NCBI GenBank assembly: GCA_963922205.1
Contig: CAWUHX010000139.1
Location: 372,001-436,000, forward strand
DNA length: 64,000 nucleotides
Source: Romanomermis culicivorax
Lineage: Eukaryota > Nematoda > Enoplea > Mermithida > Mermithidae
Direction of reading: 5' to 3'
Shown: piece after piece, positions 1 to 64,000 of the stretch
Numbering within the stretch: the stretch's first letter is position 1
Layout: each line of letters opens with the position of its first letter
Notes under the pieces: model-generated
Seen by the model: the letters and a program-made list of their open reading frames with translations, nothing else
The model's database searches: none
Told to the model about the DNA's origin: nothing
Translations under genes and position numbers: made by a program

Positions 1-1479
1 GAGATAGGTGTCATTATGTTCAACCATCACAGAAAATTTGAGCACGAACAAAGAAGTTCCTGAAAATCCGCACACTCCAGAAGAAAAACGTGTTTTTTTA
101 ATAAACAGGTTTTTGTCACTTAGCACTTTTATGCCCTGACCCCTTATTGTTTTAATTCTAATGAAATTTTAGTTTAGACCCCTACCACTGAAAATCCTGC
201 ATACGCGCCTGAATAAATCACCATGTAATTGGTTTGCCCATTTGAAATTAGAAGCATATGGCCAGTTGAACTGACAGGGCACTACATTACATTTTTGCCT
301 ACCAAATAGTATCATATTTAAAACTTATGTAAAATGTTGAGAAAGCACTCTATTCTGTTACTTCACACTTTCTTCATCTAACATTAGATAAATTGTGAAA
401 ACTGTTGGTAGATTTTCTAATCTAAAAGGGAAGAATTAGGATTTGGACGAATATTTTTGGATCATTCACAGAGCAATTTATCATGAATGAATGATAACTG
501 TCAAATTCTAAAACTATACATTCACAGTTCATTTTCAAATAACACATCCATCTTCTGATTCTCAAACTTTGTGATGCAAAAATTGCATTAAATGGTCTAT
601 ATTCTCTGGATTTGCCCAATCCATTTCATAGCAGTTGTCAATAAAAAATTCAATTTCCAGAGTGCACCTCTGGATTAATAGTGCCCAAATCACATTCAGA
701 TTTGGAAATTCTATTGTTTTGACAATTTTATTGATATTGTAGATTTTCCACTCCAGCACATCTTCATATTCAATAGACTTCTATCATCAAAATATTGATC
801 TGCAATAAGACAGTGATGTAAAAATGTATTGATTGTCTGTTTTGACAATGAAGCTGATGATGAAGTCTTTTTCATGAAAAGTTGGCATGAAAATTTGAAT
901 GATTTGGGTGCTCATTCTAATACATATATATTACAGCCAGACCTGAAGAAAAAAACCAATAAATATAGCCTATTTCTATGGTGTTCTATCCTGTCTATTT
1001 GATAACATTCTGTATCAAGTGCCTCCAAGCTTGTCTTTTGATTGGAAAACTGAAAAAGTTCAATTTTCAGTGTAAAATAGTAATTTTTGAACAAATCCTT
1101 TTAGCCATGAGTATATATTCCAGTGGTTTTCAGGACAACTAGAATTTTGGAGGCTCGTTGGAACTTGCTGGGCAATATTTTTACTGTTGAATAATGCTCA
1201 GACAGTGAGGCTCCAAGGCCTCATAGAAGTAAATCCATGTGATGTATTATAGACAAAAGGTTTAAATGATCACTCCCTGCAAGAATTCTTTTTACTCTAA
1301 TATCATTCAGTTATAATTGACTTACTTGAGCCTTCATTGACGAATAATTTTTAAAATGGGCACATTTCTCCAATATAGAACACAAATGACTAAATTAGAA
1401 GACTAACACTTGAAGCACAAAATATTGATTGAATACAATAATATAATTCAATCCAAGGGATGAAAAAAACATCAGCCAG
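1..1479. other. No gene recognised; old CpG-poor DNA
   Basis: Only short frames without recognisable motifs or plausible starts occur here. The stretch is AT-rich and poor in CpG. Some of it, toward 1480, may be decayed 3' sequence of the gypsy remnant that follows on the minus strand, but I could not align any LTR or integrase C-terminus to it. Confidence 0.5.
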
Positions 1480-3330
1480 TCATCACACAAATTTTGTGTT
1501 AGTCATGTTAGGCAAAGCATGTTTTGTGAAATGGTCAATGAAAACCACAATGAAACTATTATCTCATTCAGTAATAGTTATGTAGATCATTTATTCAAGC
1601 CTATTCTTCCAAATGAACCTGGTACTTGAATGAGCTTCAGGTTTCTACAGATCTTTCATTGAAGTAGTTTTTTGACCTTACATTTCAGACAAGACATGTG
1701 AAAACTTTGGCTAAGGGTGAGCCAGAAATACTTGCTTGCCAATATTCATGTGTCTTTCATGTTCCAAAATGACTAGTCAGGTAATCATCATGGTGAGCTA
1801 TCATGAGTCCCTGCCTGAGAGAACATGAAATGACTCAGAGGTGGACAATCCTTTATTTGGCATAAGATTGGATATACTATTTTTGTACCCATGCGACTAT
1901 TTTTTATCAGTTGTGCTGAACCAATATCTTTTTCTGTATCAGTCTGTATGTTTATTATCAGAAATGTTGAGTTGGATCTAATGCTTGGTGCGACACTAGG
2001 TATATTCATTGTGATGATGGCAAAACATCATTGATGTGCACCCCTCAACAGGTAAAGAAGTCAAAGATTTTATGTGCATTCTTATGCTAAAGCTAAGCCC
2101 TCTCCTGAAATGTGATATGCAGGATTTTATTACTATATACAACTTTAACAGGTGGTTATTTGATTAATCAATACATCTTGTTGACAGAAGTAGGGTGCCA
2201 AAGATTAGACAACAACAGCCATAGTCTCCAATTTGGTGATTGAGCAGTTTTTAATACTAGTTCTAGACTCTGACTGGCATACTCTGTCAGAGCCTCCAGT
2301 TTGTCATTTTTTGGCTTAGTCAACACAGCTGCTGTACTTTTCAATGGGACATCTGTTTGGAGGAGAAAGTGGTTTGTGGAAATCTGGGTGGGGTGTAATA
2401 GAGCATTGCTTAAGAATATCAAATGCATGTTGTTGAGTTATTTCCAATGGGACTTCAAAGAATGATTCCGTTTTCACAGTTCTTCCAACAGATTTGTCAA
2501 CTGGGCACTGTTCTTGATGAATCTTTGGTAGTTAAAAATAAGATCCAGGAATGGTTTTACATCATTGTGTGATTTTAGAACAGGTATATTAGCTACTGCT
2601 GACAGTATTTTCTTTTTGGGTATAATTCCTGTTTCTGATATCTGGTAGCCAATGTAGTCTACTCCTATTTGACAGAATTTGTAATTATTGAGGCATAGTT
2701 TTATGTCTCAAAACTGGAGGTGTGTAGTTTGAGCATCTGGTTGTGTGATCATGCAAAGACTAAGATGTCATTAAAATAACTCAGTGCTGTTTTCTATCAA
2801 ATGCCTGATAAGAGCAAGTCTTGCAGATGCTGAAATGTGGCTGGTGCATTACAGAGCTCAAACAGGAGGTAAACGAATTGAAATAATTTCTGTGGGTTTG
2901 TGAAGTAGTCTTTTCCTTGTCTTCAGAAGCTATATAGGCCTAATAAGTTCATGCCTTTGAGGGCTTCCAAGATGTCATCAATTCTTGTATGCATTTCATA
3001 TACATCTAAACTCCTTTGTGTATGTTTCCATATTGATATGGTGTGATATAAAAATTGGGAATACTAGTGTAGCTGTAACTCTGTCTAAAATTGTTGAAAT
3101 CCCCCTTTGTTCTCTCAGATTTGTGGATGCACAAGAAGAAAAACCTATCTGAGCATGAATTCAAAAATTTTTGGGCCCCTTGGAAAATTTTGGAATAAAT
3201 GTACTTTGCAAGCTGCATCATGTCTTATAAGGCCTGTCAGGCTCATTCCAGTGAGTGTACTCAATACAACTGTGAGTCCAGTGACACTCTGCAATGGCAC
3301 CCAAATTGGAAAATATTGAGTCTACCTCAA
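1480..3330 (-). pseudogene. Decayed Ty3/gypsy pol (RT-RNase H-integrase) remnant
   Basis: Reading the minus strand from about 3120 downwards gives reverse-transcriptase fragments around 2960 (RIDDILEALKGMN) and 2860 (ELCNAPATFQ), a degraded catalytic box near 2790 (YFNDILVF) and the palm/thumb piece VDYIGYQISETGI near 2650. RNase H-like sequence (FLLQTDVPLKSTAAVL) follows at about 2350. An integrase core piece (FIVVFIDHFTKHALP) lies near 1530. The order matches Ty3/gypsy pol. The frame is broken by many stops and shifts, no LTR is visible on either side, and CpG is nearly absent, so this is an old fossil. It is too diverged to be a direct copy of the two younger gypsy elements in the window. 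Confidence 0.8.
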
Positions 3331-4194
3331 TCTATATCCCGATTACTCATACTTTGAGTCATTTCTCACTACTCAATATTCTGCAGCTATCATCAGTGAT
3401 CTAAAAGTAGACAATGATATGAAAAAAGCTCACTTGACATCCAATGAGACTCATTCTGATTTTCATCATCTTTCACAATGAGTGAAAACAACCTCTGACA
3501 AACTTTACTGATTGAACATCAGATTGACAGTACGAACAATTCATCAATGCATTAAATTTCATATGGTTAACCCTATTAACAGCATGAAGTCAATAATGTC
3601 AAGATTGATAATATGTTAAAAAGAAGTTACAAGTTCATCACATAGTCTGTGAGCTTTTTTTACTTTTAGGTAACTTTTACTTTCCAATTCTTTTACTGTA
3701 ATTTTATCATCAATCTTTTTAGCCCTTTGGTATAAATCAGGTAGACTCTTTTAGTTGGGTAATTGTATAGTTTATGCAACAAAGCATCCTTCTTTTCATA
3801 ATTTCATACAATATATATCATGTTACACACTTCTGAAGGAGCAATAGTTTTTGAGCAAGTAACAAAAAATTTCTCTCATTATGGGGTATCCTTCTGCATA
3901 TCTTTTTGTAAATACATTTTGAACACAGTTGATCTATTTCACTAGTTTTTTCGCTATATAAGGCTAGTTTGATAAATCCTACTAAAAGTTGAACAGTGTA
4001 ATGCTGAGCACTTTTAGGAGTTTGGTCACACATTTCACTGGATCAGTCAATGTTTTGTTTTTGCAGAGAGATAATTAACAGATAGAAGCAGCTACATTTA
4101 TAATGTATTTTCAAGCAATATAGGGTTGGCCTATACTTTCTTTTTGAATATGTTCAAACAGAGAAGTGCAGTGGATTAGACAGCAGTGAAGAAA
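3331..4194. other. No gene recognised
   Basis: Short frames only, such as a 71-codon minus-strand frame at 3818-4033 with no family resemblance that I can see. The sequence may be decayed flank of the Polinton fragment downstream. Confidence 0.4.
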
Positions 4195-4856
4195 GCACCT
4201 GTACTTGATAAAGGAAAAACCCTACTGAATGACTTTTCAAAAATCTAACCAGTTGTTTGCTTATATTACAAAATAATCTTATTTAACCGGTGCCCACAGA
4301 CTACTGTAAGCTGCCTAGAAAAAAGAAAAAGACCTAAAAAGGTAATGTATGAAAAACAAAAATCGATCTAAAGAGAACATGTAGTGGACAAAGAAAAAAG
4401 AGCATATGTAGTAGACAAAATAAAAAGACGCCCATAAAATTATTGTCATTTCATAGAGAACATGTACTGACCAGTATCAAAAATTATGAGTAATGGGCCA
4501 AAGTTAAAAGAGTATGCCTAGTAGAAATAAAGAGAAGACCTACAGGAAAAATGTTATCCATCTAAAAAGAGAACATTTTGCCAGCATTGAAAACAGCACC
4601 TGTACTTGACAAAGGAAAAACACTACTGAATGAATTTTGGAAAATCTAACCTGTTGTTTGTTTATACTACAAAAATTATTCAACCCATGAGCCCGGACTA
4701 CTGTAAGCTGCCTAGAAAAAAGAAAAAGACCTAAAAAGGTTATGTATGAAAAACAAAAATTGATCTAAAAAGAACATGTAGTAGACAAAGAAAAAAGAGC
4801 ATATGTAGTGGACAAAATAGAAAGACACTTATTAAATTATTGTCAGTTCATGGAGT
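4195..4856. repeat. Direct tandem duplication, unit about 400 bp
   Basis: The sequence from GCACCTGTACTTGA at 4195 to about 4456 recurs from 4596 to about 4856, offset by about 400 bases, with many substitutions but long shared words such as CTGTAAGCTGCCTAGAAAAA. Inside each unit a shorter motif repeats (AGAACATGTAGT..GACAAA, then GAGCATATGTAGT..GACAAA). No protein is legible. It abuts the Polinton ATPase fragment and could be decayed Polinton internal sequence. Confidence 0.75.
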
Positions 4857-4934
4857 TAGCTCCATTGCATTTTGTTTGTCCAACTATTCATGTTTTACTG
4901 CATTGAAAGTTTAGTAATTATAAATAGCATCTCA

Positions 4935-5975
4935 ATGAAATAAAATCATTTTGAAAAAGTTTCCGAGTAAAAAAGTGGTTGGTTTTTCGTGGAAGATGTC
5001 AGATCTTGATGAGTTTTATATATGGAAACATCCATTTAACTGCATAGTTTCTGCTCCAAAAAAATCAGGGAAAACACAATTTGTTAAAAAACTTGTAATT
5101 TTTCCTGAAGAAATGATTCACTCTGCACCTGTGAAAATTTATTGGTGTTATTCCAAATGGTAAGAAGCTTACAATAAATTAGTTCAAAAATGTTCTTACC
5201 TAGAATTCATTCAAGGTTCACCTGACTTGGATGAACTTCAAAAAAGTAAAGATACACCTAAACTATTAATTATGGATGATATGATGCAAGAGATGAAGAA
5301 TGATCAGCGGTTAACTCAACTTTTTACTAAAGGATCGCATCACTGGAATCTATCAATTATACATCTAGTTCAAAACGCCTTTTTTGATGGAATGTGTACA
5401 AGTAGAATTAATGCTCAATACTTGATTCTTTTAAAACACCATAGCAATAGATTACAAGTTTGCACACTGGCTCGACAGATTTTCCCAACTACTTCAAATT
5501 ATTTTATAGAAGCATATGAGGATGCTGCCAGTATACCATATGGCTATTTATCAATAGATCTTACACAGACATGTCCTGAATAATATCGACTTAGATCTAA
5601 TATATTTCTTAACAATAATCATATGATTTTATATACACCTAAATGATTTCTCATTTTTACAGAAAACTTTTTACAAGTTAGTCGGATCTTATTATTTATT
5701 GATATGTTATACAGTAAATACACTTTTCTTAATAGTCTTACCGTAATTCTTTTTATATCTGTTTTTATTGTATGGTTACAATATCCTTTTCAAATTTATG
5801 AAAATAGAGAAACTGTAAATGTTATGGATTTTACGATACCAAATACAAATAATGGTACAGATCCGAAATTATTATGGGAAAATTATAAATTGCTTATAAC
5901 GCCCTTACTACATTTTGTAGAAAAAATTTCACAATATCTTCAGAATGATGGTCAATTTATGCAATTACGAGCGTG
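4935..5975 (+). mobile_element. Polinton/Maverick fragment, left (direct) arm
   Basis: This arm holds a packaging-ATPase gene and a small membrane-protein gene, and it is homologous to the reverse complement of 7855-8775. Homology starts near 4940 (TAAAATCATTTTGAAA in both arms) and fades after about 5965 (ATGATGGTCAATTTA in both). No terminal inverted repeats of a complete Polinton are seen, so this is a fragment of an integrated virus-like element. Confidence 0.7.
4951..5646 (+). pseudogene. A32-like genome-packaging ATPase (FtsK/HerA type), Polinton/Maverick
   Basis: In Polintons and related large DNA viruses this P-loop ATPase pumps the genome into the capsid. The translation shows a Walker A-like motif (SAPKKSGKTQF, about residues 36-46), then a Walker B strand ending in two acidic residues (LLIMDDMM, codons near 5260). 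Length, about 230 codons, fits the family. Two in-frame stops break it: TAA at 5161-5163, where the inverted copy reads Gln, and TAA at 5581-5583, where the inverted copy reads Lys. Past that stop the frame continues to a TGA at 5644-5646 that matches the other copy's natural end. No ATG starts the frame; it opens at a TTG, so the true N-terminus is lost or upstream. A membrane-protein frame follows 57 bases later. Confidence 0.8.
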
Positions 5976-6132
5976 TTTCAAAATATATATTTTCAATCCT
6001 ACTGTATTTTCTTGCTGTAGCTGTACCAGTAAATTTCCAAACTTTTACATCAATGGAACTAGATTAGGATATAGTGATACTGTAGATTTATTACATAGTC
6101 AGAAAAAAATATCTGACACTACATCATTTTAG
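5704..6132 (+). CDS. Small single-pass membrane protein linked to the Polinton ATPase
   Basis: A 142-codon frame starting at an ATG. Residues about 8-28 form a strong hydrophobic segment (LNSLTVILFISVFIVWLQYP), followed by a polar Asn-rich stretch. The first 85 or so residues are matched by a frame in the inverted copy (7862-8137 on minus). Both copies lie just downstream of the ATPase, which supports a genuine element gene. The C-terminal part has no counterpart in the other copy and may be unrelated readthrough. I do not recognise the family; a virion membrane or minor structural role would be guesswork. Confidence 0.5.
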   Translation: MLYSKYTFLNSLTVILFISVFIVWLQYPFQIYENRETVNVMDFTIPNTNNGTDPKLLWENYKLLITPLLHFVEKISQYLQNDGQFMQLRACFKIYIFNPTVFSCCSCTSKFPNFYINGTRLGYSDTVDLLHSQKKISDTTSF

Positions 6133-6340
6133 TCAAAATTTTTGAAGAGGTTGGTCGTTTTTCTGTAATTTGTTTGTTTGTTTGTTTTGTGTCAATTACA
6201 ATGTCCACCCCATTTGAAGTTTTTGTCAGAATGGTGCAAAGCAATGTAAAAGGTAAAAAAAATCTATTCATTCACCTAGTTTAATCTAAAATATTATTTT
6301 TATTTGAAGTAAAATACTAACCAACAAACAGAAACACAAG

Positions 6341-6562
6341 ATGGCTGATTTGTTTTGGACTCCTTTCTCACCTGAAGCCAAGATTTTTCACAAAGACATA
6401 GCTAAGGCATGCAATCATTCACGTCGTGAAGTTGGTTTACCTATGGGACATAAAAAAGTTACACAATTTTGGTGTTTTGCTAAATTATTACCAGTAGAAT
6501 TGGATATGATCGAACCTCGCTTTATTTTTGTAGATTTTTTTAAAGCTAGATACAACACATAA
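6341..6562 (+). CDS. Hypothetical 73-aa protein between the Polinton arms
   Basis: An ATG-initiated frame (CACAAGATGGC start context) beginning MADLFWTPFSPEAKIF. It contains no membrane segment or recognised motif. It lies between the two inverted arms and could be an exon or an N-terminal piece of another Polinton protein, but there is no second copy to test conservation. Confidence 0.3.
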   Translation: MADLFWTPFSPEAKIFHKDIAKACNHSRREVGLPMGHKKVTQFWCFAKLLPVELDMIEPRFIFVDFFKARYNT

Positions 6563-6639
6563 ACTGTTTTTTATGAATATGAATAATTTGTGTCCTTTTT
6601 TTAGACATGAAGAGTTGAATATTATTATGCAAAATAAAG

Positions 6640-7480
6640 CCAGTGTTGCCAAGTTAGGTGTTTTTCCCCAAATCTAAGGGTTTTTTGAGGGCATTGAGGT
6701 TTTTCTAGGGGTGTTTTATTTCAGGGTTTTTTTGGGGGTTTTTTTATTTTTATTTTTGAGGTTTTAGGGGTTTTTCAATGAATTGGCTTGTTTGAATTAT
6801 GTGTGCTTGATGGAGAATTACTGTATAAAAAAAGAAAAAAATTGTGATGAAATTAAAAAAATGAAATTGAAATGAATATTGATGGAATAGTGTGGCCAGT
6901 TGGTGTAATTTACAATTGAATAAGCATATTTTTGGCTTAATTACCGAATTTGGGCTTTTGGTGCAGTGTGTTTTTTCCCAAAAAAATTTTTCAGACCCTA
7001 AATATGTTTTGCCAAAGTAACTATAAAACTGAATGAATTTAGGGTATAAAAGCACTGAAACACATTGAAATTTGATAAATTGCGGCTGAGGTACATAAAA
7101 ACAACATGTGCTAATTTATTTGGTGTTTTATATATAATACCGCAAAGCGCCAAAAGTAACAATTTTCCCTTGTTAAAGTACATTCAAGTTTAAAATGCTA
7201 CATCTAGAAGAAGTTATATAAAAACTTTTTCCCCATTTGGCTAATAGTGCTAAAAATCTTTCCGTTTTTTCCAAAATTTTTTTCCCGAAATAAACATTTT
7301 ATGGAAAAACACGTTGGTTTGGTGTAAAAATACTCTGTTGACATGTTTACGACGGAGTGCACACTGCAAATTCTTTCAGAGATTGAATAAACAGTTTCTC
7401 AAAATTTGAACTATTGGATTTTATGGGCTTTTTGCTGGGGTTTCTTTGGTTTATTGTGGGTCTTTTAGATTAATGTGATG
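6640..7480. other. G/T-rich low-complexity tract, no gene
   Basis: The plus strand has long runs of T and G (GGTTTTTTT-, GGGGTTTTT-like words, 6655-6775) followed by AT-rich sequence. The minus-strand frames here are Phe/Lys-rich by-products of composition. Confidence 0.5.
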
Positions 7481-7854
7481 TGAGTTTTATTTTTTACTCA
7501 TTTCAAGACATTAGTAGCAATGGCACTAGTCAAGTTTAGTGCCAGGCCAGGTAGTCACAACTAATACTGGTGAGACCTTCATTGTAATTGGGGGGGACAG
7601 TGCGCTGTGCAGAAAGACACTATGCAGAAAGCCAGGTGCAGAAAAAACACTGTTGTCAGTCAACCATCGTGATCAAATTTTGCTTGATTTTTGTGAATTT
7701 TATTTTCGATTCTCACTTTTGTCCCTTTATTTTATCCAATTATTTTCTCTTGTTATTTCCTTTCCCATTGATTTTGCACATCATTTATTAGTGCTTACTA
7801 ATCCATTTATGTTGATTTTTTGGGTTTAATATACAGTTGAATATTTACAGTAAA
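7481..7854. other. Unannotated spacer between Polinton arms
   Basis: Frames at 7539-7829 are hydrophobic by composition and lack motifs. A short internal repetition (GCAGAAAGACACTATGCAGA and variants) occurs at 7607-7650. Confidence 0.4.
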
Positions 7855-7861
7855 TTGACCA

Positions 7862-8137
7862 TCATTTCGAGGACATTGTAAAATTTTTACTACAAAATAT
7901 AGTGAGGGTGTTATGTGCAATTTTAATTTTCGAATAAATATTCCCTAACTGTAAAATTATTTGTATTTGGTATGGTAAATCCATACCGTTTACAGTCTCT
8001 GCATTTTCATAAATTTCAAAAGGATATTGTAACCATACAATAAACACATAAATGAAAAGAGTTATGGTAAGACCATTAAGAAAGGTGTATTTACTGCATG
8101 GCATATTGATAAATAAATAAATTAATAATAAATCCAA
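7862..8137 (-). pseudogene. Small membrane protein, inverted Polinton copy
   Basis: A 91-codon frame matching the protein at 5704. The membrane segment is conserved (LNGLTITLFIYVFIVWLQYP), as is the YENAETVNGMD stretch. After that the frame differs from the left copy through shifts, ending in a short unrelated tail. Its presence in both arms is the main reason to treat the membrane protein as real. Confidence 0.5.
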
Positions 8138-8171
8138 CTAACTTGTAAAAAGTTTTTGTAAAAATGACAAA

Positions 8172-8740
8172 TTATTGAGGTGTATCTAAAATCATGTGAC
8201 TATTGTCAGGAAGTATATTAGACTGAAGTCGATATTTTTCAGGACATGTCTGTGCAAGATCTATTAGTAAATAACCATACAGTATACAGGTAGCATACTC
8301 ATATGCTTCTATGAAATAATTTGAACCAGATGGAAAAATCTGTTGAGCAATATACAAACTTGTTCTCTATGGCTAGGATTTTTTAATGAATTAAATATTG
8401 AGCATTTATTATACTCATACTCATTCCATCATATAATGCTTTCTGAACTTTATGTATATTTGATAGGTTCCAGTGATGCAAACCTTCTGTAAAAAGTTGA
8501 GTGAAACATTGATCATTCTTCATCTCTTGCATCATATCATCCATAATCAATAGTTTAAGTGTGTCTTTACTTTTTTGAAGTGCATCCAAGTCAAATGAAC
8601 TTTGAACAAACCCGACATAAGAACATTTTTGAACTAATTCATCATAAGCTTCTTGCCGTTCGAAGTAACACCAAAAAATTTTCACAGGAGCAGGGTGAAT
8701 CATTTCTTTTGCAAAAATTAATAGTTATTTAACAAATTGA
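8172..8740 (-). pseudogene. Packaging ATPase, truncated inverted Polinton copy
   Basis: Carries the Walker B region (LLIMDDMMQEMKND, near 8560) and the C-terminal part ending DTPQ. The Walker A region is deleted, leaving only FVK and a stop upstream of EMIHPAPVK. A stop and a frameshift near 8360-8380 split the remaining frame into 8383-8703 and 8172-8357. It cannot encode a working ATPase. Confidence 0.75.
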
Positions 8741-8775
8741 GTTTTTATTGATTTACAGATTTCAAAATGATTTTA

Positions 8776-9670
8776 TTCAAGTGGAATGTTATTTATTATT
8801 ACCAATATTGCAATAAAATAAAACATTAATTGTTACATAAAACATGATACATTAAAGATCATTGGCGTAGAGCATTAAAACTAAATGATTGAATGAAACA
8901 AAGTACAGTATAAGTTAACTAATTAAATTGCTTGATTCCGTAAACATACAGTATGCATATTACAGTAACAGGTGATTATTTTTTGCAAAAATAAGATACC
9001 CACAAAGGATATATGAAAATATGTTAAACATTAATTAATTAAGCATACAAAACTATAATACAGTGAGTTAATACAACATAACAATTTATGATAAATGAAC
9101 CCACACAGTGTTCCTATAACAACATCATCATCAAAATCATAATGATAGCCCCCATCAATAAAATGAGCTATATTATCCCAAACAATCTTAGGAACTGTAC
9201 TTGTAAGTCAAATAGAACAAAATATATCAATCATCTGTTTAAAAGTGTCAAAACAATAGTAAACCTTAACCTCACCTTTAACATACTCAAAACAGTCAAT
9301 AATAACCCCCATCTTTTCATACAAACAATGAACTGTTGTTATAATTTCATTATTATATATAGAATGACACCTTGGACACTGATGATCCTTTTCCTACATC
9401 TTTTGCTCAATAACAGTCAACATTGCCCCCCACTGAAAGGTTTTGTATAGCCAGTTCAGCGCATATAATTATGAACAATTTTTCACCTTTCACTACTTGC
9501 TCATCAAAAAACCATGAAATATCCAAACCAGGAACACGTCATTCACAAAAATTTTTGGTTTTGGCATCTAGCGAGTATCCAATGATGAATCGTAGTCTGA
9601 ATCATTGAGGTAGTCGATGAAGAGCTCATTAACAAACATCATTTGGGTGCTAACTGTCTTTTGATTTACA
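8776..9670. other. No gene recognised
   Basis: AT-rich DNA. The 120-codon plus frame at 9088-9450 is Asn/Ile-rich with no motif. Confidence 0.4.
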
Positions 9671-9674
9671 GTAG

Positions 9675-9838
9675 CATAGCCACCTTCTCTAACAATTTTT
9701 GTAGCATTGCGGCCTTCTCCAATGATTTTTGTAGCATGATCGGCTTCTCCAAGAATTTTTGTAGCATCACCCCCTTCTCCAGCAATTTTTGTTGGCTTGT
9801 TGATTGTTGCATCATCATCATCATCATCATCATCATCG
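9675..9838. repeat. 30-bp minisatellite plus (GAT)n microsatellite
   Basis: Four imperfect 30-bp units built on CTTCTCCAA..ATTTTTGTAGCA run from about 9680 to 9795. On the minus strand they read as ten-residue units of the form ATKIxGEGxx. An uninterrupted CAT/GAT run follows at 9811-9838, giving nine Asp on the minus strand. A 101-codon minus frame (9568-9873) spans both, but composition explains most of it. Confidence 0.8.
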
Positions 9839-9879
9839 ATCCTTTTGCATTTTTTATGCTTTATTCCTAACACATTGTA

Positions 9880-11450
9880 CTAGGAGCAGGATTGGTTTAA
9901 GGTAATGTGGGGGAAGAGGACAAGTTTTACAATCACCTGTTTGCCTCTATTGCAGATAGTATAAATATGGCTTAAATCACTGAATCCACACTTTTTGGCA
10001 GGTATGACTACTTTGTGGAAATCTGTCTAAGATGCGAAATCTTTCTTTTTCATGACTGATGAGCAGATCTGCATGGTGCTATAGTAGATTATTTCTATAA
10101 ATTTTTCAGTATTTCTGCCCAAAATCGTTTTGGGGGAAATTCATGCCATCATATTAAATTTTTTTCAATAGGGCGCTCAAAGTGTGTTTTCTAGAATATT
10201 AAGTAGTGTATTGTGGCAGTATACAATGCTACAAAAAACAAAGTAAGCTTATTGACCATGGAATATCAACAAATATTTTCAAATCAAAAAATTATTGGCT
10301 GTTTTAAAAAGTTGCTCCATGGTCATACACTTGTCAGGATGAAGTCAAGAACTTTGCATGATATCAAAATTCCTACCAATGCTGTATGCTATGCAGATAA
10401 TGTGTGAACCTTTTATGCTTCTCTTTTTTAAGCTGATAGTGAAAGCTCAATTGAAAGTGTGGGAAACAATTTATTGGCTGAAGGTGTGGCTCATAGTGAT
10501 GGGGAAAATTCTATGAGCAAAGAAATCAGTTCAGCTTATGTTTAAATGTGATTCTTCCCTTACAAAAAATATTCCAATGATCATAGAGTACCTCAGAGAA
10601 ATTTCCTCGTCTGTGCAACAGTGCCGAGTTGAGCTGAGAAAAATGCATCAAAAAATGTGCAGCTCCACTGATCAGTTGCAAGCTGGTGCAAACAAGACAG
10701 ACAAAAATTTGTCAACAATTTGAACAAATGTTTTGATGAGAACTATTTTTTGGGAGTGAAATATTAAGAAAGTTTTTTCATTGATTAAAGGGTGGTTGAG
10801 TAAATTATGAGGAAGCTGAAAGCAATAATCATTTCATCCGAAGCAATGATATTAAGGTAAAAATTATTCTTTTTCTTGATTACTATAAATTCAGCATATT
10901 CACAATATATTTAAAATTTTAAGCTTATGTGGATTGTGGGATGACAAATTGATTTGATACACACTGTTAACCAAAATTTATGCTGAATTTGGATCTCAGT
11001 CAGTTTTGTTGATTCAAGAAATTCTTTCACACATTTATGGCGATTTAATCACTCTTTTCACAAATTCTATACGCAGCATGAATATTAAGAATCAAAGAAT
11101 CCAACCAGACCTTGTTTGTCATCTTTGGATCCAAATTATCAGAAGTAAGTGTGTCTTGTGAAGTGATTTTATAACACACATTGTGTTATCAATAAAACTA
11201 CACTGAAGAAGTTGGTGAAAATGCATTTGTCCTCCAAGTCGCTGATACTATTAATGTTTCCAATTTGGATTAAAATATGTGAGGAGGCCGAAAATGAGCA
11301 AATTCTAATTCTCAAATTATTTGAACATGCTAGCAGTGAAGTTTTTTAGAAATCCAATTATCGATTGTGACTTTTGGAATGATGTGATTCATCAAGATTA
11401 CGTTCCAACCACGAATTTTAGGCGGGAAAACATGGAGGGTTTAAGCAATG
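9880..11450. other. Unrecognised region, possible decayed coding sequence
   Basis: Plus-strand frames at 10213-10407 and 10538-10723 look less random than their surroundings; the second has a heptad-like pattern (IIEYLREISSSVQQCRVELR). The reading also continues legibly around 11330-11450 just before Gypsy-1. I recognise no family, and frames are broken. It may be an old element gene into which Gypsy-1 inserted. Confidence 0.3.
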
Positions 11451-11454
11451 AAAG

Positions 11455-12123
11455 TGTGAAGAAGAAAATAGTTTTGGTATAATTTGCATAATTTTTATAG
11501 AAAGTTTACTGTAGTTCGTTTTAATTAATCGTTTTTATATTTTTATTCTTTTTCTGCATAATTAGTAATCCTGTCACTGGTTCCTAGCACCACCCGAACC
11601 AAAAGTTCCAACTTTGACCAAATTTCGTAAAAACATTAATCCTAAACCTACCAAATCTATACCAAAGCATATGTGGTTGATTCATTAGCCTTTAGCTAAT
11701 GCGGTTTGGCCCTTATGCGCCTGTTATCTATTAATCTTAGAAAATGCTACCTAGTCGTACTATCTTAAGGATATAACCGATCAGAAAATATATAATTCTT
11801 TTCTCAGAAAACCAACCAAAGCTTTTTCCACACATAACTACCGTAATCGCCTACCGTAATATCTCCTCTTTATAACCTAACATTACCAGTTTTTTATAAA
11901 TACCAATCTTCTAATAATAAATTTTAGTGTATTTGGTTAGCCTTAATTTTTCGCAATTCGTTAGTTTAAAATTTCTAAAGTTCGCCGTTGGGCATTTGGT
12001 TATACCTTTATCGAGCAATTATGGCGCCACGTTTGTTTTACGCAAGGAAAAGTAGTTTTTTAAATTGTTAGTTTATTTAATAAAAAATCCCAAAAATCTA
12101 CATTTTGTCATTTGCCCCTGACA
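11455..12123 (+). repeat. Gypsy-1 5' LTR (669 bp)
   Basis: Same length as the 3' LTR, differing at four positions (GGATATAACC versus GAATATAACC; AATATCTCC versus AATACCTCC; GTTTTTTATA versus GTTTTCTATA; GCAAGG versus GCACGG). It begins TG and ends CA. It would carry promoter and polyadenylation signals; AATAAA-like words occur near its end. Confidence 0.95.
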
Positions 12124-12128
12124 AAAGT

Positions 12129-12141
12129 TGGCGAGGCTGGT
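12129..12141 (+). promoter_or_regulatory. Gypsy-1 primer-binding site
   Basis: TGGCGAGGCTGGT follows the 5' LTR after five bases. TGG is the complement of a tRNA 3' CCA end, as expected for minus-strand priming. I did not assign the tRNA. Confidence 0.6.
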
Positions 12142-12349
12142 AAAATTTATTTTTGGATAACTTTCAAAACAAAATACAAAAAAAAAAAATAATATAATAT
12201 TTTTTCTTTGCTAAAAAATTGTTTTTACGAATTATCGTGCATGCTCATTTTTATTTTCTTTTTATTACAAATTTTCCCGTATTTTCGAGTCACATCAGAT
12301 AAGGCGTAAATTATCTATAGTGACCAAAGTACAGTTTTTTTGTGCACAA

Positions 12350-12565
12350 CTTTCAGTACTACAGCACGGTTTCAGACCAGCATAGACATACAGTAATTTA
12401 CACAGTCAGCTTCCTGATAGCTAACAAACAAAACTAGTTTCTACAGCACGGTTGTCGCAGCATAGGAACATTTTTCACACAGTTTCTACAGCACGATATC
12501 AAGGAAAGTTTGGTACTAAGCATAGAAACTGTTCACACAAGTCGTATTCTACAGCACAGCTAACG
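12350..12565 (+). repeat. Repeated CTACAGCACG motif in the Gypsy-1 leader
   Basis: CTACAGCACG or CTACAGCACA occurs four times (about 12358, 12441, 12486, 12551), often followed within 15-40 bases by AGCATAG. It lies in the untranslated leader between primer site and gag and could be a packaging or regulatory array. Confidence 0.6.
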
Positions 12566-12874
12566 ATTCATAAATCTTTTCTATTTTATTCCTTAGCTAG
12601 CATAGAAATTTGGATATTTTCCACAGGCTGGTGGAAACAAAATATTTTGGGAAATATTTCTTTTTGTGAATTTCTTAGTTTTTTCATTTTTGTTGGTTTT
12701 CTCAACAAAACAAAAAAAAAAAAAAAGTCCATTGTGGATAATTCAACACCCAGTACAAAACGTTTACGAGGTAATCTTTCAAATCCTAGTTTACCTCTGC
12801 ACGACCAATTTGACAATATTATAAAAAGTGCAAAAGAATCAGTTTCCTCGAAAAATCTTCGCCAAACTTCAAAA

Positions 12875-14611
12875 ATGAGTCAATTTGATCCTACTGCTTT
12901 AGAAACGACCATCAATAGCAGCCTGAGAAAGGTCTTAGCACCTCTTGATCAACGAGTAAATGATCTGTATGACAGGCTTGATGATGTAAATTTAACTGAC
13001 ACTAACAGAAAGATTGCCGATTTAACAGCAATGTTAGGCAATGTAAATTTAGTAGATGCTGCAGAAGAACTCAGAAGGGCAGCCCGTTTTAACCCTATCC
13101 TTTCCTTAAGACCGCCATCAACATTTTCAGGAGCATTAGGTGAAAACTTGACTGATTGGTTTGAAAAACTTGAGCAATATATGCGTCTGCAAGGTATTTC
13201 TGATAACGATGATGCCTACAAAAAAGCCTATCTTGAATCCAATCTAGCAGGCCCAGCACAGGCCTCTTTTCGTGAACTAAAGCGCCATATCAATCCTCCT
13301 AACACCTACGATCAGTTTAAGCATGAGTTATTGAACATTTATCCTGATGGCAGAGACTCAGATGTTCACCAACAAATTATTTATGATCGTAAACAACGTT
13401 TTAATGAAACTGTATTGGAGTACCTTGATTCTCTACGTAAATTAGCATGTGCAGCCTACCCAAATCTTGATGAAAATGCCAAACAAACTATTATAAAACC
13501 GATTTTTCTGCGGGGCTTAAAAAATAATGTTCGTGAAGCTATAAAATTTCGCGAATTTTCGACCCTATCTGATGCATGTAAAGCTGCATGTTATACTGAA
13601 TCCCAGCTCATGAGGGACGATATTTACAATAGTCCCTCTACCACTAATGCTACTATTTCTACTCTAGCCCTACAAGACCAACGTGTGAAGAAGTTGGAAA
13701 ACGCAATTAATGAATTGCAAAGCCAACTCAAGATGAGCCAACAAAAACGTTATTGCAAAAATTGCAAGACGAACACACACACCACAGAAACGTGCCGGCG
13801 TAGCAACGGTTATCAAAACGATAATCATGGCCAAACCCGAAAGTGCATGATTTGCAACAGGGAAGGCCATTTTTCCCACCAATGTCGTTCCCCCTGTCGG
13901 AATTGCGGGTGCACAGGGCATAAAACATCATCATGTTCAATGTGGCCCAGAAAAGGTATGAACTTTCAAAATGGTGGACAGCAAAATTATCGACAAACCC
14001 AAAATAATCAATATACTGGCAGGCAAAATAGAAATCTGCATCAAAATACAATAAGTTCTCTTGATCTTGAGGATGAAAGTTTAGCTATGTTATATCCTCT
14101 ATCAACTGGCATATCGAATGAATTCATCAACTGTAATTTAGATCCATTCTGCACGTGCAGATATTGTCCTCAACATGGCGTCAAAAATGGTCAAGAAAAT
14201 ACCAAAACTGATACACCACAAACCGCGAATCAACAACTTGCACCACCACAAAAATATCAAACGGATTCAGTTATGGAAACTGATGATCGCCCAAAAACGC
14301 CACAAATTGATGAACACCAATTAGCAATTGACAAGCTCACATTCGCATTAAACACCATTGAAATGGAGTGTGAACAGGAAAATGATCCAATTGTCAAAGA
14401 AAAGCTTGTAAAGCATGCCTCGAACATAAAAATGCAATTGGCTCATGTTATAACCAGTAAGATCAAATCCATTTTTTCCTATCTTGCATCATTTCTAAAT
14501 ATATTTCCTATTACAAAGGCTAAAGATCATCTACCATTGATTGCCAAGTGCCACGATCCAAAATCCATTTGCAGTGCCCAAAGGACGCGTCTCAACGTTT
14601 GTAGTGATAAA
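12875..14611 (+). CDS. gag: Gypsy-1 Gag region (capsid and three CCHC zinc knuckles)
   Basis: Gag packages the RNA and forms the particle. The frame is open from 12452, but that begins at a TTG, and the first in-frame ATG is 12875, so I start here. A retrotransposon-gag capsid domain lies at about 13090-13570 (RPPSTFSGALGENLTDWF..LEQY). A predicted coiled segment (KKLENAINELQSQLK) then precedes three C-X2-C-X4-H-X4-C knuckles whose first Cys codons are at 13754, 13844 and 13895. A Gln/Asn-rich linker follows. There is no stop or frameshift at the end: the frame runs straight into the envelope-like domain. Confidence 0.9.
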
Positions 14612-16330
14612 ATGATTTATTATTTTTACATCTTCATATTTTTAACCTTAATTTTTGTGACGCCTACATTTAGTAAAGAGTACCAAATATGCGGTGCTTC
14701 TAAATCTGGTCATGCTCTGGAAATTCCAAAAAATATAACTTGCCGACCACCAAATAAAATTTTTAAACCGTACTCTATCAATGTTTCTGTCTATGTCCCA
14801 AGAAGTGAACCAATACTGTCCAAAGCTTTTAAATGTTTTATAAGAAACCGTGTAATATGCACAAATATGGGGTTTTTTGGATCAAAAGGCATCGTTGCTG
14901 ATAAAATCTCTACGATAAATGTCAGCCCCCTTCAGTGTACTAAAGCAATCAAAAGTAAATCCTATTACAACAAACCGTTAGTAAAAATGCATGATGGGCT
15001 TTGGTCCACTAATCAGTCTTTAGCACTGAATTTTTCTTGGTGTTGCAAAGATTTTTGCCAAAAGTCCGAAAATTTTTTCATAGAAGAAGGACATGTTGCC
15101 ACCTGGGATGGAAAACTCCTGACTTCTGACCTAGGAGACCTAGGTGGATGCGTGCCCAATGCAGGCCGATGTACCAATCATGAAAGTACTATCATCTGGA
15201 ACCAAACTACTATTTCTCACGTTTGTCCAATGGTCTTAAAAGGTACATATATGGCTAAAATTAGCGGCATGTACATCATTATTGACGAACTTCAGGGAGC
15301 TTTTAAACTCCAATCAAGCTACAAAAATTGTCCAGAACTTTCTCATGCCTTAAGTACTCATCAAGGAGTTGTACTTATAATTAAAAACGGATATAATATG
15401 AATGAACACGATATGAAAACACAAAACAATATTTCCTTAGATCCAGTAAATGCAAAGCTTAACTATCTTGAGAACAAAATGCTAAGAAACGAAAAAGAAA
15501 ATTTCCGATACGTCTGGCTAGAAATGTGCAATTATGCCCAAAAATATTTAGATATTATTTGGCAAATGCTTTTGTTTGACCCTACGCTAGGAATCCGCGC
15601 TTTGCTTCAAAGGCAAGATGTGACTGCCGACTTTACTGGTCAAATTTTAACCGTATGGTCATGTAAAAAGGTAAAAGTTCATAAAACGTATGATGACCAC
15701 AAAATAGGTTCTACGTGTTATAAGTATTTGCCAGTTATTGTTGAAAAGTACACGATGTTTGTGACCCCTGGTGGTCTGGACTTAACAGAATATAGTCCAA
15801 CAGTTGATTGTGCCCATCAACCCGTGCTTATTTTCAAGAAGAATTCCAAATGGTCTACTAAAGCAGGGCCGATTCATGTCAGCTATGTACCTATGGAACT
15901 GCTGTGGAAAGGTCATCATAAAATGTTTCAATTTGACACCCCATCGATTTTTCATGACAAATTGGCTGTAGCCCCTACAAATTTTGCATTTTTGCGCCAA
16001 TATATATCCAAAACTCAAAAACTAGAAGCTATTTTGAACAATGTTGTTAATTATAATTCAGCTCTTTCCCTACAACCCGATGCTATATACAGTACATTAG
16101 CAGGCAGGGGAACAGGTGTCAAGACTGCTGTACAAGGAATAGGCCAATCTTTCGAGCATGTTCTTAGAACAGAAAGTGACATATTTTCGAATATTTTTCA
16201 TGACCTCATCAAAGCGCCCCTTCAGCTTATTTTAAATAGCGTGGTCATAATCCTTGTTGTTTTAGCCATTTGCTACTTAGTATACGTTTTTCTCATTTGG
16301 TATTTAGCCAAACGAAAATCTCGCATCCGA
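14612..16330 (+). CDS. Gypsy-1 envelope-like glycoprotein domain, between Gag and protease
   Basis: Starts at an in-frame Met followed by a signal-peptide-like hydrophobic run (14612-14675; YYFYIFIFLTLIFV). The ectodomain of about 540 residues has many cysteines and N-glycosylation sequons (NIT, NVS, NQS, NFS, NQT, NIS). It ends in a membrane anchor at about 16226-16308 (VVIILVVLAICYLVYVFLIW) followed by a basic tail (AKRKSR). This is the plan of a class-type viral envelope protein. The Cys/Trp-rich patterns (WCCKDFC; TVWSCKKV; STCYKYLPV) faintly recall glycoproteins of negative-strand RNA viruses captured by retroelements, but I cannot prove that. Known gypsy env genes lie after pol; here it is in frame upstream of protease. 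Gypsy-2 has a homologue in the same place. Confidence 0.8.
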
Positions 16331-18157
16331 GACAGTTGTTTGTCCCAGCAAACCGTTTCTTTTGGCCGAGCTCTACTAGAAATGTCCAAGACGAAAGCAA
16401 ATGCAAAAAATAAAACAAAACAGCCTAAATTATCCCGATTCAATATTCGCTTCAACAAAACCAAAGATAATGTTGATATAGAACAGGCTGTAAATCTTTT
16501 CATAGATCAACAAAAGAGAACCCCATACGTAAATGTTACAATTAATGATCAACTTACAGTAAAAGCATTGATTGACACAGGTGCTGTCTATTCTATCATT
16601 GATGCAGATATTGCTGAAAAACTATCAAATTTAAGAATCCTAACTACAACAGCTCGTCCGATAGCAGCAAATAAAACTCCGATCAAGCTTCATGGAGCAG
16701 TTTTCTTAACCGTAACATCTTACGACATCTCTGAAACTCTCCTAGTTCAAATACAGGAAAATTGCACGGCAGATTTGATTCTGGGGACAAATTTTCTCAA
16801 TCGTTTTAAAAGCATTGAAATCAATTGGGAGAATTCTTTTATCCGATTCAAAAGTTGTCATATTCCTTGTGACGGCATGCATTTTAATTCACCATCCAAC
16901 AGAAGTGCAATGCTCATGGATGAAACGGTGTGTCTCGATCCCAGATCAATAAATGTAATATCAGTCACAGTACCTATGCAATACAGAAGAATTTTGCAAG
17001 ATATTGTGTTTGAACCAAAAGTGATGAAAGAAAAGTATAAAAATATTTATTTCGCCTCATCAATTAGCAAAATCACTAATAATCGCATCCCAATCCAAGT
17101 GATTAATTTGAACCCATTCGTCACAAAAGTCTATTCGGGCATGAAAATCGGTGAAATTAAATGTTTCCCTAGCCAGTACTCATCCAATTCTGTAATAAAC
17201 TCAATTAGTAACCAATTTTCAGAACCTAATCATAAATTATCATGCACTACTCTTGAATGGATCAGCAAAAATTGCAATATTCCAACTAACTTGAAAAAAG
17301 AAGATAAAACAAAGCTATTTAATCTACTATTGCACTATCCTAATTTGTACGCTTTAGATGAAAAGGATACAGGGACAACTACATTAGTTGAACATCAAAT
17401 AAACACCGGCGATCATAAACCTATCCATAAATTTCCCTTTCGGACGTCTCCGAAGGAAAAAGAAATTATCACAAATGAAGTAAGAGCCTTAGAAGCTAAA
17501 CAAATCATCCAAAAGAGTACGTCACCATGGTCAACGAATTCAGTCTTAGTAAATAAAAAAGATGGTGGCCATCGGTTATGTATCGATTTTCGTAGCTTAA
17601 ATGAAGTGACAAAAAAAGACGTCTATCCCTTGCCAAGGATTGACGATATCCTTGACACTTTGAACGGCATGTGTTATTTCACTACCCTAGATCAGGCCAA
17701 CGCCTATTGGTCTATCCCAATTTCCACTAAAGATCGTGAAAAAACAGCCTTTATAACCCCTACCGGACTTTATGAATTTAACTATCTTCCATTTGGGTTA
17801 TGCAACGCACCCGCTACTTTCCAACGATTAATGGACTTACTTTTATCCGGCCTACAATGGTCATCATGTCTCGTCTATCTAGACGATGTCCTAATTTTTG
17901 CTAAATCACACGATCAAATGCTCTCTAGATTAAAAGCAGTGCTAGATCGCTTGCAACAAGGAGGCATGAAATTGCGTCTTAATAAATGCAAATTCAGTTT
18001 TCAGGAAGTAAAATATCTTGGGTACACAATATCAGCCCAGGGTATTAGTCCAGATGATACAAAAATTCAAGCTGTAAAAGCAATTACCGCACCAAAAACA
18101 GTCAAAGGGCTGAAATCATTTTTAGGCCTAATTTCATATTATCGAAAATTTATACCA
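16331..18157 (+). pseudogene. pol: Gypsy-1 protease and reverse transcriptase, cut by LINE
   Basis: Continues the same frame. Retropepsin active site DTGA has its Asp codon at 16574 (ALIDTGAVYSIID). Reverse transcriptase follows: SPWSTNSVLVNKKDGGHRL near 17521, FTTLDQANAYWSIP near 17680, PFGLCNAPATFQ near 17795, and catalytic YLDD with Tyr at 17876. After the thumb/connection piece SFLGLISYYRKFIP the frame hits the LINE at 18157/18158. Readthrough into the LINE ends at a stop at 18265. The domain set and the YLDD box are typical of Ty3/gypsy. Without the insertion it would continue directly to RNase H at 23271. Confidence 0.93.
18145..18157 (+). repeat. LINE target-site duplication, left copy
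   Basis: AAAATTTATACCA, repeated at 23271-23283 after the poly-A tail. It lies in the RT coding sequence of Gypsy-1. Confidence 0.9.
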
Positions 18158-18418
18158 GATTGGTGGAGAAAGGTGGCTTCCGTTTTTTTCTCTGTGAAAA
18201 ATTTACATGCCAACCTATATTACTGCGTTGTAGTTTCTTTTTGCGTCATTTTTGCTGGGCTATGATATAGTGTCAACGACGCCTTGTGTTTTGTACGAGA
18301 AATTTTTTCGCCAGGCCCGAGCAAACTTTATCGGACGTTTTTTACATTATTAGATTATTGGATTAGCAATATAACGAAATTTTTTTTTTTACGTCGACAA
18401 ACATTTTTATACTGAAAC

Positions 18419-18940
18419 ATGGCTAAACGAACGGGCGGCAACATTGTACCTTTGGGAAATTCGAAATGACAAAAGTTGGACGATCGAATCGACAGCAATG
18501 AAAAAGCATCCCTTGAAGATCGAGTCGAGTCGTTGGAGCGAAGAATCGAATCGGTCGAACGAATCGTTCGGAAATCAGTTGGCTGGTTCTTCAACTTTCC
18601 GACCGATACGTACAAAATTGATATCAAGTCGACGGCTGAACAAAAACAGCAAGAAATTCGTCGTTTTATATCCGAAAAAATGGCGATGGTGGACGAAGAA
18701 GTTGGGTCGTTAAAGATCGACTGGATCGGCGTTTTTCCAAACAAAGAAGGCGTCCAACGTCAGGTAAAAGTCGTCTTTGCCAGTTTGGAACACAAGCAAA
18801 AAGTAGCGATCCACGCCAAAAATCTAGCGAACTTTAACAAAACTAGAAAACCTCCAACGATTTTCGGAGACGATTTGACAAGGAAACAACGTCAAGAAAA
18901 ACGGGAAAAATTCGCCAAGAAAAAATTATTGCAACAGTGA
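18419..18940 (+). pseudogene. ORF1: LINE ORF1 (coiled coil and RNA-binding type), one stop
   Basis: The ATG at 18419 opens MAKRTGGNIVPLGNSK, stopped by TGA at 18467-18469. The same frame then continues to TGA at 18938-18940. Residues after the stop form a short heptad region (LEDRVESLERRIESVERIV), followed by an RRM-like fold pattern with QRQVKVVFASLEHKQKVAIH and AKNL. A basic tail ends the protein. ORF1 proteins of this group bind the element RNA as nucleic-acid chaperones. Total length, about 173 codons, is short for L1 ORF1p but the layout is right. One base change would explain the stop. Confidence 0.7.
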
Positions 18941-19280
18941 GTTTTTCGTCTCTCGTTTTTTTTTGTTCTGGGTTAATGTGTAAACTAACCTTTTTTCTCT
19001 TTCCGTCATAATTTTCTTGCTGTTCAACATGTTAATAAAAAAAATTCAATGGTAGAAATAAAATGGTGGTAAATTTGGCATCACCTGGAAGTGATGCATA
19101 CATCGTGCCCTTCGGGGTTAAAATTAATTGTTACCTATGCGCCTCAAGCTTCGGCTTGCAGGTTTTCAATCTTCATCTAGTAGCAGCTTGTAAACTTGAA
19201 ACGAGTAATTTTTTTTTCATTTTTGTCAAATTTCAACAATTAAGTTTCTATTTTTAAAAAAGGAAAAACTATTTTCTGAG
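18941..19280 (+). other. LINE inter-ORF spacer with two CTTCGG hairpins
   Basis: Contains CCC-TTCG-GGG at 19109-19118 and CAAGC-TTCG-GCTTG at 19145-19158, both cUUCGg-type tetraloops if transcribed, plus a weaker TCAC..GTGA stem at 19081-19094. It could influence ORF2 translation. Confidence 0.5.
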
Positions 19281-22200
19281 ATGCAAAATACAAGTGAAAA
19301 AAAAATCTACAAAAAATTAGTAAATGACCCAGCAAATGACGCAATTTTTTCTTGTCTTATGTCATATAACTTAACCTTCTTATCATTGAACTGTAAATCT
19401 ATAAAACCTGAGGCTAAGAGGAGACAGATATTTTATTATGCAAAGTCAAACAAAGTTGATATCCTCTTTCTGCAAGAAACTCATGTTGTACCGGAAATAG
19501 CAAATAGGATAAGACTAGAGTGGGGCTGCAGTTCTCAATCAATTTTTTTATCAAATGGGCGATCTAATTCCAAGGGAGTTGCAATACTATTAAACAATAC
19601 CTTTGCACATGAAGTCCTTAGAGTGAAAACAGACAAAACCGGTAGATATGTGTTTTTAGAATTAAAAATTGAGGAACAACTGTTAGTATTGGTAAATGTG
19701 TATGCACCGGTGCTTGAGAAAGAACAACTGCATTTTTTCGACGAACTCTTTGCTGATTTGAAAGACTTTAACGTGAAAGACGGATCAGTAATCATGGGTG
19801 GAGACTTCAATGTCACGTTAAATGAGAAACTAGACAAAGTAGGAGGAAAAGAAGGGACCACAAAAAAACGTTCAGTAGCAAAAGTATTGGAATGTATCTT
19901 GAAGCTTGATCTAGTGGATGTCTATAGAGCTATGTATCCCTCCAAAAGAAGTTACACTTGGAGTCTGTCAAATCAAATGGTGAAGTGTCGTCTAGATTAT
20001 TTTTTCATCTCAGAAGAAATTGTTACTCAAGTAAGTGATTGTAACGTCATTAGTGGACTACCTTCAGACGACAAGGCTGTCATGTGTCAGCTAGTAGGAA
20101 ATCTTTACAGGAAAAGAGGTCCGGGTTTCTGGCATTTCAATAACACTCTAAAAGATGACCAAAATTACAAGCAACTGCTGGAAGAAATAATAAAAGAAGC
20201 ACTTGCGGACTGCAAAAGTTTGGAAAGTAATCCAGTGAATACATGGGAATATGTTAAATACAAGATAAAAAATAAAACTATAATATACTGCAAGGAAATC
20301 TCAAAAAAGAGAAAGAACCAAGAAATTGCTTTGAGAACAGAATTACAGTCACTGCAGAGCCAAATAGATAATTTGGAGGTTGGAGGAAACCAAGAAAGAT
20401 ATAACGTTGTTAATGCAGAACTCAATGAAATTATAGAGAGGAAAATAGCTTTTTCAATGGAAAAAACAAAACTAAGGTGGAATCTAAAAGGAGAAAAGCC
20501 AAACAAATATTTTTTGAACATGGAGAAAAGAAACTATAATAAAAAACACATAAGTAGTTTACAAGATGCACAAGGAAACCTTACGACAGTTCCTCTAGAA
20601 ATAATGAATAGACTACATGGTTTCTACAGTAAACTGTATCAAAAAAGAAATATTGCCCAAGTCGTTCAGGAGAATTTTTTCAAAAAACAGCAAAACATAA
20701 ATACGAGCAGATAACAAATGAGACCAAAGAATTTGTCGAAAGAGACATAAGTACTGTAGAGTATCATGAAGTGGTTCAAAGCATGAAAAATGGCAAGTCT
20801 CCCGGAGATGATGGCATTACAGTAGAATTCTATAAAACATATTGGGAGTTGGTAAGAGTGCCTTTAATGAAATCCTTAAACTACGGTCTTGAAAATGGAG
20901 TTCTGGGTGATTCCCAGAGGAGAAGTATAATAACACTAATTCCGAAGCCTGGGAAAGACCTAGGTGATGTGGCCAACTGGCGTCCAATATCTCTGTTGAA
21001 TGTGGACTATAAAATTCTAGCAAAAGTACTGGCAATTAGACTAAAAAAGACATTAGCCAAAATCATACATGAAGATCAAAAAGGTTTCATGCCAGGCAGA
21101 TATATTGGTGAAAATATAAGGTACATACTGGATATCATTGACCACTGTAAAAAAACAGGAAAAGCGGGCTATCTGGTTTCTCTTGATATAGAAAAAGCAT
21201 TTGATTCATTAGATTGGAACTTCATGATTAATTCATTGAGGAAATTCAATTTCGGCGAGAAATTCTGCAATTGGATAAATACACTTTATAATGGAGCTGA
21301 AGCAGTAGTACAAAATGCAGGTTTCTCAACCAAGCGATTCAAACTGCAAAGAGGTGTCCGTCAAGGATGTCCTCTCTCACCATACATTTTCATATGTGCA
21401 ATGGAACTTTTAGCTATAAATCTACGTGAATCTAAAGAATATAAAGGGTTGGAAATTAAAGGTGAAAATCATGAAGTTTCGATGTATGCTGATGACACTA
21501 CAATTCTAGTTGAAGATGGAAAAGACATGGAAAATGCTATCTCAATATTGAACGAATTTGCTGATGTTTCAGGTTTGATGGTAAATCTGGACAAGACCCA
21601 AGTATTGGGATTAGGAGACAATCGCAGCAAAGAAACAACTTTATGTAAATGCCCTGTCAAAGATGTGCTAAAAGTACTGGGTATACACTTCTCCTACAAT
21701 GAGGAGCTCATGAACATGAAAAACTTTGGTGAAAAAATCACGAAATGTCAGAGAAAATGTGAAATATGGAAGACCCGAGGATTAACATTCTTTGGAAAAG
21801 TCACAGTGTGGAATTACTTAATAATGTCCACATTAAACTACAATTTCATAAATCTGCCAGTGAGTAAAGAAATTGTGAGAGAACTGAAAAAAATGCAGCA
21901 GAACTTCATGTGGAATGGATCGAAACCGAAAATAAAATCCGCAGTAATGATACAGAGCTATGAAAATGGTGGTATAAAGATGCCAGATGTGCAAATTTCC
22001 GTCACAGCTCTCAAATCAAAATGGATCAAGAGGCTAGTAAATCATCCTGGTAAGTGGAGTAAGTTAGGAACATGTGAGTTGGCAAAGGTGGGAGGATTGG
22101 CAGAACTGATTCAGTCGAATTTCTCCACAAGCAAATTGAAAATATACCTGTCACCCTTCTACGCTGAGGTACTTGACACTCTTCAATACATTCCCATTAG

Positions 22201-23104
22201 CAATACGCTCGAGATTACTTCACCTGCTGAAGTAATTCTACAAAGAATAAACAACAACAGATATGTGTTAATAGACAAGAAATCCATCTTCTTACCGAAT
22301 ATACAAGGAACGAAATTTAACTACTTATATTATTGGTTGGAAGATGGATGGTCCATCAAAACCTACCAGAAATTAAAGAATGAAGGAGCCAAAATTAGCT
22401 GGATGGACTATGCTAAAGTAATTTATGCCATACCTAAACAATGGAAACAGTTTCTAAGCAGATATCAAACATTATGGAGTGAATTTGAATACAACATACA
22501 ATCCTTCAACATTAATGACCTAGATAAAGCAAAAAAACATATGATTGAAGCGAAACAAAATATCCCAAAAGGCGAACTAGCTTGGGAAAAGAAACTACAA
22601 CTCTCAGCAGGAAGAGAATTTGACGAACCTTGGAAAATTCTGAGCACACTCAAGGTTGGCAACAAATATAAGCAATTCCAGTTTAAAATTCTCCACAACA
22701 TTCTGATTACCCCTTACCTGCTTACAAAATATAAAATACAGGTATCGGACAAATGCCAACACTGTAACGAAAAAGCAGATATACTACACATATTTGTAGA
22801 ATGTCCTGTAGTAAAAATATTTTGGAATGATGTAGAACATGCTGTAAGAAAGTCTGTAGAACCAAATTTCAGATTCGAAAAAAATGATATAATCTTGGGA
22901 ACCAAACTGGCAGAAAAAAATATAATGTCAAACGTCATAAATATTCTGATAATCTTTACAAAATTTCACATATACAAAGTTGCAAATACAAAAAAGCAAT
23001 TATCCTTTAAACATTTTAAAAATGACCTCAGCTGCTTCCTAAAGCTTTTGGATCGTCATGCCTATGTAGCAGAAAAATCTATCCTGGAACTCGTGATATC
23101 ATAA
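19281..23104 (+). pseudogene. ORF2: LINE ORF2: AP endonuclease plus reverse transcriptase, one frameshift
   Basis: Starts at ATG 19281. The endonuclease motifs are LSLNCKS (near 19384), LFLQETH (near 19461), GGDFNVT (near 19798) and RLDYFF. The last motif reads SDDKAV near 20062 where the family has Ser-Asp-His. The frame stops at 20714 (TAA), but coding continues in another frame from about 20690, so a one-base indel occurred in the T6/A6 runs at 20675-20687. RT blocks follow: LIPKPGKDLGDVANWRPISL (20940), QKGFMPGRYIGENI (21079), LDIEKAFDSLDW (21184), RGVRQGCPLSP, and catalytic MYADDTT (21483). A Cys/His motif CQHCNEKADILHIFVEC lies near 22755. Stop TAA at 23102-23104. The protein nicks DNA and primes cDNA synthesis there; this copy cannot. 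Confidence 0.92.
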
Positions 23105-23270
23105 AAATGAAAATCAACTCAACAAATCAAAACGGCCATAGAGCCACCCCCCTAGCCTCAAGGGTAAGTAGTACTATGAATATGTTTTTTTTTTCTTTTC
23201 CTTTGCGTGTGTACTAAATACTTTATGTCGTATTGTATGTAATTATTCCGAATAAAACCAAAAAAAAAAA

Positions 23271-25269
23271 AAAATTTATACCAAGCTGCGCCCAGCTATG
23301 TCAACCATTAACCGAATTGCTGAAAAAAAATGCTAAGTTTGTTTGGGGGGAAAGACAAAATACAGTTTTTGAATATCTGAAAAATAGACTGATAAACCCT
23401 CCGATTTTGAAGCATCCCGATTTTTCCAAACCTTTCATTTTGCAGACAGATGCCTCTTTGGATGGCATAGGCGCAGTTCTTACCCAAATTGATTGTGACG
23501 GTAAAGAACACCCTGTCGCATTTGCAAGTAGAACCTTAAAATTAGCAGAAAAAAATTATCCTATCACTGAACTCGAAACGTTAGCAGTTGTAGAGTTTGT
23601 AAAATATTTCCAACCTTATCTTTATCAACAGGAAGTCATGATCCAAACCGATCACACAGCCGTGAAAGCTGTATTGGAAAAATCCAACCCCAATGGACGC
23701 ATAGTTCGCTGGGGACTTGCCTTAGCCGGCATAAAATTGAACATTCAACCAAGAAAAGGTCACAGGAATGCCAATGCTGACACTTTATCAAGATTACCCG
23801 ATTCTGATGCTAAACCAGTGTTTGATATAGAAACGGATGCCATTGCACGCCCACAAGAATCAAAACATGAACCAAATGTCAACTCTATTTCTGATGAACA
23901 AATCAATTTAAAGAAATTGCAAAGAGATGATCAGTTTTTGAATCCAATAATCACTTCACTTAGTGACAATGAAGAATGTGAAAGTTTTCCTAACTATCTT
24001 CTTAAAAATGGTATCCTATACAAAAATGAAAATGACATTGGAAAAATTGTGGTCCCTCAAGCATTGATTAACTTGGTTATACAAACTCATCATGATGATG
24101 AATTAGCGGGACATTTTGGCTCAAGAAAGACTATACAGTTCATTGAAAAAAGATATTTTTGGCAAACCCTAACAAAAGACGTAACGAATTACTGTAAAAC
24201 CTGCACAGTTTGTCAGAAAAATAAACCAATGCGTCGAAAAATCAAAGCTTCTCTAAAACCAATTCCAATCGATGGACCTTTTGAAAGAGTTGCTGTAGAT
24301 TGCATGGGTCCCCTGCCCTTAACTGAAAAGGGAAATCGATTTATAGTTGTATTTATCGATTACTTCACCAAATATATTGAGGCTTTCGCCACACCCGACA
24401 TTACAGCTAATACCATAGCACAACTCTTTGTCAATCATATAGTTTGTCGTCATGGAGCTCCAAGCATTTTGCAATTAGATCAAGGGACAGATTTTACGTC
24501 AAAGCTCATGACAGAAATCACTAGCCTGTTTAATACTCGAAAAATCCACACTTCAGTGTACCACCCAATAGCCAATGGGGAGGTGGAGCGTGCCAATCAA
24601 ACGTTGATCACTCAGATCCGTATGTTTATTCAAAATGGCAATCATGCTAATTGGGATCATCATTTATCTTATGCAGTTTTTGCAACGAATATACATGCTA
24701 ATGCAAGCACAAATCATTCACCATTTCAGCTAGTTTACGGACGTTTACCAAAACTGCCAATTGATGCTGTCTTACATTTTAATCCCTCAGTCTACTTCGT
24801 TGATCTTGATGACTATCACGTGGAAGTTAAAAAGCATTTCACACAAGCACTCACTATAATTCAAGATGAAATTCAAAAGGCACAAGAAAAATATAAACAA
24901 GCATATGATAAAAACCAAAACAATGTGACTTATAAAATTGGTGACTATGTTTGGAAAGAGTCACAAATGATCAGGAAAAACCAAGCTAAAAAGTTACAAC
25001 CTATCTTTCAAGGTCCTTACAAAAGCCTTGACATAAAATATCCCAATCTTTTTCTGAAAAATCCTAACAATTCAACTGGTGTTGAAACTATTCACGTCAA
25101 TCGCTCTCGACCATTTGTTGGACGCCACAACGAAAATCAAAACAATTTTGATCAAGTGATAGCTCAACCAGATACAGAAGACAAAGAAATTCGGTTATCT
25201 TTGAAGTCCGACTTTGTTCAAAAGGATGATAATCGACAACATGGATACAACTTGAGAAAACGGAATTGA
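23271..25269 (+). pseudogene. pol: Gypsy-1 pol, 3' part: RNase H and integrase
   Basis: Resumes at the right duplication copy with the residues expected after RKFIP. RNase H: PFILQTDASLDGIGAVL (near 23433), ITELETLAVVEFV, QTDHTAVKAVL (near 23644). Integrase: HHCC zinc module (HHDDELAGHFG.. and CKTCTVC, 24089-24225). The catalytic core has Asp in AVDCMGP (near 24298), Asp in LQLDQGTDF (near 24478) and Glu in NGEVERANQTL (near 24583). A C-terminal region with QGPYKSLDI (near 25012) resembles the GPY/F module. Ends TGA at 25267-25269. The 13 codons before 23271 are LINE tail read in frame. No env or extra frame lies between its end and the 3' LTR. Confidence 0.93.
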
Positions 25270-25292
25270 CGAACAAGGACGTTCGCAAATTT

Positions 25293-25302
25293 AGCGGGGG
25301 AA
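25293..25302 (+). promoter_or_regulatory. Gypsy-1 polypurine tract
   Basis: AGCGGGGGAA directly before the 3' LTR, the plus-strand primer of reverse transcription. Confidence 0.7.
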
Positions 25303-25971
25303 TGTGAAGAAGAAAATAGTTTTGGTATAATTTGCATAATTTTTATAGAAAGTTTACTGTAGTTCGTTTTAATTAATCGTTTTTATATTTTTATTCTTTT
25401 TCTGCATAATTAGTAATCCTGTCACTGGTTCCTAGCACCACCCGAACCAAAAGTTCCAACTTTGACCAAATTTCGTAAAAACATTAATCCTAAACCTACC
25501 AAATCTATACCAAAGCATATGTGGTTGATTCATTAGCCTTTAGCTAATGCGGTTTGGCCCTTATGCGCCTGTTATCTATTAATCTTAGAAAATGCTACCT
25601 AGTCGTACTATCTTAAGAATATAACCGATCAGAAAATATATAATTCTTTTCTCAGAAAACCAACCAAAGCTTTTTCCACACATAACTACCGTAATCGCCT
25701 ACCGTAATACCTCCTCTTTATAACCTAACATTACCAGTTTTCTATAAATACCAATCTTCTAATAATAAATTTTAGTGTATTTGGTTAGCCTTAATTTTTC
25801 GCAATTCGTTAGTTTAAAATTTCTAAAGTTCGCCGTTGGGCATTTGGTTATACCTTTATCGAGCAATTATGGCGCCACGTTTGTTTTACGCACGGAAAAG
25901 TAGTTTTTTAAATTGTTAGTTTATTTAATAAAAAATCCCAAAAATCTACATTTTGTCATTTGCCCCTGACA
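25303..25971 (+). repeat. Gypsy-1 3' LTR (669 bp)
   Basis: Starts TGTGAAG and ends CTGACA. Four substitutions and no indel relative to 11455-12123. Followed by AAAG, the target duplication. Confidence 0.95.
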
Positions 25972-25975
25972 AAAG

Positions 25976-27158
25976 TACTTTCAGCCAAGATGCCAAGATG
26001 TGTTTCTATTCTCAGTTGCACAGGCAAGTGTATTAGCCATTGGTAGACATAAGTGGAAAAAAAAACAGGAAAGAAAAAGAACAGAAAATAGGGAAATGAA
26101 CAGAAAATAGGAATAAGAATAGAAAATAGGAATAAGAATAGAAAATAGGAATAAGAATAGAAAAGGAACATGAAGTGAGAAATGAGAAATATAAAGAAAA
26201 TAAAGTAAAAATATAGAAGAGAATAAAACTTGGTGAAAAAATGAAAATACAAGAAATGAGAGGAGAAAATAATTGTAGCATAACAAATTCACAACAGCTT
26301 TTGCATCATCTTATCAGATAAACTTTGAGTTAAACATCAGCAGCACTCTTACAGTTTATCATGCCTGCATGTGATTTACACCTTCATTAGTTTATGTATG
26401 TGAGTTGAAACTCAAATTTGACAGGATAAAAAAGCCTCAGCCCACAAACAAGCAAAAACAAGCATTTGCCCATTCAATGCTGAAGGACAAACATTCAAAA
26501 AATGGTGACACACAAGACGAACATGAAAATAGAGGTAGAACCAAGATAGACAATAGCATAATTCTTATTCCATCCATTTATGACTTTTAGGTTTTGATTA
26601 GCCACATTATCTCGTCTATTTTGTGCAATATTGGAGGAACTTCAATTTCAAAATGTTTCAAATTAATTTATTTATTAATTAAAAAAATGCATATTTTTAT
26701 TATATCTGGAACTGCACTCCAACTTCAATATAGGTTATCGATCGATTTTTTCAGAAAATGTACAATTATATTTCTTCCTCACTATTACTGATTTGTGTTA
26801 GCTTAGCCAATGTCAAAAAAGCTGTTTTCTAATTATTCAAGTACTGTTCAAGAGGTTAGAGCCAAAGAGGATCCAGATTCGACCCACAATCAGTTACTGA
26901 GCAAAAGTGTTGCAAAGAGTGAGGACATTGACAAAGTTGTTATTTGTGAAAATGACGATTTTGATATTTCATCACAGTTTGGTGATATATTCAACTTTCT
27001 TATTGAACTTTTTTTGAAATTTCCTGTTAGCAGCCTGCTAAAAACCCTTGTTAAAGCATGCTTATGTTTAAATTTTGCAGTTCTGATTTAATCTGTGCTA
27101 ATGTTTAAGATTTTATTTACTCTGAAAAAATTAACAATAACAGCCACCTGTGATCTTT
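25976..27158. other. Flank between Gypsy-1 and Gypsy-2, no gene recognised
   Basis: Holds a purine-rich minisatellite (26091-26165) and two ATG-started frames of unknown meaning (26405-26590; 26810-27091, beginning MSKKLFSNYSSTVQEV). I see no family motif. The end CTTT at 27155-27158 is the Gypsy-2 target duplication. Confidence 0.4.
26091..26165. repeat. AGAAAATAGGAATAAGAAT minisatellite
   Basis: About four units of 18-19 bases inside a longer purine-rich tract. The minus-strand Phe/Leu/Ser-rich frames over it are compositional. Confidence 0.85.
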
Positions 27159-28056
27159 TGTAACAACCAGATTTGTGTGAGGTACTTTACTTTCAACCAA
27201 ACGGCGTTACGGCGGGAGCAAAGGAGGGCGGGTGGTACAATACGGGGCGATAGGGCTTTACAATAATCGACGGCTGCTTTAGTCATCGATACGACAAACG
27301 ATAAATGATGAACGCGGCAAGTACACACGGCTTAATTGCTTCCGAATAAAAATGAGACTCGCTCTCAGTATAAAAAAAGACGCTTGCAAATACGGGGCGC
27401 AGAAGTCGAAAATGTAAAATCACAAGAATAATAAAATCACGCTTTGCTTCTTCTTTTATACGACGTTTTTGGCCACTCCCTGGGCGTCACGGGAGGTCGA
27501 GCTTCTGTCCATCTTCTTCCGCCAATCATCGTTTCCTGCTACGCTTTTTATGCTTTTCTTAGTTACGCCATTCTAATGCTTTCCTGGTACTGTATGCTTT
27601 CTGTGCTTTGCTTGCTTCCTACGGTGGGCTTAGCCACACCTTTGTGCTTCTGTGCATGCTTCCTGTATCCATTTCTCTGTATACACATGTTTTGTGGGGC
27701 CACCGCTACCGTTAATCTTGAGACTACTGTCTGGCGGGGCTTCTACGTATTTTACTGTGTGCAGGTGGTGTTTACGATTTTTACTGGGGATTACGGTAAA
27801 TGTGGAATGTGTAGTTTAGTGTAGGTTCTAGGGGAACAGCTGCCGTTTGTGCAAATTAATTAGGGCATCTTAATTGGGCTACCGGGGTGTGAACGGATCA
27901 AAATAAAATACTTCACATAATTTTAGAGGAATGTTTGGGTGTGAATCCCAGACACCCTTGAGACGATAAAATGTGAAAATAAAATAATATCTAATAAATG
28001 TCTATCACATACAGTATGCTGCATATTTACAGTACTGCTTTAGCAGGTACGTTACA
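27159..28056 (-). repeat. Gypsy-2 3' LTR (898 bp)
   Basis: Complete LTR beginning and ending in the TG/CA pattern. Its right 518 bases (27539-28056) match 32212-32729 without gaps. On the minus strand the purine tract GGAAGGAGGGAAA directly precedes it. The plus-strand frame at 27444-27824 lies within it and is not considered a gene. Confidence 0.85.
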
Positions 28057-28087
28057 TTTCCCTCCTTCCGGAGTTGAATGTCCTCGT

Positions 28088-31000
28088 TCAAGGCTTTCGA
28101 GGTTGAGGCCGGGTGGTGGTATATTCCATAGTTGCTTTCCGAGGGTAAAAAGGGGTTGTCTCGTTTACATGCAACATAAATGCTATATTCTTATGGGGGT
28201 GTTTGAGTGTAACATTGGGGTACAGGAAATTTGTAACTGTATTGGGCCCGTTTTGGCCAGGGAGGAATTTGAGAGTCAGCCCTTGTTTACATGAATGGAT
28301 TTTGTAAAGGATAAGATCACCTGCCTTGTAATGTATGTTTTGAGCATGCTTGTTATACTGACGGGTATAGTGATCTTGTGCTTTTTGTAAGCTTTCCTGC
28401 ACGGTTGAGAGTGCTTCTGTAAAATGCGATTTTACACGAAGGGCGTAATCGTCTAGATCAACCATGTAGGATGTGGGGAAAAAATTTAAGGCTGCGTCTG
28501 ATGGCAGATGAGCCTGTCTACCATGGAGTAATTCAAATGGGGGATACGAAGTGCTATCATTTTTATGAATGTTGATCGAAAAAACTGCATATGGGAGATA
28601 AGTATCCCAATCAGTGTGATTTGAATTGATGTACATGCGGATACAGGTGGCTAGGGTCTGGTTGCAACGCTCAACTTCCCCATAGGCAATGGGATGGTAT
28701 GGGGTAGTATGAATTTTCTGAGTATTGCATAAACTGGTGATCCGTTGCAAGAGATCGGATACAAAATCAGAGCCAGGATCACAATGGATGATTTTTGGGG
28801 ACCCATGACGGCAAACAATTTTGGTTACGAATAGCTTGGCAATAGTGGCTGCAGTGATGTCAGGGGTCAGGAATGCCTCTACATACTTTGTGAAATAATC
28901 GATGAAAACGACAATGAATCAGTTGCCGTCTTCAGTGAGGGGTAACGGTCCCATGCAATCAACACCGACTCGATCAAATAGGCCAGTCGGCTGAATTGGT
29001 ACCAGATTTGCATGCACGCTCATTTGGGGCCAAAAATATTTTTGTCTGAGCAAGTGTAAAGTTTTTCGGGCCACAAAATGACCTGTGAATTTGCTGTCAT
29101 AATGAGAGGCAATGAGATGCTGGACCTGTGACTTGGGGATGTAGAGTTTGGCTTGTTTGTCGACTATTCCGAAGCGGATGTTTTGATGTACTGCGAATTT
29201 GATCAGAGTAAGGGGGTGCTTTTGGGCGATTTTTGCTAAAATACTTTTGACAGTTGGATCAGTGTGTTGGAGTTCGGCAAAATTTTTCTGTTGCTCTTCT
29301 TGTTCAGTTGCTTCGTCCTCAAGAACAGAATTGATTGTTGATATTTCGCGGCAGGTTTCGAGTTGCTCAATGTCAAAGGATTGCTTTGCTGTTTGTGAGG
29401 GGAATCGAGAAACAGCATCTGCGTTGCGATTAGCAGTGCCTTTCTTAGGGCGAATGTCTAGCTGAATACCAGAGAGGGCTAATCCCCAATGGGCTATGCG
29501 AGGGGACCGGTTTTCCTTTTGTAAAACTGCCTGAACTGCTGTATGGTCCGTATGTACAATAACATGTTGCTGGAAAAGATAGGGGCGGAAATACTTGACA
29601 AACTCAACTACTGCAAGGGTTTCTAACTCAGTTATCGGGTAGTTGTGTTCTGCGGGTTTTGGTGTGCGGCTCCCAAAAGCAATGGGGCGATCTTGACTTT
29701 TACTATCTAGCTGACTGAGAATAGGGCCAATTCCCAGTTTTGAGGTGTCAGTTTGCAGAATAAACGGTTTTGTGAAATCGGGATGCTGCAGTATTGGGGC
29801 ATGAATGAGTAATTCTTTTAGCTTAGTGAATGCGTTTTGCTGTTCAGGGCCCCAGGAAAATTCTGAGTTCTTTTTGAGTAGCGATGTGAGTGGGCTAGAA
29901 ACTTGAGAGCAATTAGGGATGAATCTGCGACAATACGAGGGTAGGCCAAGGAATGACTTAACTTCTTTTGAGCTTTTGGGCGTGGGTATGTCATAGATGG
30001 CCTGTACCTTATGGGGATCTGGTGAAATGCGTTGCTGAGAAATGACGTGGCCTAAGTATTGGACTTGGGGCTGGCAGAATTTGCATTTTTGTATGTTTAG
30101 TTTAAGGCCTGCTTGTGAGAATCGGGCAAAAATAGTGTCTAAACGTTCCAGCATTTGGGCATGGGGGTCTGCGAATACCAGAACATCGTCAAGATATACA
30201 AGGCATGTGTTCCATTGCAGACCCGAAAGAATAACATCCATTAACCTTTGGAATGTGGCTGGGGCTTTGGTTAGTCCAAAAGGGAGGTAATTGAATTGAT
30301 ACTAGCTGGCTGAGCAATTAAAGGCCGTTTTTTCTCTGTCTGCTTGTGCTATGGGAATGGAATAATATGCATTGGATTGGTCAAGGGACGTAAAATATTT
30401 CATTCCACGTAGGGTGTCTAGAATTTTGTCTATGGGGGGCAAGGGGTAGGAATTTTTTTGCTTACTTTATTGAGGCCTCTAAAATCAATGCATAAACGAT
30501 GGCCTCCATCTTTTTTGGGGACTAAAACTGTGTTGGTACACCATGGAGAATCGCTCTGGCTTATGACACCTGCTGCTGCGAGTTGTTTAACTTCTGCTTG
30601 TATGATTTGCTTTTCTTTTGGGGAAGTCCGATAAAGTTGTCTACGTACGGGTTGGGAGCCATTGGTGTCAATTGTATGTGAAACAAGGGTGGTTCTACCT
30701 ACGTCCATTTTGGATTTAGCATATAATGTAGGATACTTCGATAGGGCTCATAGAAGTTGCGTTTTCTCGGTTTCTGTGAGGTCACTGGAGGTTAAATTAA
30801 CATTTTCTTTTAACCATGTAAATGTATCAAAAGGATTGGGCTGGTTTTGTGTGGATGGGGTTATGTTAGCAGAAGCATTTTGTTTTGGGATGTAACATGA
30901 GACTGTACCAATGCATGTTCCGGGGTAAAGAATTTGAGCTGTTTCTTGTGTGTTTAGGACCGATATGCCTATGCGACTGTTTTGATTTTCAGAGATACAA

Positions 31001-31560
31001 GCTGCGAAATGGACTTTAGGATTCTGTTTGGGTTTCGGGGTGAATTCAAGCTGTTTGACCTGTAAGTACGATTTGGGCAAGGGGACAGTAAATTCGGTTA
31101 CTGTACCGGGTGGTAATTCTAATTTCTCGTCTAGATAGGTTCCACCACGGGTCGAAAGTGGGCTGTATTCTAGGCTGTCAAAAGGTAGTATGACATTGCC
31201 AAATTTGACCTGAGATTTCTGATTGTTGATAGTATATTCCGAAAATCGACTGAGAAAGTTTTTGCCTAGGAGGATGTCTGCTGTGCAATATTTTTGGACA
31301 TGGACCATTATTGTTTCCTGAATTGTTTGGGCTGTCACTGTGACGAAAGTGGTTCCTACAAAGTGGATCGGGAGATTATTTGCTGCTTTTGCTTGGACTA
31401 GCGGGTGTTTCATGTCTAACTGCAAGATTTGGGCGATGTGTGAATCAATGAGTGAGTAGACTGCACCAGTGTCAATCATGCCTTTTGTGATTAATTTGCC
31501 ATTAAGTGTGATTGGAATATGAGGGGTATGTTTCTCAGGTGCATTTTAGGGTGGCTTGTT
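28088..31560 (-). pseudogene. pol: Gypsy-2 pol: protease, RT, RNase H, integrase with several stops
   Basis: Protease MIDTGAVYSLID near 31475. RT pieces include KKDGGHRLCIDFRGLN near 30500 and catalytic CLVYLDDVLVF near 30195. RNase H: PFILQTDTSKLGIGPIL near 29750. Integrase: VGVDCMGPLPLTEDGN near 28960 and GEVERCNQTL near 28660, ending at 28088. It is close to Gypsy-1 but clearly diverged. Lesions seen: a TAA near 31548, a TGA near 30746, a frameshift near 30455, a TAG near 30303 and a TGA near 28918. Several fit CGA-to-TGA or similar decay. The remaining frames are long (440 and 243 codons), so it died fairly recently. Confidence 0.92.
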
Positions 31561-31689
31561 TGAGGCAGATTGGTGAATTTGATTAATGAGTTCGATTGCA
31601 GGGGTTCGGGGGGTATCAATGTCGACAAGGACGTATTTCTGCTGTGTTTGTGCCCCACGACGATTAGCCAATTTTAAGAGAGCATGGCT

Positions 31690-32211
31690 GAATGATGGGG
31701 GGATGGTCTCATGTAGATGTCCGTTGTTTGATGGTATTTCATATGCATGTTCATTTGTGGCATGATGCTTTGGAGAGGGGAAATATTTTCGAAGAACGAG
31801 AAAAGAATAAAAGACACCTGCAATAACTACAGTAATAACGGCTAGATTGATAATGATTTGTAGGGGTCCTTTGAGTAAATTGTTTAATCAGTCTGCGAGA
31901 CTTTGGGTGGTACTGGTTATTACATGTTTTATGCCTTGACTGGCGCCAGAGAGGGTATTTCAGAGTGCTTGGCCAGTGCCTGAGATCATGTTGTAAACTG
32001 TATCGGAATTGAGAGACATTTAGGCGGTGTAATTGAGGAGTTTTTTAACAACATTTTCGAGTGTGTGAGTTTTGTAAATGTATTGTTTCAAAAAGAGTAA
32101 ATCAGTTGAAACAGTTGCGAGTTGATCATGAAAAATGGCGGGTGTATTAAAATGGAAAAGGGAGAAATTTTGGTTCCAGAGGATTTCTAAGGGTAAATTT
32201 GTGACATGTGA
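31690..32211 (-). pseudogene. Gypsy-2 env-like C-terminal remnant upstream of protease
   Basis: The minus strand encodes the membrane-proximal end and anchor of the same glycoprotein as Gypsy-1: FNTPAIFHDQLA against FDTPSIFHDKLA, FLKQYIYKT against FLRQYISKT, then GPLQIIINLAVITVVIAGVF in the anchor position (near 31865). It is broken by stops near 32022 and 31888. At 32211 it is cut by the deletion that joins it to the LTR. Protease follows about 210 bases after the anchor, as in Gypsy-1. This independently confirms the env-before-protease order. Confidence 0.85.
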
Positions 32212-32729
32212 CTACACTTTTTATGCTTTTCTTAGTTACACCTTTCTAACGCTTTCCTGGTACTGTATGCTTTCTGTGCTTTGCTTGCTTCCTACGGTGG
32301 GCTTAGCCACACCTTTGTGCTTCTGTGCATGCTTCCTGTATCGGTTTCTCTGTATACACATGTTTTTTGGGGCCACCGCTACGGTTACACTTGAGACTAC
32401 TGTCTGGCGGGGCTTCTACGTATTTTACTGTGTGCAGGTGTTGTTTACGATTTTTAGGGGGGATTACGGTAGCTGTGGAATGTGTAGTTTAGTGTAGGTT
32501 CTAGGGGAACAGCTGCCGTTTGTGCAAATTAATTAGGGCATCTTAATTGGGCTACCGGGGTGTGAATGGATCAAAATAAAGTACTTCACTTAATTTTAGA
32601 GGAATGTTTGGGTGTGAATCCCAGACACCCTTGAGAAGATAAAATGCGAAAATAAAATAATATCTAATAAATGTCTATCACATACAGTATGCTACATATT
32701 TACAGTACTGCTTTAGCAGGTACGTTACA
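32212..32729 (-). repeat. Gypsy-2 5' LTR, truncated (518 bp)
   Basis: Aligns without gaps to 27539-28056. The inner part of the LTR was removed with the leader and gag. Its outer end is intact and followed by CTTT. Confidence 0.9.
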
Positions 32730-32733
32730 CTTT

Positions 32734-33179
32734 TACCAACAAGAGGTTGAACATGGGGCAGATAACTGTGAACTTCACCCATTAGATATTGGAATGCACA
32801 GTGCTCCAATTAGGAATCTTGAAGATTTATATTGAAAAACTGATTAACATCACCAAAACCCATTATTTCTACCACTGATCTGTCAAAACTCAATGAGAGA
32901 GCAGTGTTTTTGAATTTATTGTTGTTTTGTGGAAGTTCTTAGTTGTATTTTCTGTTTCTATTTTCAACTCAAAAAGTCGAGGCTTCATTAACATGTTATA
33001 GGCCATTTCTCCCAGGGAGTTTTAATGTGAGAAATGAAGTTTTTGTGCTTTTGAGCCTTTCAAACTTATGATTCCTTCTCGGTTTTTGTGCTTATGGGCT
33101 TTTCACCCTTGTGGGCTCATTCACGCTAATAGGTCATTTGTGCTTATGGGCCACACCTGTTAAATCCCTGGCAATAGAG
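32734..33179. other. No gene recognised
   Basis: CpG-poor DNA. A short imperfect repetition of TTTGTGCTTATGGGC occurs at 33080-33152. The left end probably carries decayed downstream sequence of the hAT remnant. Confidence 0.4.
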
Positions 33180-33660
33180 ACCTTTAGAAATTTTTGCATA
33201 ATTTCACAATTATTGGTGTCAAGATATGGAACACAAATGCAGATTCATTGCAAATGTGTGGCGTCCATAATCTCATCAACAAAAATAGTAGAATAAGTCG
33301 CCTAAAACCAATTAAAAAAGTAGTGAATTTTAACAAATCAGGGTTTGTAAAACTAATTCTTTTAGTGTCTTCCACAATTTTTGATTGCATCAAATCACCA
33401 CAGCATTTGAATAATTTGTTTTGAATATGTTGACTTAGATATGTAGCATTCAATTTGGCATTTTAGATGTGTTCTTTGAGGATTATATTGCCAGACTCGA
33501 TTTAAAATTTGAGCAGAGTTTGAAGATTTCCTTTATTTTTATATTTCCCATTACACCAAAAAGTTGGCCAGGATAATGATGACCTCTGAATGATAACCCT
33601 TGTCAGCCCAAAAATATTATTGATTTAACAATTGAAAGCAATCCTAAAATAGGATTTTCT
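33180..33660 (-). pseudogene. Old hAT transposase fragment (DUF4371-type, ZMYM-like)
   Basis: The minus strand reads RGH near 33575, then LNATYLSQHIQNKLFKCCGD near 33440 followed by QSKIVE, the signature of the hAT domain found in ZMYM1-like transposases. A decayed VDEIMDATHL segment near 33290 stands where the family has its first catalytic Asp (ADETTD). Frameshifts and stops interrupt it, and CpG is almost absent. It is related to, but much older than, hAT-2 in this window. Confidence 0.75.
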
Positions 33661-35253
33661 CACCAAATGCACCAATTGGCAAAAAAAACAGTAGTTCCAA
33701 TAAGCTAAAAAAAGCTTAACTAAAGCATGCACTAGTTTTTTAGAGCAAAACATTGGCTAAAATGTTCTGGCTTGTTCTACCAAATGGTCAAAAATTCTGT
33801 GCAGAAAAACTGATTAAAACGACAAAATAAACCCCTGGAGCATACAACATCACACAAATTAAAAAAAAAATCATTCAAATAATGTGTCGAAATTCAATGC
33901 TGTTATTGTGTGGAGAGATACTATGCTCTCTATTGCTAAATTTTAGCCATCATTTCAAACAGAGAATGAGCTTTGGCATCTCCAAGTCTTAAAATTTTTC
34001 AAATTATTAGTATTTTTGGGCCTAGAGAAGTACTCAATCCAGTCTGGGAAGCTTGTCTATGGATGGCGATGACACTGGCCATGTTCACCAGAATAGATCA
34101 AGTATATTTAAACATTGAATTTTCTTCTGTTTGCTGAAGTTATCTCTCATTCTCTACATTCTTGATCACCTTTTCCATCAAATTTTTCATGTTTTTATTT
34201 TCAACTTATATTTTTAATCTTTTACTTTGTTTTAACTATTTTAATCTAACTGGGCTATATTAACCATGAAATTCGAATAGGAATATTTTCTGGGTGAGGG
34301 GATAGTGTAACCCTCAGGAAAAGCATGGAACAGTCATCTTGGTGGAGGTGTAGCAGTTGCCTTTATGATCCATGACAATTTTGGATGGGCATATATCACA
34401 GATGTATTGGTGAACTCCACAAGTACAGTTTTACCCTGGACAGCAAAGTGATGATCAATATGTGTACTTTGCTGGGAGTATTAGTCCAGTTGAGGACACA
34501 GTGATCCTCATGCAAACCCACATCTCATAACCTTGTATAAACACATGCAAATCGGCACTGTTGAAGCATACTATAGGGAAACATAATTTTTTGAGCAATT
34601 GATGTATTTAAATGTCTTTAAGAAAGCTGGACATAAGCAATGGATAAGACAAAATGTGGAAATATCTAAAGATTCTTATGATGAATAAAAAGAGGATCTC
34701 ATGAAGTTGCTGGCACAATATCATCAATAATGGGATTTACAATAGGATTCAAAAAACAGTATGCTGCACATTGAGCTGGGCAATAACACAGCTTATTATT
34801 CCCCATGAATGCAAAGTTTTCACAAAGCAAAACTTCCAAACCCCTGAATTATAGATTACAGGTAATGATGCAATCAAATTTCCAACTTCTACTTTGAACA
34901 AGTCATTATTGCCATTTACAATAGTGAATATTCGATTTCCAAACCTGGAAGATGTAGGAGGTTGCAAAGCTGATTCTAGTTAATGTGATAGCCCTGATGC
35001 TGGAAATGTGTGTGGTACATAGCAATACATATACAATGGAACATTCCATCAACACTTTCCACCTAATTGGATATTACATATTTCTTACAAGAATATTCCT
35101 TACCCTAACTGGAGGCATATTTTAGTTGGAAAATACTGAAAACTTTTGGTGATGGTGTCAGTCATCAATTTTGCCTATTACACCCCTGTGAAAGTCAAAC
35201 TGAACTGTAGCAAAAATGCTCAAGAATGAACTTATAAATTTTTTAATCATGTA
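33661..35253. other. No gene recognised
   Basis: AT-rich and CpG-poor with short frames only. The minus frame 34749-34967 shows no known motif. Confidence 0.4.
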
Positions 35254-35422
35254 CAGTAGCGTAGCCAGGATTTTTTTTCGTAGGGTGCTCACAAATTTTT
35301 TTGGGTCAAATATGTTAATTATTTTTAATCAATGATCAGCAATAACAATACATAACAAATTTAAGAAATTCTTCAATACAATGTGACATGATTCTATAAA
35401 TCACAAAATATTACAACATTAG

Positions 35423-36064
35423 TTAAAAATCTAGACGTCGTTTTTCAATTTCGAATTTTTCAATAATTTTATCTTTGTCCAGACTAGTTGGTCGATAAAT
35501 ATTCAGTAAAGCCAGTCCAGTTACTCTTTTTTCACCCATGGTATTTCGCAGATAAGTTTTGACTCGTTTCAGGGTTGAAAAACTTCGTTCCGTGGTGCAA
35601 GTTGTGGCAGGAATTGTGGCGAATAACTGAAAAGAATGAAACATAAGCTTCAATCATAATATGAATGTGTTTTATTACTTGTAATAAATGAAAAATATTT
35701 GGCTCAAAATTTGGGTTGCAGATGGATAAAGTATCCCCAATTGTAGACGGTAAGCTATCTTGACTAGAAAATTGCGATGCCCACATGCTATATTCAGCTT
35801 CAAACTTGCTTCTGGTACAGTCGAGATTTTCTACAAAATCATCGAAAATTCGTTCAACTTTGCTTTTATCTTCTGAAAAAATGCCATTATAAATTCAATG
35901 TGGATTGCATATACTTTTTTACCTACCAGGAAAATAAGCTGGTATCAACCATTGCAAACAATAGATCATCTTTGTTTCTTGATTAAAACGCAATTTCAGA
36001 TTGTCCTTGACTTCCCCTAAATATGCTTTGTAAATTTCATGATGATACTGCTGTCAAGCACTGG
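35423..36064 (-). pseudogene. hAT-2 transposase, C-terminal exons
   Basis: Last exon (35423-35640) carries the hAT dimerisation core: LFATIPATTCTTERSFSTLK followed by KTYLRNTMGEKRVTGLALL. It is preceded by a roughly 45-base intron (donor GTAATAAAAC, acceptor TTCTTTTCAG). The upstream exon ends FEPNIFHLLQ, and another begins after TTTTTTCAG near 35880. A further exon up to 36064 (EIYKAYLGEVKDNLKLRFN) is cut by the pogo-like insertion. Stop follows RRLDF. The reading frame across the exons is good except for one stop beside the insertion (TGA near 36058). Confidence 0.88.
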
Positions 36065-36532
36065 TATACCGTCAAGTGGGGCTACTTGAGCCACTTTTCC
36101 ATAGTTCAGAGCAAACAAAGTTTCATAACTTTTTTAAAGAAATGAGCAGATAGTTCAAATTTGGTATATATATGCAGAAATGGTGTAGCTTTATTGTCGT
36201 ATAGTTAATTTTTCGAAATTTTCAGCAAGTCACGTATTTTTTAAAAAAAAGTTGGGTGGCTCAAGTAGCCCCGCTGTTGGGGCTACTTGAGCCATCCTAT
36301 TAAAAATCACGATATATCATATATATGCTCGTTTTGATGCTACTTGGGGTTACATGAGCCACCTTGGATGTTTTAAAAAACATTTAATAATAAAGACACG
36401 TTTAACAATGATACCAGGTACGTAGTTATGACAATAATTGACAAGTTTAAGCAAGATCAAGGCACGAGAATCAAAAGTCAAAGACAAAATTCGATAAAAA
36501 TGGAATGTTTATCGAAGTTGAGCAATCAGAGT

Positions 36533-36853
36533 TTAAAGATTATTAAATTTAAAATCAATACTGTCACAAACAACTTGACTAATAATCATATAGCGACTTT
36601 GTAGCACCGGCACGTCAAGTAATTTTGCAAAAATTGATTCCAAATTCACCAACAATAAATCATCGCGATTTGGCCATTGGAATTTTGTTTTTTGGCCGCT
36701 TGGATGAAGAAACTTGACCTCTACAAAACCATCGGATTCCTGCCCATGTATGACGGCCAAAAACCATTGGGATTCGTATTCTACGGCCACCCAATCACCA
36801 TAGCGCAATTCATTCAACGAGCCTTGTGACGGTTGAGAAAATTCAGACACCAA
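36533..36853 (-). pseudogene. Pogo-like transposase, C-terminal chromo/Tudor-like domain
   Basis: The frame reads YGDWVAVEYESQWFLAVIHG then VEVKFLHPSG and KFQWPNRDDLLLV. This resembles the small C-terminal beta-rich domain found after DDE_1 in some Tigger/jerky-type transposases. It overlaps the end of the N-terminal frame at the deletion junction (36814-36853), so the intervening catalytic domain of roughly 200-300 residues is missing. Confidence 0.55.
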
Positions 36854-37206
36854 TCATTGCCTGGATAATTGTCGACAAATGCTGGATTAGCAACTCCTTT
36901 ACGATCCAAATAGTCCTTGACGAAATGACGTAAATCTTTCTTTGAAAACAGGAATCCACATTCGGAGACACGAACAATGTTGTTGCATATCTGCATTTCT
37001 TCTGCGTCCGATAAAGCATTTGGGTGGCCATGACAATTACGATTGCCCTTAATCTTTTGGTTCAAAGTTGCGCGAGGGATTGTGAACACCTGACTAGCTT
37101 TTCGAATCGACATGCCATCCCGGATCGCCTGTAAAGCGGATTCAAGTCGCTCATCACTGAAGTCTTTGTACTTTCTAGCACCCAATTTATGGTTGTAAGT
37201 ACGCAT
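36814..37206 (-). pseudogene. Pogo-like transposase, N-terminal psq-type HTH domain
   Basis: Begins at ATG 37206. The start holds a pipsqueak-type helix-turn-helix (SDERLESALQAIRDGMSIRK then ASQVF and PRATLNQKIKG), which binds the terminal repeats. A second helical segment resembles the CENP-B/HTH_Tnp_Tc5 region (KDLRHFVKDYLDRKG; PGNDWCLNFLNRH). It stops at 36814 just past the family's usual entry into the DDE catalytic domain, which is absent. Confidence 0.8.
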
Positions 37207-37666
37207 TCTGTATGAAAATCGTTTTTATCCCGATTTCTGACAGTGGCTCAAGTAGCCCCATTTTTTTCCAAAATGATGGGGCTACTTGAGCCACTCAAAT
37301 TTTGACCCTATGAACAAAACATCACAAACTGTAATTACCTGTTCAGAGTCCTGGTATGTCGATGTATATGAACGATGAATCAAATATTTGAATTGTAATA
37401 AATTAAAGCTGGAAATATCAGAAGTTTGACAACATGTAAAAATTGAAAAATTTATATACCTGTATAAACATACCTACAGTATACCATACGTTCAATATCA
37501 AAGTATGTTAGTATACTTGTTAGATAGCCCATAAGACAGAGTATGGTAAAAAGTTTATTCGGTGATACCAAACAATATACATTTATTAGAAAAACGTGAT
37601 GAAAACAAAATTTAGATCAAGTGGCTCAAGTAGCCCCGCCGGCTCAAGTAGCCCCACTTGATGGTA

Positions 37667-38443
37667 TTTGTGTTTGTAGAATGATGGTATTGATTCAGAC
37701 ATGCCATCGATTTAGCCCATAGCTGCGAATAATTTAATAAAATTAAAACTAGAGTAAAATAGACATTTTAAACTAAAAGGCTAAAAATCTGCTTACCAAC
37801 AAATGAATCGTCAAAAATACGGATAAACTGTTTTTCATCATTCATTGCAAGTTCAACAAATTCAATAAATCGGGATATCTTTAAGTGCATTTCCATAAGA
37901 TTGATATTTTGCTTCTGTAAGCTTGAACTGATTATGACAAATTGGTCCGAAAATTTTGAAACCATTTTTTAGCACAAAAATGAATTCAAAAGTACACATA
38001 TAAGCTTTGAACGATGCTGCCTGTAAACATAAATGCTACATTTTTATAAAGACAAAAAATAGATTTACATCAGCATCTTTTGAGATATTTTTAATTTGTT
38101 CAAGTGATTCAATAATTGCCGAAAATAGCTCATTGAAACGATCGATTGAATGATGTTTTTCAACCCATCTGAAACAAGCATAAATTACATTAAGCTTAGT
38201 GGGATTGATGTTATTACATACCTCGTAAGGCATAATTTGATCAACTTATCATGTGCATATGATGGACGGGTTTCGATTATTTTCCATAAAATTTCTTTGC
38301 GTTTTGGCGAATTCAAAAAGTAGAAAGTTATTTCCTGAAAAATAAGAGTAATCAAGCTGCAAAAGCAGGAAATACAGAAATTACTTGAATTTTAGATATA
38401 ACAGTGCTGACTGAGGTGACTGAGGATGCTTTACTAAGTGCCA
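37667..38443 (-). pseudogene. hAT-2 transposase, middle exons
   Basis: From high to low coordinates: VALSKASSVTSVSTVISKIQ (38443-38388), an intron with GTAATTTCTG and TTTTTCAG ends, then EITFYFLNSPKRKEILWKII, another short intron, and the family hallmark WVEKHHSIDRFNELF near 38165. Further exons follow at 38036-37768. The 38443 end is the exact breakpoint of the 13.9-kb insertion: the missing residues upstream (CASHQLNLA) are found at 52365-52400. At 37667 it is broken by the pogo-like element. Confidence 0.85.
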
Positions 38444-38692
38444 CACGGTGTTTTCGATCTGCCGTTGGGCGTCACGTGACCGCCTTCCTCAAAAATCAAT
38501 ATTTCTCGGGTACTTTTGGTACTTCTGAATCTTTTTTGCGATTTACTGTAGTCAAAAAATCGGAAAATTGTTGTCACAGAGCGGAGTAATTTTTGAGTGT
38601 TCCAATTTTTGAATTTGAAGTTAGTATATATGCCGATAAAATTCGAGATATTTCGTCGGATTTTCGCGCGATAATGTTTTCATAACGTGGTT

Positions 38693-38887
38693 TTAATGTT
38701 TCTTTCCCTTATCATCAGAATCTGAAAATTGGTGGCCTCGCGTCACACCGTAATTTTCTGTTTTTTGTGGATTTTGAATTTCCGAGTTTGCATTCACTTT
38801 TTTCCCTAGGCCTTTTCCTTTCTTTTTAGGGGTCAAAGTCTTCTCCCCATTTTCCCGAATTCGTTTTTTTCGCTTGAAAATGCTCAT
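38693..38887 (-). CDS. Hypothetical lysine-rich 64-aa frame near the left end of the insert
   Basis: ATG-started, beginning MSIFKRKKRIRENGEK with a strongly basic first half and an acidic SDSDD near the end. It could be the first exon of a transposase or a nuclear-localisation segment. There is no homologue that I recognise, and no second copy. Confidence 0.25.
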   Translation of the reverse strand: MSIFKRKKRIRENGEKTLTPKKKGKGLGKKVNANSEIQNPQKTENYGVTRGHQFSDSDDKGKKH

Positions 38888-38891
38888 ATAC

Positions 38892-39147
38892 GCATCATAC
38901 CTGTAAGACCTCCGACCAGTTGGGGGGGGGGGGGGTTAAATCCGAAATTTTGGGGGGGGGGGGTAGGAAAAAGCCGAAATTTTTCCCAAAAAAGGCCAAA
39001 ACATACACTTTTTTGAAAAACTTTTTAATTTTTTCCAAACTGGGGAGGGGGGTTGGGGGGGGAAATGATTTTGGGTACAGGGTTGGCCAAGTTGGGGGGG
39101 GTCCCCCCCCCAACCCCCCCCCCCCAAGTACAGGTATGAGGCATCAT
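38892..39147. mobile_element. Poly-G/poly-C MITE-like element
   Basis: About 250 bp bounded by inverted TCATACCTGTA (38895-38905 and 39129-39139 reversed). GCATCAT occurs at both outer edges (38892-38898; 39141-39147). Inside are G-runs of 9-14 on the left and C-runs on the right. The frames over it are homopolymer artefacts. Confidence 0.6.
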
Positions 39148-39299
39148 TTAAATGTTTTTGAGCTTTTTTAAACTTTAAGTTGTTTTTACAGTGTTTTTTT
39201 ATATATTATTCATCAAAAGTGAGGAAAAAATTGAAATTTTCGAGTTTGAAGTCTTATCTTCAAGCATTGTGAAACAAATTTTCAAGCAAAATATCCAAG

Positions 39300-42060
39300 A
39301 CCATAATGACTTTCAATTGCATGAGAAATCGAAGGTTAAATCCTCTATGATAACAAGTGAGAGCCCAAAAAAGATATAATAATGTTTCTGGCGCAAAGCG
39401 CCGAGAAAATTCTTTGGGTATTGACATTCTGCGACGCTTGGAAATCAATTTTCCGAACATTTATTTCAAGAATTAAATTCGAGTTTTGTGTTCGGAAGTT
39501 GTAATTTCCAGAATTTTATTTATTTGAAAAATTTTAAAACCAGTAATTTATTCGTAAACTCTCATGAACTTGGCCGAAAAGATAAGAGTAAGAAGAGTAG
39601 AAATTTCAGAAAACTACTTCCGTGAAACTTTTGGATTGACTTTACATTAGGAAAGGAATAATAGCCTCAAAAAGCTTCGAAACTTGACGAATTGATCTTT
39701 TTCAAAAATTGTGCCAAGGAAAAAATTCGAATCTTCATTAAATATCATGATAAAATATTCATGATTACCAATTAAAACATGAGATAATACTTTTAAGACG
39801 ATGAAAAGTCATAGATTAAGTGATAAGTGAATGTGTACATGCTAAAAGCCGCGCCTGAGCTAGGTAATACATAGTAATGATAATTGAAGTTATAATTGGC
39901 GCGAAGTGCCGGAAAAATTTGAGATTATGACGTTCTAAAATGCATCTATTTTTTCCCCTCTGAATTTTTTCCCCAAAAAGCCAAATCTGGGGGGAATTAG
40001 AGTGGTTGCGTTTATCATCTCACTCACTACACCTAAAGCAGTCAAGAACTCGAAGCTTGAGATATAAAATTCCCATTATAACTTGGGAAATATTGCACTG
40101 TGCTGTTTTCGAGGCAGAAACACTGTTTTTCAGTCAATTTTCTCGAATTTTTCCCGAAAGTCTTCTTCCAAATTTTCTACAAGTCGTTTTTTCGCTTAAT
40201 AGTGCTCGGATGCTTTATTCACGCGTTTTTGAACTTAGTCAAGCATTGTGGCATTTTTAGTGCCGTTAATTCTTTAAAATTTGAGAAAAAAGTTTACATT
40301 TTCGCGTTTGATTGAATTCGAATATTAATGCTTTTTTGCTCACAGCAACCAAATTTCGGGCTGCACAGCTGAATTTTTTCCTGCAAGTTGCATAGTGCAA
40401 CCGAGAGTCTGATAGCTCTTTTGGTCACGTTTATAGGGTTTTCCGTCCGGTGACGCATTTTTATGCGTTTTACAATGGTAAATACCGACAATCTTCTGTT
40501 AATTTGCACATGATTCCAAACCATTTATGTTTTATGATTCTTGTTATTATTTCTGTTGTGCAGCTGGAAGTTTTCATCCTAGAGCTTATCTTTCATACAT
40601 CAGCCCAGCATGTTATGGATTAATTTTTAATCTTGTTTTTGACGTATTTGACAAAAATCAAGATTTTTCTCGATTGTTTTCACATAATCGTTTTTTAGAC
40701 GATTAGAATTTTCAGTTTCCGTGAATATAAACTTTTGCGTTTCAAAAGTGATTAAAACATAATCAGCATTGGGCAATAGTAGATGTTTTTGCTGGCTGAA
40801 AAATTCAAATTCTTGGTTGCTTAAATTGATTTTAGAATTTTAGTCTACCGGACTGAAAACTCATTGAATTCACTGAAAAGTTAGACCTTCATCTAGGAAA
40901 TAGAAATTGAAGAATTCTTTTTCCAGCATTATAGAATATAAAACTGCAATATTTTTTCAATTAAGTGAATAACTTGACCGATTTTCAAGTCGAGGTTAAA
41001 ATACCTATTGTACTTTTTATGCTTTAGATCATTTGAAAACAATCTCTTTCGATAAATAACTAATAATTGGTGATCGAAAGTGGAGGAAAATGTTTGACGT
41101 CTTTTCTCAATCAAATGGTCGAAAGATCATAATCGAAATTGATAGTCGATAGTTGCAGAATAATGTTCTGAAAAAATTAGTTTTCTGATGCTTTAGCAGT
41201 CTCGAAATCAAAATTTATTTGTGCTGGGCGCTGAACAAGTTTCTTTTGCCAGCCTTTTCATTTTCCTCCAAAATTCACTAAATGCGAATGAAATACAAGT
41301 GAAGTAGATTTTAATCTGTTAATTAATGATTAATTAATTTTTTCGATAAAATTTAGCGAATTTATCATCAACTTTAGAGTGAGCAACTAAAAATTCGTCT
41401 GTGCAACCAAATTTACTCCCCAAGTTGCACATTGCAATTTGGCTTGTGTAAAAAAATCCGCCTTGAATTGCATGATAAATTTATCACTACAGTCTGCATG
41501 ATCATAAATGAGAGCCCAAGAATGGGGTTAATCTTGCACCAGAAAATTTTTTAATATCTATTAAATAAAATCAATCGAACATTTATTTCAAGAAGTGGGT
41601 TCGAATTTTCTTCTGGAAAATTTCAAAAATATTATTCATTCTTGAGCTCCCATACATTTGATTGAAAAGGTGTGAATAAGAAGAGTAAAAATTCCTGAAA
41701 ACTTCTCTCCACTGGCTTTTAAATTCAATTCATGTTAAGAAAGGAACTATCGTTTTGAGAAGTTATAAAACTTGATATGTAAATATATCCCAAAGAATGT
41801 GTCTCGAAAAATCTCAAAGTATTACCAAATAAAACATGAGACAATACGTTTAAAGTGATGTAATTTATCGAAGATTAATTGAATAGTAAACGTAGACATG
41901 CTAAAAGCCGTGCCTGAGATGATTAATGAACAATAATGATTATTAACCTCGTAACTGGCGTAAAGTGCCCCGAGAATTTGACATTTATACTTTCTAGAAT
42001 GCATCTGTTAAACCACCAGAATTTTCTTCTCACTTGGGGAAACAGCCAAAATTTTTTATC
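39300..42060. repeat. Diverged direct repeat of about 600-700 bp inside the insert
   Basis: 39300-39990 and about 41460-42060 share an ordered series of words: AATTGCATGA, GAGAGCCCAA, ACATTTATTTCAAGAA, ACATGAGA.AATAC, GACATGCTAAAAGCC, GCCTGAG, the GGCG..AAGTGCC box and AATGCATCT. Identity looks about 70-75%. Between the two units lies one inverted copy of the GTTGCA module (40330-40480). Confidence 0.65.
40330..40480 (-). repeat. GTTGCA module, inverted copy
   Basis: Reverse complement matches 51700-51840: CGCATAAAAATGC, CCGGACGGAAAACCC against CCGGACAGAAAAGCC, the palindrome GTTGCA..TGCAAC, and GAAATTTGGTTGCTGTG. Other copies are listed under 51660-52025. Confidence 0.65.
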
Positions 42061-42630
42061 ATTTTTTGGTTTTTTCTCCAAAAAGCAAAATTCGTGAGAA
42101 AAAAACTGAGCATCCTACATGTCAACGAAGCTCTGAAGCCTGGTGGGGTCGAGCGATTTTTTTTTGGGAGCCCTAAAATCCCAAAATTTTAGGGGAGTGG
42201 TCTCTAAAGCAGGGTTTTCTCGACAGGCCATTTGGCTCCTATGGTCAAAATTTTACAGGCTAATAGGAATTTCAACAAGCCAAAACTAAAAAGTTTGTGA
42301 ATAAATGTCGTAGTAAAAACAATTTTTTCATCAAATTTAGTCAAAAACACTCCTCAGAATCACAGTAGAGGCCCACATAACAGATCAATCATTTTGAATA
42401 CATTCTTAATCACACACAGAATAATAAGGCTCATAAATTAGGTCAGTCGTTATTCAAACCAATCAGGGTTTTTTCGCACAAGCCAGGTTGATCTGTAACT
42501 TGGGGAAAAATTTGGTTGCACATATAAATTTTCAGTTGCTCAATCTAAAACTGATAAATTTGCCAAATGATCAGAAAATGATTAAAAGTTGCTAACGATT
42601 TCCGGGGGAGGTTCCCATAGCACTTCCCCC
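42061..42630. other. Insert interior, one more GTTGCA-like module
   Basis: No gene. A weak module copy lies at 42470-42560 (CCAGGTTGATCTGTAACTTG and TTTGGTTGCACAT). Confidence 0.4.
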
Positions 42631-42905
42631 CAGTGGCGGATCCAGAAATTTTTTCGAGAGGGGGCGGTTGGGGTGGCGGTTTTAAAAAATTGTTTTTTTT
42701 GCCTCAAAAAACGTGCGTACTGTAATAAAAATGTTGTTTTTCGACATGTCCTACATCTTTCTGGCTTAAAATTATTTTATTAAAAAAAATGCAGAAAATT
42801 TTCAAAAATTTTTCAAATTTGCCTGTAGGTATACAGAAAAAAATCATATTTCAAAAGCTTCGGGAGGGGGGAGGCCGCCCCCACCCCCCCTAAATCCGCA
42901 CTAGT
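42631..42905. mobile_element. hAT-type MITE (CAGTGGCGGATCCAG termini)
   Basis: Left end CAGTGGCGGATCCAG at 42631. Right end reads TAAATCCGCACTAG, the imperfect inverse. The interior is G-rich then C-rich next to the ends and otherwise AT-rich, without a gene. A clear target duplication is not visible. Confidence 0.6.
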
Positions 42906-45590
42906 CCACCCCCCATTACATGTATGGTGCGCATCAGTTGTATCTTTAAAAAAGTTAAAAACATGTTTTTCCAGCCAAATCTATATTTTTGGCAATAAAA
43001 CAGCAGAAATAAGAAAAAAATTTTGGGCTCATTTATTAGTCGAATTCCAAAACGATTCGGGCGTTCAAAGTAGGTGCATTTTCTATGGTTTTCACTATAC
43101 CTCGTGCTCCAAACGATCATAATAATCATTGATTGCGCTATAATCTAACCCCGGCACGACTACTTCATTTAGTAGTCAACATTTGATAATTGTTATTTTT
43201 TAAATTTCGTTTAGATGAGAATGTGTTTTTGATCACTGAATTTGAATCAGGTTTTCGAATGACAATTGAAAATCCAAATTTTTAATATTTTAGAATGTTG
43301 AAACTGATGTGTTTGAAGCACTTCGTGTCAAAATGCTCATGCATATCCAAGTTTTTCGACTTGTTTAATGTCCATTTTACTGCATTTATTGATTCGATTT
43401 TAAGCCTTTAACTAGATCCAATTTTAAGCTGAAAATTTTAGTTTTTCACTGATTTTTGAGGAAGTAGCGGCTATGAAAATCTAAAAGTTGTTGAGTTAAG
43501 CATCGAAGCACATTGGGGAAAATGTTAAGAAAATTTTTGATCTCATAGTCCAGCTGGCAAAAAGTTGGCGCGAAAAACTGCATTTTTTTGAAAATTATTT
43601 AGTAAAATAGTTTGAAGAATTGAAACACAAATTCTGAGAAATTCAGACTTAATCTTGATTGATTTAGACGGTCTGATTTCAGGCAGTACATATTGCTTTC
43701 AGTTCATTTTGTTGTAGTTTACGTCTTATTGGATTATTCGCGATTAATTTTGGGTTCTATGTAACTATGCACACATTTTGTCGCTGTTAATCATTTGGTT
43801 CAGCGATTTTTTGTGTTCTGGTTATCAAGACCCATATGATTTCTCCGATATATATATTATATATGTTGTTTTATAATTCGCGTGAAATCCATGTTACGCC
43901 GCATTTGTATATTATGTTTAATGTGTCTCCCCAGTTCATTCTGAGAAAATCGTGGTAGAAAAAAGTCATTTTTGGTTTGACATTGGCGTTAAAGTGATAT
44001 TTTAGAAAAGCTGGTGTTTTTTTTATTCGAATTTGACAGAACAATTTTTTCAGTCAGTGAACTGGTCATTTGATGCAAACAGGAGCAACTTTTGCTCCTG
44101 AAACGATTTTGAGATATTATGTGTAAGTTGGTACGAACAATACGTCTAGTGTCCACACTTTTTTAATACTACATAATTGGTCTTGATTTTTGCAATTGGA
44201 GAAATTGACAGCTGCAGAGTACCACTATTTTTTGTATGAGACAAACATTTTTGGTTCCATAAAAAGATTTTTTTGTATATGTGTACAATCTGGAAACATT
44301 TGTTGAGATTACATGGTCAGAAAATGGTTCTCTAGGCCGTAAAATCAGAAAATACTGAGAAATGCCCTTGCGGCCCTCGCCGGATTCTATTTCCTAATTC
44401 AGATTGGGAAATCCACTGGTTTTTCCGAAATTGTGCTTTTTTTGGGGGAAAAATGTTTGCAAAAGTGGGAAAATGTTGTGAATGCGACGTGAAAAAACAT
44501 TCTGGTGCATTTTGTAAGATAAACATGGAAAATTGGCTGTTATTGGATAATAAGTGATTTTTAGCATATTGTGTTGACGGAACCACAGAAATATAATCCC
44601 TTATGTCTTGACACAATAAGCGAAAAAAGTCACTGCGCAGGAGTAAGTGCTACCCTCACCATTTAGAATTTTACCCCTATATAGATTTCCAACCTAGGCA
44701 ACATCAGGTGCCCAACCATTCGTTTTTCACCTTTGTGCTGGGTTTTACCTTACGGAAAGTTTTTTGAGCATTTTTGATGCTAACGGAGTACGAGAGTAGT
44801 TGCAGATGTTTTAGGTGTTATTACCTAAGGAGCAACGAAAAGATAAATTTTTCAATGTTATAGAAACCAGAATTTTCTGGCTTTGGGTGTCATTTGGCTC
44901 TAGAATGTGCCTTCTGGATACGACGTTTGCTGGAGATCTGTTCACTTTGATAAAATTACTTAGAGCCCCTTATATAGGGGATATTTTGAATAGACTCAAG
45001 TTAATTTTTTCATGAATCTTAAAATAATGTGAATATATTTTTTCACTGTTTTAATTTCGAGGAGCTAATTTGCATGATGGGTAAATCTGATTTTTATTGT
45101 AAAATTTGTCGAATCATGTTGCACGAGAAGACAATAGGTTTTCATGGATTAACGATCAGTTTTGTCAGTCACTTATTAAAACTGAGCTCATTCCGCTCAA
45201 AGTGCAAAACAAACATTCTGATGAAGTCAGCAATTTCGAACATGGTTACTACTTCCAGATCAAGATATGTAGTCTAATTTTAATTTTTTTGCTGAATTTT
45301 GTCAGATACCAGTCATTGTTAGCTCATTTTTGGTCTCAACATGATTCTTTATCAGTCAGGTCAAATCGTAAACATTCTTGATTCAATAATATCTTAAGCA
45401 AAAAGTTATGCATATTCGTTTTCTTTTTTTTCTGATTCTGTTTGCTGCGAATTCACGTTCACCCTAAAAAGCATTTAGGTGAAATATCGTGAATAACTAA
45501 AAAAGCAATGGAGAGAAAAATGGCACAATGTGGGAGATAAATGCAGTAAAAACTAAAATTGCTGAACAAAAGAATAAAATAGGCGAAGAA
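42906..45590. other. Insert interior, no gene recognised
   Basis: Only small frames: 44815-45015, and 45029-45277 with an ATG at 45076 giving MGKSDFYCKICRIML, a single Cys pair that might belong to a zinc finger. No family can be named. CpG-rich throughout. Confidence 0.35.
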
Positions 45591-46080
45591 ATAGAGCTGG
45601 TGAAAAAATCGATAATGCAACATTCTTCAAAATAAAACTGAGGGATAGCAGAGACAAATAAGCTGGTGAAAAAGTTTATAAACTTGAAATGAGAATGCGA
45701 TGAATAACTGGTGCACGACATGATAGGTACGAAAAAATCAATAAACGTATAAAGAAGGGGCAATGTCATAAATAAAACTAGAGAAGACGGATTAGTCTTT
45801 TTGCACAGGGCAAATTTTTTTCCACTAGCAATGGAGGATGGTGAAATGGTCACCGAAAAGTGGTGGAAACATAACTGAGGGATAGTGAACATAGAATAAC
45901 AAGCTGATGAAAAAAGTCCTATACTGAGAACGCGTGGGAAAACAGATGGAAGTGGCCCACTGAATACTGGTTGCAAAAAAACGTGAAAAAGGCCCGTCTT
46001 GAATATGTGACCGACCAGCTGGTGAAAAAATCAATAAACTTGAAAGGAGAACGCACAGAGCAGATAGGCGCAAGAGGTGG
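45590..46080. repeat. Irregular AGCTGGTGAAAAAATCAATAAAC array
   Basis: Copies or part-copies of GCTGGTGAAAAA near 45596, 45662, 45902 (GCTGATG) and 46018, often followed by AATCAATAAACTTGAAA and GAGAACGC. The frames on the minus strand at 45497-46073 are shadows of this A/G-rich array. Confidence 0.6.
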
Positions 46081-48855
46081 AGAGGATAATGGACGGAAAA
46101 AAATGAATAAACAAGGAAAAAACGTGCTTATGGTACAAAATTGATATAAAAAACAGAGCCCTAGAAAAAAAACGATTTTTTACACAGCTCCTAGAAAATT
46201 ATGCTCCTGAAAAACGTCGAGTTTATGGCTGAACTGTCTTTTCAAACAACGCCTTAGATTTTAAACAATCTTGCCTAACCATTTTAAATGTGAAATTGAT
46301 AATGTAGGTCATCACGAAAGCAATTAGAATTAGGTGAATAATCGAATAGAATTAACTGTTCATGAGAAACAAATTTAAAATAGATGGGTGAAAAATTAAT
46401 CAGGTAGAAAAACGTTTATACTGCACCTTGAAAAACAAATACAAGTGGGGGCCATAAAAATAACCATAAAACTAACGAGCAAAAAATACTGCAGAAAGAT
46501 TTAGTGGATACTAAAACTAGAAGAAAATATGAACATTTCTCGGACAAGAAGCCAGAAGAGTACAAATAAATGGAGCGTTTGGATGAAAGTAAAAGTGGCA
46601 GAAAAACGTTCCTCAAACAGCCGAATTGGTGCATTCTGCGCACAAATAGAAAAAATGAGATGAGTTTAGCTTCAGAGACCATGTCCTTTCCAGGGATAAT
46701 TCCAATTTGACTGGATCTTACTGTTCAATCCACTCATGTTTTCAGTTTACATATTGCTCCTTTTTTTCCAAGCAGCATACACTCACATGGGGAATACGGT
46801 GAAGTATACCATCTCACCTGAGACTCTTTATATATCCTCGTCCGGAAGTCATGTAGTTTTTTCGAAAAAATTTTTCTGATTACTTCACAAAGGGGGTTTT
46901 TCCCCACCAGCCATTGTGCATCTTGCATAAATCGATCAGAAAAATTTCCGCACCACCATTAAAAACTGCTAAAAACATTGAAAAGGTTTCCATGGAAAAC
47001 TCTCCAAATATTTTACGCATGAGCGTAAAAAAGATTCACACTGTGTGAAAAAAACCTGACTTCATAAACAAATTTAGTGTAAAAACATGCTTTTGTAGCT
47101 TTCTTTTTATGTTTTGCTCACTCACTCACATCCTCTCGATTAAGACTCAGATGATTCTCCCCCTGGAGAATTCTTGCCATGCATATCTGCAAGTATGGTT
47201 TTTTTGGCATGTTGCTAGAAACTAAAGCTGTACTTATTGAAATTTCAGACGCTAGCAGGCGTGCTAATGACTGAAAGTGACAAACTTTCAAGGGAAGTTC
47301 GAGAAGAAAACCAAATAAAGATACCAACAAATTGTGATGAAAACTTTCTTTTTTGTTCAAATTCTTTTTGAAACTACCAACATCAAGCATGATTTCGCAG
47401 ATCAATAATACAATAAAAGCAAGTTATTAGAATTGACGAGCTCGTACATTAGTTTCAGACCAAAGAGGTATCATTTGTCAACTGTGCTAACAGTGCTAAT
47501 GAAATATTTTTTTATTAGCACGGGTGATAATGGAACGTGTGCTAAAAATCCTTTCTGCATGCATGGCAGCATTAGGATACCTGGAAAAAATTATCTGAAG
47601 ACATTATCTTGATTCTGCCAAGAGCCCCAGGGTATGGAGGGAGGTCAAGCCACTTTTCTGGTGTCGGGGGCCACTTCTCAAAATTTTTGTCTAAAAAGCC
47701 TCAAACCTTAAAGGGAAGCAAAAAAATCGATATTTTGGAAAACATAGGCGTGGGCGTGTAAGGAAAAAACGATGGAGACAAAAAAGAATGTACTTTCACA
47801 CAAGAGTTGTTAATGGATTTTAAAGAGATTTTAGACAGAAACTATAGCATGTGGGATACTAGAGGTGAAGAAGGAAGACGTGTTTTTAGCCTGTCGCCAG
47901 TGAAAAACCCATTAAATGAATGTTCTACCAATGGTAAATTTTCAACTATCGTTCGAATTTCGAAATTTGTGTAGCACTAACTAGAAAACTGGAAAATTAT
48001 TCATTTCAAACAAATAATGATTTGCTCTTGTGACATAAAAAGATATAATACATAATTTTCACACAAAGACTTACCTTCACTTACTTAGTCGGGCATCAAA
48101 CTAATAAGGAATACCATACTAATCAACACAGGATTGCACAAACAAAATGAAGAAAGAGGAGGCACAAGAGGTGACAAACACAAATTGGCTGAATGATTCC
48201 CAGGCATATTTAAATGCAAAAGAGCCATTGAGTGTTCGTGACCACACTTGCCATCACTCTGCCAAAAATCGGATTTGAGTGCAATATAATGGAATTCTTA
48301 GAAATTTAAACAAACATCATTTACATTTACATCCTGTAAGATGTAATAATGAACGTTGGGCTAAGGTTCATGAGACTTTAGGCCAAAAATTATGCAAATA
48401 ACAAGTAAAGAACGACTACAATGATTATACACAACAACAACAAAAAAGGACGAGACATAATTGAGTTAACATTGCACATTTGTTTGGCACAAATCGTTGA
48501 GTTATCACAAGAAAACTTTTGAAACATAGTTTGAAAATTTGAGTTTTAGAATTTTTATTCAAAATACAGCACCAGGAATCTCTGGCATAAGTAGGCTGAA
48601 AAAGAAACTGAATATGGCACACGAACATATAATATTGCACAACACCACACATGAAAAGATAACCTTTTTCGGTTAACTATATTCTCAAGAAACTTGGATT
48701 CATGAAAAGAACCACTAAAATACTCTACAAGCGAGGAGATCGTTTTTTGATTATTATAATTGGCATATTGAGAGAAAATAATATTAAAATACCGTACAGG
48801 TGAGAAAAAAAATTTTTTACATTGGTAAACCTTCTTGATCAGATCACAAACTAAT
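46081..48855. other. Insert interior, no gene recognised
   Basis: No frame longer than about 95 codons and no motif. The sequence is AT-rich with moderate CpG. Confidence 0.4.
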
Positions 48856-48857
48856 CC

Positions 48858-49570
48858 GAGTTCGAGAAAAATCGGAAATTTTCATTTTTTCGGTTTTTCA
48901 ATTATCAATTTTTAGCCTAGAATCGCCAATTTTCACAGATCTGAGTCGGAAATTCGAATCTCTACAAGAAAAAAATTGCACCATCAAATTCGGACAGGTC
49001 GAATTCGGTTTTTCCAGTTAATTTAGAGTCCAAAAAAAATCAGAAATTTCCACTTTTTTCTTTTTTAAAATACGATCAATTTTTAGCCAAAAATCGTAAA
49101 TTTTCACAGATCTGAGTCGGAAATTCAAATTCCTACAAGAAAAAATTGCACCATTAGATTCAGACAGGTCAAATTGAGCTATTCAAGTTACTTCAGAGTC
49201 CGAGAAAAACAGAAAACTTTCATTTTTGAATTACGATCAATTTCTAGCCAAAAATAGCCAATTTTCAAAGATCTGAGTCTCTACAAGAAAAAAATTGCAC
49301 CATCAGATTCCGACAGGTCGAATTGAGCTATTTGAATTACTTCGGAGTCCGAGAAGAATCGAAAACTTTCATTTTTTCATTTTTGAATTATGATCAATTT
49401 TTAGCCAAAAATTGCAAATTTTTACAGATCTGAATTGGAAATTGAAATTTCTACAAGAAAAAAATTGCACCATTAAATTCGGACATGTCGAATTCAGCTT
49501 CTTCAGTTAGTTTGGAGTCCGAGAAAGATGGGAAATTTCCATTTTTTTCGGGTTTGAATTATGATCAATT
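48858..49570. repeat. Tandem array, about 4.3 units of 150-170 bp
   Basis: Units begin with GAGTCCGAGAAAAATCGGAAA-like words at about 48859, 49026, 49196, 49346 and 49516. Each holds GATCAATTTTTAGCCAAAAA, TTTTCACAGATCTGAGTC, CTACAAGAAAAAAATTGCAC and GGACAGGTCGAATT. The fourth spacing is shorter (150) by loss of one GGAAATTC-type segment. AT-rich and non-coding. Confidence 0.9.
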
Positions 49571-51659
49571 TTTTTGTGCCAAAACATAGTTTTCGACACA
49601 AAACAATTTGGAATGACACAAAAAATTTTGAGCGTTTGTGCCACTTGGTACAAATTTTTTAGCTGGTCGAGGGCTAAGTTTTCTTGAGTTTTAGTGATTT
49701 TAGGGGCTGAGCGCTTTCCACCGAGACAATGAGCATTATCATTTGACTACTTTTATTTGCCTCGAACAGGAGTGAATCACCAATGATTAGTCATCACAGC
49801 AAGCTTATAGCTTGTCAACGACCGATAAATGAGCGGCAAATCTGAACTTCCTCCGTTCATTCAGTGGTCGTACTTGGAACATTTATTTTTGGTGGTTGAT
49901 GATTCGAACAGAAAAATTGACATTGTTGGTACAATTTTTGGACTAATGATTTATGAAACTTTTGACTACTTTCCTTCAGGAGAAAGCAATTGTAGACATC
50001 TTCAGGTTAATCTTGATATATTGTTGTTAGGAAGATAGCCGAAAATTAAAGAAAAACATAAATTTCCAAACAAAATATCTTAATTCTCCCACAATTCGAT
50101 TTCTTTACGAATCGTATAAACCGTTTTCTCGATCAGTTTTTCTTATCTCACTCATGTGGTGGTGAGATAAAATAGGATAGGCACGATTTTTATGCAAATT
50201 AATGCGGTAAAAGAATCTTTAGTTATAATTTCATCAAACTTTTGGCATAAAACTTTTTAAGGGTTTTCAGTATATGTTTTTGGAGTGAAAATTTTGTTTG
50301 GCCCTTCTGTGCCAATTGGCACCAGGCTTTTTTATTTTTGCACAGGACGTGCAATGTGCAACTTGCGATAAAAATTCGGTTGCACCAAAAAACTTTCTGG
50401 TTGCTCGACTCTGAAATCGATAAATTCAACAAATCTTATCCAAAAAATGATAAGAAGCTAGTTTTTTGTATTGCATTAAATTCGCGTCAGTTCTAAACTT
50501 TTAAGAATGAATTTCCTAAGCTTTACAGAAAAAAATGAAAAGAAAGGCCATAGTAACTTGTTCCGTGCGAGATGCCGAAAAAATCTTGATTTCGTTCGAG
50601 ACTTTCAAAAGTTTGGAAAATTCATTTTTTCATCTTATTATTTGTCCACAGCTATCGAACATTGCTCGTGGTCTTTTCACCATTAGGCATAGAGGTCAAA
50701 CATATTATAAAGGAACAAAAAATTTATAAATGATATAAAATATAAAAAACGCGACATTTTTTCTCAGATTCCAAAGTCAGTGATTCCGGCGCACAGGCGT
50801 CATAAAACATTCATATTTTAAATCTGTAGAATGAATCTTTTCGGAATTTACTCTCTAAAAGATCTGATTCTTCGGTGATTCAATGAATTTTTAGTTGTGT
50901 GGTGAACTGAAATTCAAAAATTAGGCAGGCAACAACAAATTTGAATTCTTTATTCTTCAACCAGCAAGAGCTTCGGTCAATGTCTTCTAGTGTGGGGACA
51001 TTGGCCTTTTCCCAACTACAGAAAGCTAATCTTTACAAAAGCCAATCTTGTTAAGGAATAAGGACCTATAAAAAAGATTTCATTAACAGTAGATTTTTAT
51101 GTCGAATATAATTCAAAAAACAGTACCGCGAAGCAGGTTTTTTTACACAGGCCAGGTTGCAATGTGCAACTTGGGGAAAAATTTTGGTTGCACAGATAAA
51201 TTTTTGATTTCTCCATCAAAAATCGATAAATTTGCTTGAATTTAGCGGAAAAACCATCACAAATTAGTTTTCTTGTATTTCATTCGATCGTTCCACGTCG
51301 GTTTTATTTCCCAGACAGAAGGTTTGATCTCTCAGTGAATTTAATAAATTTTCAGTCAGAGAAACTAAAATTAAAAAACCGGGGAAGCGACCAAGAATTT
51401 GGATCTTTCAACCGGCAAGAATTTCTAGCACTCAAAATGTTTTGATCACAAGAGAGTAAATAATTATTATGAAGATCGCAAAACGATTTAGGGAAAATGA
51501 CCGAAAAAAATTTTGGTTTTCATCAAATTCGTCAAAAAACAATAATGGATCAAACATTTATCCATAATATGTTGATAATTCGAACCTATACACTAACTAG
51601 AATGACATTTTCTAACCGTGCATTAGAATAATATAAAAAATTATAAATGAATTGAATTG
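49571..51659. other. Insert interior with two more GTTGCA modules, no gene
   Basis: Modules at 50340-50400 and 51140-51210 (CCAGGTTGCAATGTGCAACT, then TTTTGGTTGCACAG, then ATCGATAAATT). Frames at 49829-50038 and 50535-50729 start with ATG but show no known motif. Confidence 0.4.
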
Positions 51660-52025
51660 AAACTCGGCGTGAAGCGCCGGAAAATTTTCACTTTTTTCTA
51701 TTTTAGAACGCATAAAAATGCATCTCCGGACAGAAAAGCCTATAACCTAAACAAAGGGCATTCAGGCCTCAAGTTGCACTGCGCAACTTGGCAGAAAAAA
51801 GTGGTTGCACAGCCCAAAATTTGGTTGCTGTGTGCAAAAAAGAAGCCTGACGTGAAAGCACTGGAAAACTTTTCGTTATTTTTATTTTGTTTGAACCGCA
51901 TAAAAATGCATCTTCGAACAGGAAGCTCTATACCCTTAAGGGCAATCAGGTTTCCGGTTGCACTGTACAAATTGGAAAAAAAATTGGTTGCACAGCCCCA
52001 AATTTAATCGCTGTGGGCAAACATA
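51660..52025 (+). repeat. Two tandem copies of the GTTGCA module
   Basis: Each unit of about 185 bp has GGCGTGAAGCGCCGGAAAA (51666) or its variant (51849), then CGCATAAAAATGCATCT, then CAAGTTGCACTGCGCAACTT (51770) or CGGTTGCACTGTACAAATT (51954), then GGTTGCACAGCCC and a TTGCTGTG end. The first unit is the best match to the inverted copy at 40330-40480. The short GGCG box alone recurs at 39390, 39898 and 41957. Confidence 0.75.
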
Positions 52026-52364
52026 AGAAACCTTAATTGGCACAAATGTCTGCCTGCACACAAGAAAAACACTGGCTTGGAACTTATTTTTCTACAGTAC
52101 ACAGAATATGTTCTTCAACGTCGCCGCTAAATATTTGACTTCGTTCACAGCTGATTGAAAAAACCACTTTTTTCATACAGAATTTCATCTAAAACTTTCA
52201 CGATACGATGAAAGAGCACCACGAGAGCTTCAGAAAACTATAATATCATCAATGTCTAACGTGCCGTTAATGAGAAAATTCTAATGAAAAAGAGTTATAT
52301 GTTTTCTATTAGATGACGTCAAACACATGAATGGCTGGGTAAAGTACAGAGCGGGAATGCCGTG

Positions 52365-53912
52365 GCCAAGTTTAGCTGATGAGAAGCACAGTGAATATAT
52401 CTTGCAGTAGGGCATGTTTCTCATACCACTGATTGCGCACCTTTGATGCAACCTGTATGACATAAAGAACACATATAGATTTAGAAAAGGCACCAGAAAG
52501 GTCACAAAATCAGATACCTGACATTGAAGAAGCACCATCATAACATTGCGCCTTCAATTTTGAAAGATGAAGTCCTTTTTCTCGCAAAAATTTCAATAAA
52601 GCAATGGCAATTGATTTTCCAGTCATTTCTGACAAATGACTGAAACCAAGAAAGCATTCTTTAATTTTTTTCTAGGCAATATAGAAACATTTACATTAGC
52701 ATACAGTATGAAGAATTTTAAAGGCCTTCTTACTTCATAGACGTAACGTATACTAACACTCATGATTTCTGTGCCACAGCAATAGCAATCTGTGGCTTCA
52801 TCAGCAATTACAGCGAAAATTCCGGCTTTGTTTGCTTCTTCAACATATGTACTCTAAGAAAAAATATTTGACTCGTGACATGTAAATTCTGAAAAAATGC
52901 AGCTATCACCTGCAGCACACTGGCACAACAATTGATCAAATCATTCTGGATTTGGGGCGAAATATATTGGGCATTTTTTGCAGCATTCATAGAGTGGTTA
53001 TGCAAAACCGAATTTGGATTCTTTTTTATAATAAATTTTAGAACTTCAACAAAATTTCCATTATTGTGGTCTGATTGCGCATCTAGATCAAAATTTTCTC
53101 GGTGTCCACGCATTGGAATATTTTGAGAGCCAAACAGAATAATCAGGTCAATGAGTTCAGACAAGCTGAAAAATGCAATTAATATTTGACAAAATTATGT
53201 TATGCTTAGATTCTCACAATTTTCTGTTCTTTTCGCGGTTTTCTCTATCCTTTCTGTTGCATTGTTGAGCAACATTTTCAGAAGCAGCATTGCTTGTTTC
53301 CAATAAGCTGGCAGCTTTAGACATGCTGAAGCAATGGTATTCACGCTTTTCATGTTGGGAAAAACTTTCGAGCGCTTTCTGAAGAAAAGAACGTAAAATG
53401 TTTGAAAAATAAATTCAAAAAATTTAAGCTACTTGGTAATTTGTGAAAGGGCGTTTTACAAGCAATCCAAGCTGTTTATTTGATTGAATTCCTGTTGCAA
53501 ACAAAGCACACGGAACACAAAAAGCACCACTTTTCAGCTTACTATATTTTAACCAAGAAAACTTTTTTAGCCAATTATTCTGAAAAGATCTTCTATCATT
53601 TCCCTCAGGAAAATGAAAATTTTCTGGCGGCATCCAATGATTTTCGAGTAATTCTTTTTTGACAGCATCAGAAATTTGTTGTTCAATATAATTTCCAATA
53701 TCATCTGAAAAATAAAAATGTTATTCTTATACAATGTATCATGTATTTCTCATACTTTTATTGCTCCAACACACATCAGATTCATTGCTTATAGGATCAT
53801 CCGTAGTTGGGGACAATGCTGCATCAACTTCATCCCCTTCAGGTTCGTCTATCATCACACTGCTTGACGGCATAAAACGGAAAGCATCCAGAGTCTTCTG
53901 ACGTTTTGCCAT
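52365..53912 (-). pseudogene. hAT-2 transposase, N-terminal exons
   Basis: Starts at ATG 53912 (MAKRQKTLDAFR). Exon 1 is followed by a roughly 50-base intron (53756-53706, GTATGAGAA to TTTTTCAG). Next comes a TTF-type zinc-finger exon (FQNNWLKKFSWLKYSKL, then FCVPCALF near 53510). Then the DUF4371/hAT catalytic start: GSQNIPMRGHREN near 53120, NAQYISPQIQNDLINCC near 52960, the first catalytic Asp in VIADEATD near 52810 and the second in QCYDGASSMS near 52530. It ends in YIHCASHQLNLA at 52365, the breakpoint of the 13.9-kb insertion. About six short introns with GT..AG ends are visible, and exon frames are mostly open. Confidence 0.9.
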
Positions 53913-54284
53913 TTTAGCCTGAAAAAAAATAGATTATACTCAGGGTTTTTTTCTGTGCACACCTTGATGTGAAAATAAAATCAGTCACTAAGAGGAATAA
54001 AACTGAGAAAAACGTCATGCCAAATTCAGATTAACTATAGTCCCTCATTTTTATTCGAAATATAAATGATTATTCTTTTTATTCAGCATCCTAGCAGCAG
54101 CCAGATATTTGTCAAAAAAATCCGATAAAATTATTATAGAAATCCAATTAAATTATTACAGTAACAACGCACAGCTTTGGATTTGTTTTAGCAAGAATTA
54201 AACCATGACAATTTTTCAACATAATTCATAAATTCCGTAGGGTGCTCAAGCACCCAAGCACCCCCCCCCCTGGCTACGCCAGTG

Positions 54285-57200
54285 AATGTAGGCTGACCTT
54301 TGTTATCAAGCACAATAATTTTCATATGTTGGAGCCTTCATAGAATGGATTGGTATCATTTCAGAATTCACAGAGAAAGTTTTCACTATATGCTATGTGC
54401 TTCTATGAGCAGCAAAGGATACAAGTTTTTGAGATGTGGGAGTTGGATAAACTGTGCCCCCCCCCAAGAGCTCTGTGTCAGAGAACAATTTTCGGTACTT
54501 TTAGCACATTACTATAGCACCTGATTGCAGGTGATTTATTGCCAACTAAAATCTTTTCTAATTAACCATTAGTTCCTGAGTTCTTAGCATGAAATCCCAT
54601 CAAGCGAGAATCAATAGGGAAAGTGCCTACCAGACTGCATCCAATAGTATTCAAATCAATAAAACTACCTGCATGGATGATAAAAATGTCAGGACTCTAG
54701 GAATCAGTTGCATTTTTCAAACGCCCCATTCCTGTAGAATTCATTCTCAAGTTTTGTCACAAAATTATATTTTTTATGAGTGGTTTGAAAGAATCTTTGT
54801 AACAGGAGAAAGGGAACCAACCAATTTCTTCATATCTGATCTGCCAGCTGATAGGGCATTTCAAAGACAACATTTGTAAATACCATCTGCTACATTCCTC
54901 ACATTTATTGCAATGAATCATCTTCACACATCATTAAGAATTTTTTATGCAATTGTAAGGCCAAGAAATGGAGAATCATAATGTTATACGCCAATTGCAA
55001 ACAACCTTTGGCCAAATATTAGGAAAGCAACAGGGTATTTTGATACTTTAGGATGCAGCAAAGCACAAAAATGCACCCAATTCAATCACTTCACAAAGTG
55101 GTCTGACATATTTGTGTGATTTTTGGCTGAGAATTTCTAGTGTTGTATACCAAATAGTGTTCCTAATACACCATCAAAGACAGAGACACAGAAGAGCATA
55201 GCCAGAATCATAATAATATGACACAAATCTCAGTTACAAAATTGATACCATCACTGAAACTAGCTATAAATTAAACTGAATGGTTTTAAAGTTTAAATCA
55301 AATGATATCGGTCAAAGATCAAAATATAAAATACAGAAATGCAAAAGTTATAAAATATGTTTTTCTGAAATTATATTATGGTTTCAAAATAAATCCTCCA
55401 AATTCTAGTCTCACTAAATTTCAAGGTGTCCAGCCATGGGGAGGAGAACCCAGAGGCTACACATGGAAACCTGCATGTGAGAATGCATTTTTTTGAATGT
55501 GAGCATGCAGGTCCTTTTTTATTTTTTTAAATTTCAATTTTTTCGAATTTTTCATACATATAGTTAGTGTTGATTAGAAACATGCAAAAAGTAGTTTTTT
55601 TAATTAGTAAAAAAATACTATTAAAGTAGTAAAAAATTAAATTTTGTGCGCTCACCATCAACTGCCATCTTACCAAGTTTGGAATGGGTGGCTTCTCAAA
55701 TTTGGGCTTCACGCAGGCTGTAGCACTTCTTTCGAAGCACCATCTCTGCCACTGCCCAATGTATCTGGAAGTTTCCCTCTATATTATTTGATCTTTTTCA
55801 GCATTGGGTGCAGACAATGTCCTCTATTTGGCGCAGCTTTGCTTTGTTGAGCCATGTGACCTGTTTTGTCAGATCATCCATTTTGACAGATGAGACTTGA
55901 GCACACCATCACTGAAAAAACACTAAAAATAATGTTCCACAAAAATATATTAAAATGGAAAAAAACAAATAAGTAATTTATCACCTTGATGGTGAGAGAA
56001 ATGGTCAAGTTTGTTACCAATTTTGAAAACATGTGGTATTTTTCACTGGTCCATTGCATTTGTTGGTCGACCCTAATCCAAGGTTTGGCCCAGGTTATGT
56101 TTTGAGTCCCCACTAATGCTGTATGAAAATGGATCTGTTTAGTGAGAAAAATGTGATTATCAAAGAAGGAATTATTTAGCAAAGGACTGATATCGTCATT
56201 AGCATCCTGTGAATTAACTTGTAGTTACTTTTCTCCTTGTGATGAATCTCCAGTAGTTGTATGGTCTCTTGTAATTCGACTTTGTTGTCAATAAATAATT
56301 GTTTAACCTTGCTCAAATATGTCATTTGCATCGACACTATCTTCTGAATGTAGATCAAAACTTTCATTTTTTCAGCCAAGTTGTCTGCCAAAAAAAATTA
56401 GAAGAATGAGTATTCAAAACTTTAGCATTGGGTTCTTCTTCTGGCTCATTGAAGTAGTATGGATTGTAGCTCTATATATGAAAAAACTTTTACTGTAAGG
56501 AATGAACCAAATTCCAAAAGGCAAGGGGAAAAAATTCTGCAGGTTGTTTATTCACAAAATATGTTTATAGGACCTACATCTCTGAAAGTGGAATGTCATG
56601 GAATGGGATTGTCCATTGGTTGTATAAGGTAATTGTTGTTTATCAATTGATTGTTTTTGTCGATGTCATTCATTTGGTAATTATTATTGTTGGATATGCC
56701 ACGAATGTCAATGGTCATTATAGGAATTTCCTCGTCCCATGGCGGCATGTAACCAGGCTTGAACTCCTTGTCTTCCATTGTCAAAGCTTTCACCAACAAT
56801 AATATTTTAAAGTTCCATGTGGATTTCAGAGCGATTTTGGGCCAATTTTTTTTCGGAGGGGATTTTTGGGGCGGGGGCAAAGTTTGCAGATTACCTTTGT
56901 TCATTGGTGATTTCTTGGTGACTTTTGGGTTGAATCTATAAAACTTAAAATTTTAGCTTTAGGCACTTTTTTCCAAAGCTGGCATCGATTTTCATTCCAG
57001 CCTTTAACAGATACTGGTTCTTTATCAGGTATTTTGGAATTTTATTGATTCTATCATCGAAGCAATGATTATTGTTTAGCCATTCAACATGAACAAGTTT
57101 AGCCATATTTTTAGCAGCCTATCATGTATTGCAAATCACTAATAGTAGGAAAAGGGGGAAAAGTGTTTTTGTAATACCTATTTATACTTTGTCAGAGAAT

Positions 57201-57638
57201 GACTGAATGTTGATTTTTTTTGTTGATTGTGTTACCTAAAACTTTATTAACATTGATTTATGTATGTCCTAAATTTTCTGTCCTAAGAGTCAAATGGGTG
57301 TCTAAAAATGACCACCAGCAAAACCTTAAAGTGAATCATTTCTTTCTATTCCTTGGGAATATGCATCCTCTTACACATAGACAGTGCACAAGACACTGTG
57401 GTATCATAAACATGGTAATAAAAACTACTGAGTGCATACCTATGGTCCTCATGCCCCTTCCATGTCTAGTGGTCTTATCTACTAGGTATACTGTAAAAAC
57501 CTATGTAGGTTCCTAGTAGATTAGACACTTTGTTGTGGTAAATTACTAAGGGCAAAGGTAGTGTCTTATTGATGCAGTATGCATTAGATGGGACCACTAC
57601 AGAGAGGACCAACTGTATAGATGATAGACCAAGATCCA
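54285..57638. other. Old CpG-poor DNA, no gene identified
   Basis: The minus frames 56596-56904 (ending PGYMPPWDEEIPIM.. with Asn-rich tail) and 56176-56391 (heptad-like, KMKVLIYIQKIVSMQMTYL) are the only ones that look non-random. I recognise neither. An inverted repeat ATCTACTAGG..CCTAGTAGAT with about 29 bases between arms lies at 57477-57526. Confidence 0.35.
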
Positions 57639-57840
57639 CAATAGACCTATTGTACTTGTGTGGTGGAAAAAAGCAGATGACTCACAAGCCAAAGTTATTT
57701 TTAATTTAGTTGAAGTAATATCCTGACCATATCAAGAAAGAAATATTTGTCAGTAATGAAGACTGACAATAGGTCTGTTGTATTTGTGGGGTCAAACACA
57801 ACAGATCATTCACAAGCCAAAGTTATTTTTAATTATGGTT
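57639..57840. repeat. Direct repeat of about 75 bp, offset 128
   Basis: CAATAGACCTATTGTACTTGTGTGG.. at 57639 recurs as CAATAGGTCTGTTGTATTTGTGGGG at 57767. Both end in CACAAGCCAAAGTTATTTTT. Confidence 0.8.
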
Positions 57841-57989
57841 TGTTTCTAAATTTAAGTTTTATATGTATTATTCCTGATAATTATATAATACTATAGATGC
57901 AGCCCAAATGTGTTTCCAAATTATGGATTATAATGAGAAGTAGATTAGTAGAAGAACTTAAATTTAATGGTTGGGATGTTCGTGCTAGG

Positions 57990-58740
57990 CATGGATATGA
58001 ATGTTCGCCATAATTGGTTTGTACATTTTTTCAACATCACAATGCAACAGGATCAATCAATTAGGCTGGCGATGGTCAAAAAAAATGAACACAACTAACA
58101 TTTTATATTCCTGAAATTATCCAATGCCCCTTAGTGAAAAACTGACAATTATCTGTGGTGGAGTTACAAAAAAATTATTGCAGAATGGATACAACTTGGC
58201 CATCAGAATGGTGATAAGGGCCAGACGAAAATTCGGGTGCATATACTGTAATGGGGGATATTGTCAACATATTCCCCCAAGAAATATAGAACTGCATAAA
58301 GAATGGGCCATATGCATGAAGGCTGAAATAGTGAATGGGTTTAATTTCGATTAGCTAATTTTTTCCGATGAATAGAGAATACAACTCAAGTGGTATACCA
58401 AGAAATGCTACTATTGGGAAGGAGAAGCTGTAAGTATACAATATACTGTAAGGTATGTAGAATACTGCTACTCAATATAAATTCATTTTCATGGGTATAT
58501 AGTTACTTATAGGTTTTAGTAGGTATTAAATATTTATACGTACAATTGCATCCAAAATTCAAGCACCCAATTTCCCTTATGGTATGGGGGGGGGTGGCAT
58601 TTTGCTTAAGGATGCAACTAATTTGGTGATTTTTATGGGCATCATGGATGCTTCCTGTTTCAGCTTCAAAACATCAGATATACACAAGCTTATTTCATCA
58701 ATCTTAGCCTTGGATTGCACCATAAGTCTGAAAATAAAAT
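57990..58740 (+). pseudogene. Tc1/mariner-type transposase remnant with a spliced intron
   Basis: The frame at 58124-58354 leads into LIFSDE near 58355, the first catalytic Asp-Glu block of Tc1-like transposases, then QLKWYTKKCYYWEGEA. A GTAAGT donor at about 58430 and a TTATAG acceptor near 58512 fit an intron. The frame resumes as HPKFKHPISLMVWGG and NLVIFMGIMDAS (58550-58650), matching the family's KHP..VMVWGG...GIMDA block. A G-run at 58586-58595 has expanded inside the VWGG codons. Several stops show it is dead. Confidence 0.75.
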
Positions 58741-59439
58741 GAATGGAAGAGAAAATATAAAACAACATGAATTAAAATTAATAATCACCCAGCTGGCATC
58801 CGAATGGGAGGACATGGGACCACACTATTTTCAAGAATTGGGAGCACAATATGCAAAGGAACAATTGTCAAAGTATATGTGGCCTGTGCTGTAATCATGA
58901 ATTATGATTCCTAGAAAGGAATATTATACAATACAGCTAAACAAATCATGGATCATCAACAATTAGCAATGCATAAATTCTAATTTAATTGAGTGTGAAA
59001 ATGCGGTTCACACCACCAAACACACAAATTTTGACTTATGGCTCATTGTGTAGATTTCAACCCTTTCATTTAATCTATGCACTCATTCAATTTGATTGAA
59101 AAATTCTTTCAACCAACAACTTTGAAAAATCTGATGTAAAAATCAACAGATTTTTGTCTTTGAAAAGCAAAACAAATTTCTTCTTCACTTCTGATGCACA
59201 GATGTTCTCTCTGAATGATGATGTAAATATCTCTATTCCACTTTACCATCAATGAATGGAAGTTGTCTCACAAAATTACATCAAATCATGAATCTTATTT
59301 CTTTTATTTCAGCAACATTCTTCTCAACATCAACACTGAAGCAATGCAAAATACATAAATTGTTGATCATCAACAAAACACAAAAACGATCCATTTGAAT
59401 CAGGTTCCTAAGAAGATCAAATGTGATATCACCACGTTC
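58741..59439. other. No gene recognised
   Basis: CpG-poor DNA between two transposase remnants, probably including decayed ends of both. Confidence 0.4.
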
Positions 59440-60400
59440 TACACCACTATAACAAAACTATCTGATAGGTGTGACACAAATTGTACAGGTGGAATTTGAT
59501 GAAGAGAGTGTTGAGTTTTCTACACAATTGATTTGACTCATCATTCTCTGACAGGAGGATTTAAACACCTTTGAACTTGGTGATTTTTGATGGTTGCCAC
59601 ATTCAAATTCAGGTAAAGGCAAATGGCTCATCATTTGACTTATTTGTGGGTAAGATAGTGTTTTAAATAGTGGCCAAAATATTTTCAAGGTGATAAAATG
59701 GACAATATCATCTGGAGATAAATTCAGAAAGATATGAGTACTATATGTTGAACAATATAATTTGCCAGAAAACCCAGTCATGGTTATTGACAATGCTCCA
59801 TACTATTCATGTGTTCTCAAAAAAGTCAGTTGTTAACAAGAATTTTGAAGAAAATCAACTCAGATCTGCAAAATGACTTTCAAATAAATTATACCAACCA
59901 TAGTTTTTGGATCATGTTTTAGATAATGAGACATGCTATCAAATATGGAACTCAATAGCAATAAACTGTTTTTTTCAAGGTACCATGCACTACAACCAAA
60001 AAAGATGAAATTCTACAATTGCTATCAAAACAAAATATTGCACATGACGAAAGTTAGACAAACAAAAAATTGTCCATTGTTAGAGACTACAGGATGCAAT
60101 ACCTAAAAAATATTGTTTGGTACAACTATCCAAAATATTCGGCATAGAAATTTTGCAGTTGCCAGATTACCATTGTGAATTAAAACTGATCAAACTGATT
60201 TGAGGTCTGATCAAATTTATTGTGGCAATGCAGAACACATTTAAATTGGCTGATGTCAATGATCCTTGAAAGAAAATGTGAAAATCAACAGGGAAGCATG
60301 GAAAAGAACAATGAATCACATCAAAAAGATAGAAGAAAAATATCGCAAACAAGTCTTTGAGCCAATTCCAGTTGAGCCCCTAATGACATAATTTGATTTC
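59440..60400 (+). pseudogene. DDE_3-type (IS630/Tc1 superfamily) transposase remnant
   Basis: The plus strand reads LPENPVMVIDNAPYYS near 59763, the second catalytic Asp block (VxDNAPYHS), and KKDEILQLLSKQNIAHDE near 60000. The third block reads LQLPDYHCELKLIKLI near 60160, where the family has LPPYHCELNPIELIW, followed by GLIKFIVAMQNTFKLADV. In the last block the catalytic Glu position is changed to Lys by apparent G-to-A decay. Multiple stops follow. It is a different subfamily from the remnant at 57990. Confidence 0.75.
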
Positions 60401-60889
60401 TCTATCAAAGAGAGTGGCCATTTTGAAGAACTAAACGTTTCCAGTGAATGATTCTTATGAAGAACAATTCAAATTTTAGTAATTCTACATTGTTATTTAA
60501 AACATTAGAATTGTGATTGTATATATTTCCTTTTTATTCTGCAGTCTTGCTTAGGCAAAATACCTAAAAATCTTGAATATCCTCTGCTAAACTAAGAGTA
60601 AATACTTATACGTTGCTCATGCTGCACAAGAAATTGCAAGAACTTTGCAGTCCTATAAGAAAAAAGCAAACTCTCTGAAAACCCATAAGTGTGTTAGAAT
60701 TTGTTAAAAATTAATGTTTCCTTTCAAAAACTAAGGAAGGCCAAGAAAAATCACATGAATTCCTAATTCTTGAGGGAAATGATAAGCACTTATCAAGATA
60801 TCATGAGCAATAAAATGGGGATACACTGTTAATTTTTAATGTGCCCTGTTCACACTGAATTGTTTATAGATAATTCACTAAATTCTAAA
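60401..60889. other. No gene recognised
   Basis: AT-rich, CpG-poor DNA after the transposase remnant. Confidence 0.4.
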
Positions 60890-61440
60890 AGACTGATTTT
60901 TTTGGAAATTTAATTTTGTTTCAACATCTGAAACTATTCAAGGTGCAGGAAACTGAATTTAGACAGGTTCTGATACAAAAAAATGTTTGGGTTAAAAAAT
61001 ATGAAAAATGGACGATCTCAAGAGAAAAATTATGGAAAATTGTCAATTCAAAAAAAAAAATTTCTTAAACTTAAGTTTGTTCACATCCGAGAGTATTGAA
61101 GGAGCTGAATTGGGCATCTCTAAGCTGAGTTTAGATGAATTCTGATACTAGAAAAGTTCTTTGGGTTAGAAAAATGTAAAAAATTTTTTTGACAAAGATT
61201 TTCAGAAAAACTGAATTTTTCGAAAATTTAATTTTTTTCACATTGAAGACTATCTAAGGAGCTGAACGTGACATCCATAACTTGACTTCAGATGGATTCC
61301 TTCACAAGAAAATTTTTTTGGGGTTTGAGAAATGGTAAAAAGTGGCGATTTTGAGAAGAAAATGGTGGACAATTGTGTAAATTTGAAATAATCGATTTTC
61401 TCAAAAACTTCTTTTTCTACTTATGAGATGCTGAAAACCT
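60890..61440. repeat. Tandem array, about three units of 160-175 bp
   Basis: Repeated blocks: TTTCACATCCGAGAGTATTG with variants, AAGGAGCTGAA, GAATTTAGA..G.TTCTGATAC, TTTGGGTTAGAAAAATG, and GAAAATTTAATTTT. Units begin near 60925, 61085 and 61245. It has the same unit size as the array in the insert, but I see no shared words long enough to call them homologous. Confidence 0.8.
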
Positions 61441-64000
61441 GAATCCAGCATATAAAATGGAAATTTTGATTTTTTTCTATTTTCATGTAATGTATAAAAA
61501 AAGTTTTAAATTTTTCTACTATTCTTCATTAAAATATTTGGGATTATATTCATTAGACTCAAATGTCCTTCACTTAATACATGTCATAGCCGAATCATGA
61601 TTTTACCAAGAATCAACTAGACAAATATCTAATTCGAAAGAAATGTGCCACAAATTCTAAGAAGATTTATGATTAAAATGAGGAGAATTAAGGGGAACAA
61701 GAGCCATGTTGCTTGTGTCCGAACATTGAATACATGAGCCAAACAAAGAAAGTTCTGAATTCTAAAAAATAGTTGAGAAGACTTAAAAATAATCTTATAA
61801 ATCTTAAAATTGGTGTTTCATCCAGAGGTTTTACTGACCATTTTTACTATACTGAAAAAAGGATATAGTGTTCTCACAGAGGAAAATGGAGAAGTCACTT
61901 TGTAACAATGGACTTCATTGTGGTGAACACATCTCTGACTAATAGAGACCCCTGAGGATCCTGAGCAATTTCTGGGATATCTGACTGAACAAAGGGGATG
62001 CTACAAAAGTTGTTGAAATTTGTTATATCTGTCTGTTAAAGCTTTCTCATGTGTTTATCATATTGGCAAAAATTATTCATGAAGGATACCTTATCATCTG
62101 CTTATTAGTGAAAGGTGTTATGTTCATGATTCTTTGCTTACTGAATTTCCCCATCAACAACCCTTCTACATGATTTCAGCTGCTATTTGATTTTCCAGAA
62201 TATTTTTTACTTGATAATCCATTCTGTGCTCATTATTTTTTCAGAATTTCCTTGATGAAATTTTTTTTTGTCCAAGTCATCAGATTCCTTGGATTCAAAG
62301 CTAACTTCAAGCAACAGTTAATAAAGTTAATATCATGGAATTAACCTCTTTTACATGGCAGCATCTCGACGTGAAGAATTCTGCCAGTACACAGAATTCA
62401 CAACCTCCACTCTATCCTAGTGAATGCTACCATTTACAACTCGAATGCTGCCAGTCACTGTGGTAGGGGAATGCTGCCAGTGATTTTATCATCTTGAGTT
62501 TGCTGCCATGAAGAAGTAAGTTTTGACAGATATGGATGCTGATTTGGTTTTTGCAACTAGATATTTCTTTTTCACTGGGTACACTAGGGTGAGGATGCCC
62601 CCTCCCTGTTTGCCAATTATCCCCAAGCGAATTTTTTCTATAGGTGTTTGAAGCTTCAATTACCCTAGCCAAATGCACAAAATGATGACCAAGTGTTATA
62701 TTTAGACAGTGTATGCTACTGTGAAAATTTTAAAAATGCATTGTATGAGGTTCCTCAATAAAGACTCTTCACCCAGTCACTCATAATACCACGAAGATAT
62801 ATACCAGACAGGGAGAGAAGTGATCCTGCACTTAATGATATTATTCTGACACTTAGTGCTGTAGTTCTGGCACATAGTCAGTATTCTGACACTTGATAAA
62901 ATTATTCTGACACATAGTTCTATATTAATCAATTCCAATTTGAACTGTTTCGTTATGAAAATGGTAACATGAGAGAAATTCTTGATCAGTGTAAATTTCG
63001 AATAGGTTCATTTGAGTTAACGAACTGTTTAGGGACACAATCATATTTTCGATAGGATCAGTTTATTTTCACCAATATTTCAATTATTTCCATGGTACAC
63101 AAAAAACACAAGAAAAGTAAATGTGTCCACAATTTTTTCTGTAGCAAAGTGGTGAAAGAATTTCTTCCATCTCCATTTATACCTGCTCCATGCAGGTATA
63201 AATTTGAGGAATGAAATTACAATTCTTATTCCAGACATAGTATATTTTACTTTCTGTTATAATTTTATTCCTTAAATTTATTGATAAATACTTCTGCCTC
63301 ATTTTATACTGGAATTCCTTCATGAGATAGCACTATTCATGTTTCATTCATCTGAGCTTAAGACCACCTTCAAATTTTCGACCATCTGCAAATCTATTAT
63401 CGAGCTCTCTGTTCTTGAAATATGTGATGCAGAATTTCATGAGGAATCCGAATTTGCAAGTTTTTTTGTAAAATCAATTGAGCAAGTTATTCCAGTTTGA
63501 ATGCTAATTTTCATGTTATTACATGGCAGCATTAACAACATGCTTCTGGTAGCATTCATGACAAGTTTAGGTTCAATTTAGACAATAAAAATGCACTGAG
63601 CCTTTTGGAGGAACTTTTTCACATAAATGGCTGCACTTAGAAGAAGGTTTTAATTACTTGGTTACAGTAAGACTATAGTATGCCCTACAGTATGGAATTG
63701 ATTCAATTTGACAATTGATGTGATATTTTATATCATGTTGTTTTAATCTTGATGAGATAAGTACTTTTCTCAGAAACAACTTTTCTTAAAATATGGTTTG
63801 TACATGAGAACCTTTTTTCTGGGGCCCACCTATTCATGAATTTTAATGAAGCTCACTCTGTGCTATCCTGGTAACAAAGGGAAAGTTGAGACAAAAATGG
63901 GGGTTTTCTTATTTTGTACTTTTTTAGTCTTTTTCCTGGAGTTCCATCATGAGCTGTAAATTGTATCATGGAGGTAAGTTTGTATATATTCAAATTCTTA
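61441..64000. other. Old DNA, no gene recognised; short repeats
   Basis: Contains a short ATTCTGACACTTAG-type repetition at 62845-62920, repeated CTGCCAGT words at 62380-62475, and a perfect 12-bp hairpin ATTTATACCTGC..GCAGGTATAAAT at 63175-63203. Frames are short and without motifs. Confidence 0.4.

What the first reader, a model, noticed from the sequence alone, without database searches (positions are those of the whole stretch)
12875..25269. Gypsy element with its envelope-like domain between Gag and protease in one open frame
Seen directly: one frame runs without stop from Gag (three CCHC knuckles) through a signal-peptide and membrane-anchored, glycosylation-rich domain into DTGA protease and RT. 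In the known env-bearing Ty3/gypsy elements (errantivirus type) env is a separate frame after pol. Inference: as a polyprotein this is topologically consistent. Gag would be cytosolic, the internal signal would send the ectodomain into the ER lumen, and the anchor at 16226-16308 would return protease, RT and integrase to the cytosol.
Basis: partly seen in the sequence, partly recalled or inferred. Interest (0 to 1): 0.92.

Follow-up and report, generated by a model that had tools for sequence, protein, structure and literature searches.

The report
Envelope gene fused inside a Gypsy polyprotein
A jumping gene related to retroviruses carries a protein resembling the membrane-fusion proteins of certain RNA viruses in the middle of its one long protein instead of as a separate gene at the end, and relatives elsewhere share this unusual order.

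Summary
Window 12875-18265 is one open frame: Gag with three CCHC knuckles, signal peptide, ectodomain, anchor, DTGA protease, RT. A LINE then splits pol (18158-23271). LTRs differ at 4 of 674 columns. The inserted segment matches viral fusion glycoproteins: Pfam Monjiviricetes_fusion E 6.6e-17; a 7-row profile finds herpesvirus gB structures, best E 1.4e-7. It is not peculiar to this copy: a diverged, internally deleted second element in the window keeps the env end in frame before protease, and eight relatives carry env at the same place, five of them as gag-env-PR-RT-RH-IN in one ORF. All 16 ectodomain cysteines are invariant in 7 of 7 full rows. Two relatives lack the ectodomain but keep signal-like and anchor-like segments. 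Best reading: an old, probably single, capture into a Ty3/gypsy polyprotein threaded twice through the ER membrane. Topology, processing and fusion are inferred; structure, RNA and genome-wide copies could not be tested. Planarian Burro (PMC6431247) is a published precedent for the order, so this is a new variant of a known kind.

The parts
11455..12128 (+). 5' LTR (a TG..CA end would be 12123; the element is then flanked by AAAG on both sides)
   Evidence: 674 aligned columns with the 3' LTR, 4 differences
12129..12145 (+). putative primer binding site beginning TGG
   Evidence: by position only; no tRNA tested
12875..14611 (+). Gag, from the first ATG of the frame; Ty3_capsid-like at residues 108-243
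   Evidence: PF19259 E 2.4e-6, 27.5 bits, under the cut-off of 29.1
13751..13936 (+). three CCHC zinc knuckles (nucleocapsid)
14612..14674 (+). internal signal peptide, cleavage probable after ..TPTFS
   Evidence: hydropathy and reading by eye only
14675..16219 (+). glycoprotein ectodomain: 16 cysteines, all invariant in 7 of 7 full rows
   Evidence: homology
15281..15892 (+). stretch matching Pfam Monjiviricetes_fusion
   Evidence: E 6.6e-17, 61 bits, cut-off 27
16220..16306 (+). transmembrane anchor, followed by basic tail 16310-16330
16529..16804 (+). retroviral-type aspartic protease (ALIDTGA from 16565)
17549..18031 (+). reverse transcriptase (YLDD within 17870-17899)
   Evidence: PF00078 E 2.3e-35
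18158..23271 (+). non-LTR element (endonuclease, RT with zf-RVT, A-rich end) inserted in pol; not part of the finding
23275..25269 (+). remainder of pol: RNase H, H2C2 and rve integrase, GPY motif
25293..25302 (+). probable polypurine tract
   Evidence: by eye
25303..25976 (+). 3' LTR
27539..32732 (-). second, older element of the same lineage, internally deleted: LTRs 27539-28059 and 32212-32732 (499 of 521 columns identical); env C-terminus 32208-31807, then, in the same frame through four stops, PR; then RT-RH-IN

Best explanation
This is an LTR-flanked Ty3/gypsy (Metaviridae) element of about 9.4 kb without the LINE, from a lineage that long ago, probably once, captured a fusion glycoprotein of Monjiviricetes (chu-/nyami-/bornavirus) type, class III by its kinship with gB, and keeps it in frame between nucleocapsid and protease. 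Proposed mechanism: one polyprotein is made. Gag stays in the cytosol; the internal signal peptide sends the disulfide-rich, glycosylated ectodomain into the ER; the anchor returns PR-RT-RH-IN to the cytosol. Signal peptidase then separates Gag (left with a membrane-embedded tail) from Env-Pol, and the protease later trims the cytosolic joints, so Gag, Env and Pol reach one membrane together for budding. Shown: order, open frame, homology, presence at the same place in several families, cysteine and anchor conservation. Inferred: direction of the capture, translation as one chain, topology, cleavages, budding, fusion activity.
For: Identity: PF24664 above its cut-off of 27 bits in 7 of 7 full env rows (61.2 for the window; 42.7-72.7 for the six relatives). 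At E up to 0.1, the herpesvirus gB model matches 5 of 7 (where bits were seen, 16.8-21.8, under its cut-off of 43) and BDV_G 2 of 7. Profile A3 against the PDB: 48 sequences up to E 10, 46 of them gB (42 so named, 4 named BALF4, GP110 or ORF8, which I know as gB), 10 at E below 0.01, best 1.4e-7. Same place in relatives: blastp with the window env and an env profile each find the same 8 of 123 proteins on hand (three of the 8 were in the profile). Five of the 8 (P0002, P0004, P0029, P0058, P0066) have gag, env, PR, RT, RH and IN in that order in one ORF of 2327-2604 aa (some gag and PR matches are under Pfam cut-offs). The second element in the window agrees. Of the 120 RT hits listed, 6 reach 40% identity over 95% of the query: 4 bear env, P0006 is env-deleted, P0012 undetermined. 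Trees: the RH-IN tree puts its 10 env, relict or undetermined rows on one side of a branch (82/85; a core of 8 at 98/96); the RT tree unites 9 of its 12 such rows (92/87). Constraint: 16 of 16 ectodomain Cys invariant in 7 of 7 rows, the six relatives being 30-39% identical to the window. Polyprotein: 4 of 6 relatives (P0002, P0003, P0004, P0066) have no in-frame Met within 25 residues before the signal core. P0006 and P0118 keep two hydrophobic segments between knuckles and PR; of the 18 rows outside the env group in which that script found both a knuckle and PR, none has such a pair there.
Against: No RNA, protein or structure data. No donor virus was found, so capture by the element is assumed. 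Single origin is not proved: in the RT tree P0002, P0004 and P0118 lie outside, P0118 joins P0117 (96/84), and 0% of 200 bootstrap trees have one origin; in the RH-IN tree 86% have, at branch support short of the starred level. 115 of the 120 listed RT hits show no PF24664. P0006, the best RT hit, has no ectodomain, so it is dispensable in some families. P0003 ends just after the anchor. The window and P0058 have a Met close to the signal core, so separate Env initiation is not excluded there. The window env alone found nothing relevant in the PDB. The hydrophobic-pair control is small and mostly from one animal species, and the segments rest on plain hydropathy.
Confidence: 0.7

Rival explanations
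1. Env and Gag-Pol are made from different spliced mRNAs, and the open frame across the joints has another cause.
For: Errantivirus Env is made from spliced mRNA, in one subclade spliced from within gag (PMC12992720 passages); Cer1 makes a spliced product from an element without a stop between gag and pol (PMC10309623 passages). The window and P0058 have a Met close to the signal core.
Against: 5 of the 8 env-bearing relatives keep both joints open without a stop; 4 of 6 lack a Met near the signal; two relatives without ectodomain keep the signal/anchor pair in frame, which removal by splicing would not require.
Confidence: 0.25
2. The segment works as a membrane tether for Gag-Pol rather than as a fusogen; the ectodomain is a passenger being lost.
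For: P0006 and P0118 keep only signal-like and anchor-like segments.
Against: 16 of 16 ectodomain cysteines and 63 of 573 positions invariant over 7 divergent rows imply long selection on the ectodomain.
Confidence: 0.12
3. It is a small member of the planarian Burro lineage, not a separate one (compatible with the main reading).
For: Burro has env in frame between gag and PR, with hits to mononegavirus fusion glycoproteins (PMC6431247 section 7).
Against: No dUTPase, BIR, ankyrin or BCL2 match in the window pieces (E up to 1) or in the 11 relatives scanned (E up to 0.01); Burro's internal region is up to 25 kb. No Burro sequence was on hand, so kinship was not tested.
Confidence: 0.35
4. Host gene fragment or chance fusion in this one copy.
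For: None found.
Against: Eight relatives and a second element in the window carry it at the same place.
Confidence: 0.01

Closest known systems
Burro (GYPSM1) giant Gypsy-like elements of planarians (PMC6431247, section 7 read)
   Same: Env in frame between gag and protease; three CCHC knuckles in one species; env region with hits to mononegavirus fusion glycoproteins.
   Different: Internal region up to 25 kb with many extra domains and dUTPase; env also reported as homologous to gypsy Env. Here about 9.4 kb in all, no extra domain found, Monjiviricetes/gB match.
Errantiviruses / insect ERVs (PMC12992720, passages)
   Same: Ty3/gypsy with a captured viral glycoprotein; repeated env loss.
   Different: Env-F (baculovirus type) as a third, spliced ORF.
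Anakin BEL-Pao elements of mosquitoes (PMC7642597, passages)
   Same: Glycoprotein of chuvirus type captured by an LTR element.
   Different: BEL-Pao polymerase; env in frame between gag and PR is not described in the passages seen.
TelKA bdelloid elements (PMC5408684, passages)
   Same: Glycoprotein from a negative-strand RNA virus.
   Different: Paramyxovirus class I F type, as ORF3 after pol.
Foamy virus Gag-Env assembly (PMC7828637, passages)
   Same: Works-like comparison: the Env leader has type II topology and interacts with Gag.
   Different: Separate Env protein there; here Gag would be covalently upstream of the leader.

Membership tests
Metaviridae (Ty3/gypsy) | LTRs and order PR-RT-RNase H-integrase | tested here: met
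   same order in 5 relatives (23, 52)
Metaviridae (Ty3/gypsy) | CX2CX4HX4C knuckle and GPY/F integrase motif | tested here: met
   knuckles; GPY read by eye in the integrase tail printed; features as named in PMC12440569 section 12
Errantivirus | Env as a separate ORF after pol | tested here: not met
   33 bases between integrase stop and 3' LTR
Errantivirus | F-type (baculovirus) Env | tested here: not met
   Pfam matches of the env piece up to E 1 are PF24664 and BDV_G only
Burro | env in frame between gag and PR | tested here: met
   description
Burro | giant size, dUTPase, apoptosis and ubiquitin domains | tested here: not met
Burro | pol kinship with Burro | not tested
   no Burro sequence on hand
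Class III fusion glycoproteins (Monjiviricetes G, herpesvirus gB) | sequence-profile homology | tested here: met
   for gB only over profile positions 254-384
Class III fusion glycoproteins (Monjiviricetes G, herpesvirus gB) | class III fold | not testable with these tools
   structure prediction switched off
Troyka | CG..CG termini, CX2CX8-10HX4C knuckle, no envelope | tested here: not met
   LTR begins TG, knuckles CX2CX4HX4C, env present; features from PMC12440569 abstract and section 12

The most novel reading that the evidence does not exclude
An old lineage of envelope-bearing retroelements uses a flavivirus-like plan: Gag, a class III Env and Pol are made as one polyprotein threaded twice through the ER membrane, Gag being the cytosolic tail of the Env signal sequence. 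Descendants that dropped the ectodomain still keep both membrane passages, so membrane threading itself, not only cell entry, is what the insertion gives the element.
Probability: 0.45. Interest if true: 0.86.

Novelty: new variant of a known kind. Interest (0 to 1): 0.68.

Why it matters
Most known env-bearing retroelements make Env apart from Gag-Pol. A stable lineage that does otherwise would show that reverse-transcribing elements can assemble from a single membrane-spanning polyprotein. It would extend the capture of mononegavirus-type glycoproteins to compact Ty3/gypsy elements (a 2023 survey saw Gypsy fragments beside Jingchuvirales glycoproteins but no clear capture by Gypsy, PMC10084718 passages). 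The relatives without ectodomain are a natural experiment on which part of Env the element needs.

Tried and rejected
Chance frame: rejected. Host fragment unique to this copy: rejected. Conventional 3' env: no room. Cer1-type spliced CERV and Troyka: do not fit. Stand-alone viral relatives: env alone as query found 0 proteins at E up to 10 among 3983 candidates of 315-1003 aa, and three scans of viral contigs with one, four and seven env sequences found none, so no donor virus is identified. Rfam found nothing in the window at gathering thresholds; the host could not be named. P0012 starts inside an anchor-like segment and is undetermined, though grouped as 'relict' in the tree scripts. Tree rows: 110 RT and 63 RH-IN segments that met the coverage rules, plus the window pieces, were reduced to 45 and 34 by dropping rows at 70% identity or more to a kept row. 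'No env' in the trees means only that the listed ORF holds none; several such ORFs begin at or near PR. Hydropathy control: 62 proteins with PR located, 10 of them env-bearing, P0006, P0118 or P0012; 4 of the other 52 show a hydrophobic segment before PR (P0042, P0054, P0094, P0106); in 5 of the 52 the estimated PR start was below 1 and nearly the whole protein was scanned instead; only 18 of the 52 had both a knuckle and PR. Most of the 52 are gene models of one pseudoscorpion. From memory, from no call: I recall later work on Ty3/gypsy elements with gB-type Env in several animal phyla; the ten paper searches did not show it, and the library lacks most subscription papers, so priority is uncertain.
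Full report
What is there. The element lies between LTRs at 11455-12128 and 25303-25976, 674 aligned columns with 4 differences, so the insertion is probably young. If the LTR ends in CA (12123, 25971), the element is flanked by AAAG on both sides. Gag begins at the first ATG of its frame, 12875; the capsid match is under Pfam's cut-off (27.5 against 29.1 bits), and three CCHC knuckles follow. The same frame runs through the segment in question into an aspartic protease and a reverse transcriptase (RVT_1 E 2.3e-35). A LINE with endonuclease, RT and zf-RVT sits at 18158-23271 between 12-bp copies of the target. RNase H and integrase follow to 25269, and the 3' LTR begins after 33 further bases; there is no room for a 3' env.

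What the segment is. Residues 224-427 of the 573-aa piece match Pfam Monjiviricetes_fusion (61 bits, cut-off 27), and residues 304-399 match the Borna disease virus G model (29 bits, cut-off 27). A single-sequence PDB search gave 2 irrelevant matches at E 1.5 and 1.6. A profile of 4 rows found herpesvirus gB at best E 2.1e-4, a profile of 7 rows at 1.4e-7; of its 48 matches up to E 10, 46 are gB (42 so named, 4 by my knowledge of the names BALF4, GP110 and ORF8). The gB matches fall in one stretch, profile positions 254-384, so kinship with gB is shown for that region and inferred for the rest. That gB is a class III fusion protein is general knowledge. No fold could be predicted.

Is it peculiar to this copy? 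No. A search scoring only the env part, among 3001 candidates of polyprotein length, returned 3 proteins, all env-bearing. A search scoring only the RT part gave 4907 hits among the 8000 candidates scored; the best 120 were listed, and 5 of the 120 bear PF24664. Of the 6 listed with at least 40% identity over at least 95% of the query, 4 bear env (P0009, P0029, P0058, P0066), P0006 lacks the ectodomain and P0012 cannot be told. Blastp and an env profile each find the same 8 of the 123 proteins on hand. Five of the eight are gag-env-PR-RT-RH-IN in one frame (P0002, P0004, P0029, P0058, P0066); P0003 is gag-env and stops just after the anchor; P0009 and P0077 begin inside env. In the window a second element on the minus strand (LTRs 27539-28059 and 32212-32732, 499 of 521 columns identical, without useful similarity to the first LTR) begins abruptly in the env C-terminus at 32208 and continues in the same frame, through four stops, to the protease. 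It is 37% identical to the first over 134 env residues, so it is a different family of the same lineage.

Constraint and topology. All 16 cysteines before the anchor are invariant in 7 of 7 full rows, and 63 of 573 positions overall, while the six relatives are 30-39% identical to the window. That pattern fits a disulfide-bonded ectodomain in an oxidising compartment, hence ER translocation; this is inference. The full rows have a hydrophobic core before the first conserved cysteine and a hydrophobic anchor after the ectodomain. In 4 of 6 relatives the nearest in-frame Met lies 29-73 residues upstream of that core (P0002, P0003, P0004, P0066), in P0029 23, in P0058 6, in the window 4. A conserved private start codon for Env is therefore not seen.

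Relatives without ectodomain. P0006, the best RT hit (55% over 97%), and P0118 have, between knuckles and protease, a hydrophobic segment ending in an AxA motif, a loop of roughly 25-42 residues and a second hydrophobic segment. Among the 18 other rows of that scan in which both a knuckle and PR were found, none has such a pair there; the limits of this control are told under Tried and rejected. If right, selection keeps two membrane passages even without Env, which is the most unexpected part. Alternatively the pair in P0006 or P0118 arose on its own; their sequence is too short to prove descent from env.

Descent. In the RH-IN tree (34 rows) the 10 rows with env, relict or undetermined state form one side of a branch with support 82/85, which is not strong, and 86% of 200 bootstrap trees agree; a core of 8 rows has 98/96. 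In the RT tree (45 rows, bootstrap not settled) 9 of 12 such rows join at 92/87, but P0002, P0004 and P0118 fall elsewhere on an unresolved backbone, P0118 beside P0117 at 96/84, and 0% of 200 bootstrap trees have one origin. P0117 starts about 28 residues before PR, so its own state is unknown. One capture followed by losses is the simplest reading, not a proof. The env tree also pairs P0058 with P0066 and sets P0002-P0004 and P0058/P0066 apart from the window, P0009 and P0029 (96/98); P0077 is a long, unplaced branch.

Known context. Env in frame between gag and pol was called the first case for Burro in 2019 (PMC6431247, section 7 read). Errantivirus Env is a spliced third ORF (PMC12992720, passages). 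Chuvirus-type glycoproteins are known in mosquito BEL-Pao elements (PMC7642597, passages), and a survey saw no clear capture by Gypsy (PMC10084718, passages). TelKA of rotifers carries a paramyxovirus-type F as ORF3 (PMC5408684, passages). Single-ORF gag-pol without env exists, for example in Steamer (PMC8905726, passages). So the gene order is known from one group; what seems new here is a compact element with it, a Monjiviricetes/gB-type glycoprotein, several divergent families sharing it, and relatives that keep membrane passages alone. The ten paper searches (listed under Tried and rejected) showed no report of this.

Mechanism. Most likely one chain is made and threaded through the ER, as in flaviviruses and alphaviruses (general knowledge). 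Signal peptidase would free Gag with a membrane-embedded tail, a covalent counterpart of the foamy-virus contact between Gag and the Env leader (PMC7828637, passages), and Pol would stay attached to the Env tail until the protease acts. How Gag is made in excess, if it is, remains open. The rival with most weight is alternative splicing.

Noticed in passing
window 18158-23271 (+): LINE with ORF1-like piece, endonuclease and RT plus zf-RVT, A-rich end and 12-bp target duplication, inserted in the gypsy pol gene; endonuclease and RT lie in separate ORFs.
   Followed up: partly
window 5164-5580 (+) and 8386-8724 (-): Two similar pieces; the first resembles an A32-like packaging ATPase (Pox_A32 E 1e-3, under the cut-off), the second has no Pfam match. 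Resemblance to Polinton/Maverick ATPases is recalled, not tested.
   Followed up: partly
window 36817-37224 (-): HTH_psq domain (E 2.8e-9).
   Followed up: no
window 1501-3006 (-): Third, more degraded gypsy pol fragment.
   Followed up: no
window 9671-9792: 30-bp tandem repeat, about four copies, 79% matches.
   Followed up: no
window 48959-49546: 319-bp tandem repeat, 1.8 copies.
   Followed up: no
P0006 and P0118, just after the signal-like segment: Both read A-[SA]-P-[IV]-R-Q-[ST] after the presumed cleavage, though their pol genes are not neighbours in the trees; this shared short motif is unexplained.
   Followed up: no
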